NCBI GenBank assembly: GCA_016125475.1 | Contig: WGLR01000003.1 | Span: 71,945-135,944, forward strand | Reading direction: 5' to 3' | Length of the DNA: 64,000 nucleotides | Source: Betaproteobacteria bacterium | GTDB lineage: Bacteria; Pseudomonadota; Gammaproteobacteria; Burkholderiales; Ga0077523 | Part shown: positions 1-64,000 of the stretch, one piece after another | How positions within the stretch are numbered: the stretch's first letter is position 1 | Layout of the letters: each line of letters begins with the position of its first letter | Position numbers and translations under genes: made by a program | Notes under the pieces: model-generated | The model's input: the letters and a program-made list of their open reading frames with translations, nothing else | The model's database searches: none | Told to the model about the DNA's origin: nothing

Positions 1-1
1 G

Positions 2-1090
2 GATGGTGTGGCGGGCGACGACTACGTGGCCGCGTTCGCGGTCTCCGGAACATCGGAAGTGACCGTCTCCGTTCCCGATTTCGCGCGCGGACCGGGCCAG
101 GATATCGTCGTGCCCAACAATGCGCGGTCGGGTCTCCACCTGCCGGTTTCCGTCTCGGGCGCACAGGGCGTCCGGCGCCTCGCATTCACGCTTGCGTTCG
201 ACGGTTCGTCACTCGTGGTCGACGACGTACGTCTGGCGGCAGGATTCGCGGGCACCGTGAGCCGCACGGATCTCGCGGAGGGCGTGCGGATCGAGGTCGT
301 GTTCGACGCCCCGCTCGCCGGTGACACGGTCACGCCGATCGACCTCGTCGCACGTGTACCCGCCGGTGCTGCCTACGGTGCTACGAGACTTCTGCACATC
401 GCGGACGTCGTGACCAGGCACGAGGACGGCGACCGTGCGGCGGGGCGCGGGGACGACGCGATCCAGCTGGTGGCCTACCTCTTCGACATGGACGGCGACC
501 GCACCTACACGGACGGCGACGTCAGGGTCGCGCAGGAGGCCATCGTCGGGCTGCGTCAGGGGCTCGCGGCCTACCCGACCATGGATCCCGACGTCGTGGG
601 AGACGTCAACGCGAACGGAGCGCTTTCGTCGCTCGACGCGGTGCGCTTCATGCAGTACCTGCGCGGTCAGCCGCGAACGGACATCCCCGCGATCCCGGAG
701 CCGGCGGTTCCTGCGGCGGCGCCCTTGATGGCGATGGCAGCCAGCACGGAAGCAGTCACCGGGCCGGCCACGATCGCCGTGCCGGGGAATTTCGTGGAAC
801 CGACCGCGGCTCCGGCGACGACGGCCGGTTCTGCCGCAGCGGCGCCGACCGGCGCCACGCTGGTCGCGTGGGAAACCGCGACGCAGCCCTTCGCGGCACT
901 GCCCACGGCGGTGAAGCCGCCCGTTGTCGAAACGTCGGTTTCGGGTGACGGCTGGCGCACGACGCCGTGGGCGCGGGATCTCGCCGAGCGTCTCACGCAC
1001 CTCTCGAGCAGTGGTGACGACGAGGCCGGGACGGCCAAGCGAAGCAGCCTGCTGCGACCGCTCTCGAGGCTCTTCGGCACACTGAGGTGA
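2..1090 (+). CDS. C-terminal part of a large cohesin/dockerin surface protein (5' end outside window)
   Basis: The reading frame is open from the first bases, so the gene starts upstream and only its last 362 codons are seen. It reads in order: a short DGxxG linker; a cohesin-like beta-sandwich (about residues 20-150); a dockerin-like pair of calcium loops (DMDGDRTYTDGD, then GDVNANGALSSLDAVRF, about residues 158-222); an Ala/Pro/Thr-rich linker; and a tail with PWARDLAERL followed by a basic end (SRLFGTLR). The same order and several identical stretches occur at the C-terminus of the giant gene at 18352-43707 (DFTRGPEQ, LVGDVNGTG, SWARDLAKKL), so the two are paralogues. An extracellular or surface role is inferred from the domains. 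The full length and N-terminus are unknown. A GTG at position 8 could be mistaken for the start, but homology with the paralogue continues upstream of it. Confidence 0.85.
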   Translation, partial: DGVAGDDYVAAFAVSGTSEVTVSVPDFARGPGQDIVVPNNARSGLHLPVSVSGAQGVRRLAFTLAFDGSSLVVDDVRLAAGFAGTVSRTDLAEGVRIEVVFDAPLAGDTVTPIDLVARVPAGAAYGATRLLHIADVVTRHEDGDRAAGRGDDAIQLVAYLFDMDGDRTYTDGDVRVAQEAIVGLRQGLAAYPTMDPDVVGDVNANGALSSLDAVRFMQYLRGQPRTDIPAIPEPAVPAAAPLMAMAASTEAVTGPATIAVPGNFVEPTAAPATTAGSAAAAPTGATLVAWETATQPFAALPTAVKPPVVETSVSGDGWRTTPWARDLAERLTHLSSSGDDEAGTAKRSSLLRPLSRLFGTLR

Positions 1091-1129
1091 CCGCCGACCG
1101 GCCGGGAGACTCGGTAGCAGGAAAGGAGG

Positions 1130-1161
1130 CCCTCTCGCGATGCGCGCCGCGCGCGGGAGGG
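1130..1161 (+). terminator. Terminator-like hairpin after the truncated surface-protein gene
   Basis: CCCTCTCGCG pairs with CGCGGGAGGG across a 12-base loop, with one G-U type mismatch, 40 bp past the stop codon. No T-run follows, so a classical Rho-independent terminator is not certain. The convergent fahA gene ends at 1251, so the hairpin may serve both strands. Confidence 0.35.
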
Positions 1162-1250
1162 CGGCAAGGAGCGGTGCCGGGCGGCCTCCTCGAGCCGGGG
1201 ACGTGCCCGCCACGCGGACGCACGCGTGACGACGTGCGGGCCGGTGACCG

Positions 1251-2558
1251 TCAGGCGGCGAGCAGCGTGCCGCGTACCTCGCCGAAACCGATGCGCGCGG
1301 CGCCGTCGCGCTCGCACCACCCGCGGAAGATCACCGCATCGCCGTCCTCGAGGAAGGTACGCGTTTCGCCGTCCCCGATCGCGACGGGCTGCTTGCCGCC
1401 CTGGCTCAGTTCGAGCAGGGAGCCGGCCTCGCCTTCGCCCGGGCCGGATTGCGTACCGGTACCGAAGAGATCCCCGGGTTCCAGGTTGCAGCCGTTGACC
1501 GTGTGGTGCGCGACCATCTGCGCGACGGTCCAGTAGGCATGCCGGAAGCTGGTCCGGCTGAGCACCGGGGCGCTGCGTCCCTCCCGCCGCATGCGATCCG
1601 TTTCGAGGCGCACTTCCAGCCTGATGTCGTACGCACCCGCGTCGCGATTGGCCTGCGAATCGAGATAGGGCAGCGGCTGCGGATCGTCCGCCCCGCGTTC
1701 CCAGCGCACGCGGAACGGTGCGAGAGCTTCGGCGGTCACGATCCACGGTGACACGGTCGTCGCGAAATTCTTCGAGAGGAACGGTCCCAGCGGCTGGTAT
1801 TCCCATGCCTGGATGTCGCGCGCGGACCAGTCGTTGAGGAGGCAGATGCCGAACACGTGCCGTTCGGCCGCTTCGATCGGAATGGCTTCGCCCGCCGCGT
1901 TTCCGGGGCCGACGAACACGCCGAGTTCGAGTTCGTAATCCATGCGCTGGCTCGCGGCAAGGCGGGGGTCGTCGGTGCCCGCGCGAAGCTGTCCGTGCGG
2001 ACGCCGGAACGACTGCCCGGAGACGCCCAGGGAGGATGCACGGCCGTGATAGCCGATGGGCACCCACCTGTAGTTCGGGAGGAGGGGGTTGTCCGGCCGG
2101 AACAGACGGCCCACGTTCGTCGCGTGGTGAATCGACGTGTAGAAGTCGGTGTAGTCGCCGACCCGTGCGGGCACACGAAACTCCACGTCGGCCTGGGCCA
2201 CGAGGAACGCCTGCCACGTCGACCGGGCCGGCGCGCCCTCGCGGAGACTGCGCGACAGCGCGAGGCGCAGTGCCGACCATGCATCGGCGCCCAGGCCCAT
2301 GAACCGGTTGAGACAGGGCTCCGCAGCCGCGGCCAGCGCGTCACCGGCCGTGCCCGACAGTGCCCCTGCCGCGAGGACCCGCGCGAGGTCGACGACCTGA
2401 TCGCCGATGGCCACGCCGCCGCGCCAGTTCTCGTCGCTGCCTCGCCGTCGAAAGACGGCGAACGGCAGGTTCTGGATCGGGAAATCGGTCGTGCGGGCGT
2501 TCGCAGACTCGACCCAGCTTCGCAGGGAAGGATCGTGTGTTTCGTTCGTGAGCGTCAT
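1251..2558 (-). CDS. fahA: Fumarylacetoacetase (FAH family)
   Basis: This 435-aa protein has the normal full length of fumarylacetoacetases, which hydrolyse 4-fumarylacetoacetate to fumarate and acetoacetate at the end of tyrosine/homogentisate breakdown. It has the N-terminal SH3-like part (QNLPFAVFRRR), the family signature DFYTSIHHATNVG with the catalytic His, the metal-binding stretch MDYELELGVFVG and the later NDWSARDIQAWEYQPLGPF block. It is the last gene of a six-gene minus-strand operon, 18 bp after the VOC gene. No homogentisate dioxygenase or maleylacetoacetate isomerase is nearby. Its substrate here may therefore be a fumarylacetoacetate-like ring-fission product of the pathway encoded upstream; this is inference. 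The family assignment is firm, the exact substrate is not. Confidence 0.93.
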   Translation of the reverse strand: MTLTNETHDPSLRSWVESANARTTDFPIQNLPFAVFRRRGSDENWRGGVAIGDQVVDLARVLAAGALSGTAGDALAAAAEPCLNRFMGLGADAWSALRLALSRSLREGAPARSTWQAFLVAQADVEFRVPARVGDYTDFYTSIHHATNVGRLFRPDNPLLPNYRWVPIGYHGRASSLGVSGQSFRRPHGQLRAGTDDPRLAASQRMDYELELGVFVGPGNAAGEAIPIEAAERHVFGICLLNDWSARDIQAWEYQPLGPFLSKNFATTVSPWIVTAEALAPFRVRWERGADDPQPLPYLDSQANRDAGAYDIRLEVRLETDRMRREGRSAPVLSRTSFRHAYWTVAQMVAHHTVNGCNLEPGDLFGTGTQSGPGEGEAGSLLELSQGGKQPVAIGDGETRTFLEDGDAVIFRGWCERDGAARIGFGEVRGTLLAA

Positions 2559-2576
2559 GGGCGGGTCGTGTTCCGG

Positions 2577-3116
2577 TCAGCCGGCAGCGAGGCTGCCGTC
2601 GTGCATCCACGCGGCGTGGCGCGGGGCGCGTTTCGTGCGGGACCACTCCTCGAGCATGTCGTACTTCACCTCGTCCAGCCGCTTCATCATTTCCGGCGTG
2701 GCCGTGTTGGCGGCCAGTTCGAGCCGGTGCCCGTTCGGGTCGAAGAAGTAGATCGACTTGAACAGGGTGTGGTCGGTCGGTCCGACGACCTCGATGCCGG
2801 CCGCCTCGAGCCGGGCCTTGGTCTCGAGCAGCACGTCGACGGACTCGACTTCGAGTGCGAGGTGCTGCACCCAGGCAGGCGTGTTCGGGTCACGGGACAT
2901 GGCCGTACGCGTGGGCAGTTCGAAGAACGCGAGGATGTTGCCGCCCCCTGCATCGAGAAAGACGTGCATGTACGGGTCCGGTTCCTTCGTCGACGGCACC
3001 TCGTTTTCCGCGATCGCGAGCACGAAGCTCATGCCGAGGTGTTTCTCGTACCACTCGACGGTTTCCTTCGCGTCGGCGCAGCGATAGGCCACGTGATGCA
3101 CTTTGCGGATCAGCAC
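2577..3116 (-). CDS. VOC-superfamily protein (glyoxalase/extradiol dioxygenase-like)
   Basis: The 179-aa protein has the paired beta-alpha-beta-beta-beta modules of the vicinal oxygen chelate fold. Candidate metal ligands are visible in the usual four places: His in KVHHVAY near the N-terminus, Glu in LAFFELP, His in WVQHLALEV and Glu in GHRLELAAN. Known members are glyoxalases, extradiol dioxygenases and related isomerases. Lying between an EthD gene (13 bp upstream) and a fumarylacetoacetase gene (18 bp downstream), it could perform a ring-cleavage or isomerisation step just before hydrolysis. The C-terminal 40 residues (from EMMKRLDEVKYDMLEEW) extend beyond the core fold. The substrate is not predictable from the sequence. 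Confidence 0.85.
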   Translation of the reverse strand: MLIRKVHHVAYRCADAKETVEWYEKHLGMSFVLAIAENEVPSTKEPDPYMHVFLDAGGGNILAFFELPTRTAMSRDPNTPAWVQHLALEVESVDVLLETKARLEAAGIEVVGPTDHTLFKSIYFFDPNGHRLELAANTATPEMMKRLDEVKYDMLEEWSRTKRAPRHAAWMHDGSLAAG

Positions 3117-3129
3117 GGGATGTTCCTCC

Positions 3130-3816
3130 CTAGACGATGACGTGTGTGTCCACCAGAAAGGTGGTGATTTCGGAAATGAACTCGCGGGCGTGGGTCATGA
3201 GGGTGACGCCCTGGGGGGATGCGAACGCCGCATCCAGCGAGGCGGCATCCTCGAACCACAGCTCGACGATGCCGTCGATGGGGAGTCCGTCGTGGTCGAC
3301 GGGGTGTCCCTTCGGCGCCTCGCGGCCGATGACGTAGTTCTGACGGTACCCCCGCACGCCGGACACGCGCCGCACGAGCCGCGCGTGTTCGATGCGCCAC
3401 TCGTGCAGGAACTGCTCGGGTGACACGCCTTCCTTCCGGCGCAGCAGCGACATGCGCTTGATCAGCGGGCGGTGCGGGTCGGGCGGGATGACCTCGACCT
3501 GATCGAGCGCGAGGATGCGCAGATCGCCGATGAAGTGCTGCTCGTCGGCGATGAGCGCCTGGCCTGCTTCCGTCGCGTAGCTCGCACGCAGCGCGTCCTC
3601 GTCGTCGAACCAGAGCAGCGAGAAGCCGTCGAGCTGTTCGGGTCCGCGCTCGTACGCGATGCCGCGCTGCACGCTGTCCGTGACGTGGTTCTGCTCGTAG
3701 CGTCTCAGACTGGGCAGCTTCGCGGCGAGCGCGCCGTGTTGCTCCCGCCAGTAGCGGCGGAAGTCGTCCATGCTCCAGTCGGGCTTCTTGCGCAGCAATC
3801 CTGAACGAACGATCAT
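3130..3816 (-). CDS. Tandem EthD-domain protein
   Basis: The chosen start is the ATG at 3816 (MIVRSGLLRKKPDWSM). It lies 4 bp after the stop of the MBL gene, implying translational coupling; the longer open frame upstream would run into that gene. The 228-aa protein contains two EthD/dimeric alpha-beta barrel modules: residues 1-110 (KPDWSMDDFRRYWREQHG) and 111-228 (KEGVSPEQFLHEWRIEHARL). Single EthD proteins occur in ether and aromatic degradation loci and are often of unclear enzymatic role. A fused tandem would mimic the usual dimer. It sits mid-operon, 13 bp before the VOC gene, so it probably acts on an intermediate of the same pathway. Function beyond the family is unknown. Confidence 0.85.
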   Translation of the reverse strand: MIVRSGLLRKKPDWSMDDFRRYWREQHGALAAKLPSLRRYEQNHVTDSVQRGIAYERGPEQLDGFSLLWFDDEDALRASYATEAGQALIADEQHFIGDLRILALDQVEVIPPDPHRPLIKRMSLLRRKEGVSPEQFLHEWRIEHARLVRRVSGVRGYRQNYVIGREAPKGHPVDHDGLPIDGIVELWFEDAASLDAAFASPQGVTLMTHAREFISEITTFLVDTHVIV

Positions 3817-3820
3817 CGTC

Positions 3821-4777
3821 TCAGCCCTCCAGTGCCTGCCACATCTGCTGGTCGCGTTCCGCGGTCCAGATGCGTGGATCCGGGAACTTCGTGGCCTCGT
3901 CGTAGGCACGCGTGACATCGAATGGCATGCAGTGGTCGAAGATCACCCAGCCGCCGTAGGACGGCGAGAGCTTCTCGTACGTTTCGCGATACACGCTCCG
4001 GAGATCCTTCCCTGCCTGAGCGCCCGCCTTCACGGCCGAGAACAGTTCGCTCACGAACGCGCGCGTGCCCGCAAGGCCCTTTGCCACCTGCTCCTCGCCC
4101 TGAAGGGCCGCGCCGCGACCGGGTACGAGCGCCGTCGGGCCGAGTGCCGCGAGTGCGTCGAGCGTCCGGGGCCAGTCCTGGAAGTAGGCGTCACCCGCAT
4201 ACGGTGTCGCGTCGAACTCGACGAGGTCGCCGCTGAAGAGCACCTTCTCCTGCGGCAGCCAGACGATGGTGTCTCCCTTGGTGTGGCCGCGGCCCGGCTG
4301 CAGGATCTGGACTTCCAGGTCGCCGAGCCAGAGGGTCATCCGCCCGGAGAACGTGATGGTGGGCCAGGTGAGTCCGGCCGGGACGCTCTCGACGTTCCGG
4401 AACAGGCGCGGAAAGCGGCCGATCTCGCTGGCCTTGTCGGCCTCGCCGCGCTCGCGGATGAGGTCCCAGGTGTCCTGGCTCGCGATGACCTGCTCGGGCG
4501 CATAGGCGGAAGCTCCCAGCACGCGCACCGCGTGATAGTGGCTCAGCACGACGTACTTGATCGGCTTGTCCGTGACCTCGCGGATGCGCCGGATGACGTC
4601 CTGTGCCATGACCGGAGTCGCCTGCGTGTCGATGACCAGCACCGCATCGTCACCGATCACGACGCCCGTGTTGGGATCGCCTTCTGCCGTATAGGCATAG
4701 GCGTGTGCCGAGAGCTTCGTGAAACTGACCTGCTTCTCCTCGAGGTCGGCCTGCGATGCGAACTTCTTGGTGTTCAT
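3821..4777 (-). CDS. Metallo-beta-lactamase-fold hydrolase with altered HxHxDH motif
   Basis: The 318-aa protein has the MBL fold: GVVIGDDAVLVIDTQ in the first sheet, the metal-motif region SHYHAVRVLGASAY, GRGHTKGDTIVWLP and FSGDLVEF. In the canonical HxHxDH motif both first histidines remain, but Asp and the next His are replaced (HYHAVR). The second metal site should therefore be weak or absent, while the His of GHTKGD and the Asp of FSGDLV are kept. No signal peptide is visible, so it is probably cytoplasmic. It lies between an SDR (105-bp gap) and the coupled EthD gene. A hydrolase or lactonase role in the same catabolic route is plausible but not shown. Confidence 0.85.
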   Translation of the reverse strand: MNTKKFASQADLEEKQVSFTKLSAHAYAYTAEGDPNTGVVIGDDAVLVIDTQATPVMAQDVIRRIREVTDKPIKYVVLSHYHAVRVLGASAYAPEQVIASQDTWDLIRERGEADKASEIGRFPRLFRNVESVPAGLTWPTITFSGRMTLWLGDLEVQILQPGRGHTKGDTIVWLPQEKVLFSGDLVEFDATPYAGDAYFQDWPRTLDALAALGPTALVPGRGAALQGEEQVAKGLAGTRAFVSELFSAVKAGAQAGKDLRSVYRETYEKLSPSYGGWVIFDHCMPFDVTRAYDEATKFPDPRIWTAERDQQMWQALEG

Positions 4778-4882
4778 GAGTCGTTTCCTGATGGCGAGGG
4801 GCAGCGGTGCGGACGTGCCGTCCCTCTCGGTTGAGTGTGCGGTGCCCCGTCCGGGGCCCGTCCGTGCTTCGTGACCGTCGCG

Positions 4883-5659
4883 CTACACGGCGAGGAAGCC
4901 GCCGTCGACAGCGAGTGTCACCCCCGTCACGTATTCGGACATCGACGACGAAAGAAAGACGATGGGGCCGACGAGGTCGACGGGCTGGCCGAGGCGGCCC
5001 ATCGGAATGCGGGTCATGAACGTCGCGAGGCGTTCCGGATTCTCCCTGGTGACGGCCGTCATCGGCGTCTCGATCACGCCTGGTGCCAGCGCATTCACGC
5101 GCACCCCGTCCCGGGCGAGTTCGGCCGCGAGCGACTGCGTGTACATCTTGATCGCGCCCTTGGAGGGCGAGTAGCCGAGGCTCACGCCTTGCCCGGCATA
5201 GGCGGCGATCGACGCGACGTTCACGATCGTGCCGCGGCGGGTCTTGATCGCTTCCCGGAAAGCCTGGGTGACGTTGAACGTGCCGTTCAGGTTCACATCC
5301 AGGGTCTTGCGCCAGTTCGCGGCGGCCCGCGGGCTGTCGCTGCCTTCGCGGATGATGATGCCTGCATTGTTCACGAGCAGGTCCACGAGACCGATTTCCG
5401 CGCCGATCTGAGTGGCGAGAGTCTCGCAAGCCGCCGCCTGCGTCACGTCGAGCGTGAATGCCCAGGCCTTGCCCCCGGCCTGCCGGACGAGTCGCGCCGT
5501 CTCGTCCACGGTCTCGCCGTTCATGTCGGTCACGATGACCGCCGCGCCGGCACGCTGCAGGCCGAGGGCGATCTCGCGGCCGTTGCCCTGGCCCGCGCCG
5601 GTGACGAACGCGAGCCGGCCTTCGAGCAGGCGCGGGAGGGATTGGGTCGAGTCGGTCAT
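4883..5659 (-). CDS. Short-chain dehydrogenase/reductase
   Basis: A classical SDR of 258 aa. It shows the nucleotide-binding motif TGAGQGNG (around residues 20-27), NNAG in the fourth strand, the catalytic Ser in NVASIAAYAG and the active-site YSPSK. The ADMNG-type region after strand 2 (VIVTDMNGE) has an acidic residue, which favours NAD over NADP. Only 2 bp separate it from the upstream FAD dehydrogenase gene, so the two are almost certainly cotranscribed. The likely role is oxidation or reduction of a hydroxy/keto intermediate of the pathway; the substrate is unknown. Confidence 0.92.
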   Translation of the reverse strand: MTDSTQSLPRLLEGRLAFVTGAGQGNGREIALGLQRAGAAVIVTDMNGETVDETARLVRQAGGKAWAFTLDVTQAAACETLATQIGAEIGLVDLLVNNAGIIIREGSDSPRAAANWRKTLDVNLNGTFNVTQAFREAIKTRRGTIVNVASIAAYAGQGVSLGYSPSKGAIKMYTQSLAAELARDGVRVNALAPGVIETPMTAVTRENPERLATFMTRIPMGRLGQPVDLVGPIVFLSSSMSEYVTGVTLAVDGGFLAV

Positions 5660-5661
5660 GA

Positions 5662-7410
5662 TCAGGCGGCGTCCTGGACGAGGGTGGCAGGGCCTGTCTC
5701 GACGTGCTGGCTACCGGCTGCCTCCGCGAGCGACACGCCTGCGACATAGCCGAACGTGAGGGCCGGGCCGAGCGTGATGCCCGCGCCGGGGTAGTTGCCG
5801 CCCATGACGCTGGCCGCATCGTTGCCCACGGCGTGCAGACCCTTGATGACGTGCCCGTCGCGGTCGAGCACGCGGGTTTTTGCATCGACCGCGAGCCCCG
5901 CGAACGTGCCGATGTCGCCGATGACCAGCCTGATCGCGTAGAACGGGCCGGTCTCGATCGGTCGTACACACGGGTTCGGCGTGTTCAGCGCGTCGCCCTG
6001 GTAGCGGTTGTAGGCCCTGCTGCCCTTGCCGAACGCCGGATCCTCTCCCTTTCGCGCGTGCTCGTTGAAGCCTTCGATCGTGGACCGCAGCGTGGCGGGA
6101 TCGACGTCGATCGCACGTGCCAGCTCTTCGATCGTCCGGCCGCGCTTCAGGTAGCCCGTGCGCAGGTGCCGTCCGATGGGCATCGGGAACGGTGCCACGC
6201 AGCCCATGCCGTAGCCGCGCAGCGTCGCGTGATCGCAGATCTCCCACGCGAAGATGTCCTTGTCGCCGCGCGTGGCTGCCACGAGGTCCTGGACGAAGTC
6301 GTGATAGGAGTTGGCCTCGTTCGCGAAGCGCTTGCCGTGCCGGGTGACCGCGATCACGCCGGGCTTGGCGCGGTCGATGAAGTGCGGCATCACGCCGGCC
6401 GTGCCGTCGCGCCGCGTCGTGACGGAGGTCGGCACCCAGGCGGCGGCGTGCGGAATGGACGGGTCGACGTGCGCGCCGACCGCCTCGGCCATGCGCAGTC
6501 CATCTCCCGTGTTCGAGGCCGGCGATGGCGTGTAGTGCTCACGGCCCGTCGGGGCATGGGGGAACAGGGCCTTGCGTCGTTCGACGTCGTGCGGGAACCC
6601 CCCGCACGCGAGCACCACGCCGACGCGGGCCCGGACGCGCAGGGACTTCCCTTCGTGGTCGACCAGCGCCCCCGTGACGCGATCGCCCTCGACCAGCAGC
6701 TTGCGCACGGGTGATTCCAGCCAGACGGGAATGTCGAGATCCATCGCGGCCTTCGCGAGCCTGCCGGCGAGCGCGTTGCCGTTCGTGAGCGTCATGCCGC
6801 GGCCGTGACGCAGCACGTCGAGCATGTGGCGGCTCAGGCGCTTCGTCACGTACAGGAAGGACTCCAGCGAGCGGAACGCCCTCATGAAGTGCCAGATCTC
6901 CTTGCCGGAGCCCAGCATCATGCCGAAGACGGTGAGCTCGGGCAGGGGCGGTGCGAGCTTCTTCACGCGTGGACCGAGTTCCCGGCCGTCGAACGGTCGC
7001 GTCACCATCGAGCGGCCGCCCTGCATGCCCCCGGGCGCTTCCGCGTGGTAGTCGGGAAACACGGGCGGCATGTCGAACTGCACGCACGTGTTGCGCGTGA
7101 AGAAGTCGATGGCCTTCGGGCCGTTCTCGATGAAGGCATCGACACGCGCCGGATCGAAATGGGTGGTCGTCTCGTGCTGCAGGTAAGTGCGTGCGGCGCC
7201 GGGCGGTTCCGTGATGCCCTGTTCGGTGGCCAGACGCGTGCCCGGAATCCAGAGCCAGCCGCCCGATCGGGCGGTCGTGCCGCCGAACATCCTTTCCTTC
7301 TCGACTACCAGAACCTTCAGTCCGCGCGACGCAGCGGTGATCGCTGCCGACATGCCCGACGCGCCCGTCCCCACGACGAGAACGTCGCACTGGAAATCTC
7401 GCTCATCCAT
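5662..7410 (-). CDS. FAD-dependent dehydrogenase (FAD_binding_2, 3-ketosteroid dehydrogenase/fumarate reductase-like)
   Basis: The ATG at 7410 is preferred because a strong GAGGAG ribosome-binding site lies just upstream; an open frame continues to 7518 but crosses the promoter. The 582-aa protein begins with a Rossmann FAD motif (CDVLVVGTGASGMSAAI, with a paired acidic residue in VVEKE), followed by the GGTTARSGGWLWIPG segment typical of 3-ketosteroid-delta1-dehydrogenase and flavocytochrome c fumarate reductase relatives. It ends with the FAD-closing block GLHAVGNDAASVMGGNYPGAGITLGPALTFGYVAG. Such enzymes introduce or reduce a C=C bond next to a carbonyl. As first gene of the operon, and divergent from an IclR regulator, it probably performs an early desaturation of an alicyclic or steroid-like substrate. 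Confidence 0.9.
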   Translation of the reverse strand: MDERDFQCDVLVVGTGASGMSAAITAASRGLKVLVVEKERMFGGTTARSGGWLWIPGTRLATEQGITEPPGAARTYLQHETTTHFDPARVDAFIENGPKAIDFFTRNTCVQFDMPPVFPDYHAEAPGGMQGGRSMVTRPFDGRELGPRVKKLAPPLPELTVFGMMLGSGKEIWHFMRAFRSLESFLYVTKRLSRHMLDVLRHGRGMTLTNGNALAGRLAKAAMDLDIPVWLESPVRKLLVEGDRVTGALVDHEGKSLRVRARVGVVLACGGFPHDVERRKALFPHAPTGREHYTPSPASNTGDGLRMAEAVGAHVDPSIPHAAAWVPTSVTTRRDGTAGVMPHFIDRAKPGVIAVTRHGKRFANEANSYHDFVQDLVAATRGDKDIFAWEICDHATLRGYGMGCVAPFPMPIGRHLRTGYLKRGRTIEELARAIDVDPATLRSTIEGFNEHARKGEDPAFGKGSRAYNRYQGDALNTPNPCVRPIETGPFYAIRLVIGDIGTFAGLAVDAKTRVLDRDGHVIKGLHAVGNDAASVMGGNYPGAGITLGPALTFGYVAGVSLAEAAGSQHVETGPATLVQDAA

Positions 7411-7438
7411 GGCATTGCTCCTCCTCAGAAAGGTGCGA

Positions 7439-7467
7439 AGCCTACCCGCCCTCGATCGTTCTGTCAA
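7439..7467 (-). promoter_or_regulatory. Sigma-70-type promoter of the catabolic operon
   Basis: On the minus strand a perfect -35 TTGACA (7467-7462) is followed after 17 bases by TAGGCT (7444-7439). Transcription would start near 7432, leaving a leader of about 22 nt before the ATG at 7410. The neighbouring AT-rich stretch (7468-7500) is the likely place for IclR binding, but no convincing operator palindrome was identified. Confidence 0.6.
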
Positions 7468-7577
7468 ACGCATATGATAATAACGAACGACACGTCCAAT
7501 TAAGGTGGTATTCGACAATGTATAACCTCGGCGCTGGCTATACTCGGCCTCTCGTGAGAGGCGTCCAGAGGCAAAAG

Positions 7578-8363
7578 ATGGAAGAAAAGGCCCGTCGCGG
7601 CATTCAGTCGGTCGAGATCGGAAGCGAGCTGCTCGACGTGCTCGCCCATCACGCGGCCCCGATGGCCCTGAAGGATCTGGCGAAGGCGGCGGGCATGACC
7701 GCCGGCAAGGCTCATCCCTACATGGTGAGTTTCCTGAAGGTCGGCTTCGTGACGCAGGACATCACCGGACGCTACGAACTCGGACCGTTCGCGCTGCGGC
7801 TGGGGCTCACGCGGCTGCAGCGGCTGGACGAGGTGAAGGAAGCGACGCCGCTCATCGAAGCCCTCGCGGCCGAAACCGGGCAGAGCGTAGCCCTGGCCGT
7901 CTGGGGAAATCTCGGCCCGACCATCGTCAGGCTCGAGGAGCCCGTTCAGCCGCTGCACGTGAACCTGCGGGTGGGTACGGTGATGTCCATGGCGCACACG
8001 GCCACGGGCTGGCTGTTCGCGTCCTACCTGCCTCCCAAGGTGGTCGAGGGACTCATCCGTGAAGACCTCGCGCGGAAGAGCGGCCGGACGGGCGGGCCGA
8101 TGGAGATGACGCGTGCACAGGTGGAGGAAGCGGTCATCGAAACGCGCAGGCACGGCCTGTCGCGCACGATCGGGCAGCCCATCCCCGGAATCAGTGCGTT
8201 CTCCGCGCCCGTGTTCGATTCGGGCGGGCATCTCGTTCTGGGCATCACGGCCATGGGCCCGGAGGCGACGTTCGATTCCCGGTGGAACGGCAGTGTCGCG
8301 ACGCCGCTGCGCCGGTGCGCGGCGGAGGCGTCGCAGAGATTGGGCTACGTGGAGACCGTGTAG
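7578..8363 (+). CDS. IclR-family transcriptional regulator
   Basis: With the ATG at 7578 (MEEKARRGIQSVEIG, preceded by AGAGG) the protein has 261 aa, typical of the family. An in-frame ATG at 7518 would add 20 unlike residues and would overlap a possible -10 (TATAAC, 7521-7526). The N-terminal winged helix (IGSELLDVLAHHAAPMALKDLAKAAGM) is followed by the linker LRLGLTRLQRLDEV and the C-terminal effector domain, ending with ISAFSAPVFDSGGHLVLGITAMGP, the classic IclR signature region. It is transcribed away from the six-gene operon that begins at 7410, so it is probably the pathway-specific regulator responding to a substrate or intermediate. Whether it activates or represses cannot be told. 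Confidence 0.93.
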   Translation: MEEKARRGIQSVEIGSELLDVLAHHAAPMALKDLAKAAGMTAGKAHPYMVSFLKVGFVTQDITGRYELGPFALRLGLTRLQRLDEVKEATPLIEALAAETGQSVALAVWGNLGPTIVRLEEPVQPLHVNLRVGTVMSMAHTATGWLFASYLPPKVVEGLIREDLARKSGRTGGPMEMTRAQVEEAVIETRRHGLSRTIGQPIPGISAFSAPVFDSGGHLVLGITAMGPEATFDSRWNGSVATPLRRCAAEASQRLGYVETV

Positions 8364-8379
8364 GCGCGGGATCCTGCCG

Positions 8380-8720
8380 TCACGGGAAGAACACGTCGAC
8401 GCGCAGCCGGTGCCCATCGGCGGTCAGTGCCGGTGCGTGGATCTCTTCTCGTCGGGGAAGAAATCGAGCGTGAACGGCACGGGCGAAAGAGATTCGGGGC
8501 CGCTCCTCGGGAGGGGCGGTCCCGGGAAATACCGGAACCCGAGCGTGATCGTCTGGCCGATCGGTGGCATGCGAAGATGCGGGCCATCGCGTCACGCGAC
8601 GTCCACGAAGAACTGGGCTTCGGTCCCAGGACTCCCAGCCGCGCGTCGACGTTCTCGCAGACGGCTTCCTTTCGGCGTACACGCGGGCGGCGTGCGCCGA
8701 CATCATGATGTTGAAGGGCT
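8380..8720 (-). pseudogene. Possible decayed coding remnant, unidentified
   Basis: The 426 bp between the IclR gene and the PEP-CTERM gene have no intact gene. On the minus strand short protein-like stretches lie in different frames: MMSAHAARVYAE near 8700, PIGQTITLGFRYFPGP near 8540, then after an apparent frame change ALTADGHRLRVDVFFP and a stop at 8380. The pattern resembles the frameshifted 3' part of a gene. No family could be assigned, and in such GC-rich DNA it could be chance. Confidence 0.25.
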
Positions 8721-8789
8721 GTCTCCGACGGAGGTGGACGGCCGGCGATCGCGGGTCGAGACGTTCTCGCGGGACGCCGGCCGGACCGG

Positions 8790-9599
8790 CTACGGACGAC
8801 GACGGCCCAAACGCACGGCAGCTCCGAGCAGTCCCGCACCCGCCAGCATCAGCGCGAAACTGCCCGGCTCGGGCACGGGCGCCGCGGCCACGCGCGTGAA
8901 CTCGATCGGGCCTTCGCCCTCGACGTCGAGGGTCATCAGGTCGCCACTGATCGCCACGCCCAGAATGTTCGTGTTCGCGAGGCCCCAGTCGCCGATCGTG
9001 GAGCGCCAGGGGGCGCCCTGCAGCGCACCGCCGTTGAATGTGATCCCGTTCGCACCGTTCCACGCGTAGTCGCCGCGCTCCATGCCCGGGCCGCCACCCG
9101 CGTCCGCGATGCCGTCATGCGCGACGAAGTAATTGCCCTGTGGGAGGAACGTGATCACGAGGCCGTCGTCGTGAGGATTCGCGGGGCCTGTGTACCAGCT
9201 GCCGACGATCGCCTGCGCGGGATCGGCGACACGCGCGAGCGTGAGCGGAAGCGGTTCGCCGGACACGGTGACGGTGAGCGTGTCGCCGTCGAGCACGGCC
9301 TTCGTGATCGTGGCATCGGACAGGCTCCAGTCACCGGTCGTGTCGTCGAGCACGGTGGCGGTCAGCGTCTCGGCAATCGGATCGAACGCGTACGTGCCAC
9401 GCTCCATGCCGGGCCCGCCACCGGCGTCGGCGACGCCATCCTCGGACAGATAGAAGATGCCGTCGTCGAAGAACGTGAGGACGACGCCGTTGTCGGAGGG
9501 ATAGCCGGGGCCGTAGTACCACCCTCCGGCGATCGGGCTGGCGGCAGCCGCCACTTGAGAAACGAACGCGAGCACGAGCGTCGCGATGATCGGGCGCAT
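8790..9599 (-). CDS. PEP-CTERM sorted secreted protein with an internal duplication
   Basis: The ATG at 9599 is supported by a GAGGAGA site 8 bp upstream and by an immediate signal peptide (MRPIIATLVLAFVSQVAAA). The 269-aa protein ends with the PEP-CTERM signal: VPEPG, a hydrophobic helix (SFALMLAGAGLLGAAVRL) and GRRRP. Such proteins are exported by Sec, cut and anchored by exosortase EpsH/XrtA-type enzymes, and are linked to exopolysaccharide. The body is two copies of a module of about 115 aa, each with a GGWYYGPG / GSWYTGPA start and the shared core DGVADAGGGPGMERG or DGIADAGGGPGMERG. No enzyme motif is seen. The exosortase gene is not in the window. Confidence 0.88.
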   Translation of the reverse strand: MRPIIATLVLAFVSQVAAAASPIAGGWYYGPGYPSDNGVVLTFFDDGIFYLSEDGVADAGGGPGMERGTYAFDPIAETLTATVLDDTTGDWSLSDATITKAVLDGDTLTVTVSGEPLPLTLARVADPAQAIVGSWYTGPANPHDDGLVITFLPQGNYFVAHDGIADAGGGPGMERGDYAWNGANGITFNGGALQGAPWRSTIGDWGLANTNILGVAISGDLMTLDVEGEGPIEFTRVAAAPVPEPGSFALMLAGAGLLGAAVRLGRRRP

Positions 9600-9736
9600 C
9601 TGGGGGTCTCCTCTGTGTGATATTTGGAACATGCGTTGTTCTCTTCTGATGTGTGGTAACAAATGCATCTTTTGCCGGACAACCGCGAATGCCGTGACAT
9701 TCGTGCCATCGAAGCATTACGGTGAGTGACGGAAGC

Positions 9737-9750
9737 TTGATCGCGATCAA
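9737..9750. promoter_or_regulatory. Perfect FNR/Anr-type binding site
   Basis: TTGATCGCGATCAA is an exact match to the FNR consensus TTGAT-N4-ATCAA and is a 14-bp perfect palindrome. It lies in the 347-bp spacer between the divergent PEP-CTERM gene (start 9599) and the PspC gene (start 9947). No well-placed -10 was found at the class II distance on either strand. A weak TAATGC on the minus strand (9719-9714) is about 5 bp off the ideal distance, so the target gene is uncertain. Confidence 0.65.
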
Positions 9751-9946
9751 TCCGGACGCACGATCCTTGTCGGCACATTGACGGGCATTCGGCCCGGGCG
9801 CGTTGCCCCGTCATGAACCGGGCTGCCTGGTCCACGGTCTACAGGTGAGATCCGGACGGGCACGAGGAATCATGCAGCAGCCGTCCGGGCCGTCGACGGG
9901 AAGACGGTCGGTGAGACCTTTCCCGGCATTCTCGAGGGAGACAGCA

Positions 9947-10378
9947 ATGAAACGACTCTATCGCCTCACGGACGACAAGAAGATCGCCGGCGTGTGCGCC
10001 GGCCTTGGCGAGTATTTCGATCTCGACCCCGTGTTCTTCCGGCTGTTCTTCCTGGTGCTCGTGTTCTTCGGGGGTATCGGCTTCGTCGCTTACGCTGCAG
10101 CCTGGTTTCTCGTTCCGAGAAGCGATGCGGCGTCGGAGCCCCGCGCGGCGTCACGGCTCCATCTCTCCGCGACGGACCGCAAGGTGGCCGGGGTCTGTGG
10201 CGGACTCGGCGAGTTCCTCGATCTCGACCCGGTGTTCATCCGTATCGCGTTCGTGGTGCTGGCGTGCGTCGGCGGGATCGGCATCGTGCTCTACGCCGCG
10301 TGCTGGCTCGTGATCCCGAAGGACGTGGGCGGCTATATCGACCACTCGCGTTCGGGCGGAGACGTGAACGCGCACTGA
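9947..10378 (+). CDS. Tandem PspC-domain membrane protein
   Basis: Start at ATG 9947, preceded by GAGGGAGA. The 143-aa protein is two PspC modules in a row. Each has a charged head (RLTDDKKIAGVCAGLGEYF; SATDRKVAGVCGGLGEFL), a DLDPVF(F/I)R turn, one transmembrane helix with a GGIG kink and a W-LVIP/LVP end. PspC proteins are inner-membrane components or relatives of the phage-shock stress response, where PspB/C sense envelope stress. No pspA, pspB or pspF is nearby, so a stand-alone envelope-stress or toxin-like membrane role is more likely. An FNR-type box lies about 200 bp upstream. Confidence 0.88.
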   Translation: MKRLYRLTDDKKIAGVCAGLGEYFDLDPVFFRLFFLVLVFFGGIGFVAYAAAWFLVPRSDAASEPRAASRLHLSATDRKVAGVCGGLGEFLDLDPVFIRIAFVVLACVGGIGIVLYAACWLVIPKDVGGYIDHSRSGGDVNAH

Positions 10379-10427
10379 GCGGCCGCGCCGCGCGCGTGCT
10401 GGCCGGGCCGTATTGCGCAGGACACCA

Positions 10428-10613
10428 TCAACCGGAATTCCTCGACGCGAAGTATCCCAGCGCGATGCCCAGGACCACGAGCGCACCGATGATCCACGGC
10501 ACGACGGGTAGATAGTCGCGCGCGAGCACCGCGACGATCACGACGATCGCGAGCGAGATGCCGCCGGTCACGCCGGCGATGGCCACGAACGGGTTGCCTC
10601 TCTGTCCAGACAT
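10428..10613 (-). CDS. Small membrane protein with two transmembrane helices
   Basis: Start at ATG 10613, with GAGGAGA just upstream; an open frame runs further to 10697 without a better site. The 61-aa product consists almost wholly of two hydrophobic helices (GGISLAIVVIVAVLA and PWIIGALVVLGIALGYFA) joined by RDYLPVV. It is convergent with the PspC gene. No family recognised and no function proposed. Confidence 0.6.
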   Translation of the reverse strand: MSGQRGNPFVAIAGVTGGISLAIVVIVAVLARDYLPVVPWIIGALVVLGIALGYFASRNSG

Positions 10614-10891
10614 CTCTGTCTCCTCATTCCCTCGCCCGGGTACCAGAACGCGCTGCCGCATGGAGACCGCCCGGACAGGTCGTCCTGTCGCGATCATGGT
10701 CCGGTCACGACGCGTCCAGCCGGAATACCGGATGACCGGCGTCCGTGCAAGCCGTGCTGCCGCATGAACGTGTCAAGTTTGCCGCAACATTGACATTGCA
10801 CAAGCGCGGTGTCACCGGCCCGTCGTACAAAGCGCCGAGCGGGTTGGGTGAACGATGGCTGGCGTTCGGGCCGTGCAACGGAGACCAAAGG

Positions 10892-11674
10892 ATGAAATCA
10901 GGCGAGGGGCAGGCCGGAGGCGGCCAGGCGCGCGAGCGAGGGTCGCGCGTCGCGCGATGGTGGCTCACCCTCGTCGTCCTGCTTTGCGCGTACGTCGGGT
11001 GCGGGATCGGGACGGCTGCCGCCGGCGCGATCGTCACGCCGAACGTCCGGTTCACCGATGGCGTGCGCACGGTCGACATCGCCTGGCTCGCTCCCGGGGC
11101 GAATGTCGTCGACAGCGATCTCGCGGTCATCCGGGACAACCTGTCGCTGCAGTCCCTGTTCGCGATGGCACCCGCGTTCGACGAGGTGAACGCGTACTTC
11201 GTCGACGCGATCCGGTTCTGTCCGGACGAGGAGTACCAGAGGCTCGCCGGACAGATTCTCGGGTGTGCGCCGCAGCCAGGCAACGTGGTCGTGCTCGACT
11301 CCGGTGCGGCCGCGGGCATGCTCGGGGTGCTCGTCATCGAGCACGAACTCGGTCACGCCATGAATCTCGGTCACGTCCCGGGCCAGAACACGAATCTCAT
11401 GAACCCGCTCATCCAGAGCGGCGTCCTGAACGCCGGCCAGTGGAACGCGATCCTCGCCAGTCCACTGCTGATCCGGGACCCCGCGGACCAGAACCACTTC
11501 TCGATCAGCGTGCGACCGATCGCGGTCCTCGCGGTGCCAGAACCCGGGACTCTGGTTCTGGTGGCGGGGGTGGTCCTGCTCGCCCGCTTTCCGCGGGCGG
11601 GAAGGCGTCGATCCCGCGGGACCGGCGCCTCCCGAGACGCGGGCGACGCGCCGGTCCGTCAGCTTCTGCCGTAG
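10892..11674 (+). CDS. PEP-CTERM zinc metalloprotease-like protein
   Basis: ATG 10892 follows GGAGACC. The 260-aa protein has a twin-arginine-poor, long signal region with a hydrophobic core (WWLTLVVLLCAYVGCGIG). Near residue 155 is the zinc-binding consensus HELGHAMNLGH, which fits the metzincin-type HExxHxxGxxH, and NLMNPLI follows in the place of the Met-turn. The C-terminus is a PEP-CTERM signal (VPEPG, a hydrophobic helix, AGRRR). It is therefore probably a surface-anchored or released peptidase sorted by an exosortase. Its last 16 bp overlap the convergent gene at 11659-11907. The substrate is unknown; its nearness to other surface genes makes a role in processing surface proteins possible. 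Confidence 0.85.
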   Translation: MKSGEGQAGGGQARERGSRVARWWLTLVVLLCAYVGCGIGTAAAGAIVTPNVRFTDGVRTVDIAWLAPGANVVDSDLAVIRDNLSLQSLFAMAPAFDEVNAYFVDAIRFCPDEEYQRLAGQILGCAPQPGNVVVLDSGAAAGMLGVLVIEHELGHAMNLGHVPGQNTNLMNPLIQSGVLNAGQWNAILASPLLIRDPADQNHFSISVRPIAVLAVPEPGTLVLVAGVVLLARFPRAGRRRSRGTGASRDAGDAPVRQLLP

Positions 11675-11907
11675 GTCTTCTCCGCCTTCGCGAGATTGCC
11701 CGCGGGATCGGCCATGAACTTCTTCTTGGCACCCTCGCTGCTGAAGCAGTAGGTCTTGCCGTCGATCATCTCGGTCACCGAGCACTTGGTCATCACGTGC
11801 TTGCCCAGAGCGAGGCCGTAGGCGCACTCGTCGTTGAACTCGCCCTTGGCTGCGAACACGCTGCCCGCGAACAGGACCATCAGAGCCGCCATCAGGATCC
11901 TTCTCAT
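11659..11907 (-). CDS. Small periplasmic YHS-like protein
   Basis: The 82-aa product starts at ATG 11907 after GAAGGAGAAG and has a clear signal peptide (MRRILMAALMVLFAGSVFAA). The mature part (FNDECAYGLALGKHVMTKCS, then DGKTYCFSSEGAKKKFMADP) resembles YHS-type metal-associated domains: three cysteines and the usual TYCFSSEGAKKKF block. YHS domains often accompany heavy-metal or copper proteins. Its 3' end overlaps the convergent protease gene by 16 bp. Confidence 0.75.
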   Translation of the reverse strand: MRRILMAALMVLFAGSVFAAKGEFNDECAYGLALGKHVMTKCSVTEMIDGKTYCFSSEGAKKKFMADPAGNLAKAEKTYGRS

Positions 11908-12021
11908 GCGCCTTCTCCTTCAGTCGTTGACCACAGGGAACCCGCCACGAACGTGAGCGGGTGCCCCACTATATCCCTTTCGGGTAATCCCGGACGCGGC
12001 GGCCGCCTGGGGAGGGGCTCC

Positions 12022-12063
12022 TTGACGCTCGTCAATGTCCACGGGGCGCGAGGCACGTATACA
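12022..12063 (+). promoter_or_regulatory. Class II FNR-type promoter of the GLFV dehydrogenase/ferredoxin oxidoreductase operon
   Basis: TTGACGCTCGTCAA (12022-12035) is a perfect palindrome of the FNR/FixK type (TTGA-N6-TCAA). Its centre, 12028.5, is 29.5 bp before the first base of TATACA (12058-12063), a good -10. That places the centre at -41.5 from a start near 12070, exactly the spacing of class II CRP/FNR-activated promoters. The leader to the ATG at 12163 would be about 93 nt. Confidence 0.65.
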
Positions 12064-12162
12064 GCCGGATAGAGACGGCGCGCGTGTCATCGAGTCGGTG
12101 CCGCATCGTGCGGCGCAACGGGGCGCGCCGACGTCGACGATCCAGAGGAAGGGGCGCGGACC

Positions 12163-13272
12163 ATGGGTGTTTTCGATCTTGCGGACGATCTCGGGCCTGC
12201 GAAGGTCGTCCACGTGCACGAGCCGTCGCACGGACTCAGGGGAGTCCTCGTGGTCGACAACGTCGCGTGCGGACCTGCCATCGGCGGGCTGCGCATGGCG
12301 CCCGACGTCACCCTGACGGAATGCGCGCGTCTCGCGCGGGCGATGACGCTGAAGAATGCCTCCGCGGGTCTGTCCCACGGCGGTGGCAAGTCCGTGCTGC
12401 AGGGCGACCCGCGGATGGACGCCGACGCGAAGCAGGCGCTGATCCGCGCGTTCGCACACGCACTGCGCCACGAGACGGACTACATCTTCGGCCCCGACAT
12501 GGGCACGAACGAGACGTGCATGGCCTGGGTGCACGACGAGATCGGCCGATCGGTGGGCCTGCCGTCGGTGCTCGGCGGCATCCCGCTAGACGAGATCGGT
12601 GCGACGGGCTGGGGAATCCGTCACGCGGCCGAAGTCGCGGCCCGTTACCGTGGTCTCGAACTCCGCGGTGCACGCGTCGCCATTCAGGGATACGGGGCCG
12701 TCGGCCGGCACGCGGCGCGGTTTCTCGCCCGGGCGGGCGCCGTGCTCGTGGCCGTTGCGGACTCGCGTGGGACCGTCGTGGACGCCGGCGGGCTCGATGT
12801 CGCCGCGCTGGACGAACTGAAGGCAGCCGGGCGGTCCGTGACCGACTATCCCAGGGGGCGACACGTGTCGCAGGACGCGATCGTCGAGGTCGACTGCGAC
12901 ATCTGGATTCCCGCGGCACGCCCGGACGTGGTGCGCGAGGACAACGTCGGTCGACTGCGCACGAAGCTCGTGCTGCAAGGGGCCAACATCCCGTGCACGG
13001 ACGGCGCCGAGCGCATGCTCCACGAGCGCGGTGTCCTGGTGGTCCCGGATTTCATCGCCAATGCGGGCGGCGTGATCTGTGCGGCGATGGAATACCGGGG
13101 GGCGACGCAGGCGGCCGCGCTCGATGCAATCGCCGAGAAGGTGCGCGCCAACACCGAAACCGTGCTCGCGGCCAGTCGCAACGATCAGTGTCTGCCGCGC
13201 CAGGCAGCCGTGGAACACGCCGCCGGGCGTGTGCGACAGGCGATGAAGACGCGCCGTTTCTCGATCATGTGA
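12163..13272 (+). CDS. Glu/Leu/Phe/Val-type amino-acid dehydrogenase
   Basis: The 369-aa length and motifs match the leucine/valine/phenylalanine dehydrogenase branch of the GLFV family. It shows GGLRMAPDVTLTE, then MTLKNASAGLSHGGGKSVLQGDP with the substrate and catalytic lysines, then GPDMGTNE. A Rossmann domain follows with GYGAVGRHAARFL and ADSRG, and then PDFIANAGGVICA. It would oxidatively deaminate an amino acid to a 2-oxoacid with NAD(P). The first gene of an operon, it is followed 31 bp later by genes for a 2-oxoacid:ferredoxin oxidoreductase, which would take that 2-oxoacid to an acyl-CoA. Branched-chain or aromatic substrates are plausible; the exact one is not determined. Confidence 0.92.
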   Translation: MGVFDLADDLGPAKVVHVHEPSHGLRGVLVVDNVACGPAIGGLRMAPDVTLTECARLARAMTLKNASAGLSHGGGKSVLQGDPRMDADAKQALIRAFAHALRHETDYIFGPDMGTNETCMAWVHDEIGRSVGLPSVLGGIPLDEIGATGWGIRHAAEVAARYRGLELRGARVAIQGYGAVGRHAARFLARAGAVLVAVADSRGTVVDAGGLDVAALDELKAAGRSVTDYPRGRHVSQDAIVEVDCDIWIPAARPDVVREDNVGRLRTKLVLQGANIPCTDGAERMLHERGVLVVPDFIANAGGVICAAMEYRGATQAAALDAIAEKVRANTETVLAASRNDQCLPRQAAVEHAAGRVRQAMKTRRFSIM

Positions 13273-13303
13273 CTGCATTTCGCTGGGCACACCGCGAGAT
13301 CCC

Positions 13304-14233
13304 ATGTTCCGCATACGCATCCACGGTCGGGGTGGTCAGGGGGTGAAGACCGCGAGCCGCATCCTCGGCTCGGCGCTGTTCCTGTCGGGCTACGAGGTCC
13401 AGGACGCGCCGCGCTACGGTGCCGAGCGGCGCGGGGCGCCGATCTTCGCGTACGTCCGTGCGTCGCACGCGCCGATCCTCGAAAGAGGCGTCATCACCGT
13501 TCCGGACCTCGTCGTCGTGGCCGACGAGACACTCGTGCCCTTTCCCGCCGCAGGCGTTCTTCAGGGCATCGGCGACCACACGGTGCTGCTCCTGGACAGC
13601 AGGATCGACGCGGCCCGCTGGCGCGACCGGCTGAAGCTCACGGGGCCGATCCTCACCCTTCCGGCCGGTGAGTGCGGCGGCGATGCCGTGGCACGCCCGC
13701 TCACCGGCACCCGATGTGCCGGCGCCGCCGCGCGTCTGCTCGGTGTGATCGCATGGGACACGCTGGAAGCCGCCCTCCACGAGGAAGTGGGTGGTCTCGG
13801 GGCGCGGAGTCTTGCGGCGAATCTCCAGTGCGCGCGCGCGGCCTTCGACGCAATGGCCGCTCACGAGGGCATCGTCTCCGAGGGGCGGGCGATCGGTGCC
13901 GCCGGGTATCGCGCCCCCGACTGGATCGACGTTCCCGTGGAGGACGTGCTGCTGTCCGGTCCCGACATCAGGCACCCCTCGAGCAGTGCGCTCGCACGGA
14001 CCGGGACCTGGCGGACGCAGCGGCCCGTCATCGACCCCGAGGCGTGCAACCGCTGTTCGTGGATCTGCAGCACGCTGTGTCCGGACAGCGCGATTCTCGT
14101 CGACGCGGATCACCGGCCCACCGTTGACTACGAACACTGCAAGGGCTGCATGGTGTGTGTCGCGGTGTGTCCCGCCCATGCGATTCGTGCGGAGCGGGAA
14201 GACCGGGACGCAGGCGCCGGAGAACCGACATGA
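13304..14233 (+). CDS. 2-oxoacid:ferredoxin oxidoreductase, fused gamma and delta (4Fe-4S) subunits
   Basis: The 309-aa protein joins two subunits usually encoded separately. Residues 1-190 are the gamma subunit (GRGGQGVKTASRILG and YGAERRGAPIFAYVR). Residues 240-300 are a bacterial-type ferredoxin delta part with two clusters: CNRCSWICSTLCP and CKGCMVCVAVCP. The enzyme decarboxylates a 2-oxoacid oxidatively to acyl-CoA, passing electrons to ferredoxin. Its stop overlaps the next start (ATGA at 14230-14233), so the complex is translationally coupled. Such enzymes are oxygen-sensitive in many organisms, in keeping with the FNR-type promoter upstream. Confidence 0.93.
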   Translation: MFRIRIHGRGGQGVKTASRILGSALFLSGYEVQDAPRYGAERRGAPIFAYVRASHAPILERGVITVPDLVVVADETLVPFPAAGVLQGIGDHTVLLLDSRIDAARWRDRLKLTGPILTLPAGECGGDAVARPLTGTRCAGAAARLLGVIAWDTLEAALHEEVGGLGARSLAANLQCARAAFDAMAAHEGIVSEGRAIGAAGYRAPDWIDVPVEDVLLSGPDIRHPSSSALARTGTWRTQRPVIDPEACNRCSWICSTLCPDSAILVDADHRPTVDYEHCKGCMVCVAVCPAHAIRAEREDRDAGAGEPT

Positions 14234-15468
14234 CGCGTTCGCTGCTGACGGGGAACGCTGCCGCCGCCTGGGGGGCGCGTCTTGCCCGGGTCGACTACGT
14301 GCCGGCATTCCCGATCACGCCGCAGACGGAGATCATCGAGACGCTCGCGCACTGGTACGACAGCGGTGCGATGGACGGCCGCTTCGTGACGCTGGAATCC
14401 GAGCACTCCATGATCACGGCCGCGGCCGCGGCGGCCGCCACCGGTGTGCGGGTGTTCACGGCGACTTCGAGTCAGGGACTCCTGCACGCGATGGAGATGC
14501 TCTTCACGGTGTCGGGCTGGCGAGCCCCCTTCGTGCTGGTGAACGTCTCCCGCGCGCTCGCGAGCCCGATCACGCTCGAGCCCGATCACACCGACATCCT
14601 CGCCGCGCGCGACAGCGGATTCCTGCAGATCCACTGCGCGACGTGTCAGGAGGTGCTCGACAGCGTCCTGCTGGCGTACCGGCTCGCGGAGGACGCGCGC
14701 GTGCGTCTGCCCGTGATCGTGAACATGGACGGCTTCTACCTCTCGTTCACGAGGGAACCGGTCGAACTGCCGGACGACAGCGCGGTCGCCGGGTTCCTGC
14801 CCGGGTTCGATGGCGATGCGATCGGCTTCCGGGCGAGCCGGCCGATCAGCCAGGCGGTCGCGGTGCTCGGAGGATCGCCGTATTCCTACTTCCGCTACGA
14901 GGTTCACCTCGCCCAGAGGCAGGCCCTCGCGGTGTACGACGAGATCGCACAGGCATTCGCGGACCGCTTCGGGCGCATGCATCCCGCCGTGGAAGCCTAC
15001 CGGTGCGAGGACGCGTCCATCGTCTTCTTCATGATCGGCGCGTTCGCGACGAAGGCGAAGGAGGCCGTGGACAGGCTGCGCGAGGCCGGGTTCGACGTCG
15101 GGCTCGTGAGGCCGAGGCTGCTGCGACCCTGTCCGTCGCAGGCACTGCGTGACCTCCTGCTGGGACGCAGCGCGGTCGTCGTGATCGATCAGAACCTGTC
15201 GATGGGGAAGGGCGGCGTCCTCCACGCGGAACTCGCTTCCGTGCTGTACGGACAGCAGGGCGCGCCGCTGCTCCTCCTGTTCGTCGGCGGGCTGGGCGGT
15301 CGCGACCTGCCGCCCGAGGAATTCTTCGAGATGGCGAAGGTTGCGCGCGCGGCCGTGAGCGAAGGGCGCGCGCCGGAGCCGAGGCTGCTCTACACCGCCC
15401 GCGAGCTGCGGGAGTTCAGAAAGCTGCAGGCGATCGCGACCGAGGAACGACGGGAGGCGGGCTCATGA
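14230..15468 (+). CDS. 2-oxoacid:ferredoxin oxidoreductase alpha subunit
   Basis: Start at ATG 14230, overlapping the stop of the gamma-delta gene by 4 bp. The 412-aa protein has the pyrimidine-binding thiamine-diphosphate domain (VDYVPAFPITPQTEIIE; TLESEHSMITAAAAAAATG; FTATSSQGLLHAMEML) and the C-terminal transketolase-like domain (FFMIGAFATKAKEAVDRLREAG; VVVIDQNLSMGKGG). This layout matches PorA and VorB alpha subunits. It ends with an ATGA overlap to the beta gene. Together with the GLFV dehydrogenase, a role in branched-chain or aromatic 2-oxoacid oxidation is more likely than pyruvate alone, but this is inference. Confidence 0.93.
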   Translation: MTRSLLTGNAAAAWGARLARVDYVPAFPITPQTEIIETLAHWYDSGAMDGRFVTLESEHSMITAAAAAAATGVRVFTATSSQGLLHAMEMLFTVSGWRAPFVLVNVSRALASPITLEPDHTDILAARDSGFLQIHCATCQEVLDSVLLAYRLAEDARVRLPVIVNMDGFYLSFTREPVELPDDSAVAGFLPGFDGDAIGFRASRPISQAVAVLGGSPYSYFRYEVHLAQRQALAVYDEIAQAFADRFGRMHPAVEAYRCEDASIVFFMIGAFATKAKEAVDRLREAGFDVGLVRPRLLRPCPSQALRDLLLGRSAVVVIDQNLSMGKGGVLHAELASVLYGQQGAPLLLLFVGGLGGRDLPPEEFFEMAKVARAAVSEGRAPEPRLLYTARELREFRKLQAIATEERREAGS

Positions 15469-16379
15469 GCGAGCAGACGATCCGGCGCATGAAGGATTTG
15501 CCGACCACCCACCTGCTGGCGGGCGGAACCGCGATGTGTGCAGGGTGTGGCGGACTCGAGGCACTGCACGAGATCCACGACGTGCTCGGGCGCAAGGTGG
15601 TTTTCGTGAACGCGGCGGGCTGCATGACCCTGCTGTCCGTGTACCCGTTCACGCCGTTCCGGTCGGGCTTTCTCTACACGTCGATGGCCTCGGCGGCGGC
15701 AGGCGCGCAGGGTGTCCGGGATGCGCTCGACATCCTGATGCGGAAGGGGAAGCTGCCACCGGACGAGGACATGACCGTGGCCGTGCTGGCGGGCGACGGC
15801 TCGTCCTACGGCATGGGGCTCTCCGCCACGTCCTCCGCGATCGAGCGCGGGCTCGATTTCCTCTACGTGTGCTACGACAACGAGGGCTACGGCAACACCG
15901 GGCAGCAGGCGTCCGGAGCGACCCCGCACGGCGCGAAGACCGCGACGACCGCGGGCGAACGCGGCTTTCCGGGCTTCAAGAAGGATCTGTTCGCGATCTG
16001 GGCGGCACACCGACCGGCGTACGTCGCCACGGTGATCGGGGCGGAGCCGCTCGACCTGGCCCGGAAGGTCGAGAAAGCCGCACAGATGCAGGGGCCCCGC
16101 CTGATCCTGGCGCTCGCGCCGTGCCCCACCGGCTGGGACTTCGACCCGGCCCTCTCCGTCGAGATCGGCAGGCTCGCCGTGCGGACCGGTGTCTGGCCAC
16201 TCAAGGAATACGTGGGCGGGAAGGTCGCGCACACGCGCATCCCGCATCCGCGTGCACCCGTCGAGGACTACCTGAAGCTGCAGGGGCGGTTTGCGCACCT
16301 TTTCGAACCGGTGCGCAGGGAGCCCGAACTGGCGGCCATTCAGGCGACGGTCGATGAATATTGGGCAGGTGTCGATTGA
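15465..16379 (+). CDS. 2-oxoacid:ferredoxin oxidoreductase beta subunit
   Basis: The 304-aa protein carries the thiamine-diphosphate and 4Fe-4S site of the beta subunit. It shows MCAGCGG and AAGCM cysteines near the N-terminus, the Mg-TPP motif GDGSSYGMGL followed by DNEGYGNTGQQASGATP, and a late cysteine in APCPTGW. This completes a gamma-delta/alpha/beta enzyme. The gene is coupled to the alpha gene by ATGA (15465-15468) and is last in the operon; REP-rich DNA begins only 8 bp after its stop, where the transcript may end or be stabilised. Confidence 0.93.
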   Translation: MSEQTIRRMKDLPTTHLLAGGTAMCAGCGGLEALHEIHDVLGRKVVFVNAAGCMTLLSVYPFTPFRSGFLYTSMASAAAGAQGVRDALDILMRKGKLPPDEDMTVAVLAGDGSSYGMGLSATSSAIERGLDFLYVCYDNEGYGNTGQQASGATPHGAKTATTAGERGFPGFKKDLFAIWAAHRPAYVATVIGAEPLDLARKVEKAAQMQGPRLILALAPCPTGWDFDPALSVEIGRLAVRTGVWPLKEYVGGKVAHTRIPHPRAPVEDYLKLQGRFAHLFEPVRREPELAAIQATVDEYWAGVD

Positions 16380-16386
16380 TACCGCC

Positions 16387-16512
16387 GGTGCGTGGTACGC
16401 ACCATACGGGGGCTTGGCGGATATTGGTCGAGACAGCCGGTGCGTGGTACGCACCCTACGCGGACTTGTCGGATATCGGTCGAGACGGCCGGTGCGTGGT
16501 ACGCACCCTACG
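16387..16512 (+). repeat. 52-bp tandem repeat carrying REP palindromes
   Basis: Three copies of the palindrome GGTGCGTGGTACGCACC begin at 16387, 16439 and 16491, exactly 52 bp apart. The intervening 35 bp (ending in GATATCGGTCGAGACGGCC or a near form) are also repeated. Read on the other strand each copy starts CGTAGGGTGCGTACC, the GTAG-headed form known for REP elements. The same palindrome recurs at 49312-49433. Confidence 0.85.
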
Positions 16513-16880
16513 CACGGCCCGCGCAGGAGCGGTTGTATCGAGGACGCGGGAGGCGACACCCGGTACGTGGTACGGACCGCGCACGACGTAGGGTGGGCAC
16601 GGCCCACGCGGGAGGGCGGCTCGCAGGGTACGCAATGCACAAGCGGCAGGATACCGCCTACCGGTCTGTGACAGCGACGATCAGAAGCGTGACACGCACC
16701 CTACGCACGGCCCACGCGAGAGCGGTTGCATCGAGGATGCGGGAGGCGACACTCGGCACGGCATACGGATCACATACGACCGTAGGGTAGGCACGGCCCA
16801 CGCGGGCGTGTGGCTCGCAGGATCCGCAATGCGCACGCTGCGGCAGGCTACCGGGCTGTGACAGGAACGATCGGGAGTTG
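16499..16880. repeat. Tandem duplication of a unit of about 190 bp with further REP-like palindromes
   Basis: Two diverged copies (about 16499-16690 and 16692-16880, offset 190-193 bp) share in order CCTACGCACGGCC, GAGCGGTTG(T/C)ATCGAGGA, GGGAGGCGACAC, GTAGGGT(G/A)GGCACGGCCC (16588, 16782), GGCTCGCAGG and CTGTGACAG. The GTGGGCACGGCCCAC palindrome is a second REP subtype. The nominal reading frames here are low-complexity and show no gene character, so the block is non-coding spacer. Confidence 0.75.
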
Positions 16881-16898
16881 TGATGCGCACCCGGCGCG

Positions 16899-16926
16899 CC
16901 CGTCACCCGAACGCTCGGGTGACGGG
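16899..16926 (-). terminator. Strong hairpin downstream of the DsrE-family gene
   Basis: CCCGTCACCCGA and TCGGGTGACGGG form a perfect 12-bp stem with an ACGC loop, 32 bp beyond the stop of the minus-strand gene at 16959. There is no T-run on either side, so it may stop transcription with help or act as an mRNA end stabiliser. It could also end the converging operon that finishes at 16379. Confidence 0.6.
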
Positions 16927-16958
16927 CTGCGGAGGTGTCAGGTCGGAACGGCCCCGAC

Positions 16959-17519
16959 TCAGAGCGGGACGAGCACGTAGCCCTGCTTCTGCAGGACGAC
17001 GACGTCGACGAGCGCGGCGAGCGTGACTTCGACTTTCGGGTTCACCCAGCTCTGGGGGAAGTCGTTGTGTGCGAGGGCCTGGCCACAAACGACCACCTTG
17101 ACCCCGGCGCGATCGAGTTCCGCGATGAGCGCCGTGTTCGGATTCGCGATCCCGAACTTGTCCTTGTAATGCTCGTCGGTCAGGATGGCCGGGGTCGCGC
17201 CTCCGTGCACCACGGCCACGAAGTGCAGGTGCGACAGCGGCACGCCCGCCGACGTGAACAGGTTCACCGTGCGCGCGACGCGCTCGAGGCCCGGGAGAAT
17301 CTTGTCCGCAGGCCCGTTGTGCGGGATGTTGAACACGACCTTGTAGTCCGTCATGCGGTCGGGCTGGAGTCCCGCGTCGGGCAGGGCCACGATCTTGCCG
17401 GCTTCCTTGATCGTCGGGTTGACCCACGGCTGGTCGCCGGCGTGGGCGACGCCGGTTGCCCAGGCACCAAAAAAGCCCGTCACGGCAAGAACCAGTGCTG
17501 CGAAGTGTTTCTGCTTCAT
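16959..17519 (-). CDS. Periplasmic DsrE-family protein
   Basis: The 186-aa protein starts at ATG 17519 after AGGAGAGGAGAG and has a signal peptide cleaved after about residue 27 (GVAHA). The mature part follows the DsrE/DsrF-like fold: DYKVVFNIPHNGP, HLHFVAVVHGGATPAIL, LIAELDRAGVKVVVCGQALAHNDF, VDVVVLQKQGYVLVPL. One cysteine is kept in VVCGQAL, the position of the reactive Cys in sulfur-relay members, but export and the lack of dsr or tus genes nearby argue against a classical tRNA-thiolation role. Monocistronic, with a hairpin after the stop. Confidence 0.85.
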   Translation of the reverse strand: MKQKHFAALVLAVTGFFGAWATGVAHAGDQPWVNPTIKEAGKIVALPDAGLQPDRMTDYKVVFNIPHNGPADKILPGLERVARTVNLFTSAGVPLSHLHFVAVVHGGATPAILTDEHYKDKFGIANPNTALIAELDRAGVKVVVCGQALAHNDFPQSWVNPKVEVTLAALVDVVVLQKQGYVLVPL

Positions 17520-18351
17520 GTCTCTCCTCTCCTTAGTGCCTGAACGAACGAAATTTCAGAACGCCAATCGACGTCGGTCTGGTCATAACGCGATGGCTGC
17601 CTCGCGAGATGACAGCAAGCTGTCCGGTACGCGATCTTCCGGACGGCACGCCGACTCGGACGGTCCGGTTGCGGCGACGCGAATGTGCGCCGCCGTCGTG
17701 CGGTGACCCCCGTCCTTCGAGTGCGAGGTGGGGGTCGAGTTTGCCAGCGTTTGACGTGCCGATGTCCGCCGGATCGTCATCGCAGAGGCGCGCGGCGTCC
17801 GTATCGGCTCGAATCGCGGGACGGCGTCGTCGTGCCCCGACCCCCGCGTGCTCCCCGGCCTTCGATCCCGACCGGTCCCCGGGCGTGCACCGTGACGCCC
17901 GGAGCGGGGGGGGCCGCGGATGCTCCGGAACCGGGGAATTCGGCGAGTCGTGACCCCTTCACATGGTCCTCCGGCCCGCACGCATGGGCGGGACGACGCT
18001 CCGGGCCCTCGTCGTGACACGTCGGCACTGCGGCTCCCGACCGCGCCGGACCGTATGAAGGAACTCATAGGTCGGTCCTCGCGACCGCATGGGCCCATGG
18101 TGCTTCATGCCGTTGTCGTTCGGCGCGGCGTGCACGAAAAACGACAACCCGGCCAGTCCCTTACCGGGAAGTCCTCAGACTTCAGGACACGAACGTTCCG
18201 GCCTCCGGAGCAGTGAATACAGCATGCCGGATGCATGCGGGACACGGGTGTAGCCAGAAGGAGACGCGTTGACGGGAGGTTCGCGTGGTGTCATGGTGCA
18301 AACATACTTACAAGAAGCTGTCGTTGCTGATACTCGGTGGAGACCACTCTC
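17520..18351. other. 832-bp intergenic region before the giant gene
   Basis: No credible gene: the nominal frames are arginine-rich shadows. A ribosome-binding-like GGTGGAG lies 9 bp before the ATG at 18352. CATACT at 18303-18308 is a possible -10, but no good -35 is at the right distance (TTGACG at 18269 is too far). Small hairpins occur near 18160-18185. The long leader may hold regulatory sites for the giant gene. Confidence 0.5.
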
Positions 18352-21300
18352 ATGAAGTATCGCCACGTCATCGCGCGCCCTCGAAACGGCTCTTTCGCCG
18401 ATGCTCCTCGCGTGCTCACGGACGCCATCCGGCGTGCGTTGCGTCGGGACGAATCCGCGGACATGCCAGCGCTCGCCCGACGGAAGTACCCCAGATTCGA
18501 ACTTCTCGAACCGCGTCTGCTTCTGTCCGCGGACCTCACCCCGCTCTCGCCCGTCGCCATCGCGGCGCCGGCCGACGCGACCGTCACGGCCGAATCCCCG
18601 CCCGCGTTCGATTCTCGGCTCCAGGCGTGTCGCGCCGCAACATCGGCGCAGACCCTGTCGCAGCCGGTGTCCGCGCAGAGGGTGCTCGTGGACGTCGACT
18701 CGACGGGCGCGCCGGCGAGTCCCGCGCACGTCCTCCTTGCGGCCGGCCCGGGTGATTCGCTGGACGGAGTCCTCCGCCTGGACCAGCTCGACGGGACCCA
18801 GACCCTGCAGGTCTTCGATGCAGGCTCCGGCGAGTTGCTCGCGCAGCACGCCCTCGACGGGGGTTCCGCCTTCATCGTGAGAGGCGGCGATCTCGCCGAC
18901 CGCCTCAGGATCGACTTCGATCCGGCCGTTCTGACCCGGCCGCTGGACATCCTGTTCGACGGGGGTGGGGGTGAGGACACGCTCGTCGGCGCGTCGCGGG
19001 ACACCGACTGGACCGTCGATGGGGAGAACGCGGGTCAGGTCGAGGGCGTCCGCTTCAGCGACGTCGAGCACCTCGTCGGCGCGATCGGCAATCGCGACAG
19101 CTTCACGGTGCTCGCGAGCGGCTCGCTGTCCGGCGGCCTCGATGGCGGTGCAGGCGGGTTCGACACGCTCGTGCTCGGCGCGGGCAGCTTCTCGTCGGTC
19201 GTCTACGAGGCCTGGGGACCAGACGCGGGCACGATCGCACGCGACGGCGACCGCCTGCGTTACGCAGGGCTCGAGCCCATCGTCGACAACACGGTCGTGG
19301 CCGACCGCGTGATCTTCACGAGCAACCTGCTCGACAACGCGCAGCTCACGGACCTCGGGGCACAGCTCATGCTCGCGAGCGTGGGTTTGCCGACGTTCGA
19401 AAGCATCACGTTCGCAAGACCCACGAACTCCCTGACCATCAATCTCGGTGGTGATCCCGGGATTCCGTTCACCGCCGACCAGCTCGACATCCAGGCCATT
19501 ACGCTGAACGCGGACCTGACCATCAATGGTCAGGCGGGCACCGACGCGGTCACGGTCTCTGGCGACGTCGATCTCGGAGCCAATCCGTTCGTCGTGAACG
19601 CCGAGCAGATCACCGTGAATCCGGGCGTCGACATCACGGCGGGCGACATCACGTTCAACGCGGTCGCCGTGCTCGGCACCCTGGGCACGCCCGACACGCT
19701 GCCACTCGCGAACGTCGCGGCGTCCATCAGCGTGAACGGCGCGACTCTCACGGGAGCGAACATCGCTCTCCTCGCGAACACCAGCTACGTGTCAAGCATC
19801 GCGAGTGTCGGGCTCGTGCCGGCGGCGCTGCTCGCCAACGTTTCGGCCCAGGTGGCCGTCACGGGCAATTCGGTCATCACCGCGTCCGGTGCGTTCACGG
19901 CGACCTCCACGTCGAGCGTGAACGTGACGGCAAGCGGGACTGCGGTTGCCGGCCTCCCCGGGACGGAAGTCGCCGTGGCCGCACCGGTCGTCAACACGAC
20001 GACGCGTGCGCGCCTGTCCGACAACACGTCCGTGAGTGCGGTGGGCGCCGTCACGCTCGCCGCGACGAGCAACGCGGTGCTCACGACGACCGCCAGCGGC
20101 GTCGCCGCCGTCGCGACGACCGGCAGCACGATCGCGACGCCGACACTGAACGCGACGACGGAGGCCTTCATCGAGGACGCCGCGTCGGTCACGCAGTCTG
20201 CGAGCCTGGATGTCACCGCGACGGCGACGGGCACGCTCACGACGACGGCCGATTCGACCCCCGCGGGCGCGGTGCTGAATCCGCCGACGCTCGCTGCGCT
20301 CGGGATCGCCACGGCCAGCGGGCCGCAGACCATCGCCGCAGCGTTCGCCGCGACGACCGTCATCAGCACGACGCGGGCCTACGTCGACACGACCGGCAGC
20401 ATCACGTCGTCGGGTCCTGTGGCGCTTATTGCGAGTTCGGGCTTCGCCATCAACACGAACGCGAATGCGACGCCCACCGTCAACGCGACCAACAACGGTG
20501 CCGCGGTCGCCACCAACGCCACGCAGATTCTCGACGAGGCGTACATCGACGGATCCCCGACGATCACGACATCGTCCCTGGACGTGCGCACCGGCGGGGG
20601 CAGCACCGTGAACGCGCTCGCACGTTCGGGGGCAGCCGGCTTCGCGAGCCTGCCGGTCGGCACCAACGCAGGCGCCCTCGCCCAGAACGCGAACGTCCCG
20701 GGCGGGACCGGCAGTCTGAGTCACGCCTATGTCGCCGCCGGCGCGACGGTCACTCTGATCGGCAACACGGATGTCGTGGTCGCCGCGCAGAACACCACGG
20801 TCATGGACGCGAGCGCCGAACCCGAGGGTGCCGCGGTGATTTCCGATGCGCTCGGCAACGGGGCATCCGTCGCAACGAACATTTCGGCCTACTCGACGCT
20901 GGCGTCCGTCGATCCGGGCGCCTCCATCACGGGTGCGCACGACTTCAGCCTCACGGCCGATGGCGATCAGACGACGACCGTCTCCGCGCTCGCCGGTGCC
21001 CTGGCGGGTTCGGATGCCAATGCGCTGACCGTCGCGAGCTCGATCGCCGTGAACACGACTCAGGCGCTCGTCGACGTGGGCACGGTCATGACGCTCGCGG
21101 GCACGCTCACGGTGCGCTCGAATCATCGCGGGTCCACCGTGCTGCGCGCGGCGAGCGACGCGGCTGCGGCCCAGTCGGCCGCACCGACGACCGCCCAGGC
21201 GCCCCCGGTCGCGCTGAACCTCGGCACGGACACCGCGGACGCAACGGTCGCGGGCACTGTCACGGCCGCCGGGGCGATCTCGATCAGTGCCGATGCGGAT

Positions 21301-24300
21301 GTCGAGAACGAGGTCGAAGGCGTGGCCGGGGTGCAGGGCGGAGACCCCAACACGACCACGGCCGGCAGCCTCGTCGCGAACGAGATCGCGTTCCTCGCCA
21401 ACCGCGCGAATCTCACGTTCGGAGGGGCGCCGACGCAGCCCGGAACCGATCCGGACGTCGATACGAACAATCTGTTCGGGCTCGCATCCAATCAGACCCA
21501 GGGCCGTGCCGCCGCGGTCGGCGCCAACTTCTCGACGGCGACCTCGAACGCCGCCGTCTCGAGCACTGCCGTGCTGACGTCCACCGGTGGCGCCGCGACG
21601 GTGCTCGCCACGAGCGACGTGGACGCGAACGCACTGGGTAGCGCGGGCGCCGTGCTGAATCTCGTAGGCATCGCGGCCGGCATCGCCGTGAACGTTCAGA
21701 CCGCGAACACGGTCTCCGGCATCGCAGGGAACGTTTCCGCGAACGGCATCGAGGTGCGCAGCGACGTGTCCGGTGACGGGGTGCATTCGCTGCTCGCGGA
21801 TTCCGTCTCCGGCACGGGCGTGCAGGTCGCCGGGGTCGCCGGGGCCGTCGCCGAGACGATGAGCCTCGGCCAGAGCACGGCGGGTGTGGCGAATGGCGCC
21901 ACGTTGACACTCGGGAACGATACCGACCTCGTGATCGAGGCCAATGCCGTGCAGGACAGCGTCGCGAACGCCGTCCCGCTCGTCGACGCGGGCACCACCG
22001 CGGGTGTCGGTGCCTCGTTCGAGATCGCCGCGAGTGTCTTCCAGACCGTGGCGACGCTTCAGGACGCCACGATCACGGGCGCGGACGACGTCCTCGTGAT
22101 CGCGAACGGTCACTACACGTCGACCGCCGACGCCCGGGCAGGGGTGTCCGCGGGGCTCGGTGTCGGGGCCGCGGTTGCGGCGCTCCTCAGCAACGACACC
22201 ACCACGGCGAGCATCACCAACAGTTCGACGGCGTCGTCCATCACGGGTGGTCTCACGGTGCATGCGAACCACGTCGCGACCGCTACGCATTCCGCCGACG
22301 CGTCCGTCACCGCAGCCGAGGTCGGGGCCGGCGCAGCGCTTTCGCTGGGTCTCATTCAGGGTGGCGCGCAGGCCTCGGCCGGTAACCGGATGGATGTGGG
22401 GGGGCTCATCGACGTGGCCGCCGTGACGCAGACGGACATGGATGCCGATGCGATCGCGAGCTCGGCAGGGACACCGAGCGACGTCATCCTCGCGACGCAG
22501 GTCGGCCTCGTGCTCGAGCAGGCGTTCGCCGCACTGCTGCCCGCGTTCCAGGTCAACCCGGTGACCGACGTGAACGGCGGGGCGGACACGCTCACGATCG
22601 CCGGTCACGGCCTCACGACGGGCGACCGGGTCAAGTACTCGAACGGCGCGGACGACGAGACCATCGGCGATCTCTCGCCGAGCGGGCTGTTCAATTCGTA
22701 TTTCGTCGGTGTCGTCGACGCGAACACGATCCGGCTCTACACCTCCCCCGAGGATGCGGAGCTCGGCGCGAACGCGATCGATCTGGAGCCCACTGCCGAC
22801 GTCGACAACCTGCACACGATCCAGCCGCTCGTGCCGGTGGCCGTCGATGACCTGATCAGCGCCGGCCGGCTCGGGACGGCTGACGGCGCGGTCGGCACCG
22901 CGGCCGCCGCGGCGTTCAATTTCGATTTCAGTACCGCGCTCGCGAGCATCACGGCCGGCGCGAATCTCTCGACGACCGGCGACGTCACGGTGTCGTCGAC
23001 GATCGACAGCCGGACGGATGCGTTCGCGAACGGACAGGCCGTGGATTCCGGCATAAGCCTCGGTGTCGCAGCCGCGGGCAACGTGACGAGCCAGAGCAAC
23101 CGGGCGTTGATCGGTGGGGCCGTGACGGCGTCACGGATCGAGGTGAACGCGCTGCTCGGCGGTGACGGGGTGGCCGACTTCACGGCGCGCGCAATCTCGG
23201 GCGGAGGTGACGACGCGGACCTCGGCGTTGCGGGAGCGTTCGCCGTCAACTACAGCTCGCCGCTGCTGCCGCTGCAGTCGACGTACCGGATTCCGATCCC
23301 GAGCCTGCCGCCGATCGGGCCGCTGCCCGCACCGCTGCCCGCGATCACGTTACCCGGCCTCCCGCAGCTCCCGCCGGTCCCGACGCCCACGGGCGGACAG
23401 AACGATGCGGTCGTGCTGAGCGGGGCGAACCTCACGCTGCTCGATGGCGGCGACCTGGTGGTGCGCTCCGAATTCCAGGGCGACTACGAGGCGACCACGG
23501 GTGCGACCCCGCAGGGCTCCGCCACTGTCGGCGTCGGGCCGTCGGTCTCCGGAAACGCGATCACGCAGCAGACGCTCGCCGAGATCCAGGATGCCCTCAT
23601 CACGGGAACCGCGATCGGCGACGGCATCCGGTCGGACATCCGGGTGCTCGCGACAGGCGACTACGACGCCACGGCCGACGCGACAGCGGGGGCCACGAAC
23701 GCGGTGAACCTGCCGGCGGCGGCCGCGCTCAACTACAACGACTTCAACACGATCGCGCGCACGACGAACTCCCCTGTTTCGGGCACGTCGCTCGTGAGCG
23801 GCGATCTCGTCGTGCACGCGGATCACACGGCGAACACGACGCAGAGCGCCGACACGGACAGCGGCGTCGGGGGCACCGCGAGCATCGGCGCGGCCCTGTC
23901 GCTCGGCTACGTTCTCGGCGGGGCGGAAGCGTCGAGCGGCATGCGCATCGGCAGCGGTGCGACGCCGGTCCGTACGGTCTCCATACTCGCGAACAACGAC
24001 AGCCACCTCGACTCGGCCGCGTTCTCCGGACAGAGCGGTGTCGAGAACGATCCCGCGGGAAACGTCGTCACGGAGGAGATCGAGGCACAGATCGAGGGCC
24101 TGCTCGCCCTCGCGGGTGCGGGCGAGATCCCCGAGGACGTCATTCGCGTGCTGCAGCGTGCGAGTGCCGAGACCGCGGACGGGCCTATCGGCGCCGCCGC
24201 GGCCGTCGCGATGAACCTCGACTACGGGTCGTCTTCCGCATCACTCGCCGACGGCGGGCAGCTCACGACCGCGCTCTCGCCGGTCGTTGCCGCGACCGGC

Positions 24301-27300
24301 GACATGGACGCGACGGCGACCGCGGACGCAGGCACGGTCGGCGCGGCGAGCGGCCTCGGGGTCGCGGTCGCCATCAACGTCGACGGGCAACTCATCGAAA
24401 GTGCGATCGGAGGGGATGTCACCGCACCGTCCATCACGCTGCAGACCGTGACGAGCGGTGACGGCACGAACAGCTTCGATGCCGTCGCGCGCTCGGGTGC
24501 GGGCGCCGAAGACATCGGCGTGGCCGGTGCGTTCGCGCTCAACGTCTCGGGCAACCCGCGCGACATCCTCGAAGGAACCGCAACCGGCGGCGGGCAACAG
24601 GTCGCGCGCGTCGCGGAGGGATCCACGCTCACCCTGGGTTCGGGCAACGACCTGACGGTGACCGCGAACTACACCGGCAACTACGTCGCAACAGCGACTG
24701 CTGCGCCCCTGGCCGGCGTGACCCTCGGAATCGGGCCTTCGGTCGCGCTGAACGCGATCCAGCACGACACCATCGCCGAGGTCGCGGCGGACGCGATCAC
24801 GAACGCGGACGACGTGAACGTGACCGCGAACGGTACCTATCTCTCGACGACGTTCGCACTCGCCGGGGCCGACAGCCCGGGTGCACTGCCGGCCGCCGTC
24901 GCCCTCACGGGCTCGCTCAACGACACGATCGCCCGCGTGCGCCCCGGTGCTTCGACGAGCGACATCGGCGGCAACCTCGTCGTCACCGCGAATCACACGG
25001 CGACCGCGAACACGACGGCCGACGCCGCGGCCGGCGGTGTGGAGGTCGGTCTCGGCGCGGCGGTCGCGGCAGGCGGTCCGCTCGGGGGAGCCCGGGCGGA
25101 CGGCGGCGGGAACATGAACGTGGCGGGCGACGTGACCGTCCACGCGAATACGGATTCCGACGCGAATACCGACGCGCTGACCTCCGAGCGCGGCACGCTT
25201 CGCGGCGGGCTGCGGACGGACGCCGAAACGGAGCGGCAGTTCCAGCGGCTGACCGTGATCCTCGGCGTGGACGACATCCTCTATCCGTTCCTCGATCCGA
25301 ATCCTCCGCTCGCGGGGGAATTCGATCCGGCATCCGGCATCGACGACGCGACCGACACGATCACGATCCAGGTCCCGAACGAGTTCGACACCGGGGATGC
25401 CGTCGTCTACCACGACAACCAGGACGACACGAGTGTTCCGGGCCTGGTGGACGGCAGCGCCTACTTCGTGAGCGTGGATCCCCTGCATCCGGGACAGGTG
25501 CGTCTGCACGCGACGCACACGGATGCGCTCGCCGGCACCAATCCGATCGACATCGCGCCGTTCGCGGACGTCGAGGACGTGCACTCGATCAACGCCGAAC
25601 GCACGTTCGATCCGTCGACCTCGGTGGACGATGCCGCCGACACCATCGACGTCGGCGAGTTTTCGGGGCTCGTGAACGGAGACGCGGTCAAGTACTTCAA
25701 CGGTGGCGGGGACAACATCGACGGCCTCGACGACGGCGGCCTCTACTACGTGCACGTCGACGACTCGAATCCCTCGGCGCTGAGCATCCAGCTGTTCCGC
25801 AGCCGCGCGGACGCCTTCGCGCAGACCGGTGCGCTGGACCTCGACGGCAGCGTGGCGACGGGCAGTGCCCACGTAGTCGCGAAGGTGGTCGACGCCTATC
25901 ACGAGCGCGACTTCACGTTCGATCCGGTGGCGGACATCGACGACGGCAAGAACGTGTTCACGCGGATCGCCGGTCAGCTCGACACGGGCGACTCGGTCAT
26001 CTACCACGACAACGGTGACGCCGCTGCCGTCGGCGGTCTCACCGACGGCGATACCTATTTCGTCCGGATCTTCACGAACGACGACGGCGACAAGGTCATG
26101 AGCCTCCATGCCACGCGCGACGACGCCAGGCATGGCAACAACCGGATCGACATCGCGCCGCTGGTGGCCAGCGACGTGCGTCACACGCTCGAACCGGGCT
26201 TCGATCTCGATCTTTCGACGATCGACAGCGGTGACGACCGGATCGACTTCTCCGCGTTCGAAGTGAAGAACGGCGAGGCCGTCATCTACCGCAACGGCGG
26301 GGGCACGAGCATCGGCGGTCTCACCGACGACACGGTGTACTACGTGAAGAAGAAGCTCGGGCGGGACATCGAGCTGCGCTACACGCCGGACGGAGACGCC
26401 ATCGACCTCGACGCCTCGGTCGCGACCGGAAGTGCGCACCGCCTCGAGCGCGTGATCGTCGACGGTCCCTACATTCCGCAGTTCCGGTTCGGCGGAGCGG
26501 CCGCGATCGCGGCCAGTGCGGGCCGTCCGGTCAGCGATGCATCGATCGGGGCCGGCGCGAACATCTCCGCGGGCAACGTCGACGTCCTCGCGTCGATGGA
26601 TTTCAATGGCGACGCCGACGCCGATGCCCGTGCGATCGGCGGTGTCGCGAGCTTCGGGCTCGCCGCGGCAGGCAGCTACACCGAGGGCGAACACGTGGCC
26701 GAGATCGGCGACGGTGCGACCGTCACCGCGGACACGATCTCGCTCGTGGCGACCGGCCCGGGAGGCATTCCGTTCGACTACGCGGCGGACGCCGCGAGCG
26801 GTGCCCTGAGCCTCGGCGGCAATCTCGTCGGGTCCGCGACCGTGAACGGCATGCGCAATCTCACGGCCGTCCGCGTCGGTGACGACGCGACCGTCACCAC
26901 CGGCGGCCGGCTCGATCTGCTCGTGAATCTCGCGCGCGACGGGAACGGTTTCGTCGACCTGAACCGCGAACGCTCGCGCGCGTCGTCGGGCGAGGCCGCC
27001 TTCAATCTGCTGGCTGCCGCGGGCGCGGCCGTGGCGGGCACGGTCACGCTGGACGGCGACCGCAACGAGGCCTCGATCGGGAACGGTGCAGTCGTCACGG
27101 CGCCCGATGGCGTGGAAGTCCGCGCCAAGGCCAACCACGACTTCGAGAACCGTGCGATCGGCGGTTCCCTGAGCCTCGTCTTCGCCGCAGCGGCCGGCGG
27201 CGCATTCACGTGGGTGAACACCGACACCGTCGCCGAGGTCAACGGGTCCGTGAGTGCGGCGGACGGTGACCTCAACGTCCGGGCCACGACGGACGTGTCG

Positions 27301-30300
27301 TACTCGCCCGAGGCCCTCGGGCTCGCGGCCGCGGGCGTCCTCGCGATCGGCGGTGCCTTCGAAGGGAATTTCGTCGCTAACACGACACGCGCGGGGATCG
27401 GGGGGGACGGCACGATCGACGTCGACGCCGTGAACGTGACTGCGGTCGATACGTCCACCTTCGACGTGGACCCGGGTGCACTCGCGGCGAGTCGTGTCGG
27501 GGCCGTGGGTGCGGCCATCGGGATCAACGACGTCTCGACCACGACGGAGGCGTTCATCAGCGGCGCGACCGTCCACACCGACGTCGGCGACGTGGAGGTG
27601 TCGGCGCGCACGAGTCTCGACGTCGACGCTGCCGGCATCGGGTTCGCGATCGCAGGCGTGATCGGGGCGTACGGGACGCTCACCGTGAATACCGTCGACG
27701 CGACGACGAGTGCGGTCATCGACGCGGGGGCGCAGGTCGACACGGTGGGCGACATGCTCGTCGCCGCGCTCGACGATTCCCTGATCGTCGCGAACGCGGG
27801 CGGCCTTGCCGTGAGCGACTTCATCGGCGCCGGTCTCTCGTACGCGAAGAGCAAGGTCGACAGCGAAGTGGAAGCGCTCGTCGACGGCGAGATGACCGCC
27901 GTGAGCGCGTCCGGATCCGTGACGGTACGTGCGCGTTTCGAACCGTCCGTGCGTGCCACGGCGGTCGGGTTCACGGTCGGACCTTTCGTCGCCGCGAGCG
28001 GCGGGATCGCGCTCGCCGAGACGGGCGGCGAGGCCCGGGCCGCGATCCTCGACGGGGCCTCGGTCACGGCGGGGGGCGCCCTGACCGTGAACGCGACGTC
28101 CACCACCACTCCGGAGGCCACCGCGGGCGGCTTCGCGGGGTCGGAATTCGCGGCGGCGGGCATGATGATCGCGGAGACCGTCGCGGGCCACACGGCGCAC
28201 GCCGAGGCAACCGGCACGATCTCCGCGAGCGGTCTCGACGTCGTCGCCACGGCGACCCGGACCGGAGACGCGGACGCCAACTTCCTCGGCATCGCGGTGT
28301 TCACGGGCGCCGTGGGCTTCGAAGCCGAGCACGCGACGGGCGACACCGAGGCCGTGATCGGCGAGGGCGCCGACATCGAGATCACGGGTGGGGGTGACAT
28401 CAACGTGAGCGCGACGTCGACGGAGACGCTCGACCCGGACATCGTTAATCTCGCGGCCGGCGTCTTCACGATCGGAGCCCAGGCCGCATCCGCGCTGAGC
28501 GAATCCAGTACGCGCGCCTCCGTCTCCGGCCGCACACGCGCGCGGAACACGACGGTCGGCGCGAACGCGAACAAGAGCGTCGCGGCGACCACCAACATCA
28601 TCAACTTCAACATCCTGAGCCTGAACGGCATCCTGCTGAGCAAGCTCGAGGGCGTGCTTCCCGAGAAGCTCGCGATCCCGGTCGACCCGCCTTTCGACAC
28701 CGTCGCGACGGCGACGATCGAGGGCGACACCGAGGCGTACCTCGGCGACGGTGCGGACGTCGGTTCGACGGGCGCGCTCAGCGTCACGGCGGATTCGACG
28801 AACCACGCGCTCTCGAACGTGCTGACCGCGGGCGCCACGTTCGTGAACGTGAGCGACACGGCGAGCCAGGCGACCGTGAACGGCTCGACGGCGATGCACA
28901 TCGACGAGGGCGCGACGATCGACGTCGGCTCGCTCACGAGCACCGCGAACTCGACGAACGACGCGACGGCCGGCGCCGACTACGCGGGTGCGGCGGGCGT
29001 GAACGTGTCGCTCGGCGACGTGACGGCGAAGACCAATCACACCACGGAAGCCTATCTCGGGCCTGCGAAGGGCAGCAGCGCGGGGAACGGCCCGGCCACG
29101 AGCCTCACGATCGACACGGGCGGTCTGAATCTCGACGCCACGTCGCACAACACGGCGTTCGTCCCGCAGGTCACGGTCGACGCGAGTCTCGTGACGGTCG
29201 AGAAGGTGAAACCCGAGGCCGACGCGGGCGGTGCGACGCGCGCACACGTGGGCGGGGCCTTCGACATCTTCGCGGACGGCGTGAACGCGACGGCGGACTC
29301 GACCAACGAAGCCACGTCGCAGGCCGTGAGCTTCGAACTGAACCTCGTCGACGTCGACCTGACGGAACGTTCCGCGCACACGTCCCACACGACAGAGGCT
29401 TTCGTCGGCCCGCGTGCGCAGCTCGACATCACGGGCGGAGGCCTCGCGCTCGACGCGGATTCGGGCAACCATGCCGCGATCGACCAGGTCTCGCCGATCG
29501 ACCTCGGCGCGGTGGACCTCAATTTCGTCAAGTCCACGGCCGAGGCCGGCGGCTCGACGAGCGCCTACGTCGCCGAAGGCTCGACGCTGAGCGCCTCGGG
29601 AGGTCTCGCGGCGAACGCGAACGCCGACAACGCAGCCGAGGTGAACCGGTTCGCGTTCTCGGCGTCGGTGTTCGCGCTGCAGGAAGCCCGTCCGGTCGCG
29701 AAGACCACGCATGCGGTATCGGCCTACGTCGGCCCCGCGGCGGGTGATGATCCGAACGCGGGCCTGTCGGGCACGATCACGCTCGGTGGCGCGCTCGACC
29801 TCAGCGCAACCTCGCGGAACGACGCCTCGGTCGACGAGGTCAGCGTCGAACTGAGCCTCGTCGGGGTCGATCTCGTGAAGCCCGAGATCACGACGGGCGG
29901 CACGACGCGCACGTTCGTCGGCGGCAACTACACGGTCAATGCGTCCGGCGTGACGGGGCACGCGGATGCGACGAACACCGCGGGCTCCGACACCGTGCCG
30001 ATCAAGATCGGCCTCGTGGAAGTCACGGAGGTCCGCACCGAGATCCGCACGACGCACGAGACCGAGGCATTCGTCACGCGCGACGCCGACTTCGACGTGA
30101 ACGGCGGCGGCATCGCGTTGAGCGCGACGTCGCGCAACACTGCCGAGCTCGACCGGTTCGAGTTCGGTGCCTCGCTGGTCAGCGTCGAGACGTTCAAGCC
30201 GACGCTCGAAACGGCAGGTGCGACACGGGCGTACGTCGAGGAGGGTGCGGTGGTCCAGGCGGGCAGCCTGAGCCTCGACGCCGATGCCGCCAACTCCGCG

Positions 30301-33300
30301 ACCACCGAGTCCGACATCGTCACGATCGCACTCGTGAGCTTCAACTCGATCAAGCCGACGATCCACAACAGCCACGTCGTCGATGCCTATCTCGGACCGC
30401 GCGCGGGCAACGACGCGAACGGCGACGCGGGCAGCATCGACGTGAGCGGCGCGCTCAATGTCCGGGCCGGGCAGGTCGATGCGGGCAACCGTGTGAGTCT
30501 CGACGCCGTCTCGGTGTCGTTCGGACTCGTGAACGGCGCCTCGGTGCGCCCGGACGTGCTTGCGGGCGGGCAGACCCTCGCGCACCTCGGCGGGCATTTC
30601 GACATTCACGCGGGTGCCGTGAACGTGACCGCGAGTTCGCCCGACAACGATGCCACGAGCAGCTCGTTCTCGCTCGACATCGGGCTCGTCAACGCGGGCG
30701 GCGGGACGACTCCCGTGCGCGTCGCGCACGAGACGTCGGCCTATGTTGCGGACGCGGCCGACATCTCGGTCACGGGCGGGCCGGTCGCCTTGCTTGCCGA
30801 GGGCGACGGCGACGCGCACGCCGACAGTTTCAGCGTGGACGTCGGGCTCGTCGGGGTCGCGTCGCTCGCGGCGGAGGCGACGGTCGAGGGCACCACGCGC
30901 GCGTACGTGGGTTCGAACGCGTCCCTGACCGCCGCCGGTGCCGTCTCGATGACGGCCCGTGCGCTCGACGTGAGCGCCGCGACCGCACTCTCCTCGGTCG
31001 GCGTGAGTCTCGTCGAGGCGCCGTCGCTCACCCCGACGTCGACCACGGCTCACACCGTCGAATCGTTCGTCGCCGGCGGCGCGAACGTCGATGCGGGCAA
31101 CGTCACGATGGCGAGCACGCTCGGCGCCAGGGCGGATGCCGACGTCGACACCGTGAGCATCGGCCTCGTGTCGATCGGCAGCGTGACCCCGACCGCGCGC
31201 GCCCAGGACATGGTGCGCACGTTCGTCGATGGATCCGTCTCGAGCGCCGCGCTCACGATGGGTGCGACCGGCACGCGCACGAGCGATGCGAACGGGCACG
31301 TCGTCTCGGTCGGGCTCGTCGGCGGGGCGGACGCTGATCCGACCGCTGAGACCACGGGTGACACGCAGGTCTGGTTCGGCTCGGGGTCCCAGGTCACGGC
31401 GACGGGCAACGTCAGCGCGACGGCGACAGCGAACAACCTGGCCAATGCAAAGGGCGCGGCGGGCGCCGGAGGGGGCTTCGCCGACGGGACGCTGGATTCG
31501 ACCGCGACACTCACGGGCGGCACGACGGCCTATCTCGATTCCGGGGCACACGTCCTGCAGTCCGGCAACTTCGAGCTGCGCGCCTCCGCGATCAATACTG
31601 CCAAGTCGGACACGGTCGCGGGTTCGGGCGGCTTCATGGCCGTCCAGGGCGCGCAGTCGACGACGACCGTCACGCCCACGGTCGAGGCCGTGATCGACAA
31701 CGACGTCTCGATGGACAACGTCGGCGGCAGTATCACGGTACATGCGGAATCGGTGCGCGCCGAAGGCGACGCGAACGCAAGCGCGTCCGGTGGCGGGTTC
31801 GTCCAGGTGGGTGCCGCCGCGAGCGACACACGCGTGACGCCGACCGTGAACGCCTACATCGATACGGGCACCACGATCGACGCGGCCGGCTCCGTGACCG
31901 TCGAGGCGATCGCGCGCAATCAGTCGTCCGGTCCGCTCGGCGACACGTTCACGCCGGATTCCGGGACCATCGACTCGGACACGATCACGTTCACGCAGCA
32001 CGGACTCTCGAACGGCGACCGCGTCGAGTATGACTCCAACGGCAACCCGGCGATTCAGACGGCCGACGGCGGCACGCTCTCGAGCGCGCGCGACTACAGC
32101 GTGATCGTGACGGGCGAGGACACGCTCCAGCTCGGTACCGTGTTCGTCGCGACCGGTGCGGACACGGGAGACCCGCTCGGTTCTGCGTCGGGTGTGGACG
32201 ATGCGCGGGATCGCATCGTGTTCGCCGTGCCCCACGGCTTCGAGACGGGCGACGCCGTGAAGTACACGGCCGATGGCATTTCGATCAGCACGGATCTGAA
32301 CGGAACCGATACCTACTACGTGCGCGCGCTCGACGACCACGCGATCAAGCTCTACACCGACCGCGACGAAGCGATCGGCTCGGGCGCGTTCGCGGACGAC
32401 GTCTTCCTGCCGTCGCTGGCGGTCGATTCCGCGGCCGACACGCTCACCGTCCTCGGCAGCGGTTACGCCGAGAACCAGCGCATCACGTACGAGGCTGCAC
32501 CACCCGCCGAGTTCACGAGCGAGTCCGTCGACATCAGCGTGGCGGGCAACGTCGGCACACCGACCAACAACGACGAGATCTACATCCCGTCGCACGGCTT
32601 CGGCGTCGGCGACCGCGTGATCTACCGTGTCGAACCCGGAGGCACGCCGATCGGCGGTCTGACTTCCGGGTCCATCTACTTCGTGATCGTGATCGACGCG
32701 AATCACATCCAGCTCGCGGCCACCCGGGATGCGGCCGATCCCGACGACGCGGACGACGACGTGCCGATCACGCCCATCGCGCTGGCGCCCGACAAGGGGT
32801 CGCCCGCCAACCAGGAACGTCACCTGCTGGTGCGCGAGTCCGTCGGGGGTCTCGAGGACGGCGTCACCTATTACGCCCGCAACGTCTCCGGCGACACGTT
32901 CCAGGTCGCGACGGAAATCGACGGTACCCCGATCACGAACCTCGACGGTGACGGCCGCGTCGGCCTGCACCGGTTCGTGCGTCCCGGCGTCGATCTCGTC
33001 GGCCGCAGCGGCACGCACAGCCTGCGTCTGGATCTCACCTCGGCTCCGGGCGGCAGCCACCTGCTGCTCGGCCCGGAGGGGGTGTCCCTGCGTACGCTCT
33101 CGCCGCCGGCCGGCGACGGCCAGAGTTCGGCGTCGGCCAAGGGCGGTGGTGGCGGCTTCGTCGCTTACGGTCATCCCGACGCGGACCTGCGTCAGAACCA
33201 GAACGTTCAGGCCTTCATCGCGCCGTCGCTGCTCGAGGCGGGTGGCGACGTGATGGTGCTGTCGAGTTCGTCGGTCGACACGTCGACGTACGTGCGCAAC

Positions 33301-36300
33301 GGCGGCGGCGGTTTCGTCGCGGTCGGCGACGCCGATGCGCGCGGCAACGTCACGCACAACAACCGCGCCTACATCGGCGTCGACGACGGCAGCGGCAACA
33401 TCGTCGGCGACGGCGTCGTGATCGAGGCGGACGGGCATCTGAGCGTCTCGGCCGAGTCGTCGGTCGACACGACGATCACGTCGAAGTCGACGGCCGGCGG
33501 CTTCGTGGCGGACGCGAATGCGGCCTCGCGTGGCTTCCTCGACGACGAGACTCAGGTCGTCGCGGGCTCGAACGCGAACGTCTCGGCGCGCAGCATCTCG
33601 CTGCGGTCGGAGTGGTCCCATCTCGATTTCACCTTCGATTCGCACGGCTCGGCGGGCGGACTGTTCGGGGACTCCGACGCGACCTCGAGCGGGGATGTCG
33701 ATCCGCACGCGACCACGGCCATCCGCGCCGGCGCACAGCTCACGGGGCGCGAGGGCGTGGACGTGCGCGCGGTGCTCGACGACGCGGACTTCGTCGAGGA
33801 CGTGAACGCGAGCTTCACGGGTCTCGGGGACGGCGACGAGCACCGGAACGCGGACTATCACCCCGAGACGCTGATCGATGCCGATCCGGGTGCTGTCGTG
33901 ACGGCCGGACCCAGGCTCTTCCCGGTGGCGGGCGTCCCGCCTGCGGACGTGACGCCGCTCGAGCAGCCCCCCGGCTTCGACCGGCTGGCGCTGTTCACGG
34001 AGATCGATGCCGAGGACGGCACGCGCGACATCGCCTGGGACTCGAACGTGGTGCTGCTCTCCGGTCCGAGCCCCGACCTCGTCGTCGGCCCCGACGGGCG
34101 CATCGTGAAGGCCATCAACGTCAGCGTGACGGGCGTCGGCAGCAACATCGGCACCTACGTCGATCCGGACGGCGACGGGCAGTTCTTCGTCGACGACATC
34201 ATCAACCGGAACGATCGCGGGCAGGCGCTCTTCCGGTCCAACGACACGGGCGACTCGACGATCGCGACCGCGCTCGCCAACGGTCCGCTGTTCACGTTCC
34301 GCGAGACCTACGAGAAGGTCGACATCCTGAACCAGTCGGTTCTGGACATGGGCATCAACGACATCGAGGTCGTGAACACCTTCCTCGTGTCGCCCGAGGA
34401 CGAGGTCACGATCGAGGTCGACGACGTGGGCGGCTTCGGGTTCGACGTGAACCACGACTTCAGGCCCACGCACATCACGATCCAGGCCACGAACCCGGCG
34501 CCGTCGCCGAACCTGCTGCCCGACATCACGTTCTTCGGCGTCGTCAACAATCCGATCGGCATGACCGACGTGTTCGACGCGCGCGGCGACATCCTGTCGA
34601 GCCTGCCGGGCGGCGGGGAGTTCCCCACCCCGAGCGGTCTCATCCGCACGGACAGCTTCCGCATCGAGGCCGTCGAGGGGAATGTCGGTCGCACCGACCT
34701 CCAGCGCCTGCGGCTCGAGATCGTGGAGAGCAACGACGGTCCGACCGCCGCAGCCGATCGCTACCGCACCTCCGACGCGGGCGGCCGGAACTACATGGAA
34801 CTCCGCGGCCTGTTGCGCCGGTCGCTGGTGGGTACCGAAGGCACGACCGGTTTCAACACCGACGTCGAGCGAATCCGGTCCGGGAGCGCACGGTCGACGG
34901 ATGTGAACCTCAAACTTCTGAACGGCCTCCTCCAGCCGACCGTCGTGCCCGGACCCTACGAGATCGAGGTGTTCGAGAACGCGGCGGTCGTCGACACGTT
35001 CGCGACGCCGGTCGGCATCACGAGCCCTCCGAACCGCACGACCACCGTCACGGACCATTTCACGGTCTCGCCAGGCACTGTGCCCACGGTCTTCCCGCGC
35101 GGGGTGTGGGGCGCGGGTAGCGGTACGGTAGAGGTGCGATACGTGATCGGCACGCCACTTGACCCGGATCGCCGCATCATCAGCGGCGCGAACATCGACA
35201 TCCTCGGGATCACCGACGCCTCCGGCCTGCCGTTCATCAACCTGCTCGCCTGGACCGACATACTCGGGCAGGGCAACATCGATACCACGACGAACGGCAA
35301 CATCACGATGACCGAGGAGGTCGGCGACTTCCGGATCGGCTACATCGAATCGACGAACCGCAACGTCGTGCTGATCGGCCGTCAGGCGGACATCATCGAT
35401 GCCCCGGACGAGGAAGCCACCCCGGCAGTGGGCACGATCGTGGACGTCGAGGGCATCAACCTGATGTTCTCGGCGCCGCTTGGTCACGTGGGCACGTTCG
35501 AGAACCCGCTGGAGATCAATTCGTCTTCGCCGAGCAGCGGCGCGGTCACGGGCGACGCATTGTCGGACATCGTGCTGATCGAGCTTGGCACGCTCAACGT
35601 CGACCGGATCCGGTCCCACGACGGCGATGTCTCGCTGCTCGCGCTCGACGGCAGCATCCTCGACTATTTCGACGACGCGGCGGCCGACGTCATCGGCGTG
35701 AACCTCTTTCTCACGGCAAACGGGACTTCGATCGGTCAGAACACGAACGATCTCGAGATCGACTCGTCGACCGTCCGGCCCGGCCGCCTCGCCGCACGCG
35801 CGAACAATGCGATCTACATCACGGAGACGGAATCGTCGCTGAACGTCCAGAGCGCGATCGCCCCGGGCGGCCCCGTGCGCCTCACGGTGCCGGACACCGA
35901 AGCCACCGACGAGGACCTGATCCTCATGGAAGGCGGGCTCATCTTCAGCAACGAGACCGACATCACGCTGAACGTCGGCGACGACGTCGACACGCGGCTC
36001 GGCAGCGCGATGTTCGCGGCGCAGGAGATCTTCATCAACGGCGACTATGGCGACCGCGATCCCGGCACGGGCTCGCGCGTCGTGCTGCGCGGCGCGACGA
36101 TCGCCGACCAGATCACGGTGACCACGCTGCGCGACGACGACGAGGTGCGGATCGAGAACGGCGCCGAGCACACCCGGATCCTGACCTCCGGCGGGAACGA
36201 CCTCATCTTCGGGTCCGACGCGGGCAGCGACGATCCGGACCTCAACGACACGACGTACTTCGGCGACTACATCGACGCCGGCCCCGGCGACGACCGCATA

Positions 36301-39300
36301 TACGGCCTCGGTGGCGCGGACACGATATACGGGCGTGCTGGCAACGACTACATCGAAGGCGGCGCGAATGGCGACTTCATCGACGGCGGTGCGGACGACG
36401 ACGTGATCCGCGGCGGGTTCGGCAACGACCTCCTTCACGGCGGAGGCGGCAACGACGACATCGACGGCGGGCGAGGGGGCGACTTCATCTACGGCGAGGA
36501 CGGTGACGACCAGATAGACGCCGGGGGCGGCACGTTCAACATCATCGACGGCGGCGCCGGGGACGACGTGATCCGTGGCTCCGACGAGGGCGCCGACGGC
36601 ATACTCGGCGGGGAAGGGCGCGACTACATCTTCGGCCTCGCGGGCAACGACGTACTCGTGGGCGGCCCGGGTGCCGACGTGATCGACGGTGGCGAGGGCG
36701 ACGACTTCATCCAGGGCAGCGCGGGGCCGGACGTGCTCGTCGGCGGCGCGGGCAACGACCAGCTCTTCGGCGACGACAACGTTGCCGGCGACGACAACGC
36801 CGTCGACTACCTTTACGGCGACTACGGTACGAACCTCGGCGAACCCGGTTCCGGGCGCGACCGTCTGGACGGGCAGGGCGGCAACGACGTCGAGTTCGGC
36901 GAGGGCGATGACGACCAGATCAACGACGTGCTCGGCGCGTCGAACCTCATCGATGCCGGCCCCGGAGACGATCCCACGACGATCGTGCTCGCGCCGGTGA
37001 CACCGAACCCGGTACCGGCGGTTTCGCCCGACGACCCGTTCGCGGTCGACACGCTGCCGCTCGGACCGACCTACGCAGGGTGGTGGGCCGAGCTTGCAGG
37101 CTCTGCGACCAGCTTCGGCCTCTCGGGAGGCGTCGGTGCGGCGCTCGACACGGCGGTGGCCGTGGGCGCGGACGGCACCCGGTATGCGGCGTGGTCGGAT
37201 TCACGCAACGGCAACTACGAAATCTACGTCGCGCACGAAGCGGCGAGTGGATGGGAGATGCTCGGCGGGTCTGCGGCCGGGGGCGGCGTGAGCGATTCGC
37301 AGACCGACTCGCGCCGGCCTGCGATGGTCGTGGTCAACGGTTCTCCGTGGGTCATCTGGACCGAATCGACTGCCACCGGCCAGGACGTCATGGGCGCCCG
37401 CTACGATGCCGGCACGGACACGTGGGTCACGCTCGGCAACTCCCTGCTGCCCGGCGGCATCAGCAACACGGCCCATGCGGATCAGGCGCAGATCATCGAT
37501 GTCGGCGGCCGGGTCGTGGTGAGCTGGATCGACACGAGCGTCGTGGCGTCGGTGTACGTGCGGGTCTTCACGGGCGCGAACTGGGTCGAGCTCACGCCCG
37601 GGTCCGCAACCGGGCTCGGCGTCACGCAGTGGCAGCCCGGCGTGGCCGAGTACGACATCGCGACCGACGGGACCAACATCGGTGTCACCTGGAGCAGTGG
37701 ATTCGCCGACGACGTCGACATCTACGCGCGCGTGCTGCGGGCGGGTGCCTGGGTGGGCCTCGGGGCGTCCGTCGACCCGGGCGGCCTGTCCGCCTCCGTG
37801 ACCGAGAGTCGCGAGCCCGACGCCGCGTGGCTCGACGGTCAGCTCTATGTCGCCTACCGCGAGCGCGTCAACGACTACGAGCAGATCTACGTCAGGACCT
37901 TCGACGGCAAGAGCTGGGTGAGCGCCGGTATCGATGGCGCCGTCGGCAACGGTGTGAGCAACACCGCACGTCGGACGCTCGATCCGAAGCTAGAGTCCGG
38001 CGGTGGCGAGATGTTCCTCACGTGGGTCGATCACGACAACGCGGACTATGCCGATCCGGACGCGCGCATCTACGCGAAGCGCTGGAACGGCAGCCGGTTC
38101 GTCGAAACGCTGCCGGGCGATGCGACGGGCGGCGGCATCAGTGCGACGGGTGGCAAGCTCTCCGCGATCGACCTCGCCGTGGGCGCCAACGGTCTGCCGG
38201 TCGTGGGCTGGACGGACGACTCCTCGGGCCTGCCGCAGGCGTATCTCAGGACCGTGACGGCGCTGCCGGGACAGACCTTCACCGCGAATGCGCTGACGGG
38301 CGTGCAGGCGATCCTCGACGCGAACGACCTGGGTGAAGGAGACGTGATCGTGCTCGCACCGGGCTCGTATGCGGGCTTCACGATCGGTTCGAACGACTCG
38401 GGTGTCATGATCCTCGGCGCCCAGGGGGACGCTTCGGTCGTGACGGGCGCGGTGAACATCCAGGCCGGCGCAGTGCTGCAGCGGCTCGACATCGAGGGTG
38501 CGATCACGATCGGTGCGGCCGCCGACGGCGTTGCGTTCGTGGACAACACGATCGGCGGCAACGGGCTCGTCCTGAGCAGTCTCGACGACGTCCGGATCCT
38601 GCACAACCGCTTCACCGGAACGAACGGCATTCGCATCGCTGCGGCGTCCGGGGGACTCATCGCGCACAACGACATCGGCGTCACCGGCACCGGGCTTGCG
38701 CTGGGTGCCGGGTTCACGGGCAGTATCCTCGACAACGACATCCACGGGGCGACCGTCGGCGTGCGGTACGGCGCGCAGGCGGCGCTCGGCGGGAACCGCA
38801 TCCACGACAACGACGTCGGCGTGCGGGCGACCTTCGGCGACAGCACGAGCGGGCTGGGTTTCGTCGCGGGCAGTATGACGAACGAGATCTCGGCGAACGC
38901 GACCGGTCTCGTGCTCGCCGGCGCCAGCGTGCAGGGCCAGCATGTCTTCGACAATCAGCAGGGCGTGTCGGGCAGCGGCGTGCTCGGAGGCTCGAGTCTC
39001 GACGACGCGAACCTCATCGAGGGCAACAACATCGGCGTGTTCGAGTTCGACGGCACGATCCGCTACAACCGCATCGGTTCGAACGGTACCGGCGTGCGTG
39101 CCGGGGCCGGTAGCGTCATCGAGCACAACGACATTTTCGACAGCAAGCTCGCGGGCATCGCCGTCGATGGCGTGTCGACCGTGCACATCGAAGCCAACAC
39201 GATGTATACGCTCGCCGGCGACCTCGTTCGCGTCACGGGTGGCGCGAGCGACGTCGAAGTCCTGCACAACACGCTCTGGACCGAGGACGGCTACGACCTG

Positions 39301-42300
39301 TTCGTCGCGAACGACTCGCAGGCGGGCTTCACCTCCGACTACAACAATCTCTATGCGACCGGCAACGGCAAGGTCGGCTTCTGGACGCGCGACTTCGTCG
39401 ACGTGCTCGACTGGCAGGCCGACATCGCGCGCTTCGACCTGCACTCGATCGGTGCGACGAGCGTCAATCCCGAATGGGCGCGTCCGCGCTTCGAGGATCG
39501 CGCCGGACATGGCTTCCTGCTGTTCCCGATGTCCGGTACCCAGCGGTTCACGTCACCTCTGAAGGCGCCCGACCCCGGCGTCGAGCACATCGCGCTGATC
39601 ACGCCCGACCTCTACGTCGACGCGATCCGCGACAGTGCGTTGCCGATCCGCTGGGAGAGCTCGGGCAACGCTGCCGATTCCAGCGTGAGGATCGATCTCT
39701 ACGGCGACACGTCGGACGGTCCGGCGTTCCTCACGACGATCGTCGCGGCGACCCCGGACGACGGCGAGTTCCTGTGGACGCCGGCCGCGAACGCGATCCC
39801 CTACGGCACGTACGGGCTGCGCATTCAGGTGTCCTGGGTCGACAATCCGCTCGTGCTCGATCGCAGCCAGGAACCTTTTACGGTACCAGAGGCCGGGACG
39901 AACTACTGGGTGGACGACCATTCGAACACCGACGACGAGTACACGCCGAACGGCATCGGCGACAACCGCAACACGGGCAAGCGTTCCGACGCCCCCAAGC
40001 CCTACGCGACGAACCTGCTGCGCGTCTACGACGTGACGCCCGGGTCGACCATCTTCGTGGACACGGGCGAGTACCCGATGATCGACCCCGTCGCGGTCTC
40101 GGGCAGTACGGACCTCGGTCTCGGGCTCGACGAGGGCTTCCTCCTTACCGGTCCGACGAACACGCTGCATGTCGCCGAACTGTTCCCGGCGATCGCCGGT
40201 GACCGGAGCCGGCCGCTGATCGAGTTGAACGACGCCGACGGTGTGGAGGTCGCGTATTTCGTGCTGCGCGACGCGCAGCGCGGCCTGCATGCCCACGGCG
40301 GTTCGGACGACCTCGCCGCACACGACATCGCGGCATTCGGTCACGCACTCGACGGCATCCGCCTCGAGACGTCCTCTCCGGGTAACGACTTCTCGGCGCT
40401 TCTCGGACACGACAACGGCGCATACGGCATCGTGATCGAAGGTGCGATCGGCACGCTCACGGGTTCGGGTGCATTCGGCAATCCCGGCGGGGGCGTGGTC
40501 GTCGACGGGGCACTCGACGAGGCGGTCGGCAACATCGTGCGCGACAACGGTGGATACGGGTTCGAGTTCCGCGACACCGGCGATGCCCTGATCCAGGGCA
40601 ACCTGAGCTTCGACAACGAGCGCGGCATGCTCGTCGACAACAGTGCGGCCGGTTCGACGCTCGTCGGGTCGAAGGATCTCGCGCCGGGCACGGCAAACCT
40701 GATCTGGAGCAACGACACGCTCGGTGCCGGGATCCTTGGCAACGTCACGTTCGCGGGCAATACGGTATCCGACCAGACCGGTGCGCTCGCGACGGGTCTC
40801 CAACTCGGGCAGGGCGCCGTCGCACTGTCGAACCTCGTATTCGGCAATTTCATCGGCATCGACGCGGCCGATGCGACCGTCCAGGCGAACCGCGTGTACG
40901 CGAACCTCGACACGGGCATTCGCGCGATCGCGAGCCGCGTGCTCGAGAACGTCGTCTACTCGAGCCCCGTCGGCATTCGCGCGTCGGGCGGCGGCGTGCT
41001 CGTGCGCAACAACCTCGTCTACGACACCGACGTCGTCGCCGTCACGCTCGTGAACGCACCGGCAGCGGACGTCGTGAACAACACGCTCTACGCCACGGTC
41101 GGCGACGCGTTGCGCCTCGAGCGCGGTTCGACGGGTGTCGACGTGCGGAACAACATACTCTGGTCCGAACAGGGATTCGGGATCCGGGTCGCGCCCGACG
41201 CACAGGCCGGCTTCACGTCGGACAACAACGTGTTCTTCCGGAACCTGTCTGGAACCGGCAACGTCGGCTTCTGGGACGGTGCTGCGAGACGAAGTTTCAT
41301 CGCCTGGTACGTCGCCTCGGGTACCGACGACGACAGCATCTTCGCGAATCCCCGCTTCGTCGACGTCGACGGCACGGACGGCATCCTCGGATTCTCGGCG
41401 GGCCTGAGCGATGGTCGCGACGACGACTTCCACGTCTTGAGCACCGTGGGCAGCTTCCACGGTGGCTCGCTCGCACCGGTCGAAGGGCCTTCGTTCCCCG
41501 GATTCCCCGGCGCTCCCGAACTGCTCACGGCGACCCTCACCGCCGACCTCGCGCAGTCTCCGGCCATCGATCGGGGTGATGAGGGTGATCCGTTCGCGAA
41601 CGAGCCCGCGCCGAACGGCGGCTACGTCAACGTCGGCGCCTACGGCAACACGCCGCAGGCGTCGCTGAGCCCGGCGCAGTACGTGCTCGTGATGGCACCG
41701 AACGGTGGCGAGGCGATCACGCAGCTCTCGACGTTCGACATCCGCTGGCGGCACGACGGCTTCGCGGGGCCCGTGGACATCGCCGTGTCGTCCTCGGGCG
41801 TCGGCGGTCCCTACACGACGATCGTGGTCGGAGAGACGAACGATGATCTCTACGAATGGACCGTGGATCCCGCACTGTTCGCGGCAGGCACCGATTACTT
41901 CGTGCGCGTCCGCGGGACCGCGATTCCCGGGCTCGCGGACCGCTCCGACTTCGCGTTCTCCGTCCTGCACGCGCCGCTCGTGGTCACGTCGGTCACGCCA
42001 GACACGTCCGGATTCGCGTTGCGCTTCAATCGCGCGATCGACACGAGCGTTCTGAATCTCTACGACGGTGCCGGCGGCGGGTTTGGTGCGCCCGATGTCG
42101 TGCTCGACGGTCCGTCGGGTGTCGTCCGCGGTTCGCTGCTGCTCGACGCGGACGCACAGGGCTTCTCGTTCGTGAAGACAGGCGGCCCGCTCGTCGCCGG
42201 CGACTACACGTTGCGTCTCGAGAGCGATGCGTCCGCGTTCGTCGATCTCGAAGGCTTCACGCTCGATGGCAACGGCGACGGCACGACGGGCGACGCATTC

Positions 42301-43707
42301 GAATCGACGTTCACGATGGCCCCACCGGAACCGTACGTGACCGTTGCCGACTTCACGCGTGGTCCCGAACAGGTGGCCGATACGCCGACGGCGACTGGCG
42401 GTGTGCCGATCCGGCTAGTGGGGGCAGCGTCCGTCACGACGGTCACATTCGAAGTGCACTTCGACCCGGCACTGCTCGATGTCACGGGTGTCGAGAGTCC
42501 GGCCGGCGGCACGGCCACGGTCGACCTCTCTATGGCGGGCGTGGCCATCGTCGACGTGACGTTCGACGCACCGACGAGCGGGGCGGACCTCGAACTCGCA
42601 CGACTCGTCGGCACGGTGCCCGCGACGGCGCCCTACGGTGCGAAGCAGCGGGTCGACATCCGCAACGTCGCGGTCGACGGCGGCGCGGTGGCGGTGCAGG
42701 CAGACGACGGCATGCAGGTCGTCGGCTACGCGGGCGATGCGACGGGCGAAGCCCGCTACTCCGCACTCGACGCGCAGCGCATCCAGCGCGTGATCGTGCG
42801 GCTCGACACGGGCTTTGCCGCCTGGCCGCTCACGGACCCGCTGCTCGTCGGCGACGTCAACGGGACGGGACGTCTCGAGTCGATCGACGCGCTGCTGGTC
42901 CAGCGCAAGATCGTGGGCATTCCCGTTCCGCAGATTCCCGACCTTCCCGCGACACCGCCGGCCGTGTTCCGCAGCGGCCCCGACCCGCTGCTGTCGCTCG
43001 GCGCTGCACGGAGCGCGGTTCCGGGCGAGACCATCACGGTGCCGGTGAATCTCGACACCGCGGCGGGTCTCGAGTCGGCCCAGCTCAGGATCGCCTACGA
43101 CCCCGCGGTGCTCGAGGTCGTCGACGTCCGGCGCGGGACTCTGACGGGTGACTTCGGATGGTTCGTGACCGCGGACGAACCCGGCGAACTGCTCGTGGAC
43201 ATGAGTCGGGCGTTCCCGCTGGAGGGTGGCAGCGGCAGTGTCGTCGACGTCGACTTCCGCGTGAATCCCGGCGCGGCGGACGGCCGCCATGCGATCGACC
43301 TCGAATGGGCTGCGCTCAACGAAGGGGGCCTCACGCTGAACCCGGCCCCGCAGGCCGGTGTGGATCCGACCGACACGAGCGTGCGCGTGACGAATCCGGC
43401 GCCAGCGTCAGCGGTCCCGTCGCGCGCCAGCGAGGAAGTCGCGATCGTCGGCGCGATCGGGAACCCGGCCGGCTTCACGATGAACCTCGAGCGTCCCGCG
43501 CTGCCGCCCGTGGCGACGGCGGCCCTCGAGGCGTTCACGAGAGCGCGGGGCGATCGACCACCGACGGGCGAGTCGGACGGGTCCTGGGCACGGGATCTCG
43601 CGAAGAAACTCGATCGCAGGGACGCCGTTCACGACCAGGACTGGAAGATCAGGATTCCGACGGTGCGGGAAGTCGCGGAGAGCGTCGTTTCGAAGATCCG
43701 GCGCTGA
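18352..43707 (+). CDS. Giant LEPR-XLL repeat surface protein (about 8,451 aa) with RTX, beta-helix and cohesin/dockerin domains
   Basis: ATG 18352 follows GGTGGAG; a GTG 15 bp earlier is less likely. Architecture by residue: 1-48 basic leader without a normal signal peptide; 49-61 FELLEPRLLLSAD, the LEPR-XLL motif known from giant bacterial proteins; about 370-5180 degenerate Ala/Thr/Val-rich beta repeats, with inserted NGDxVxY modules; 5180-5960 irregular beta regions; 5967-6210 some 18 RTX-type nonapeptides (GGAGNDQLF); 6240-6640 a propeller-like segment; 6640-7070 and 7184-7770 right-handed beta-helices; Ig-like domains near 7090-7180 and 7780-7985; a cohesin-like domain 8000-8117; a dockerin 8125-8193; a cohesin 8210-8347; and a SWARDLAKKL basic tail. 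The frame has no interruption. It is probably secreted and surface-bound, acting in adhesion or biofilm. No type I secretion genes are in the window. Confidence 0.93.
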   Translation: MKYRHVIARPRNGSFADAPRVLTDAIRRALRRDESADMPALARRKYPRFELLEPRLLLSADLTPLSPVAIAAPADATVTAESPPAFDSRLQACRAATSAQTLSQPVSAQRVLVDVDSTGAPASPAHVLLAAGPGDSLDGVLRLDQLDGTQTLQVFDAGSGELLAQHALDGGSAFIVRGGDLADRLRIDFDPAVLTRPLDILFDGGGGEDTLVGASRDTDWTVDGENAGQVEGVRFSDVEHLVGAIGNRDSFTVLASGSLSGGLDGGAGGFDTLVLGAGSFSSVVYEAWGPDAGTIARDGDRLRYAGLEPIVDNTVVADRVIFTSNLLDNAQLTDLGAQLMLASVGLPTFESITFARPTNSLTINLGGDPGIPFTADQLDIQAITLNADLTINGQAGTDAVTVSGDVDLGANPFVVNAEQITVNPGVDITAGDITFNAVAVLGTLGTPDTLPLANVAASISVNGATLTGANIALLANTSYVSSIASVGLVPAALLANVSAQVAVTGNSVITASGAFTATSTSSVNVTASGTAVAGLPGTEVAVAAPVVNTTTRARLSDNTSVSAVGAVTLAATSNAVLTTTASGVAAVATTGSTIATPTLNATTEAFIEDAASVTQSASLDVTATATGTLTTTADSTPAGAVLNPPTLAALGIATASGPQTIAAAFAATTVISTTRAYVDTTGSITSSGPVALIASSGFAINTNANATPTVNATNNGAAVATNATQILDEAYIDGSPTITTSSLDVRTGGGSTVNALARSGAAGFASLPVGTNAGALAQNANVPGGTGSLSHAYVAAGATVTLIGNTDVVVAAQNTTVMDASAEPEGAAVISDALGNGASVATNISAYSTLASVDPGASITGAHDFSLTADGDQTTTVSALAGALAGSDANALTVASSIAVNTTQALVDVGTVMTLAGTLTVRSNHRGSTVLRAASDAAAAQSAAPTTAQAPPVALNLGTDTADATVAGTVTAAGAISISADADVENEVEGVAGVQGGDPNTTTAGSLVANEIAFLANRANLTFGGAPTQPGTDPDVDTNNLFGLASNQTQGRAAAVGANFSTATSNAAVSSTAVLTSTGGAATVLATSDVDANALGSAGAVLNLVGIAAGIAVNVQTANTVSGIAGNVSANGIEVRSDVSGDGVHSLLADSVSGTGVQVAGVAGAVAETMSLGQSTAGVANGATLTLGNDTDLVIEANAVQDSVANAVPLVDAGTTAGVGASFEIAASVFQTVATLQDATITGADDVLVIANGHYTSTADARAGVSAGLGVGAAVAALLSNDTTTASITNSSTASSITGGLTVHANHVATATHSADASVTAAEVGAGAALSLGLIQGGAQASAGNRMDVGGLIDVAAVTQTDMDADAIASSAGTPSDVILATQVGLVLEQAFAALLPAFQVNPVTDVNGGADTLTIAGHGLTTGDRVKYSNGADDETIGDLSPSGLFNSYFVGVVDANTIRLYTSPEDAELGANAIDLEPTADVDNLHTIQPLVPVAVDDLISAGRLGTADGAVGTAAAAAFNFDFSTALASITAGANLSTTGDVTVSSTIDSRTDAFANGQAVDSGISLGVAAAGNVTSQSNRALIGGAVTASRIEVNALLGGDGVADFTARAISGGGDDADLGVAGAFAVNYSSPLLPLQSTYRIPIPSLPPIGPLPAPLPAITLPGLPQLPPVPTPTGGQNDAVVLSGANLTLLDGGDLVVRSEFQGDYEATTGATPQGSATVGVGPSVSGNAITQQTLAEIQDALITGTAIGDGIRSDIRVLATGDYDATADATAGATNAVNLPAAAALNYNDFNTIARTTNSPVSGTSLVSGDLVVHADHTANTTQSADTDSGVGGTASIGAALSLGYVLGGAEASSGMRIGSGATPVRTVSILANNDSHLDSAAFSGQSGVENDPAGNVVTEEIEAQIEGLLALAGAGEIPEDVIRVLQRASAETADGPIGAAAAVAMNLDYGSSSASLADGGQLTTALSPVVAATGDMDATATADAGTVGAASGLGVAVAINVDGQLIESAIGGDVTAPSITLQTVTSGDGTNSFDAVARSGAGAEDIGVAGAFALNVSGNPRDILEGTATGGGQQVARVAEGSTLTLGSGNDLTVTANYTGNYVATATAAPLAGVTLGIGPSVALNAIQHDTIAEVAADAITNADDVNVTANGTYLSTTFALAGADSPGALPAAVALTGSLNDTIARVRPGASTSDIGGNLVVTANHTATANTTADAAAGGVEVGLGAAVAAGGPLGGARADGGGNMNVAGDVTVHANTDSDANTDALTSERGTLRGGLRTDAETERQFQRLTVILGVDDILYPFLDPNPPLAGEFDPASGIDDATDTITIQVPNEFDTGDAVVYHDNQDDTSVPGLVDGSAYFVSVDPLHPGQVRLHATHTDALAGTNPIDIAPFADVEDVHSINAERTFDPSTSVDDAADTIDVGEFSGLVNGDAVKYFNGGGDNIDGLDDGGLYYVHVDDSNPSALSIQLFRSRADAFAQTGALDLDGSVATGSAHVVAKVVDAYHERDFTFDPVADIDDGKNVFTRIAGQLDTGDSVIYHDNGDAAAVGGLTDGDTYFVRIFTNDDGDKVMSLHATRDDARHGNNRIDIAPLVASDVRHTLEPGFDLDLSTIDSGDDRIDFSAFEVKNGEAVIYRNGGGTSIGGLTDDTVYYVKKKLGRDIELRYTPDGDAIDLDASVATGSAHRLERVIVDGPYIPQFRFGGAAAIAASAGRPVSDASIGAGANISAGNVDVLASMDFNGDADADARAIGGVASFGLAAAGSYTEGEHVAEIGDGATVTADTISLVATGPGGIPFDYAADAASGALSLGGNLVGSATVNGMRNLTAVRVGDDATVTTGGRLDLLVNLARDGNGFVDLNRERSRASSGEAAFNLLAAAGAAVAGTVTLDGDRNEASIGNGAVVTAPDGVEVRAKANHDFENRAIGGSLSLVFAAAAGGAFTWVNTDTVAEVNGSVSAADGDLNVRATTDVSYSPEALGLAAAGVLAIGGAFEGNFVANTTRAGIGGDGTIDVDAVNVTAVDTSTFDVDPGALAASRVGAVGAAIGINDVSTTTEAFISGATVHTDVGDVEVSARTSLDVDAAGIGFAIAGVIGAYGTLTVNTVDATTSAVIDAGAQVDTVGDMLVAALDDSLIVANAGGLAVSDFIGAGLSYAKSKVDSEVEALVDGEMTAVSASGSVTVRARFEPSVRATAVGFTVGPFVAASGGIALAETGGEARAAILDGASVTAGGALTVNATSTTTPEATAGGFAGSEFAAAGMMIAETVAGHTAHAEATGTISASGLDVVATATRTGDADANFLGIAVFTGAVGFEAEHATGDTEAVIGEGADIEITGGGDINVSATSTETLDPDIVNLAAGVFTIGAQAASALSESSTRASVSGRTRARNTTVGANANKSVAATTNIINFNILSLNGILLSKLEGVLPEKLAIPVDPPFDTVATATIEGDTEAYLGDGADVGSTGALSVTADSTNHALSNVLTAGATFVNVSDTASQATVNGSTAMHIDEGATIDVGSLTSTANSTNDATAGADYAGAAGVNVSLGDVTAKTNHTTEAYLGPAKGSSAGNGPATSLTIDTGGLNLDATSHNTAFVPQVTVDASLVTVEKVKPEADAGGATRAHVGGAFDIFADGVNATADSTNEATSQAVSFELNLVDVDLTERSAHTSHTTEAFVGPRAQLDITGGGLALDADSGNHAAIDQVSPIDLGAVDLNFVKSTAEAGGSTSAYVAEGSTLSASGGLAANANADNAAEVNRFAFSASVFALQEARPVAKTTHAVSAYVGPAAGDDPNAGLSGTITLGGALDLSATSRNDASVDEVSVELSLVGVDLVKPEITTGGTTRTFVGGNYTVNASGVTGHADATNTAGSDTVPIKIGLVEVTEVRTEIRTTHETEAFVTRDADFDVNGGGIALSATSRNTAELDRFEFGASLVSVETFKPTLETAGATRAYVEEGAVVQAGSLSLDADAANSATTESDIVTIALVSFNSIKPTIHNSHVVDAYLGPRAGNDANGDAGSIDVSGALNVRAGQVDAGNRVSLDAVSVSFGLVNGASVRPDVLAGGQTLAHLGGHFDIHAGAVNVTASSPDNDATSSSFSLDIGLVNAGGGTTPVRVAHETSAYVADAADISVTGGPVALLAEGDGDAHADSFSVDVGLVGVASLAAEATVEGTTRAYVGSNASLTAAGAVSMTARALDVSAATALSSVGVSLVEAPSLTPTSTTAHTVESFVAGGANVDAGNVTMASTLGARADADVDTVSIGLVSIGSVTPTARAQDMVRTFVDGSVSSAALTMGATGTRTSDANGHVVSVGLVGGADADPTAETTGDTQVWFGSGSQVTATGNVSATATANNLANAKGAAGAGGGFADGTLDSTATLTGGTTAYLDSGAHVLQSGNFELRASAINTAKSDTVAGSGGFMAVQGAQSTTTVTPTVEAVIDNDVSMDNVGGSITVHAESVRAEGDANASASGGGFVQVGAAASDTRVTPTVNAYIDTGTTIDAAGSVTVEAIARNQSSGPLGDTFTPDSGTIDSDTITFTQHGLSNGDRVEYDSNGNPAIQTADGGTLSSARDYSVIVTGEDTLQLGTVFVATGADTGDPLGSASGVDDARDRIVFAVPHGFETGDAVKYTADGISISTDLNGTDTYYVRALDDHAIKLYTDRDEAIGSGAFADDVFLPSLAVDSAADTLTVLGSGYAENQRITYEAAPPAEFTSESVDISVAGNVGTPTNNDEIYIPSHGFGVGDRVIYRVEPGGTPIGGLTSGSIYFVIVIDANHIQLAATRDAADPDDADDDVPITPIALAPDKGSPANQERHLLVRESVGGLEDGVTYYARNVSGDTFQVATEIDGTPITNLDGDGRVGLHRFVRPGVDLVGRSGTHSLRLDLTSAPGGSHLLLGPEGVSLRTLSPPAGDGQSSASAKGGGGGFVAYGHPDADLRQNQNVQAFIAPSLLEAGGDVMVLSSSSVDTSTYVRNGGGGFVAVGDADARGNVTHNNRAYIGVDDGSGNIVGDGVVIEADGHLSVSAESSVDTTITSKSTAGGFVADANAASRGFLDDETQVVAGSNANVSARSISLRSEWSHLDFTFDSHGSAGGLFGDSDATSSGDVDPHATTAIRAGAQLTGREGVDVRAVLDDADFVEDVNASFTGLGDGDEHRNADYHPETLIDADPGAVVTAGPRLFPVAGVPPADVTPLEQPPGFDRLALFTEIDAEDGTRDIAWDSNVVLLSGPSPDLVVGPDGRIVKAINVSVTGVGSNIGTYVDPDGDGQFFVDDIINRNDRGQALFRSNDTGDSTIATALANGPLFTFRETYEKVDILNQSVLDMGINDIEVVNTFLVSPEDEVTIEVDDVGGFGFDVNHDFRPTHITIQATNPAPSPNLLPDITFFGVVNNPIGMTDVFDARGDILSSLPGGGEFPTPSGLIRTDSFRIEAVEGNVGRTDLQRLRLEIVESNDGPTAAADRYRTSDAGGRNYMELRGLLRRSLVGTEGTTGFNTDVERIRSGSARSTDVNLKLLNGLLQPTVVPGPYEIEVFENAAVVDTFATPVGITSPPNRTTTVTDHFTVSPGTVPTVFPRGVWGAGSGTVEVRYVIGTPLDPDRRIISGANIDILGITDASGLPFINLLAWTDILGQGNIDTTTNGNITMTEEVGDFRIGYIESTNRNVVLIGRQADIIDAPDEEATPAVGTIVDVEGINLMFSAPLGHVGTFENPLEINSSSPSSGAVTGDALSDIVLIELGTLNVDRIRSHDGDVSLLALDGSILDYFDDAAADVIGVNLFLTANGTSIGQNTNDLEIDSSTVRPGRLAARANNAIYITETESSLNVQSAIAPGGPVRLTVPDTEATDEDLILMEGGLIFSNETDITLNVGDDVDTRLGSAMFAAQEIFINGDYGDRDPGTGSRVVLRGATIADQITVTTLRDDDEVRIENGAEHTRILTSGGNDLIFGSDAGSDDPDLNDTTYFGDYIDAGPGDDRIYGLGGADTIYGRAGNDYIEGGANGDFIDGGADDDVIRGGFGNDLLHGGGGNDDIDGGRGGDFIYGEDGDDQIDAGGGTFNIIDGGAGDDVIRGSDEGADGILGGEGRDYIFGLAGNDVLVGGPGADVIDGGEGDDFIQGSAGPDVLVGGAGNDQLFGDDNVAGDDNAVDYLYGDYGTNLGEPGSGRDRLDGQGGNDVEFGEGDDDQINDVLGASNLIDAGPGDDPTTIVLAPVTPNPVPAVSPDDPFAVDTLPLGPTYAGWWAELAGSATSFGLSGGVGAALDTAVAVGADGTRYAAWSDSRNGNYEIYVAHEAASGWEMLGGSAAGGGVSDSQTDSRRPAMVVVNGSPWVIWTESTATGQDVMGARYDAGTDTWVTLGNSLLPGGISNTAHADQAQIIDVGGRVVVSWIDTSVVASVYVRVFTGANWVELTPGSATGLGVTQWQPGVAEYDIATDGTNIGVTWSSGFADDVDIYARVLRAGAWVGLGASVDPGGLSASVTESREPDAAWLDGQLYVAYRERVNDYEQIYVRTFDGKSWVSAGIDGAVGNGVSNTARRTLDPKLESGGGEMFLTWVDHDNADYADPDARIYAKRWNGSRFVETLPGDATGGGISATGGKLSAIDLAVGANGLPVVGWTDDSSGLPQAYLRTVTALPGQTFTANALTGVQAILDANDLGEGDVIVLAPGSYAGFTIGSNDSGVMILGAQGDASVVTGAVNIQAGAVLQRLDIEGAITIGAAADGVAFVDNTIGGNGLVLSSLDDVRILHNRFTGTNGIRIAAASGGLIAHNDIGVTGTGLALGAGFTGSILDNDIHGATVGVRYGAQAALGGNRIHDNDVGVRATFGDSTSGLGFVAGSMTNEISANATGLVLAGASVQGQHVFDNQQGVSGSGVLGGSSLDDANLIEGNNIGVFEFDGTIRYNRIGSNGTGVRAGAGSVIEHNDIFDSKLAGIAVDGVSTVHIEANTMYTLAGDLVRVTGGASDVEVLHNTLWTEDGYDLFVANDSQAGFTSDYNNLYATGNGKVGFWTRDFVDVLDWQADIARFDLHSIGATSVNPEWARPRFEDRAGHGFLLFPMSGTQRFTSPLKAPDPGVEHIALITPDLYVDAIRDSALPIRWESSGNAADSSVRIDLYGDTSDGPAFLTTIVAATPDDGEFLWTPAANAIPYGTYGLRIQVSWVDNPLVLDRSQEPFTVPEAGTNYWVDDHSNTDDEYTPNGIGDNRNTGKRSDAPKPYATNLLRVYDVTPGSTIFVDTGEYPMIDPVAVSGSTDLGLGLDEGFLLTGPTNTLHVAELFPAIAGDRSRPLIELNDADGVEVAYFVLRDAQRGLHAHGGSDDLAAHDIAAFGHALDGIRLETSSPGNDFSALLGHDNGAYGIVIEGAIGTLTGSGAFGNPGGGVVVDGALDEAVGNIVRDNGGYGFEFRDTGDALIQGNLSFDNERGMLVDNSAAGSTLVGSKDLAPGTANLIWSNDTLGAGILGNVTFAGNTVSDQTGALATGLQLGQGAVALSNLVFGNFIGIDAADATVQANRVYANLDTGIRAIASRVLENVVYSSPVGIRASGGGVLVRNNLVYDTDVVAVTLVNAPAADVVNNTLYATVGDALRLERGSTGVDVRNNILWSEQGFGIRVAPDAQAGFTSDNNVFFRNLSGTGNVGFWDGAARRSFIAWYVASGTDDDSIFANPRFVDVDGTDGILGFSAGLSDGRDDDFHVLSTVGSFHGGSLAPVEGPSFPGFPGAPELLTATLTADLAQSPAIDRGDEGDPFANEPAPNGGYVNVGAYGNTPQASLSPAQYVLVMAPNGGEAITQLSTFDIRWRHDGFAGPVDIAVSSSGVGGPYTTIVVGETNDDLYEWTVDPALFAAGTDYFVRVRGTAIPGLADRSDFAFSVLHAPLVVTSVTPDTSGFALRFNRAIDTSVLNLYDGAGGGFGAPDVVLDGPSGVVRGSLLLDADAQGFSFVKTGGPLVAGDYTLRLESDASAFVDLEGFTLDGNGDGTTGDAFESTFTMAPPEPYVTVADFTRGPEQVADTPTATGGVPIRLVGAASVTTVTFEVHFDPALLDVTGVESPAGGTATVDLSMAGVAIVDVTFDAPTSGADLELARLVGTVPATAPYGAKQRVDIRNVAVDGGAVAVQADDGMQVVGYAGDATGEARYSALDAQRIQRVIVRLDTGFAAWPLTDPLLVGDVNGTGRLESIDALLVQRKIVGIPVPQIPDLPATPPAVFRSGPDPLLSLGAARSAVPGETITVPVNLDTAAGLESAQLRIAYDPAVLEVVDVRRGTLTGDFGWFVTADEPGELLVDMSRAFPLEGGSGSVVDVDFRVNPGAADGRHAIDLEWAALNEGGLTLNPAPQAGVDPTDTSVRVTNPAPASAVPSRASEEVAIVGAIGNPAGFTMNLERPALPPVATAALEAFTRARGDRPPTGESDGSWARDLAKKLDRRDAVHDQDWKIRIPTVREVAESVVSKIRR
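25300..26460 (+). repeat. Four consecutive NGDxVxY modules inside the giant gene
   Basis: Protein modules of 75-90 aa follow the pattern DDATDTI, (N/T)GDAVxYxNGGG, IGGLxDGxxYYV, a variable strand, then a helix-like DAxxxxxxIDL and SVATGSAHxL. Copies start near 25330, 25620, 25920 and 26210. Single relatives occur at 22585-22830, 31960-32170, 32200-32390 and 32560-32790. The nucleotide sequences have diverged, so the expansion is not recent. Confidence 0.75.
28780..31500 (+). repeat. Alternating beta-repeat block in the giant gene
   Basis: About fifteen units of 60-75 aa alternate two short patterns: (G/A)GxTRAxVGG or TTEAFVGP followed by LALDADSxNxAxxD and VSFELxLVxVDL. This regular alternation suggests a long beta-solenoid or stalk. 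It is distinct from the looser repeats upstream (19450-28700). Confidence 0.7.
36250..36980 (+). repeat. RTX-type calcium-binding nonapeptide array
   Basis: About 18 GGxGxDxUx nonapeptides occur almost in tandem (for example AGPGDDRIY, GRAGNDYIE, GGGGNDDID, GGEGDDFIQ, GGAGNDQLF). In RTX proteins such arrays bind calcium in a parallel beta-roll and usually mark type I secretion. Here the array is internal, about 2,250 residues before the C-terminus, so it probably serves folding or rigidity rather than marking the end of the protein. Confidence 0.9.
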
Positions 43708-43826
43708 CGAGAGGATTGAACGGGGGCGAGACGCAGACTGGTCTCGGATCGGATCCCGCCGGGGGGCGCCGTCACGGAGACGACGGACGAACCCGGCGAG
43801 GTTTTCTTGCAGGAGGTGCGAAGACG

Positions 43827-44399
43827 ATGGGCCGTACGATGAAGACGGTATGCACGGTGGGTGTCCTCTGGACGCTCGGGGCGATGGCGGTCGACGCCGG
43901 CGCGGAGGTGTTCTACGGCGGGCATCCGAAAGGATTCCATGGCGACGAGGTGAACCTCACGATCAACGCACGCGCGGGCACGTTCCTGGAAGGGATCGAC
44001 ATCACACCGGATCCCACGGACGTTGCGGGCGTCCTGGACTTCCTCTCGCTGGACACGACGAATGCGCTGACCGATGGCGGCAGCGGGCTGTGTTTCGGCT
44101 CGTCGTGCTCGTTCTTCTACCTGACCGGGAAGACGTTCACCGATGACACGGTGCTCGCCACGCTGCGCTTCCGCGTGGAGGACGCTGCACCCGTCGGGCC
44201 GGTGGCATTCGATCCCCAGGTGGTGGTCGGTGTCGATTCGATGCCGATTCCGAACGGGCAGGGGTTCGAGGTGCTCGCGGTGCCGGAGCCGGGAACCTGG
44301 GCTTCGTTCGCCGCGGGGATTGCCCTGATCGGTGCGCTGCCGTGGTGGCGGCGGTATCGGTCGTCGAACGTGGGCAGGGCACTCGCGTCGCGGCACTGA
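43827..44399 (+). CDS. PEP-CTERM protein with a cohesin-like domain
   Basis: ATG 43827 has a near-ideal AGGAGGTG site. The 190-aa protein has a signal peptide (to about residue 26, AMAVDAGAE) and then a compact beta-sandwich: GDEVNLTINARAG, LEGIDITPDPTDV, LATLRFRVEDAAPVG, followed by VVVGVDSM. This strand order resembles cohesins. Two cysteines (LCFGSSCS) could form a disulfide. The C-terminus is VPEPGTWASFAAGIALIG with WWRRYR, a PEP-CTERM signal for exosortase anchoring. It begins 120 bp after the giant gene, so cotranscription is possible. A role as a surface partner of the giant protein's dockerin is attractive but unproven. Confidence 0.8.
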   Translation: MGRTMKTVCTVGVLWTLGAMAVDAGAEVFYGGHPKGFHGDEVNLTINARAGTFLEGIDITPDPTDVAGVLDFLSLDTTNALTDGGSGLCFGSSCSFFYLTGKTFTDDTVLATLRFRVEDAAPVGPVAFDPQVVVGVDSMPIPNGQGFEVLAVPEPGTWASFAAGIALIGALPWWRRYRSSNVGRALASRH

Positions 44400-44489
44400 C
44401 GGGCATGCGCTTTCAGACGACGGGGCCCGTCGGATGCGAGCAGGCGGTTGCGTGCCGGCGGGGCACGGCGCAAGTGCGTGTGCCTCCTC

Positions 44490-44690
44490 CCAACCTCCTC
44501 CCCCCGCTCTCGCGGAGGGAGGAGTCTGCACAGGTTCCTTGTGTTCTCTCCCTCCCTCGCTCGCGGGGGAGGGCTGGGGAGGGGGAGGCGTGAACACAGT
44601 TGCTCCCCCCGCTGCGCAGGAGGAGTGTGCGATGCGCTGTCGACCGCGAATCCCCTCCCACGCTTGCGGGGGAAGGTCAGGGTGGGGGCG
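44490..44690. repeat. Three copies of a C-rich/G-rich stem-loop element (non-coding, 44400-44753)
   Basis: The spacer between the PEP-CTERM gene and livF has no gene. Around 44498-44525, 44550-44573 and 44651-44675 it repeats a pattern of C/T-rich arm, CGCT(C/T)GCGGG core and G/A-rich arm (for example CCCTCCCTCGCTCGCGGGGG). Two copies are followed by a G-rich tail (GGGCTGGGGAGGGGG; GGTCAGGGTGGGGG). These look like members of a dispersed extragenic palindrome family unrelated to the GTAG REPs. Confidence 0.65.
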
Positions 44691-44731
44691 TCGGCGAATG
44701 GCCCGCCTCGTTCGCTCCTGCCACCCCCCGC

Positions 44732-44747
44732 TCACGCGATCGCGTGA
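44732..44747 (-). terminator. 16-bp perfect palindrome after livF
   Basis: TCACGCGATCGCGTGA is a perfect inverted repeat 6 bp beyond the livF stop. It could act as the end of the liv transcript or as a protein-binding site. There is no T-run. Confidence 0.35.
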
Positions 44748-44753
44748 CGCCAC

Positions 44754-45461
44754 TCAATACAGCGCCCACCAGGAGTCCTGCGAGGCGAGCAGTTCCGCCG
44801 CCGGCTTCTCGAGCACGACCGCCCCGGACTTCATGACGTAAGCGCGCTGCGAGATCTCGAGCGCGGTGCGGATGTTCTGCTCGACGAGCAGGATTGCCGT
44901 GCCGAAACGCCGGTTCACCTTCACGGCCGTCTCGAGCACACGCTGCACGAGCACGGGCGCGAGACCGATGGACGGTTCGTCGAGCATCATGAGTCGAGGA
45001 TGCTGCATGAGTGCGGTCCCGACCGCGACCATCTGCTGCTGTCCGCCCGACATCGTTCCCGCGCGCTGACTCCGGCGTTCCGCGAGGATCGGGAACAGTT
45101 CGAAGATCTCGTCCAGGCGGCGCGAGATCTCGGCGCGGTCGACGCGCGTGTACGCGCCGAGCATGAGGTTCTCGTGCACGGACAGGTCGGGAAAGCACCC
45201 GCGCCCCTGCGGCACGAGTGCGATGCCGCGCCGGACGTTGCCAACCGGGTTGCCGCTCGCCCACGGCTCGCCCGCGAAGCGAACGCGCCCGCCGCGGGCA
45301 GGCAGGAGACCGAGGATGGTCTTGAGGGTGGTGGATTTCCCGGCGCCGTTGTGGCCGAGGAGCGAGACGATCTCGCCCTCGTCCACGCGCAGCGAGACTC
45401 CCTGCAACACGGTCTTCTTGCCGTAGCCGGCTTCCAGCGATTCGACTTCGAGCAGTGCCAC
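44754..45461 (-). CDS. livF: Branched-chain amino-acid type ABC transporter ATPase LivF
   Basis: The 235-aa ATPase has Walker A GHNGAGKST, Q-loop PQGRGCFPDLSV, signature MSGGQQQ, Walker B LMMLDEP and the switch His replaced by Gln in VEQN, as is usual for LivF. The shorter LivF-type end (LLASQDSWWALY) separates it from LivG. Last gene of the livKHMGF operon. It powers uptake with LivG; the ligand is set by LivK. Confidence 0.94.
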   Translation of the reverse strand: MALLEVESLEAGYGKKTVLQGVSLRVDEGEIVSLLGHNGAGKSTTLKTILGLLPARGGRVRFAGEPWASGNPVGNVRRGIALVPQGRGCFPDLSVHENLMLGAYTRVDRAEISRRLDEIFELFPILAERRSQRAGTMSGGQQQMVAVGTALMQHPRLMMLDEPSIGLAPVLVQRVLETAVKVNRRFGTAILLVEQNIRTALEISQRAYVMKSGAVVLEKPAAELLASQDSWWALY

Positions 45462-45511
45462 GTATCGTCCTCAGTGGGGGAGCGGTCCGGAAAGGTCGTC
45501 TCGCGTCACGT

Positions 45512-46285
45512 TCAGACCCCGAAGTAGATTTCCGTGAGCGCCGGATCGCGCGTGATGTCGGCGGGCTTGCCGCTCGCGAGGACGTGGCCCTGGTGCAGGA
45601 ACACGACGTCGTCGGAAAGCTGGGAGATCAGTTCCATGTTGTGCTCGATGAGCAGGACCGTCTTGCCGCGCTCGACGAGCTTGCGCACGATCGGCACGAT
45701 GCGCGAGAGCGAGTCGGCGTCCAGGCCTGACGTGGGTTCGTCGAGCAGCAGGAGGTCGGCCTCCGTCGCGTACATCCGGGCCATCGAGAGCAGCTTCTGC
45801 TCCGGGTAGGCGAGGTCTTCGGCTAGCTCGTGCGCGCGGCCCGCGAGACCGAAGAAGTCGAGCGCTTCCATTGCGCGCTCGCGCGCGGCGGCTTCTTCCG
45901 CGCGTACGCGCCCCGGCCGCAGGAAGAGTGTCAGCACGTTCTCGCCGACTGGCGTCGGGCATCCGACCAGCACGTTCTCGAGCACCGTCATCTTTCCCCA
46001 GAGCCGCAGGTGCTGGAATGTCCGGACGACACCGAGCGACTCGACGCGGTGCGGCGAGCGGCCCACGATGTCCGCACCCTTGTAGCGGATGGTGCCGGTG
46101 TCCGCGCGCAGGAATCCCGTGATCAGGTTGAAGATCGTCGTCTTGCCGGCGCCGTTCGGCCCGATCAGGCCCGTGATGCGTCCGGGCCGGACGTCGAACG
46201 TGCACGTGTCGACGGCCTGGATGCCGCCGAATGCCTTCGAGACGTCGCGCAGCGACAGGATCGGCTCGGTCGCGCTGGCTGTCAT
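45512..46285 (-). CDS. livG: Branched-chain amino-acid type ABC transporter ATPase LivG
   Basis: ATG 46285 overlaps the livM stop by 4 bp (ATGA), which fixes the start inside a longer open frame. The 257-aa protein shows Walker A GPNGAGKTT, the LivG-specific VVRTFQHLRLWGKMTVLENV, signature LAYPEQKLLS (a degenerate form typical of LivG) and Walker B LLLLDEPTSGLD with the switch in LIEHNM. It pairs with LivF. Confidence 0.95.
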   Translation of the reverse strand: MTASATEPILSLRDVSKAFGGIQAVDTCTFDVRPGRITGLIGPNGAGKTTIFNLITGFLRADTGTIRYKGADIVGRSPHRVESLGVVRTFQHLRLWGKMTVLENVLVGCPTPVGENVLTLFLRPGRVRAEEAAARERAMEALDFFGLAGRAHELAEDLAYPEQKLLSMARMYATEADLLLLDEPTSGLDADSLSRIVPIVRKLVERGKTVLLIEHNMELISQLSDDVVFLHQGHVLASGKPADITRDPALTEIYFGV

Positions 46286-47163
46286 GCGTTCGACCGCGGC
46301 CGCGCGCGGCCGAGGATGCCCTCCGGACGCACGAACATGAAGAGGATCAGCAGGCCGCCGTAGATGATCTGCCGCATCGGTGCCGCGACCGCGTCCGGAA
46401 TCGCGAGGAACTTGAGCGCCTCCGGAATCGCGAGCAGCACGAACGCGCCCACCATCGGCCCGGCGAGCCGTTCCGTGCCGCCGAGGATCACGAGCGACGT
46501 GATGAAGATCGACTCTTCGAGGCTGAAGCTCGTCGGGTTGATGTAGGTGATGTAGTGCGCGTAAAGGCTGCCGCCGAGCGCACCGAGCGCCGACGAGATG
46601 CTCACGATCATCACCTTGAAGCCGATCACGTTCTTCCCCGTCGCGGCCGCGGCGATCTCGTCGTCCCGGATCGCGCGCAGCGTGCGTCCGAACGCCGAGT
46701 TCATGAGCCGGTGACAGATTGCGTACGTCAGGGCGGCGATCGTGGCCGCGAGCACGACGTACTTGAACGGGTTGTCGATCAGGTAGCCGAACACGCTCGG
46801 GCGCGGGATGCCGGGCAGACCGGCCGGGCCGTTCGTGAGGTCCGTCCAGTTGACGAACACGGTCAGGATGACGGTCTGCAGGCCGAACGATGCGACGATG
46901 TAGTAGTCCCCCGCCACGCGCAGCGACGGAATCGCCACGAGTGCAGAGGCGACCGCGCCTGCGACGCCCGCGATGACCAGGCCGCCCCAGAACCCGAGCC
47001 CGAGTTTCAGCGCCACGAGGGCCGAGGCATAGGCACCGATGCCGTAGATCGCGGCGTGCGCGAGCGAGAAGATGCCGGCGTAGCCGATGAGGAGGTTCAG
47101 CGACACGGCGAGGATCGTGTAGATGCTCACCATGACGAGGTAGTGCGCGAGGTAGGCGGCCAT
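46282..47163 (-). CDS. livM: ABC transporter permease LivM
   Basis: A 293-aa inner-membrane permease with about eight hydrophobic helices. It carries the family blocks SLNLLIGYAGIFSLAHAA near the N-terminus and the EAA-like loop GRTLRAIRDDEIAAAATG facing the ATPases. It ends with FVRPEGILGR, common to LivM. It lies 6 bp after livH and overlaps livG by 4 bp. Confidence 0.95.
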   Translation of the reverse strand: MAAYLAHYLVMVSIYTILAVSLNLLIGYAGIFSLAHAAIYGIGAYASALVALKLGLGFWGGLVIAGVAGAVASALVAIPSLRVAGDYYIVASFGLQTVILTVFVNWTDLTNGPAGLPGIPRPSVFGYLIDNPFKYVVLAATIAALTYAICHRLMNSAFGRTLRAIRDDEIAAAATGKNVIGFKVMIVSISSALGALGGSLYAHYITYINPTSFSLEESIFITSLVILGGTERLAGPMVGAFVLLAIPEALKFLAIPDAVAAPMRQIIYGGLLILFMFVRPEGILGRARPRSNA

Positions 47164-47169
47164 GGGGGG

Positions 47170-48054
47170 CTAGATTTCCGCTGACTGGACACGGCGGCCG
47201 AAGAAACCGCGCGGCCGGAGCACGATGAAGAGCAGGAACACGCCGAAGCTGATCGCCGTCTGCCACTCCGACGGCAACTGCCAGATTCCGACGTTCTCGA
47301 GCAGCCCGAGGAACAGGCCTCCGAGCAGCGCGCCCGGGATCGAACCGATGCCGCCCATGATCACGCCGACCGACGCGAGCAGCACGAAGCGCGTGCCGCG
47401 GAACGGCTCCGCGCCCACGTCCATCGCGACGAGAATGCCAGCCGGTGCCGCGAGCGCGGAGCCGACGGCGTACGTGAGCAGGTGCACGCGCTTCAGGTCG
47501 ACGCCGACCGTGCGCGCCATTTCCGGCGAACTCGCGACGGCGCGGATGGCCTGCCCCCAGCGGGTCCGCTTCAGGAAGAGCATGAGCGCCGCAAAGCACA
47601 GGATCGCGAGTGCCACCGTGAGCACGTGCAGATACGTGAGGAACACGGGGCCGATGATCAGGGACGTGTTCAGAACGCCGATGTCCATCTGCATCGGATC
47701 GGGCGTGAAGATGATCGCGAGCACGTTCTCCGTCACGATCAGCAGGCCCAGCGACGCGATGAACAGGCTGGTGCGCAGCGCACCGCGCCGCTCGAGCTGC
47801 TGGTAGAGGAGGAGATCGATGAGCAGACCGATGCCTGCCGAGGCCAGGATCGCGAGGATCACCGCGACGAAGAGCGGCAGGTGCAGGAGCTTCTGGCCGA
47901 CGTAGGCGAAGTAGGCAGCCAGGGAGAACACCGCACCGTGCGCCACGTGGAAGTGGAGCGTCGTGCCGTAGATCAGGCTCCAGCCGAGCGCGCAGAGCGC
48001 GTAGAGGCTCCCGACGACGATGCCTGTCGCGAGCAGCTGCAGGAGGAGGTCCAT
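47170..48054 (-). CDS. livH: ABC transporter permease LivH
   Basis: A 294-aa permease with the LivH features GSLYALCALGWSLIYGTTLHFHVAHG at the N-terminus, the cytoplasmic loop TRWGQAIRAVASSPEMARTVGVD and the end LRPRGFFGRR. Multiple hydrophobic helices cover most of the length. The start at 48054 has GAGGA close by and lies 16 bp after livK. Confidence 0.95.
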   Translation of the reverse strand: MDLLLQLLATGIVVGSLYALCALGWSLIYGTTLHFHVAHGAVFSLAAYFAYVGQKLLHLPLFVAVILAILASAGIGLLIDLLLYQQLERRGALRTSLFIASLGLLIVTENVLAIIFTPDPMQMDIGVLNTSLIIGPVFLTYLHVLTVALAILCFAALMLFLKRTRWGQAIRAVASSPEMARTVGVDLKRVHLLTYAVGSALAAPAGILVAMDVGAEPFRGTRFVLLASVGVIMGGIGSIPGALLGGLFLGLLENVGIWQLPSEWQTAISFGVFLLFIVLRPRGFFGRRVQSAEI

Positions 48055-48070
48055 TCCTCGACCGTCCCGG

Positions 48071-49186
48071 TCAGTGTTCCGCCTTGATGAGCTTCTCCGG
48101 CTGGAACCTGCCGTCCTTCAGTTCGCCGACCTCGATGTCCATGAGCGCGGCGTGATCGGGCTGGAACACGAGCCTGCCCGAAATGGTGTCGAACGCGCGG
48201 ATCGATTCGATCGCGTCCCGGATGCCGGGCCCGTCGAGCTTCCCGCCGTGCTTCTTCATCGCGGCCTCCGCGGCGGTCGCGAAGATCTTCGTCGCGTTGT
48301 AGTACTGCACCGCGAAGAAGCCGGCGTCCGTGCCGTAGCGTTCCTTGAACTTCTTCGCGAACGTCGACGACGCGTCGAAGGGCAGGTGGGTCACGATCAT
48401 GCCCTGCGCACCCTTCGCGCTCTCGACCTCCGGGATGAGCACCCAGGACGTCGCGGCCATCGGCGTGCGCATGCCGATCTCGCGCGCCTGGTTCGCGATG
48501 ATCGCGACGTTACGGCCGTAGGAAGAGATGAACAGCACGTCACCGCCCCTCGCCTTCAGCTTCGCTAGCTGGGCGCGGAAGTCGTTGCCGTCGAGCGCGA
48601 CGAACTCCTCGCCGAGCACGCGGCCGCCGTCTGCCTGGAACCGCTCACGGAACGACTTGGCGGCGTTGCGACCTGCCTCGTCGTTCGCGACGATCATCAC
48701 GGCCGACCTGAAGTGCTTCCCCTTCACGAGCCAGTCGCACAACGGTGCGACCTCGGTCGAGACGACGGGAATGTTGTTGTAGAGGTAGGGCTTGTTCGCG
48801 AGGTGGTCCGACTGTCCGCCTCCGTTCATCATCACGACCTTGTTCTGGACGCCGATCGGCTGCACGGCGAGCGTGATCGCGGAATAGGAGGTGAGCACGA
48901 ACGGCACGTTCTCGACCTGCACGAGCCGCCGCATCGCGTTGACCGCCTTGGACGCGTCCGCGGCGTGATCCTCGTAGATGACCTCGAGCTTGTGGCCGTC
49001 GATGCCACCCGCCGCGTTGATTTCCTCGGCCGCGATCTCGACGCCGCCTTTCATCCAGACGCCGTAGGAGGCCCCGGATCCCGTCAGGGGCAGGATCGCC
49101 CCGATCTTGATCGGCGCCTTGGCAGCCATCGCGGGTGCGACGGCGGCGAGCGCGAGCGAGCACAGCAGAATGATGCGCTTGAGCAT
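48071..49186 (-). CDS. livK: Periplasmic amino-acid/amide-type binding protein LivK
   Basis: ATG 49186 follows GGAGGGG; an earlier in-frame ATG at 49234 lacks a site and would spoil the signal peptide (MLKRIILLCSLALAAVAPAMA). The 371-aa protein is a type I periplasmic binding protein: IKIGAILPLTGSGASYG, VWMKGGVEIAAEEINAAGGIDG, TSYSAITLAV in the ligand cleft and a later DAGFFAVQYYNA. Relatives bind branched-chain amino acids, amides, urea or aromatic acids; the ligand is not fixed by sequence. First gene of livKHMGF, with a REPIN between it and the amidohydrolase gene. Confidence 0.92.
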   Translation of the reverse strand: MLKRIILLCSLALAAVAPAMAAKAPIKIGAILPLTGSGASYGVWMKGGVEIAAEEINAAGGIDGHKLEVIYEDHAADASKAVNAMRRLVQVENVPFVLTSYSAITLAVQPIGVQNKVVMMNGGGQSDHLANKPYLYNNIPVVSTEVAPLCDWLVKGKHFRSAVMIVANDEAGRNAAKSFRERFQADGGRVLGEEFVALDGNDFRAQLAKLKARGGDVLFISSYGRNVAIIANQAREIGMRTPMAATSWVLIPEVESAKGAQGMIVTHLPFDASSTFAKKFKERYGTDAGFFAVQYYNATKIFATAAEAAMKKHGGKLDGPGIRDAIESIRAFDTISGRLVFQPDHAALMDIEVGELKDGRFQPEKLIKAEH

Positions 49187-49311
49187 TCCTGACCCCTCCC
49201 GGTGATTTGCGTGTCCGTGCCCGGTGCCCGGCATGGCGGACCCGAAGCTTTGACCGGATCATAACGCGACGAGCGCGATGAGGGAGTAGCGGAGCGCCGG
49301 AGTCGTCGCGC

Positions 49312-49441
49312 GGTGCGTGGTACGCACCCCAGGAGGCTTCGTCGGGATGCGATCCTGAATGACGTTTCGGTGCGTGGTACGCACCCTACGGCGGGTTTGC
49401 TCGTGGTACCTCGTAGGGTGCGTACCACGCACCGAAACGTC
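49312..49441. repeat. REP copies, including a perfect 30-bp inverted pair (REPIN)
   Basis: REP palindrome GGTGCGTGGTACGCACC occurs at 49312-49328 and 49369-49385, and its opposite orientation at 49417-49433. The second and third are arms of a perfect 30-bp inverted repeat (49361-49390 and 49412-49441, outer end GACGTTTC / GAAACGTC) around a 21-bp centre. This is the layout of a REPIN/BIME and uses the same REP as 16387-16512. Confidence 0.88.
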
Positions 49442-49486
49442 GTCGACGACTCCGCCACGACGTGCCGGTGCGCCCTGCACGAACCG

Positions 49487-51205
49487 TCAGGAAGCTGCCG
49501 ACCCCTTCATCACTTCACCCGGCATCTCTCCGGTCGGTTCGCCATTCTCGAGCGTGACTTTCCCGTTCACGATCGTCGCGCGGATGCCTTCGGCCTTCTG
49601 CACGAGCCGACGCGCGCCGCCCGGCAGGTCGGTCTCCACCGTCGGCAGGCACGGCCGGATCGTCGCCTCGTCGAAGAGCAGCAGGTCGGCCTTGTAGCCT
49701 TCCTTCACGAGGCCGCGTTCGGCAAGCTCGAAGGCCTGCGCGTTGTCGTGCGTGAGCTTCTTGACGGCTTCTTCGAGCGTGAACGCTCCTCGCCTGCGCA
49801 CCCAGTAGTGGAGCAGGTGCGTCTGCAGCGACGACCCCATCTCCTGGCAGACGTGCGCGCCGGAGTCCGAGAACGTCGCGAGCGTCGATTCGTGCCGGAG
49901 CATGCCGAGGATGTCGTCGGGGGACTCGTTCACGATCGGCTGCACGTAGATCTGGTTGTCGTTCTCGAGGGAGAGATCGATCATGACCTCGACCGGGTGC
50001 TGTCCTCGCGCACGCGCGAGTTCCTCGATGGTCGGGTCGTCCCAGTCGACGCCCTTCATCGCGTAGAGGTTCGCGTAGTCCGGCTGGCGCGGGTCGGTCG
50101 TCGCGGCACCGCCGCCCTGCATCCTGTTGTCCCTCGGCTTCATGGAGGCCTCGGCCGCGACGAGTTCGCGACGGGTGTCCGGATCGCGCAGGCGCCTCTT
50201 CTGCTCGTCGAGGGGAAGTGCCCGGATGGCCTGCCACGCGGGCAGCACGTCGAAGGGCAGGTAGGACCTGAGCGAGAAGATCGCGTTGATCGAGCGCGTC
50301 GTTCCCTGACCGAACATGCGTCCGCCGGCTGCGTTCGTCTCGTCGATGACCTCGGCCTGATCCTGCCAGGAGCAGGGATCGTCCCCCTGACGCGTCGACA
50401 CGAGACCGAACATGATCGGGCGGCGGTACGTGAGCGCGAAGTAGCGCATGCGTTCGAGGAAACCGCGGTTGGCCGTGCTCGTGAGGATGTCCGGCCCCGT
50501 CTGGAAGATGCCCGCGTCGACATCCGCCATGGCGGCGAGGATGGCCTCGATCTCGTCCCAGCCCGCGATCCGGCTCGCGACGGGTGTGCCGTCGGGGGTC
50601 GTGTGCGTGTGCGTGCGCGAGGACGAGAAGCCGAGCGCGCCCGCACGCAGCCCGTCCTGCACGATCGCCGCCATCTGCTGGATCTCGTCGTCGGTCGCCG
50701 TGTCGGTCAGTGCGCGTTCTCCCATCACGTACATGCGCACGCCCGAGTGGCCGATGTACATGCCGTAGTTCATTGCCTTCGGTCGACGTTCCACGGCGGC
50801 GAGGTACTCGGGGAAGCTCTCCCAGGTCCAGTCGATGCCGGCGGCCATCGCGGCCGTGGAGATGTCCTCGACGTAGGACAGGCTGTTCGCGTACCACTGC
50901 CGGTCCGCCGCCCTGCACGGTGCGAGCGTGAAGCCGCAGTTGCTCATGACGACGGACGTGACACCGTGCCAGTTGGAGCAGGTGCCCTGGGCATCCCACA
51001 TGACCTGTGCGTCCATGTGGGTGTGGCCATCGATGAATCCCGGTGACACCACGAGTCCGCGCGCATCGAGCTTCCGGTGTGCGCGGCCGGTGATCCGGCC
51101 GATGTCGACGATGCGGCCGTTCGCGATGCCGACGTCGGCCGTGTAGCGGGCGTCCCCGGAGCCGTCGACGATCGTGCCACCGCGAATGAGCAGGTCCAGC
51201 GCCAT
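49487..51205 (-). CDS. N-acyl-D-amino-acid deacylase-like amidohydrolase
   Basis: The 572-aa protein is an amidohydrolase of the D-aminoacylase branch. It has the metal motif GFIDGHTHMDAQ, the cysteine ligand segment SNCGFTLAPC, the later FSDSGAHV with the catalytic Asp, and the composite beta domain at both ends (RGGTIVDGSG; ATIVNGKVTLENGEPTG). Such enzymes release D-amino acids from N-acyl forms, though many homologues act on other cyclic or acyl amides. It lies 125 bp after the indolepyruvate oxidoreductase gene on the same strand and upstream of livKHMGF. This suggests that it feeds amino acids or related compounds into that route. Confidence 0.88.
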   Translation of the reverse strand: MALDLLIRGGTIVDGSGDARYTADVGIANGRIVDIGRITGRAHRKLDARGLVVSPGFIDGHTHMDAQVMWDAQGTCSNWHGVTSVVMSNCGFTLAPCRAADRQWYANSLSYVEDISTAAMAAGIDWTWESFPEYLAAVERRPKAMNYGMYIGHSGVRMYVMGERALTDTATDDEIQQMAAIVQDGLRAGALGFSSSRTHTHTTPDGTPVASRIAGWDEIEAILAAMADVDAGIFQTGPDILTSTANRGFLERMRYFALTYRRPIMFGLVSTRQGDDPCSWQDQAEVIDETNAAGGRMFGQGTTRSINAIFSLRSYLPFDVLPAWQAIRALPLDEQKRRLRDPDTRRELVAAEASMKPRDNRMQGGGAATTDPRQPDYANLYAMKGVDWDDPTIEELARARGQHPVEVMIDLSLENDNQIYVQPIVNESPDDILGMLRHESTLATFSDSGAHVCQEMGSSLQTHLLHYWVRRRGAFTLEEAVKKLTHDNAQAFELAERGLVKEGYKADLLLFDEATIRPCLPTVETDLPGGARRLVQKAEGIRATIVNGKVTLENGEPTGEMPGEVMKGSAAS

Positions 51206-51330
51206 GACTGCCTCCCTTGTTTCGTCTGATAGTCGTCTCCGCCTGCAGGCGGATGCGGTTGCCTCTTGTCTCGATGGAACGCCTGACGCCGGGCCGGCGC
51301 CGGAATCCTCGAAAGGGTAACTCTACCCCC

Positions 51331-54300
51331 TCAGGCGGTCGCCCGTGCGGGCCGACCTTCGGTGACGGCCCGGGGCGCCTTGCCGTGCGGGGGCGTGGCG
51401 AACTCTGCCCGGAGCGATTCCTCCGCGCGGCGCACGCGTTCGACCGATGCCTCCTTCACGTGACCGAAACCGCGGATGTCCAGCGCGGCGCTCGCGAGTG
51501 CGACGGCCGCCGCGTGGTTGTCCGGGCGGAGGTCTCGCGCGATGTCGGCGAGCAAGGCTTCGTAACGCTCGACGAGGCCGCGCTCCATGCGGCGCTCCGC
51601 GGTGCGGCCGAAGATGTCGAATGCCGTCCCGCGCAGGAAACGCAGACGCGCGAGCAGCCGGAACGCGGGCAGCATCCACGCGCCGAACTGCTGCTTCACG
51701 AGATGTCCGGTGACCGGGTCGCGTTTCGCGAAGAGCGGCGGGGCGAGATGGAACCTGAGCTTCGGCGTGCCCTCGAACTGTGCCGCGATCGACGCCGCGA
51801 ACGCGGGATCGGCATGCAGCCGCGCGACCTCGTATTCGTCCTTGTACGCCATGAGCCGGTAGAGCGCCCGGGCCGCGGCGTCCGAGAGCTCCGTCCGTCC
51901 CGGTGTCATGCGCGATTCCGCGTCGCGTACCTTGCGGAGGGTCTCGAGGTAGCGCGCGGAATACGCGGCGTTCTGGTAATCCGTGAGCCGGGCGGCACGA
52001 TCCGAGACGAGGTCTTCGAGGGTGGGCGGCGGGGCCGCGACGGGCACGTATCCGTTGTCGCGCAGGAGTCCGTCGATCGTCGCGGGGTCGTGGGCCCAGA
52101 GGCGGCCGAGCCGGATCGCGTTCAGGTTGAAGTCTACCTGCACGCCGTTCAGCGTCACGGCACGTTCGACGGCCTCGAGTTCGAGCGGCAGCCAGCACTT
52201 CTGCAGCGCGATGCCGACCATGAAGAAGTTCGTGCCGATCGCGTCACCGCACAGCGCAGTCGCCGTACCGGTCGCATCGACGTGGGCGACGTTGCCGTCA
52301 CCCACGCGCGCGCGGATCTTGCGCGAGATGAAGCCCGTGTCGATCTTCTCGTCGGGGTTGAAGTTGAACGCGGGCGTGATCTGCACGCGATCGTTGGCGA
52401 GCACCCGGGTCTCGGGCGACATGGTGCGGAACGCTTCGTCCGAAAGGGCCGCGACCAGATCGAACGCGATCACGAGCCGTGCTTCGCCGAGGCCGACCGT
52501 CTGCGTGGAGATGGGCGTCGATCCGTCCGTGATGCGGAGGTGGCTCAGGACCGCGCCGTTCTTCTGGGACATGCCGGTCATGTCGTACACGGACGCCTGC
52601 AGGCCCTGCATGTGCGCGGCCATCGAGAGCACCGCACCGACGGTCACGACGCCGGTGCCACCGATGCCGGCGAGCATGACGCCCGTGCCCGGCGGTGCCA
52701 CGCTCGTCGCCGGTGGCCGGGGCAGCGCCGCGAAGACGGCCTCGTCTATCGTCGCGCGTCCGCGGCGGCGCATCTGCACGCCCTCGACCGTCACGAACGA
52801 GGGGCAGAAGCCCTTCGCGCAGCTGTAGTCCTTGTTGCAGCTCGACTGATTGATGCGGCGCTTGCGTCCGAGTGGTGTCTCGAACGGCTCGATCGACACG
52901 CAGCCGGACTGCGCGGAACAGTCGCCGCAGCCCTCGCACACCGCGTCGTTGATGATCATCCGGACGGGTGGATCGGCCAGGAGTCTGCGCTTGCGGCGCC
53001 TGCGCTTCTCGGCGGCGCAGGTCTGCACGTAGATCAGGACGGTGCACCCTGCGACGTCGCGCAGTTCGCGCTGAACGGCGTCGAGGTCCTCGCGCGGCCG
53101 GACGGGTACCTCGGCAGGCAGCGACCCGCCGTCGAAGACCGACGGGTCCTCGGCCACCACGACGACGCGCCGTGCGCCCTCGGCGAGCACCTGCTGCGCG
53201 ATCAGGTCGGGACTCAGGGGACCCTCGACGGGTTGCCCGCCCGTCATCGCGATCGCATCGTTGAAGAGGATCTTGTAGGTGATGTTCGCGCGCGAGGCGA
53301 TGGCCTGCCGGATCGCGAGAAGCCCCGAGTGATAGTAGGTGCCGTCGCCGATGTTCTGGAATATGTGCCCGCGCGACACGAAGTGCTGCATCGCGGCCCA
53401 GGTCACGCCTTCGCCGCCCATCTGCGTGCCGAGCAGCGTCGTGCCGGGTTTTGCCCACATGGCCATGCCGTGGCAGCCGATGCCGGCGATCGCGAGACTG
53501 CCGTCGGGCACGTTCGTGGAGGTGTTGTGCGGACAGCCCGAACAGAAGAAGGGCAGGCGCTTCGGCGAGGCGTCGGGGACCGGCTGCAGCGCCTGACGGG
53601 TGGACTCCGCGGCGGCCAGGCGTCGTTCGATGTCGTCGTCGGCGAGGCCGCTTCGCTTCAGGCGGCCGCCGATCGCGAGTGCGACGGGGATCGGTTCCAG
53701 CAGCAGGTCCGACGGCAACAGGGACTCGCCGGCTTCGTCCGTCTTGCCGGTGATCCGGGGACGGTGCTCGTCGTTGTAGAAGATCGCGGCGGCCTGGGGC
53801 TCCATGAACGCCGACTTCTCCTCGACGAAGAAGAGCTCGCCGCACCCCTGCGCGAACTCGCGCAGGCCCTCGGGCTCGAGCGGCCAGATCATGCCGACCT
53901 TGTAGACGTCGACGCCGAGCTGCCGGGCACGCGTGCCGTCGATGCCGAGGTGATTGAGGGCCTGCATCACGTCACCGTAGGCCTTGCCAGCGGTCACGAT
54001 GCCGAGTTTCGGTCGCTCGACACCGAACTCGCTGCGGTCCATGCGGTTCGCGCGCCAGAACTTCTTCACGAGCGGGATGCGCCAGCGCTTGTGGATCATC
54101 TCGTCCCGCGCGGGCGCGTAGACGCCGCGGTAGTGCAGGCCCTCCGGCGGCAGATCCCCGTAGGGTGGTGTCGCGATCTGGAGGTTTTCCTCGCCGGGAA
54201 CCGTGGCGGTCTGCTCGATCGTCTCGTTCACGCACTTCAGCGCCGTCCAGCATCCTGCATAGCGCGACAGTGCCCACCCCATGAGACCGAACTTCACGAA

Positions 54301-54834
54301 CTCGGCCACTCCGGCCGGATAGATCACGGGCATCTGATGCGCGACCATCGCCTGCTCGCTGTGGTGCGCGACCGTCGAGGACTTGCCGGGATGGTCGTCA
54401 CCGAGCAGCACGAGCACGCCGCCCCTGGGGTGGCAGCCCGTGACGTTGCCGTGCTTGAGCGGGTCGCCGGAACGGTCCACGCCCGGGCCCTTGCCATACC
54501 ATAGCCCGAAGACGCCATCCACGGTCGCATCCTTCGCGATCCCGATCTGCTGCGTGCCCCAGATCGCGGTGGCAGCCAGGTCCTCGTTGATGCCGGGTTG
54601 GAACACGATCCGGTTCTCGTCGAGCCACTTCCCGGCTTCCCAGAGGGTCTGGTCGACGTAACCGAGCGGTGAGCCCCGGTATCCGCTCACGAAGCCGGCG
54701 GTGTTCAGCCCCGCGGCCACGTCCCGGCGGCGCTGGGTGAGCAGCAGCCGCACGACCGCCTGCGGGCCGCTGATGAGCGCGGGCTTGCCGGTGTCCGCAT
54801 ACTTGTCGTCCAGGGATACGTCGCGCAGATCCAT
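51331..54834 (-). CDS. Fused indolepyruvate:ferredoxin oxidoreductase
   Basis: ATG 54834 (MDLRDVSLDDKY) gives 1,167 aa, the normal length, and an N-terminus typical of the family; the open frame continues upstream to 56259 antisense to other genes. Order: the TPP pyrimidine-type domain (GTQQIGIAKDATVDGV; LLGDDHPGKSSTVAHHSEQ); the TPP-binding domain with GDGTYYHSGL and MTGGQPVEG; cysteine clusters CEGCGDCSAQSGC and SSCNKDYSCAKGFCP; and the C-terminal gamma-like domain (LAGIGGTGVVTVG; MTGMSQKNGAVLSHLR). The enzyme converts aryl- or branched-chain 2-oxoacids to acyl-CoA with ferredoxin reduction. It is divergent from an acyl-CoA dehydrogenase operon, a natural route for the CoA ester. Confidence 0.94.
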   Translation of the reverse strand: MDLRDVSLDDKYADTGKPALISGPQAVVRLLLTQRRRDVAAGLNTAGFVSGYRGSPLGYVDQTLWEAGKWLDENRIVFQPGINEDLAATAIWGTQQIGIAKDATVDGVFGLWYGKGPGVDRSGDPLKHGNVTGCHPRGGVLVLLGDDHPGKSSTVAHHSEQAMVAHQMPVIYPAGVAEFVKFGLMGWALSRYAGCWTALKCVNETIEQTATVPGEENLQIATPPYGDLPPEGLHYRGVYAPARDEMIHKRWRIPLVKKFWRANRMDRSEFGVERPKLGIVTAGKAYGDVMQALNHLGIDGTRARQLGVDVYKVGMIWPLEPEGLREFAQGCGELFFVEEKSAFMEPQAAAIFYNDEHRPRITGKTDEAGESLLPSDLLLEPIPVALAIGGRLKRSGLADDDIERRLAAAESTRQALQPVPDASPKRLPFFCSGCPHNTSTNVPDGSLAIAGIGCHGMAMWAKPGTTLLGTQMGGEGVTWAAMQHFVSRGHIFQNIGDGTYYHSGLLAIRQAIASRANITYKILFNDAIAMTGGQPVEGPLSPDLIAQQVLAEGARRVVVVAEDPSVFDGGSLPAEVPVRPREDLDAVQRELRDVAGCTVLIYVQTCAAEKRRRRKRRLLADPPVRMIINDAVCEGCGDCSAQSGCVSIEPFETPLGRKRRINQSSCNKDYSCAKGFCPSFVTVEGVQMRRRGRATIDEAVFAALPRPPATSVAPPGTGVMLAGIGGTGVVTVGAVLSMAAHMQGLQASVYDMTGMSQKNGAVLSHLRITDGSTPISTQTVGLGEARLVIAFDLVAALSDEAFRTMSPETRVLANDRVQITPAFNFNPDEKIDTGFISRKIRARVGDGNVAHVDATGTATALCGDAIGTNFFMVGIALQKCWLPLELEAVERAVTLNGVQVDFNLNAIRLGRLWAHDPATIDGLLRDNGYVPVAAPPPTLEDLVSDRAARLTDYQNAAYSARYLETLRKVRDAESRMTPGRTELSDAAARALYRLMAYKDEYEVARLHADPAFAASIAAQFEGTPKLRFHLAPPLFAKRDPVTGHLVKQQFGAWMLPAFRLLARLRFLRGTAFDIFGRTAERRMERGLVERYEALLADIARDLRPDNHAAAVALASAALDIRGFGHVKEASVERVRRAEESLRAEFATPPHGKAPRAVTEGRPARATA

Positions 54835-55089
54835 GTTCGTGAGCCCCGCATCGATTGCCTTCCGTGACCGGCGGATACTGTCACGCAGGACTCGCCGGAG
54901 CAAATCGACGCCGTGCAGCATCAGTGCGGCCGCCGGGGTTCCCGGCTCTTGCTGCGGCGCACACTTGCTTCGATGGCGTGCCGGCCGCGATGCTCCAGCG
55001 ACGATCGGGGCCGACGTGCGCGAACATTTGCGGCAAGATAGGGGCCCGACCGGGCGACCGGTCACGACCGAACCCGCCATCACGCCGAC

Positions 55090-56238
55090 ATGCCGATCGA
55101 CTTCCGCCCCGCCTGGATGAACGGGGAACTCGAAACCTACCGGGACACGGTGTCCCGTTTCATCGAGTCCGAGATGCTTCCCGACGACGAGGCTGCCCGC
55201 GCGCGGGGCCACGTCGGTCATGCACTCTGGCGTCGCGCCGGCGAACTCGGGCTGCTCTGTTCCGACATTCCCGAGGCCTGGGGCGGAGGGGGCGGCGACT
55301 TCCGGCACGAGGCAGTCTTCTACGACCAGATGGCACGACGGGGCCTGACGGGCATGAGCCCGTCGGTGCACAGCATCGTCGCGCATTACCTGCTCAATCA
55401 CGGGACGGAGGCCCAGAAGCGCAGCTATCTGCCGCGTCTGGCGCGTGGCGAACTCGTGGGCGCGATCGCGATGACCGAGCCGGGCGCCGGCTCCGACCTG
55501 CAGGGCATCCGCACGCGCGCCGAACGACGGGGTGACCATTACGTGATCAACGGGTCGAAGACGTTCATCAGCAACGGCTTTCTCGCCGGGCTCGTGCTCG
55601 TCGTCGCGAAGACCGACCCGGCGCAGGGTGCGCGCGGCACGTCCATCCTGATCGTGGAGACGGAGGGCGCCGCCGGCTACCGTGTCGGGCGCGTGCTCGA
55701 CAAGATCGGGCTGAAGGCGCAGGACACTTCCGAACTCTTCTTCGACGACGTGACCGTCCCCGCCGAGAACCTGCTCGGCGGCGAGGCGGGGCGCGGATTC
55801 GCGCAGCTCATGTCCGACCTGCCCTACGAGCGCACGATCATCGGCGTGCTCGCGGTCGCGGCGATGGAGGGCGCGTACGAGGCGACGCTCGACTACGTGC
55901 GGAGTCGCACGGCCTTCGGCCGGCCGGTCGCCGAGTTCCAGAACACGAAATTCCGGCTTGCCGAGATCGCGACGGTGACGAAGGTGGGGCGCACGTTCGT
56001 CGACCGCTGCGTCGCGGAACTCGTGGCCGGAACGCTCGACACCGCGACGGCCTCGATGGTCAAGCTCTGGGCATCCGAGCAGCAGTGCAAGGTCATCGAC
56101 GAGTGCGTGCAGCTCCACGGGGGCTATGGCTACATGAACGAGTACCTCGTCGCGCGCATGTATGCCGATGCGCGCGTCCAGCGCATCTACGGCGGCACGA
56201 ACGAGATCATGAAGGAAGTGATTTCGCGCGCGCTCTGA
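55090..56238 (+). CDS. Acyl-CoA dehydrogenase
   Basis: The 382-aa flavoprotein shows the FAD/substrate motifs AMTEPGAGSDLQGI and FISNGF. The segment LPYERTII places a Glu near residue 247, where long-chain and isovaleryl-CoA-type dehydrogenases carry the catalytic base; the C-terminal IYGGTNEIMKEVISR has Gly at the MCAD-type Glu position. It would form 2-enoyl-CoA and pass electrons to ETF. First gene of a four-gene operon with two crotonases and an SDR; the next start is 14 bp away. Confidence 0.94.
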   Translation: MPIDFRPAWMNGELETYRDTVSRFIESEMLPDDEAARARGHVGHALWRRAGELGLLCSDIPEAWGGGGGDFRHEAVFYDQMARRGLTGMSPSVHSIVAHYLLNHGTEAQKRSYLPRLARGELVGAIAMTEPGAGSDLQGIRTRAERRGDHYVINGSKTFISNGFLAGLVLVVAKTDPAQGARGTSILIVETEGAAGYRVGRVLDKIGLKAQDTSELFFDDVTVPAENLLGGEAGRGFAQLMSDLPYERTIIGVLAVAAMEGAYEATLDYVRSRTAFGRPVAEFQNTKFRLAEIATVTKVGRTFVDRCVAELVAGTLDTATASMVKLWASEQQCKVIDECVQLHGGYGYMNEYLVARMYADARVQRIYGGTNEIMKEVISRAL

Positions 56239-56252
56239 CTCCGGAGAAGTCC

Positions 56253-57092
56253 GTGGCATACGAACACCTTTCCGTCGAGGTCGAAGGCGGCGTCGCGGCC
56301 GTCACGCTGAACCGGCCGGACAGGCTGAATGCGCTGAACGCGCGGCGGATCACCGAGCTGAACGACTTCTTCGGCGGTCTCGGCGCTGATTCGTCCGTGC
56401 GTGTCGTGATCCTGCGCGGCGCGGGGCGGGCATTCTGCGCGGGGCTGGACCTGAAGGACCTGCAGGCGGGCGGGGCGAGGAAGGGCGTGAGCGAGATGCT
56501 CGCGTTCCAGAAGAGCGTGTGCGACATCATGATCGCGATGCGCCGGTGCCCGCAGCCGATCGTGAGCATCGTTCAGGGCGCCGCCAGCGGTGGCGGCTTC
56601 GCGCTCGCGCTGGCGTCGGACATCCGGCTCGCGACGCCCGATGTCCGGATGAACGCGTCGTTCATCCGTCTCGGACTCGGGGCGTGCGACGTGGGCGTGA
56701 GCTATTTCCTGCCGCGCATGGTCGGCGCGTCGGTGGCGGCCGAGTACCTGCTGACGGGCCGCTTCATGGACGCCCAGCGTGCGCAGGCGGTCGGGCTCGT
56801 GAGCCGGGTGGGCACGCTCGACGAGCTCGCCGACGAGGCGCGCGGTCTCGCGGCCGACATGCTTCGGGCCACGCCGCTCGGCCTTCGCCTCACGAAGGAA
56901 GCGCTGGGCCTCGCCATCGACGCCTCGTCCCTCGAGGCCGTGATCGCACTGGAGGATCGCAACCAGGTGCTCTGCACGCAGGGGGAGGACTTCGAGGAAG
57001 GCGTTGCCGCGTTTCTCGAGAAGCGCGCACCGAAATTCGGCCAGGGCCGAGCCGCGCGTGGCGCTGGAACGTCGAATCGGCGCGAGGACTGA
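56253..57092 (+). CDS. Enoyl-CoA hydratase/isomerase-family protein lacking both hydratase glutamates
   Basis: The start is a GTG at 56253 after CCGGAGAAG. The 279-aa crotonase has the N-terminal VTLNRPDRLNALN, the oxyanion segment GAGRAFCAGLDL and GAASGGGFALALASDIR. The two Glu residues of hydratases are Ala (GGGFAL) and Phe (NASFIRLG). An Asp in GLGACDVG sits where dienoyl-CoA isomerases carry their acidic base, so an isomerase or other crotonase reaction fits better than hydration. Four bp before the next gene. Confidence 0.9.
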   Translation: MAYEHLSVEVEGGVAAVTLNRPDRLNALNARRITELNDFFGGLGADSSVRVVILRGAGRAFCAGLDLKDLQAGGARKGVSEMLAFQKSVCDIMIAMRRCPQPIVSIVQGAASGGGFALALASDIRLATPDVRMNASFIRLGLGACDVGVSYFLPRMVGASVAAEYLLTGRFMDAQRAQAVGLVSRVGTLDELADEARGLAADMLRATPLGLRLTKEALGLAIDASSLEAVIALEDRNQVLCTQGEDFEEGVAAFLEKRAPKFGQGRAARGAGTSNRRED

Positions 57093-57096
57093 CGAC

Positions 57097-57915
57097 ATGA
57101 TCGACGAACCGCTCGTGCTCGTGGAGCGTCCCGTGGCGGGGTGCGCCGTCGTCACGCTGAACCGTCCCCGTGTGAAGAACGCGCTCTCGCGCGCGTTGCG
57201 TCGGGATCTCGTCTCCACGTTCGAGATGCTCGCGCGGGAAGACAGCGTGCGGGTCGTCGTGCTGACGGGTGCGGGGACGGCGTTCTGCGCGGGCGTCGAC
57301 CTGAAGGAACTCGGGTCGTCGCCGGATCCGGCGAGTGCCGTCGTGCCCGACGCAGCGGCCGATCCGGTCTCGGCGATCCGACGTTTCCCCTGGCCCGTGA
57401 TCGGCGCGATCAACGGACCGGCGATCACGGGCGGATTCGAACTGGCCCTTGCGTGCGACCTGCTGATCGCATCGCGGAGTGCCGCGTTCGCGGACACGCA
57501 CGCGCGCGTCGGCGTGCTGCCGGGCTGGGGGCTCTCGCAGCGCCTGCCCCGGCTGATCGGCCCGCACCGGGCCAAGGAGCTCTCGTTCACGGGCAACTTC
57601 CTGAGGGCGGATACAGCCGAGGCGTGGGGCCTCGTCAACCGCGTCGTGCCGCCGGACGAACTCATGCCGGTCAGCCTCGCGCTCGCGATGGACATGCTCG
57701 GTGCGCTGCCGGAGATGCTCGCGGGCTACAAGCGGCTCATCGACGACGGGTTCGACCGCACGCTCGCGGAAGGACTCGTGCTCGAGAAGGAGCGTTCGCG
57801 GACGTTCGCGGCGACGGTGAGTGCCGGCGACATCGAGGCGCGCCGGCACGCGATCGCGCGGCGCGGGCGCGCGCAGCACGGCCGCGACGGTGGAGGAGGA
57901 GGAGACGGGCGATGA
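57097..57915 (+). CDS. Enoyl-CoA hydratase/isomerase-family protein
   Basis: ATG 57097 is 4 bp after the previous stop. The 272-aa crotonase has VTLNRPRVKNALS, GTAFCAGVDLKEL, and NGPAITGGFELALACDL with the first catalytic Glu kept. The second Glu position is His (ADTHARVGVLPG), so its chemistry may differ from plain hydration. An unusual Gly/Arg-rich tail (GRDGGGGGDGR) precedes an ATGA overlap with the SDR gene. Probably follows the acyl-CoA dehydrogenase in one pathway. Confidence 0.92.
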   Translation: MIDEPLVLVERPVAGCAVVTLNRPRVKNALSRALRRDLVSTFEMLAREDSVRVVVLTGAGTAFCAGVDLKELGSSPDPASAVVPDAAADPVSAIRRFPWPVIGAINGPAITGGFELALACDLLIASRSAAFADTHARVGVLPGWGLSQRLPRLIGPHRAKELSFTGNFLRADTAEAWGLVNRVVPPDELMPVSLALAMDMLGALPEMLAGYKRLIDDGFDRTLAEGLVLEKERSRTFAATVSAGDIEARRHAIARRGRAQHGRDGGGGGDGR

Positions 57916-58703
57916 AGATCGATCTTTCGGGCAGGACGGCCCTCGTGACCGGGGGCAGCAAGGGGCTCGGCCTCGCGACGGCGACGCGCCTCGCGGAAAG
58001 CGGCGCGAGTGTCGCGATCCTCGCGCGGGATCCGGCCGGGCTCGCCGAGGCCGAGTCACGCATCCGGTCCGTCGCCGACGGCGGGACGGTCGTGTCCGTG
58101 CGGGCCGACGTGACCTCTCCGGACCAGATCAGGGCCGCGCACGAGACCGTCGTGGCCGCTCTGGGCCCGATCGACATCCTGATCAACAACGCCGGACATC
58201 GCGCGCTGGCCCCGTTCCCGGACATCACCGACGCGATGTGGGAGGCCGATCTCCAGCTGAAGCTCATGGCGTCCGTGCGTCTGACGCGCCTCGTCTGGTC
58301 GTCGATGGTCGAGCGCCGCTGGGGGCGCGTGGTCAACGTGCTGAACACGTTCTCGAAGACACCCGTCGCGGGCTCGGCACCGACGTCGGTCACGCGAGCG
58401 GCACAGCTCGCCCTCACCAAGGTGCTTGCCGGGGAGGGCGCGCCGCACAACGTGCTCGTGAACGCACTGCTCGTCGGCCTGATCCGCAGCGAACAGATCG
58501 TCGAGGTTCATCGTTCGGCGGGTGGCGGGCAGCCGCTGGACGAATACATCCGGAGTCGGGTGCGGGACCTGCGCGTGCCGATGGGCAGGATCGGCGAGGC
58601 AGAGGAGTTCGCGAACATCGCGTGCTTCCTCGCGTCGGACGCGGCGTCGTACATCACGGGCACCGCGATCAACGTGGACGGAGGCATGGCGCCGGTCGTC
58701 TGA
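57912..58703 (+). CDS. SDR-family protein with non-canonical active site
   Basis: The 263-aa protein has the SDR cofactor motif TGGSKGLG, the NNAG motif (INNAGHRAL) and a normal C-terminal end (YITGTAINVDGGMAP). The catalytic YxxxK is replaced: the region reads APTSVTRAAQLALTK, with Thr for Tyr and Arg for Lys, and the usual Ser region is NVLNTFSK. It may not be a standard dehydrogenase even though it binds a nucleotide. It is coupled to the second crotonase by ATGA and closes the operon. Confidence 0.9.
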   Translation: MKIDLSGRTALVTGGSKGLGLATATRLAESGASVAILARDPAGLAEAESRIRSVADGGTVVSVRADVTSPDQIRAAHETVVAALGPIDILINNAGHRALAPFPDITDAMWEADLQLKLMASVRLTRLVWSSMVERRWGRVVNVLNTFSKTPVAGSAPTSVTRAAQLALTKVLAGEGAPHNVLVNALLVGLIRSEQIVEVHRSAGGGQPLDEYIRSRVRDLRVPMGRIGEAEEFANIACFLASDAASYITGTAINVDGGMAPVV

Positions 58704-58775
58704 GGGCGGGCTGCCCGCGCAGGAGTCAGCGGGGACTGTGCGATCCGCAGATATCGGGAGGGCTCACGTGTCCGT

Positions 58776-59531
58776 TCAGGCCTTGCGGAGCGGATGCCAC
58801 CGCGGCGCGCGCTTCTCGAAGAACGCGCGAATGCCCTCGTCGCGATCGGGCGATGCGGCGGCTTCGGCGGCCGCCGCGGCCGTCGCCTTCCAGCCATCCG
58901 TCTCGATCGTCGCGCGCGCCTCGCGCACGCCGCGCAGGGTGGCGGCGATCGCGGCCGGGCTGTGGCGCGCGATGCGCGCGGCAAGCGCAACCGCCGCTTC
59001 CAGCGCTCCCCCGTCCGGCACCACTGCATTCACGAGCCCCAGCTCGCGCGCACGCGCTGCGGTGATCCGGTCGCCCGTCAGCAGCATCTCCATCGCGATG
59101 GTCGGTGACAGCTTCTCGTGCGTCCGGAAGAACGCCCCGCAGTTCGCGACGACTCCGCGTGCGACCTCGGGCAGTCCGAACTGCGCGCCCTGCGCCGCGA
59201 CCACGAGATCGCAGGCCAGCACGATCTCGAATCCTCCTCCCAGCGCGAGACCTTCCACGGCCGCGATGAGCGGCTTGCGCCGCACGCGTCGCACGAGACC
59301 GTATTCGCCCCCGTCGGGCGTGGCGGGACTCGCCGGTTCGTGGAGGTCGGTGCCGGCGGAGAACACGGAAGGTCCTCCGGTGAGGATGCCGACGCGGAGC
59401 TCGGGCTCGTGGTCCAGCCGGGCGAGCGCGGCATCCAGAGCCCACGCGAGTGCCGTGTCGACCGCGTTGCGTTTCGCGACACGGTCCAGCGTGATGACGA
59501 GAATGTTGTCCTGAACGGTCGTGAGCAGCAC
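58776..59531 (-). CDS. Enoyl-CoA hydratase with both catalytic glutamates
   Basis: The preferred start is GTG 59531 (VLLTTVQDNILVITLDR) after GAGGACC, giving 251 aa; an ATG at 59603 would add 24 unlike residues with no clear ribosome-binding site. Crotonase motifs are GGPSVFSAGTDL, EGLALGGGFEIVLACDL (first Glu) and FGLPEVARGVV (second Glu), so it should hydrate 2-enoyl-CoA. It converges with the four-gene acyl-CoA operon, 72 bp apart, and may supply the true hydratase for it. Confidence 0.9.
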   Translation of the reverse strand: MLLTTVQDNILVITLDRVAKRNAVDTALAWALDAALARLDHEPELRVGILTGGPSVFSAGTDLHEPASPATPDGGEYGLVRRVRRKPLIAAVEGLALGGGFEIVLACDLVVAAQGAQFGLPEVARGVVANCGAFFRTHEKLSPTIAMEMLLTGDRITAARARELGLVNAVVPDGGALEAAVALAARIARHSPAAIAATLRGVREARATIETDGWKATAAAAAEAAASPDRDEGIRAFFEKRAPRWHPLRKA

Positions 59532-59675
59532 GGGCGGGGTCCTCGTTCGGTTTCGGTCGTTCGGGGCAGTGCGGCCCGCCCGGACGGGCATCGACAGCCG
59601 CACTGCCGGCCTCTGCGGAGCTTGTATCGCTCCGCACGATCCAGGTCAATGCGGGGCGGCGGGCGCCGCGGTCCG

Positions 59676-60236
59676 CTACTTCCCGTCGGCCACGGACTTC
59701 TTCGCGAGCACGACCTGCTGCAGTGCGAGCAGGCGTTTCACGCCGTCCGTGACGTTCCGGCAGGACAGTGTCGCCCCGCTGATGTTGACGATGTCGACGT
59801 CGAGCTTGAACGGGTCGGACAGGGTCTTGCCGTCGAACTGATCGCGCCAGTTCGCGTTGCGTATCTCGTAGCCGTGCGTCTCGCGATACACGAGGATCTC
59901 GATCCCGGCGACGTGTCCGTCCTGCGTGATGCCGGCCGCATAGGTGATGAACTCGTGCTTGCCGACGACGTTGTCGACGATGAACCAGCCGAGTGTCGTG
60001 CCGGCCTTCTCGGCGCGCCACACGGGCTGCTTCTTCCACCGCTGCCGCATCCCGCTCAGTTTCTCGATCGCCTCGATCTGCGCAGCGTCCAGCGCGACGG
60101 TCACGTCCTCGAAACGGTCGGCATCGGGGAACAGTGCCTTCTGAGCCTGCGGGACGGTCAGGTACTCGGTCGCGAAGGCCATGTGCGGGGCGACGATCGC
60201 GGCGGGAATCAGCGCGAGGGGTGAAAGGGAACGCAT
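59676..60236 (-). CDS. Periplasmic FMN-binding-domain protein
   Basis: ATG 60236, 8 bp after the stop of the outer-membrane gene, starts a signal peptide (MRSLSPLALIPAAIVAPHMAFA). The 186-aa protein has an FMN_bind domain: WFIVDNVVGKHEFITYAAGI, HVAGIEILVYRETHGYEI, and the SGATLS motif whose Thr is covalently flavinylated by ApbE in NqrC and RnfG relatives. It is probably an exported flavoprotein in electron transfer. Cotranscribed with a Fur-controlled outer-membrane protein, which points to iron acquisition or reduction; this is inference. Confidence 0.87.
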   Translation of the reverse strand: MRSLSPLALIPAAIVAPHMAFATEYLTVPQAQKALFPDADRFEDVTVALDAAQIEAIEKLSGMRQRWKKQPVWRAEKAGTTLGWFIVDNVVGKHEFITYAAGITQDGHVAGIEILVYRETHGYEIRNANWRDQFDGKTLSDPFKLDVDIVNISGATLSCRNVTDGVKRLLALQQVVLAKKSVADGK

Positions 60237-60244
60237 GCGATACC

Positions 60245-61144
60245 TCAGAAGTTGTAGCCGAATTTGAGACGGACCTCTTCCCGGGTCTTCTCGATCAGAT
60301 GCAGATCGCCGTAGGTCTGGCCGGCGTAGAACGTGCCGCCGCCCCGGACCTGCGGCATCCACGTGAGGCTTGCCCACCATTTCTGGCTGCCGTAGTGCAG
60401 GGTCGGACCGATCTGGAGCGACCAGCGTTCCTGCCCCACCTCGGTTTCGTGTTCGGTCTGGTAGAAGACGTCCGCGCCGATGAACCAGTTCGGCGCGAAC
60501 CGGTACGAGATGGCCGCCGCGGCGGTCACCTCGATTTCCATTTCCGGGTGCGTCGGCCATTCGAAGTCGGGCGGCAGGCCGCCGATCGGGTGGCGGCGCG
60601 CGCTGGTCGCCTCGAGGCCCAGGTTCCCGGCGACGATGACTTCGCCCTCCCGGTAATACTTCTGGACGATGAGCATCGTCTCGAAGCTGTACGAGTCCTT
60701 GGCCTGCCCGGAGTGGACGTCGCGGTTGAAGTAGGTGAGGGACACGTACTGGCTCAGGCCGACATCGTCCTTCGCGGGACTCAGGTAGTTGTACTTGAGG
60801 GCCCCCTCGATGCCTGCGGGGCGGAACGTGTACTTCTCGTCCTTCGGAATGTACGCGTCGATGCGGACACCTTCGGTCCGGATGCCGAGCCCGAACAGCG
60901 CGGCGGATACCTGCAGCCGGTCGGTCACGCCGTAGTCCACCTCGGTCTTCGTGTCGAGCGCGTGATACGTGCCGACGCCCTTGTCGTCGCGGGACGTGAA
61001 CCACTGCTCGAGGTCCCAGGACCCTCGGGGCAGAGTCTCGGCACCTCGCGTGTAGCCGAAGATGCCCTCGTCCGCGAGCGCGGTTCCGGGAACGAGGAGG
61101 GTCGCCGCGACATTCAGGGCCGCGCAGGCAGTGTGACGTTTCAT
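60245..61144 (-). CDS. Outer-membrane protein (DUF6662-like)
   Basis: The 299-aa protein has a signal peptide (MKRHTACAALNVAATLLVPGTALA) and then alternating amphipathic strands rich in Tyr/Trp/Phe, ending in phenylalanine (RLKFGYNF), as outer-membrane beta-barrels do. It starts with a conserved-looking GIFGYTRGAETLPRGSWDLEQWFTSR typical of the DUF6662 group, whose function is not known. It lies directly behind a Fur-box promoter and before the FMN-binding gene, so iron limitation probably induces both. Confidence 0.8.
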   Translation of the reverse strand: MKRHTACAALNVAATLLVPGTALADEGIFGYTRGAETLPRGSWDLEQWFTSRDDKGVGTYHALDTKTEVDYGVTDRLQVSAALFGLGIRTEGVRIDAYIPKDEKYTFRPAGIEGALKYNYLSPAKDDVGLSQYVSLTYFNRDVHSGQAKDSYSFETMLIVQKYYREGEVIVAGNLGLEATSARRHPIGGLPPDFEWPTHPEMEIEVTAAAAISYRFAPNWFIGADVFYQTEHETEVGQERWSLQIGPTLHYGSQKWWASLTWMPQVRGGGTFYAGQTYGDLHLIEKTREEVRLKFGYNF

Positions 61145-61255
61145 GATGGCTTTCGGTCTCCGTTACGTTTTCATGGGATTGGCGGACGGGTGGTCATCGG
61201 CGCGAGCGAACCTGTGCCGGCACCACTCGAATTTGTGTCTGGCTGGCTCGGGTGG

Positions 61256-61284
61256 ATCGTAATGCGAATCGTTCGCATTCGCAA
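61256..61284 (-). promoter_or_regulatory. Fur-box promoter of the outer-membrane/FMN-protein operon
   Basis: AATGCGAATCGTTCGCATT (61261-61279) is a perfect 8-3-8 inverted repeat, the size and form of a Fur box. On the minus strand TTGCGA (61284-61279) and TACGAT (61261-61256) form -35 and -10 hexamers 17 bases apart, so the palindrome covers the spacer exactly. This is the expected layout for iron-dependent repression of the gene starting at 61144. Confidence 0.8.
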
Positions 61285-62040
61285 AGACTTTTGTCTCTGA
61301 TCCGGATCTGGACGGCAAGGACGTGTCCTTCGCCGTGCGCGCCATGGCTGACGGCGGGCAGGGCGCGAATGCCCGGTGGGAGAGCGGGGCCGGCTTCGAG
61401 GAGATGCCGGGCCGCACGGACGTCCGGGTGGGTGTCCGCGTGACCGGTTCGCTGCGCAACCGCCCGGTCCCCGCAGGATGGCGTGCGCCGGGGCTGGCGA
61501 CGCTCCGAGCGCGCGCCTATGATGGCCCGTGTGCGTAACGGTCTGATGTGACATGGCCGATCGCGGCAGACAGGTCGTCGGCGGAAGGCTCGGGCAGGTG
61601 GTTCGCCCGCCGGTCCGTCGAGTCTTGCGGGTGCCGGTTCAAGGGGTGACGCTCGAGTGACGCAGTCCGCATGGAAGCGATCCAGGGTTTCGGGCGTGCC
61701 CGAACCCACGGCCGCCGACGGGACAAGGACAGTCCGTCGCCTGGCGCCACTGCGGGGCCGCTCGTGACGCCTCGTGTACGGCGTGCGCACGATCCCGGGC
61801 GAATTCGATTCCGGCCGGTTAGCGCCGCGCGGATCGCCCGGGCAGGACGCCCGGCTGCCGGGCGGGAGGCGGTTCGCTCCGGGCGACTCCCGCGCTGCGA
61901 TCTCGGGGGAAGGTGATGGCTGCACTGCCGGATCGTGAGCACGAGAGCGCCGCCCGACGGACCGGACGCCTGCCCGAGCGTCATCGTGGACCGTGTCGCC
62001 CGGTTCGGCGTCCGCGCGGCAGGACGGCGGCGGGGATGCG
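61285..62040. other. 756-bp spacer without a recognisable gene
   Basis: Several short frames cross this stretch on both strands, but all are Arg/Pro-rich, lack ribosome-binding sites and show no family features. No repeat, RNA gene or clear promoter for the gene at 62041 was identified. Confidence 0.5.
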
Positions 62041-62568
62041 ATGACCCACGCGACGCGGCGTCGCACCCGGGCGTGGCTGGCGGCCGTCCTTCCGGCGGCA
62101 TGGCACCGTCACGTCGGTCCGGTCGCCGTGGTCGCACTGGCGGCCGGCCTTGCCCTCCTGTCGCTGGTGTCGAGGCACGTTTCGGAGCCGGCCGGGGAGG
62201 GCACGATTCCGTCCCTTGCCGAACAGGTGTCGGACCCCGCGCGCGAGGCTCGCCCGGCCTCGTTGCCGGCCAGGGCTTCCCTCGCACGTCAGGATCCCGT
62301 CATCGCCGGAAGCTACCGGCAGCGAGCGTCCAGGGAACGTCCGTCCCGACCGTACCTGCGAACACCGTCCCCGGCAGACCCGGCTGCGTCGTCCCGGCTG
62401 GCGCCGGGATCCGCGCTCGCGCGGATCCGACGGCTCTGGTTCTCGGGTGCTCCCGACCAGGCGCGACGCGAACTCGACCGGTTCCGCTGCGCCCACCCTT
62501 CGTACGTCATTCCAGCGGAATACCCGGTCCCCGCGACGGATTCCGTCCGCTGCGATCGCCTTCGTTAA
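62041..62568 (+). CDS. Hypothetical single-pass membrane protein (anti-sigma-factor-like tail)
   Basis: The 175-aa frame starts at ATG 62041 after GGGGATG. It has a basic cytoplasmic head, one transmembrane helix (VGPVAVVALAAGLALLSLV), a long Pro/Ser/Arg-rich periplasmic linker and a compact end (ARIRRLWFSGAPDQARRELDRFRCAHPSYVIP). The end resembles the C-terminal helix pair of some anti-sigma factors. No sigma factor gene lies upstream, so the role is open. Confidence 0.5.
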   Translation: MTHATRRRTRAWLAAVLPAAWHRHVGPVAVVALAAGLALLSLVSRHVSEPAGEGTIPSLAEQVSDPAREARPASLPARASLARQDPVIAGSYRQRASRERPSRPYLRTPSPADPAASSRLAPGSALARIRRLWFSGAPDQARRELDRFRCAHPSYVIPAEYPVPATDSVRCDRLR

Positions 62569-62674
62569 AGATCACGACGACTCGGACCGTTAACCCTTCC
62601 GCAACCGGAGCGTTCTGGCTTCGGACTTCTCGAGTAGCGCGTGGACGACGTCCGGCGCGCGCGGACGGTTATCG

Positions 62675-64000
62675 ATGGAAAAGAGTACTTTCGACGAACT
62701 GAGGACCACCGGAAAACTGCCTTCTCCTTCCGGAGTGGCCCTGAGGATCATGGAGCTGAGTCGCCAGGACGACGTGGGACTCGACGAGATCGCCCGTGTC
62801 GTCCAGGCCGACCCTGCTCTGTCGGGACGACTCATCAAGTTCGCGAATTCCGCGCTGTCGGGGCCGCGTCGCCCGATCGCGGCCGTACAGGATGCGATTC
62901 GCCTGCTGGGCCTGAAGACGGTGCGGCAACTGGCGCTCGGCTTCTCGATCATGGGGCAGCACCGCGCCGGTGCGTGCAATGCCTTCGATTACGGGGCGTT
63001 CTGGTCGGGTTCGCTCGCGGCCGCGATCGCCTCGAAGACCCTGTGCCTGCGTACGAGGTCGGCACCGCCCGATGAAGCGTTCACGTGCGGCCTGCTGCAG
63101 AACATCGGAGCGCTCGCCCTCGCCACCCTCTACCCGGACGGCTACGGCGCGATCATTCTGGACCGTCCCGAGGACGGCCGCTCGCTCCGACAGCGGGAAC
63201 GCGAGCATCTACACACCGACCACCTCGAGCTCACGGTGGCACTCCTCGAGGAGTGGATGCTGCCGCGCGTGTTCGTGAATGCCGTGGCGTGCCACGAGGA
63301 CCCGGACGATGGCGAGTATCCGGAAGGCTCCCGTCAGGCGACCCTGTGTCACCTTCTCCATCTGGCCCGCAACATCGGTCTGTACTGCGGCGCGGACGAC
63401 CCGGCACGCCGGGACATGCTCCCCGACCTGATCTTCCACGGTGCCCGGATCGGACTCGATTCCGAAGCCCTCGCCCTGCTCATCGATCAGGTCGTGGCCG
63501 AATGGCGGGAGTGGGGAACCATTCTCGAAGTGCGTACGACGGACATTCCGGCGTTCAACAATCTCTTGCAGGCATCGAAGGATGCCGTGCACGCGCTGCC
63601 CGTTCCGGGGAACACGCTGCCGCAGGACGGCGGTGTGCAGTCAGCGCAGGTGATACCGCTCAACTCGCGAGCCGAGGACGCGATGCGCATTCTCGTGGTC
63701 GACGACGACCGGACGATCCTGGCGCTCGTTTCTCGCGTGCTGAGTGACCAGGGCCATCAGGTGTCGACGGCGAACAACGGGCACGAGGCGCTCCGCGTCG
63801 CGATGCGTGAACAGCCGCAGATGATCGTTTGTGACTGGATCATGCCGGAGATGGACGGTCTCGGATTCTGCCGGGCACTGCGGGAAACCGAGGAGGGACG
63901 GCAGATGTATTTCCTGCTGCTCACGGCCCGCGAGGACGAGGACAACCTGGTCGAGGCGTTCGAGGCAGGCGTCGACGATTTCGTGACCAAGCCGGTGTCG
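62675..64000 (+). CDS. HDOD-domain plus response-regulator signalling protein (3' end outside window)
   Basis: From ATG 62675 the frame stays open to the window edge, giving 442 codons. Residues about 10-210 are an HDOD domain (LPSPSGVALRIMEL; VVQADPALSGRLIKFANSAL; AIRLLGLKTVRQLALGF). A linker (to about residue 340) leads to a receiver domain from RILVVDDDRTILALV, with the phosphoacceptor Asp in MIVCDWIMPEMDG, Thr in LLLTARED and Lys in DFVTKPVS. HDOD proteins act in signal transduction without the HD catalytic residues. A GGDEF or similar output domain may follow, but it is not in view. Confidence 0.92.
   Translation, partial: MEKSTFDELRTTGKLPSPSGVALRIMELSRQDDVGLDEIARVVQADPALSGRLIKFANSALSGPRRPIAAVQDAIRLLGLKTVRQLALGFSIMGQHRAGACNAFDYGAFWSGSLAAAIASKTLCLRTRSAPPDEAFTCGLLQNIGALALATLYPDGYGAIILDRPEDGRSLRQREREHLHTDHLELTVALLEEWMLPRVFVNAVACHEDPDDGEYPEGSRQATLCHLLHLARNIGLYCGADDPARRDMLPDLIFHGARIGLDSEALALLIDQVVAEWREWGTILEVRTTDIPAFNNLLQASKDAVHALPVPGNTLPQDGGVQSAQVIPLNSRAEDAMRILVVDDDRTILALVSRVLSDQGHQVSTANNGHEALRVAMREQPQMIVCDWIMPEMDGLGFCRALRETEEGRQMYFLLLTAREDEDNLVEAFEAGVDDFVTKPVS

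Follow-up and report, generated by a model that had tools for sequence, protein, structure and literature searches.

A giant protein with a cohesin-dockerin-cohesin end beside a small PEP-CTERM protein: a possible non-cellulosomal docking arrangement in a betaproteobacterium

The giant protein and its C-terminal modules

The window, a stretch of 64,000 nucleotides of a betaproteobacterial genome, carries an uninterrupted reading frame for a giant protein, followed on the same strand by the gene of a small PEP-CTERM protein (Table 1). The LEPR-XLL motif of the giant was recovered in the genome search at C26:90437-90499, and the C-terminal tail is, judging from its sequence, a candidate export signal. 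When the two halves of the giant were scanned with Pfam (E up to 1 / 0.01), no cellulase-type or carbohydrate-binding family was returned, which fits the designation "non-cellulosomal" given in the preliminary description.

Table 1. Features of the giant protein and the small downstream gene (positions in the window)
Feature	Position	Strand	Evidence
Giant protein, 8,456 aa, GTG start	18337..43707	+	Uninterrupted ORF
LEPR-XLL motif close to the N-terminus of the giant	18493..18555	+	NF012209, 23.5 bits, cut-off 17
RTX calcium-binding nonapeptide, best of seven stretches in the giant	36607..36711	+	PF00353, E 3.7e-27
Right-handed beta-helix region of the giant, best of five stretches	40855..41247	+	PF13229, E 9.6e-25
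Conserved domain 5' of Coh1, Ig-like by appearance only	41977..42330	+	Alignment A2, five giant ends, same genome
Cohesin 1 (Coh1)	42331..42723	+	AlphaFold model; second Pfam stretch
Dockerin, loops DATGEARYSALD and DVNGTGRLESID	42736..42913	+	Pfam, genome search, alignment, AlphaFold, profile match
Cohesin 2 (Coh2)	42985..43398	+	PF00963, 46.1 bits; AlphaFold model; Foldseek
C-terminal tail of the giant, WARDLAKKL...DWKIRIP, candidate export signal	43585..43704	+	Other proteobacterial giants have similar tails
Shine-Dalgarno-like AGGAGGT, 9 nt upstream of the 43827 gene	43811..43817	+	Sequence
Small protein of 190 aa, cohesin-like, carrying a PEP-CTERM signal	43827..44399	+
PEP-CTERM sorting signal	44277..44354	+	PF07589, 22.4 bits, cut-off 20.7

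The order cohesin-dockerin-cohesin at the C-terminus of the giant (42331-43398), proposed earlier from the letters, was borne out by Pfam, by profile searches in which this end matched solved cohesins and dockerins, and by AlphaFold, whose model (pLDDT 95.5 for the three-module chain) set the limits of the modules. In the Pfam scan, Cohesin (PF00963) matched in two stretches with 61.9 bits (E 9.9e-17) and Dockerin_1 (PF00404) in two stretches with 22.1 bits, slightly below its cut-off of 22.9; scored with its in-frame neighbours, the dockerin reached 35 bits, above its cut-off. The six-frame genome search placed Coh2 (46.1 bits) above and Coh1 (21.9 bits) below the cut-off of 24.1.

The calcium ligands of the dockerin, the absence of which the preliminary description had named as evidence against it, are present. 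The outer aspartates of the two loops are encoded at 42736, 42769, 42853 and 42886; loop position 1 is Asp in both loops of all 65 related giant ends, and position 12 is Asp in 65/65 and 64/65 of them, respectively, the exception being a gap.

The small PEP-CTERM protein and its recurrence beside giants

The downstream gene had been described as encoding a small cohesin-like protein sorted by an exosortase. The sorting part was supported by a PEP-CTERM signal over its cut-off and by a single exosortase gene found genome-wide (E 1.1e-67). The cohesin fold, supported for the modules of the giant, is only moderately supported here: neither Pfam nor PDB sequence searches found a cohesin in the product itself, but one of the four members of its family matches PF00963 (E 9.2e-4), a weak profile match links it to Coh2 (probability 20.6%), and Foldseek with its medium-confidence model (pLDDT 67.9) placed cohesin-containing entries in all of the top 12 PDB rows, integrins following at rank 13. 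These superpositions are loose (query TM-score 0.34-0.41 and rmsd 4.6-9.1 over the first 12 rows, except for one that lies below). Among 13 small proteins scanned, only five matched PF00963 at E up to 1.

In some relatives, too, the small protein stands next to a giant. Of 300 genomes of the order, five have strong matches to the 43827 family, all downstream of a giant (the window, G016:C9, G002:C28, G109, which is the same DNA as L045, and G148). More broadly, 18 of 61 usable giant ends are followed by a small PEP-CTERM-type gene. Where position 9 of loop 2 is Glu or Gln, 7/7 ends have this neighbour, vs 11/54 of the others; both this link and the adjacency counts are confounded by common descent. 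The same screen found no such gene in 300 control windows taken farther downstream at the same loci (126 on the same strand, 174 on the opposite one). The four invariant Asp columns across the 65 homologues and the recurring neighbour gene together argue that the layout is more than chance, and we call it a variant of non-cellulosomal cohesin-dockerin systems.

Export route and possible docking partners

LEPR-XLL giants co-occur with an operon encoding a GAF-HlyD protein, a PqqD-M50-HlyD protein, a SecA paralogue and a second adaptor; the M50 gene is present in all 27 strong LEPR genomes vs 5 of the 273 others. It is possible that this SecA-paralogue/M50/HlyD operon is the export machine of the giants. 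That the giant is instead an RTX adhesin of the usual kind, secreted by a type I system and in no need of an anchor, we consider very improbable: it does carry RTX repeats, and two of the source genome's ABC exporters reach 441 and 407 bits with an LssB-type model, but the LEPR-XLL motif keeps company with this different export-type operon, and none of 86 matches to TIGR03375, the type I transporter model searched, attained the curated cut-off of 693.1 bits, the control genomes likewise giving no positive above it.

As to what the dockerin binds, it may dock on a cohesin of the giant type, whether Coh1 or Coh2 of the same molecule or a cohesin on a neighbouring giant, the latter yielding homotypic polymers, and the small protein would then be a separate part, perhaps in capping or nucleation. 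Coh1 adjoins the dockerin in 65/65 aligned ends (gathered with a profile containing both modules; in one, L071, only the beginning of loop 2 is visible), the pTM of 0.87 for the three-module model suggests a fixed mutual arrangement, and the source genome holds five giant ends of this type. Fusion of the dockerin to its own cohesin, together with the 43 of 61 usable giant ends (three of five in the source genome) for which the screen found no small PEP-CTERM-type neighbour, makes such docking a live rival; yet Coh2 occurs in only 28 of the 65 ends, and the frequent PEP-CTERM-type cohesin-like gene behind the giant would go unexplained. We regard it as rather unlikely. Less probable still is that the modules merely cap a secreted repeat protein as structural elements stabilised by calcium and have lost binding, the small protein having another role. 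The window's own loops do belong to the rarer variants, with Thr and Glu at positions 3 and 5 of loop 1 and at positions 5 and 9 of loop 2, respectively, but the neighbour gene that keeps recurring and the strictly conserved loop aspartates favour a kept interaction, even if folding alone could preserve the latter.

The reading we tentatively prefer, at close to even chances, is that an exported giant is held through its dockerin by the exosortase-sorted small protein. The giant would be a calcium-rich surface protein, probably exported by the SecA paralogue, the M50-type membrane protein and the HlyD-type adaptors encoded elsewhere in the genome, and its cohesin-dockerin(-cohesin) block would form a rigid docking unit folded by calcium. 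The exosortase would sort the small protein to the cell envelope, where it may offer a cohesin-type socket to the dockerin of the giant. The recurrence of this layout in some relatives suggests, through the predicted binding, a means to fasten giant proteins to the cell.

Docking-type modules of the giant and its PEP-CTERM neighbour

The window (G000:C26:71945-135944, in a source genome of 4.88 Mb on 48 contigs) encodes a giant protein of 8,456 aa that opens with a LEPR-XLL motif (NF012209, 23.5 bits against a cut-off of 17) and contains filamentous tandem repeats (NF012206) as well as, by Pfam, seven stretches of RTX repeats (PF00353) and beta-helix stretches. The cohesin-dockerin-cohesin end ascribed to it in the preliminary description was borne out by Pfam, by profile comparison with solved structures and by an AlphaFold model (coordinates in the table below). 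The Pfam check for cohesin (PF00963) in the giant was clear (E 9.9e-17); scored apart, the second cohesin (Coh2) reached 46.1 bits, over the cut-off of 24.1, and the first (Coh1) 21.9 bits, under it, while the dockerin (Dockerin_1, PF00404) scored 22.1 bits, just under its cut-off of 22.9, and passed it at 35 bits when summed with its neighbours. A profile of 65 homologous ends, which remained of 73 giant-end loci once one without a match (L074) and seven duplicates among the other 72 had been set aside, matched cohesins of known structure at a best E of 1.6e-8 and dockerins of known structure such as 2ccl_B at 2.7e-5; Coh2 was found in 28 of these ends. The model of the three modules is confident (pLDDT 95.5, pTM 0.87) and Foldseek returned cohesins for it, with target TM-scores up to 0.75; the lowest E-values belonged to a cohesin pair whose superposition was poor, and no dockerin chain was among the best 50 matches listed.

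The outer calcium ligands of the dockerin loops were also kept, the invariant columns D136, D147, D175 and D186 of the 65 ends falling on the first and the last ligand position of each loop. Asp occupies position 1 in all 65 ends in both loops, and position 12 in 65/65 (loop 1) and 64/65 (loop 2). Asp or Asn at positions 3 and 5 as well was seen in 30 ends for loop 1, 32 for loop 2 and 15 for both, and neither loop of the window dockerin follows this stricter pattern.

Downstream of the giant, the 190-aa small protein carries a PEP-CTERM signal that stands on PF07589 (22.4 bits against 20.7) and falls just under the cut-off of TIGR02595 (15.9 against 16); the source genome encodes one exosortase match (PF09721, 229 bits). 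That the giant's end or this sorting signal might be a misreading was considered and rejected. The cohesin-like character proposed earlier for the small protein held in part: Pfam found no cohesin in it, and neither the protein itself nor its alignment retrieved a match when PDB sequences were searched, but structural comparison pointed to cohesins. Although its model is of modest confidence overall (pLDDT 67.9; residues 31-130 at 70-88), its best 12 PDB matches were all cohesin-containing entries (E 1.5e-6 to 5.1e-4, query TM-scores about 0.35-0.41), followed by an integrin. It is 48, 43 and 54% identical to three relatives, with two cysteines invariant among them; of the four family members, one matches PF00963 (E 9.2e-4). 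When 13 small proteins (12 encoded after giants and one from elsewhere in the source genome, some of them Pfam-called cohesins) were combined, their profile recovered the giant's Coh2 at 94.6% probability, against 20.6% for the four-member family by itself. On weaker evidence than for Coh1 and Coh2, we take the small protein as a divergent cohesin.

A consensus scan found no promoter between window positions 43500 and 44760, and the sole terminator-like site found lies after the small gene; nothing unusual was found in the folding of the gap between the two genes (z -1.33). Behind the small gene (window 44497-44738), a GC-rich sequence of 18 nt occurs in two imperfect copies (89%). The table also lists further PEP-CTERM proteins of the source genome, the last of which scored faintly as a cohesin (13.2 bits, E 0.27) and gave no Pfam cohesin at E up to 0.1.

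Features of the window and related features of the source genome (G000)
Feature	Position	Strand	Remark
End of preceding giant	window 8-1090		Frame of 12,327 aa; cohesin-dockerin and same kind of tail as window giant
PEP-CTERM protein	window 8790-9668	-	
PEP-CTERM protein	window 10745-11674	+	HELGHAMNLGH motif, metalloprotease-like (by eye)
Giant	window 18337-43707	+	
Coh1	window 42331-42723	+	
Dockerin	window 42736-42913	+	
Coh2	window 42985-43398	+	
C-terminal tail	window 43585-43704	+	
Small PEP-CTERM protein	window 43827-44399	+	
Third small PEP-CTERM-type protein	L034:2837-3439 (G000:C26 near 167900)		Not beside any giant end found
Operon: GAF-HlyD, PqqD-M50-HlyD, SecA paralogue, RND-type adaptor	L142:919-7952 (G000:C27)		Behind C27 giant and small gene
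Second operon copy	about G000:C22:187250-193520 (L144)		RND-type adaptor examined on C27 copy

Recurrence of the gene pair

A pattern scan found at least 31 loci in named genomes, and those listed comprise, by their titles, 18 betaproteobacteria, 7 Planctomycetota, 2 Sphingomonadales and one each of Lysobacterales, Methylomonas, Thiohalocapsa and Verrucomicrobiales; loci of Aquabacterium, Roseateles and Methylomonas, which are cultivable relatives, resemble the window in layout. Strong homologous giant ends are present in 12 of 60 genomes, namely the source, 10 of its 11 congeners and G016, and weak matches near 1e-5 in three more. The source genome has five LEPR matches above the cut-off in long frames (three on C26, one each on C36 and C43) and five giant ends that can be aligned across the preceding domain, Coh1 and the dockerin; the protein running off the end of C36 reappears at the start of C27, so that these two contigs probably hold one giant.

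Four ends with less than 500 nt of sequence beyond the giant (L116, L140, L062 and L063) were removed, which left 61 usable unique ends, locus L156 standing outside both counts. A small PEP-CTERM-type gene follows the giant in 18 of the 61, two of the five ends in the source genome among those that have one, and is lacking in 43. The screen motif was looser than PF07589, accepting VPEA, VPLP and VPAP forms, and a nineteenth locus that passed it (L058) was removed by eye as having no PEP-type motif. The 18 include neighbours that are not clearly cohesins, at L105 (460 nt away), L138 (whose PEP-CTERM match is sub-threshold, Pfam at E up to 0.1) and L139; a 672-aa PEP-CTERM protein after L114 exceeded the length limits and was left uncounted. 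Applied further downstream in these loci, the same screen returned 0 of 126 same-strand and 0 of 174 opposite-strand windows. The 62 PF07589 matches in the source genome give a rough chance density of 0.4% per locus, from which no binomial figure is to be taken at face value because the loci are related. As most giant ends have no small neighbour, adjacency alone is not enough support for a pairing. Among 300 genomes of the order, the family of the window's small gene is strongly matched in five, and in all five the gene lies behind a giant; a sixth match is weak and lies mostly over the sorting end.

A PEP-CTERM-type neighbour is present in 7/7 giants with Glu or Gln at position 9 of dockerin loop 2 as against 11/54 others (Fisher 7e-5), a comparison set up after the loops had been inspected. 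This residue may be part of a recognition code, common descent being an alternative explanation. Other genes near the giants include one for a DUF3467 protein (PF11950, L050:7773-8084) after the giant in Gallionellaceae loci and, by eye, a DUF3467-like gene behind the PEP-CTERM gene of the Lysobacterales locus (L044 at about 8551).

An operon and a C-terminal tail associated with the giants

In the operon on C27, the SecA paralogue is clear (SecA_DEAD, E 1.5e-78); the PqqD-M50-HlyD protein falls just under the Pfam cut-off for M50 (25.7 against 27.2), and its best NCBIfam match, daptide_HExxH (2.7e-45), is below cut-off. The GAF-HlyD, PqqD-M50-HlyD and SecA types were also read behind giants in Roseateles (L059) and Methylomonas (L046), and the adaptor alone stands behind several further giants. 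The PqqD-M50-HlyD gene (E <1e-100) is present in 12/12 genomes with strong giant ends against 3/48 others of the 60. Among 300 genomes of the order it was found (E up to 1e-60) in 27/27 with a LEPR match at E up to 1e-4, a cut picked after the data had been seen, against 5/273 others; loosening the LEPR cut to E 0.01 gives 28/39 and 4/261. In the source genome it lies on C27 and C22 and is absent from C26, where the small gene is followed by ABC-transporter matches on the opposite strand (C26:116725-118202). The giant's RTX repeats are a trait of type I secreted RTX adhesins; for the LssB-type transporter model of such systems (TIGR03375), none of 86 matches in the source genome exceeded the cut-off (best 441 of 693 bits), and neither did any match in 14 control genomes.

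Many proteobacterial giants end in a tail made of a Trp-Asp motif and a short strand-like hydrophobic stretch; the pattern matched 20 of 62, the broader resemblance being judged by eye, and Planctomycetota giant ends do not show the tail. This shared tail is a candidate export signal. In genome G059, a LEPR frame of 10,327 aa adjoins the same operon and ends in a similar tail, and its last 1,043 aa (L145:7873-11001, minus strand) contain RTX repeats and, by Pfam, no cohesin or dockerin; the tail may thus belong to the operon's giants and not to the docking modules. Between this giant and a GAF-HlyD-like gene identified by eye lies a gene of the SapC family (PF07277, E 1.1e-73; L145:6899-7687, minus strand).

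Possible modes of docking and relation to known systems

Most likely, the giant would be exported by the operon of SecA paralogue, PqqD-M50-HlyD protein and HlyD/RND-type adaptors and fastened through its dockerin, which would be held in the exosortase-sorted cohesin, the pairing being inferred. The main rival is that the dockerin docks within its own chain or from giant to giant, since Coh1 and the dockerin are fused in one block whose model is confident and rigid. Extended from the window to LEPR-XLL giants at large, export and fastening would make them substrates of a distinct system (SecA paralogue, PqqD-M50-HlyD membrane protein and two HlyD/RND-type adaptors), with the bipartite tail as signal and a calcium dockerin in an exosortase-sorted cohesin as fastening, a generalization that we hold to be possible and rather doubtful.

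The arrangement is a new combination of known parts. NF012209 (LEPR-8K) proteins share with the window giant the N-terminal motif above cut-off and a very long repetitive chain; that model spans 24 positions near the N-terminus, and the docking end and operon lie outside it. Calcium-loop dockerins and cohesins are common to the cellulosome, whose solved parts were matched by structure and profile searches, and the anchored small cohesin protein would take the part of the anchoring scaffoldin. The latter relies on Gram-positive wall anchoring, whereas the small protein bears an exosortase-type sorting signal. The term non-cellulosomal agrees with the Pfam scans, in which neither half of the giant matched a glycoside hydrolase family or a carbohydrate-binding one; the cellulosomal plan of a scaffoldin with dockerin-bearing carbohydrate-active enzymes was not seen in the giant. 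Cohesin and dockerin modules outside cellulosomes were reportedly described by Peer et al. 2009, and the folds are common to the window giant; here, in contrast, the modules end LEPR-XLL giants and a PEP-CTERM cohesin-like neighbour recurs in some relatives.

ANME archaea combine cohesin, dockerin and archaeosortase/exosortase genes in one genome, as the source genome does, with a guessed role in cell contact, but the part of that account available to us counts domains and does not pair a giant with a sorted cohesin gene (PMC5244752). An Omnitrophota giant ORF with nine non-cellulosomal dockerins, a possible adhesin, resembles the window giant, although the available portion of its description does not mention an exosortase-sorted cohesin neighbour (PMC10066038). 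In the cellulosome-like complex of Cloacimonadota, as far as the accessible text goes, a C-terminal sorting domain retains a Gram-negative scaffoldin-like protein at the surface, where dockerin proteins dock on it; there the dockerins are on enzymes and the cohesins on a large scaffoldin, whereas in the window the dockerin is on the giant and a single cohesin-like domain on the small sorted protein (PMC8542988). In the open-licence literature, we found no work joining PEP-CTERM with cohesin, PEP-CTERM and exosortase with a giant, SecA, HlyD and M50 with PEP-CTERM, or SecA and HlyD with PqqD.

In our judgement, little is understood of the way in which two-membrane bacteria export and retain proteins of 8,000-14,000 aa. 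The role of cohesins and dockerins outside cellulosomes is, in the part of the ANME account available, likewise an open question (PMC5244752). The giant and its adjoining small gene provide a ready test pair for such a role, and the co-occurring operon is a candidate export machine that is open to knock-out.
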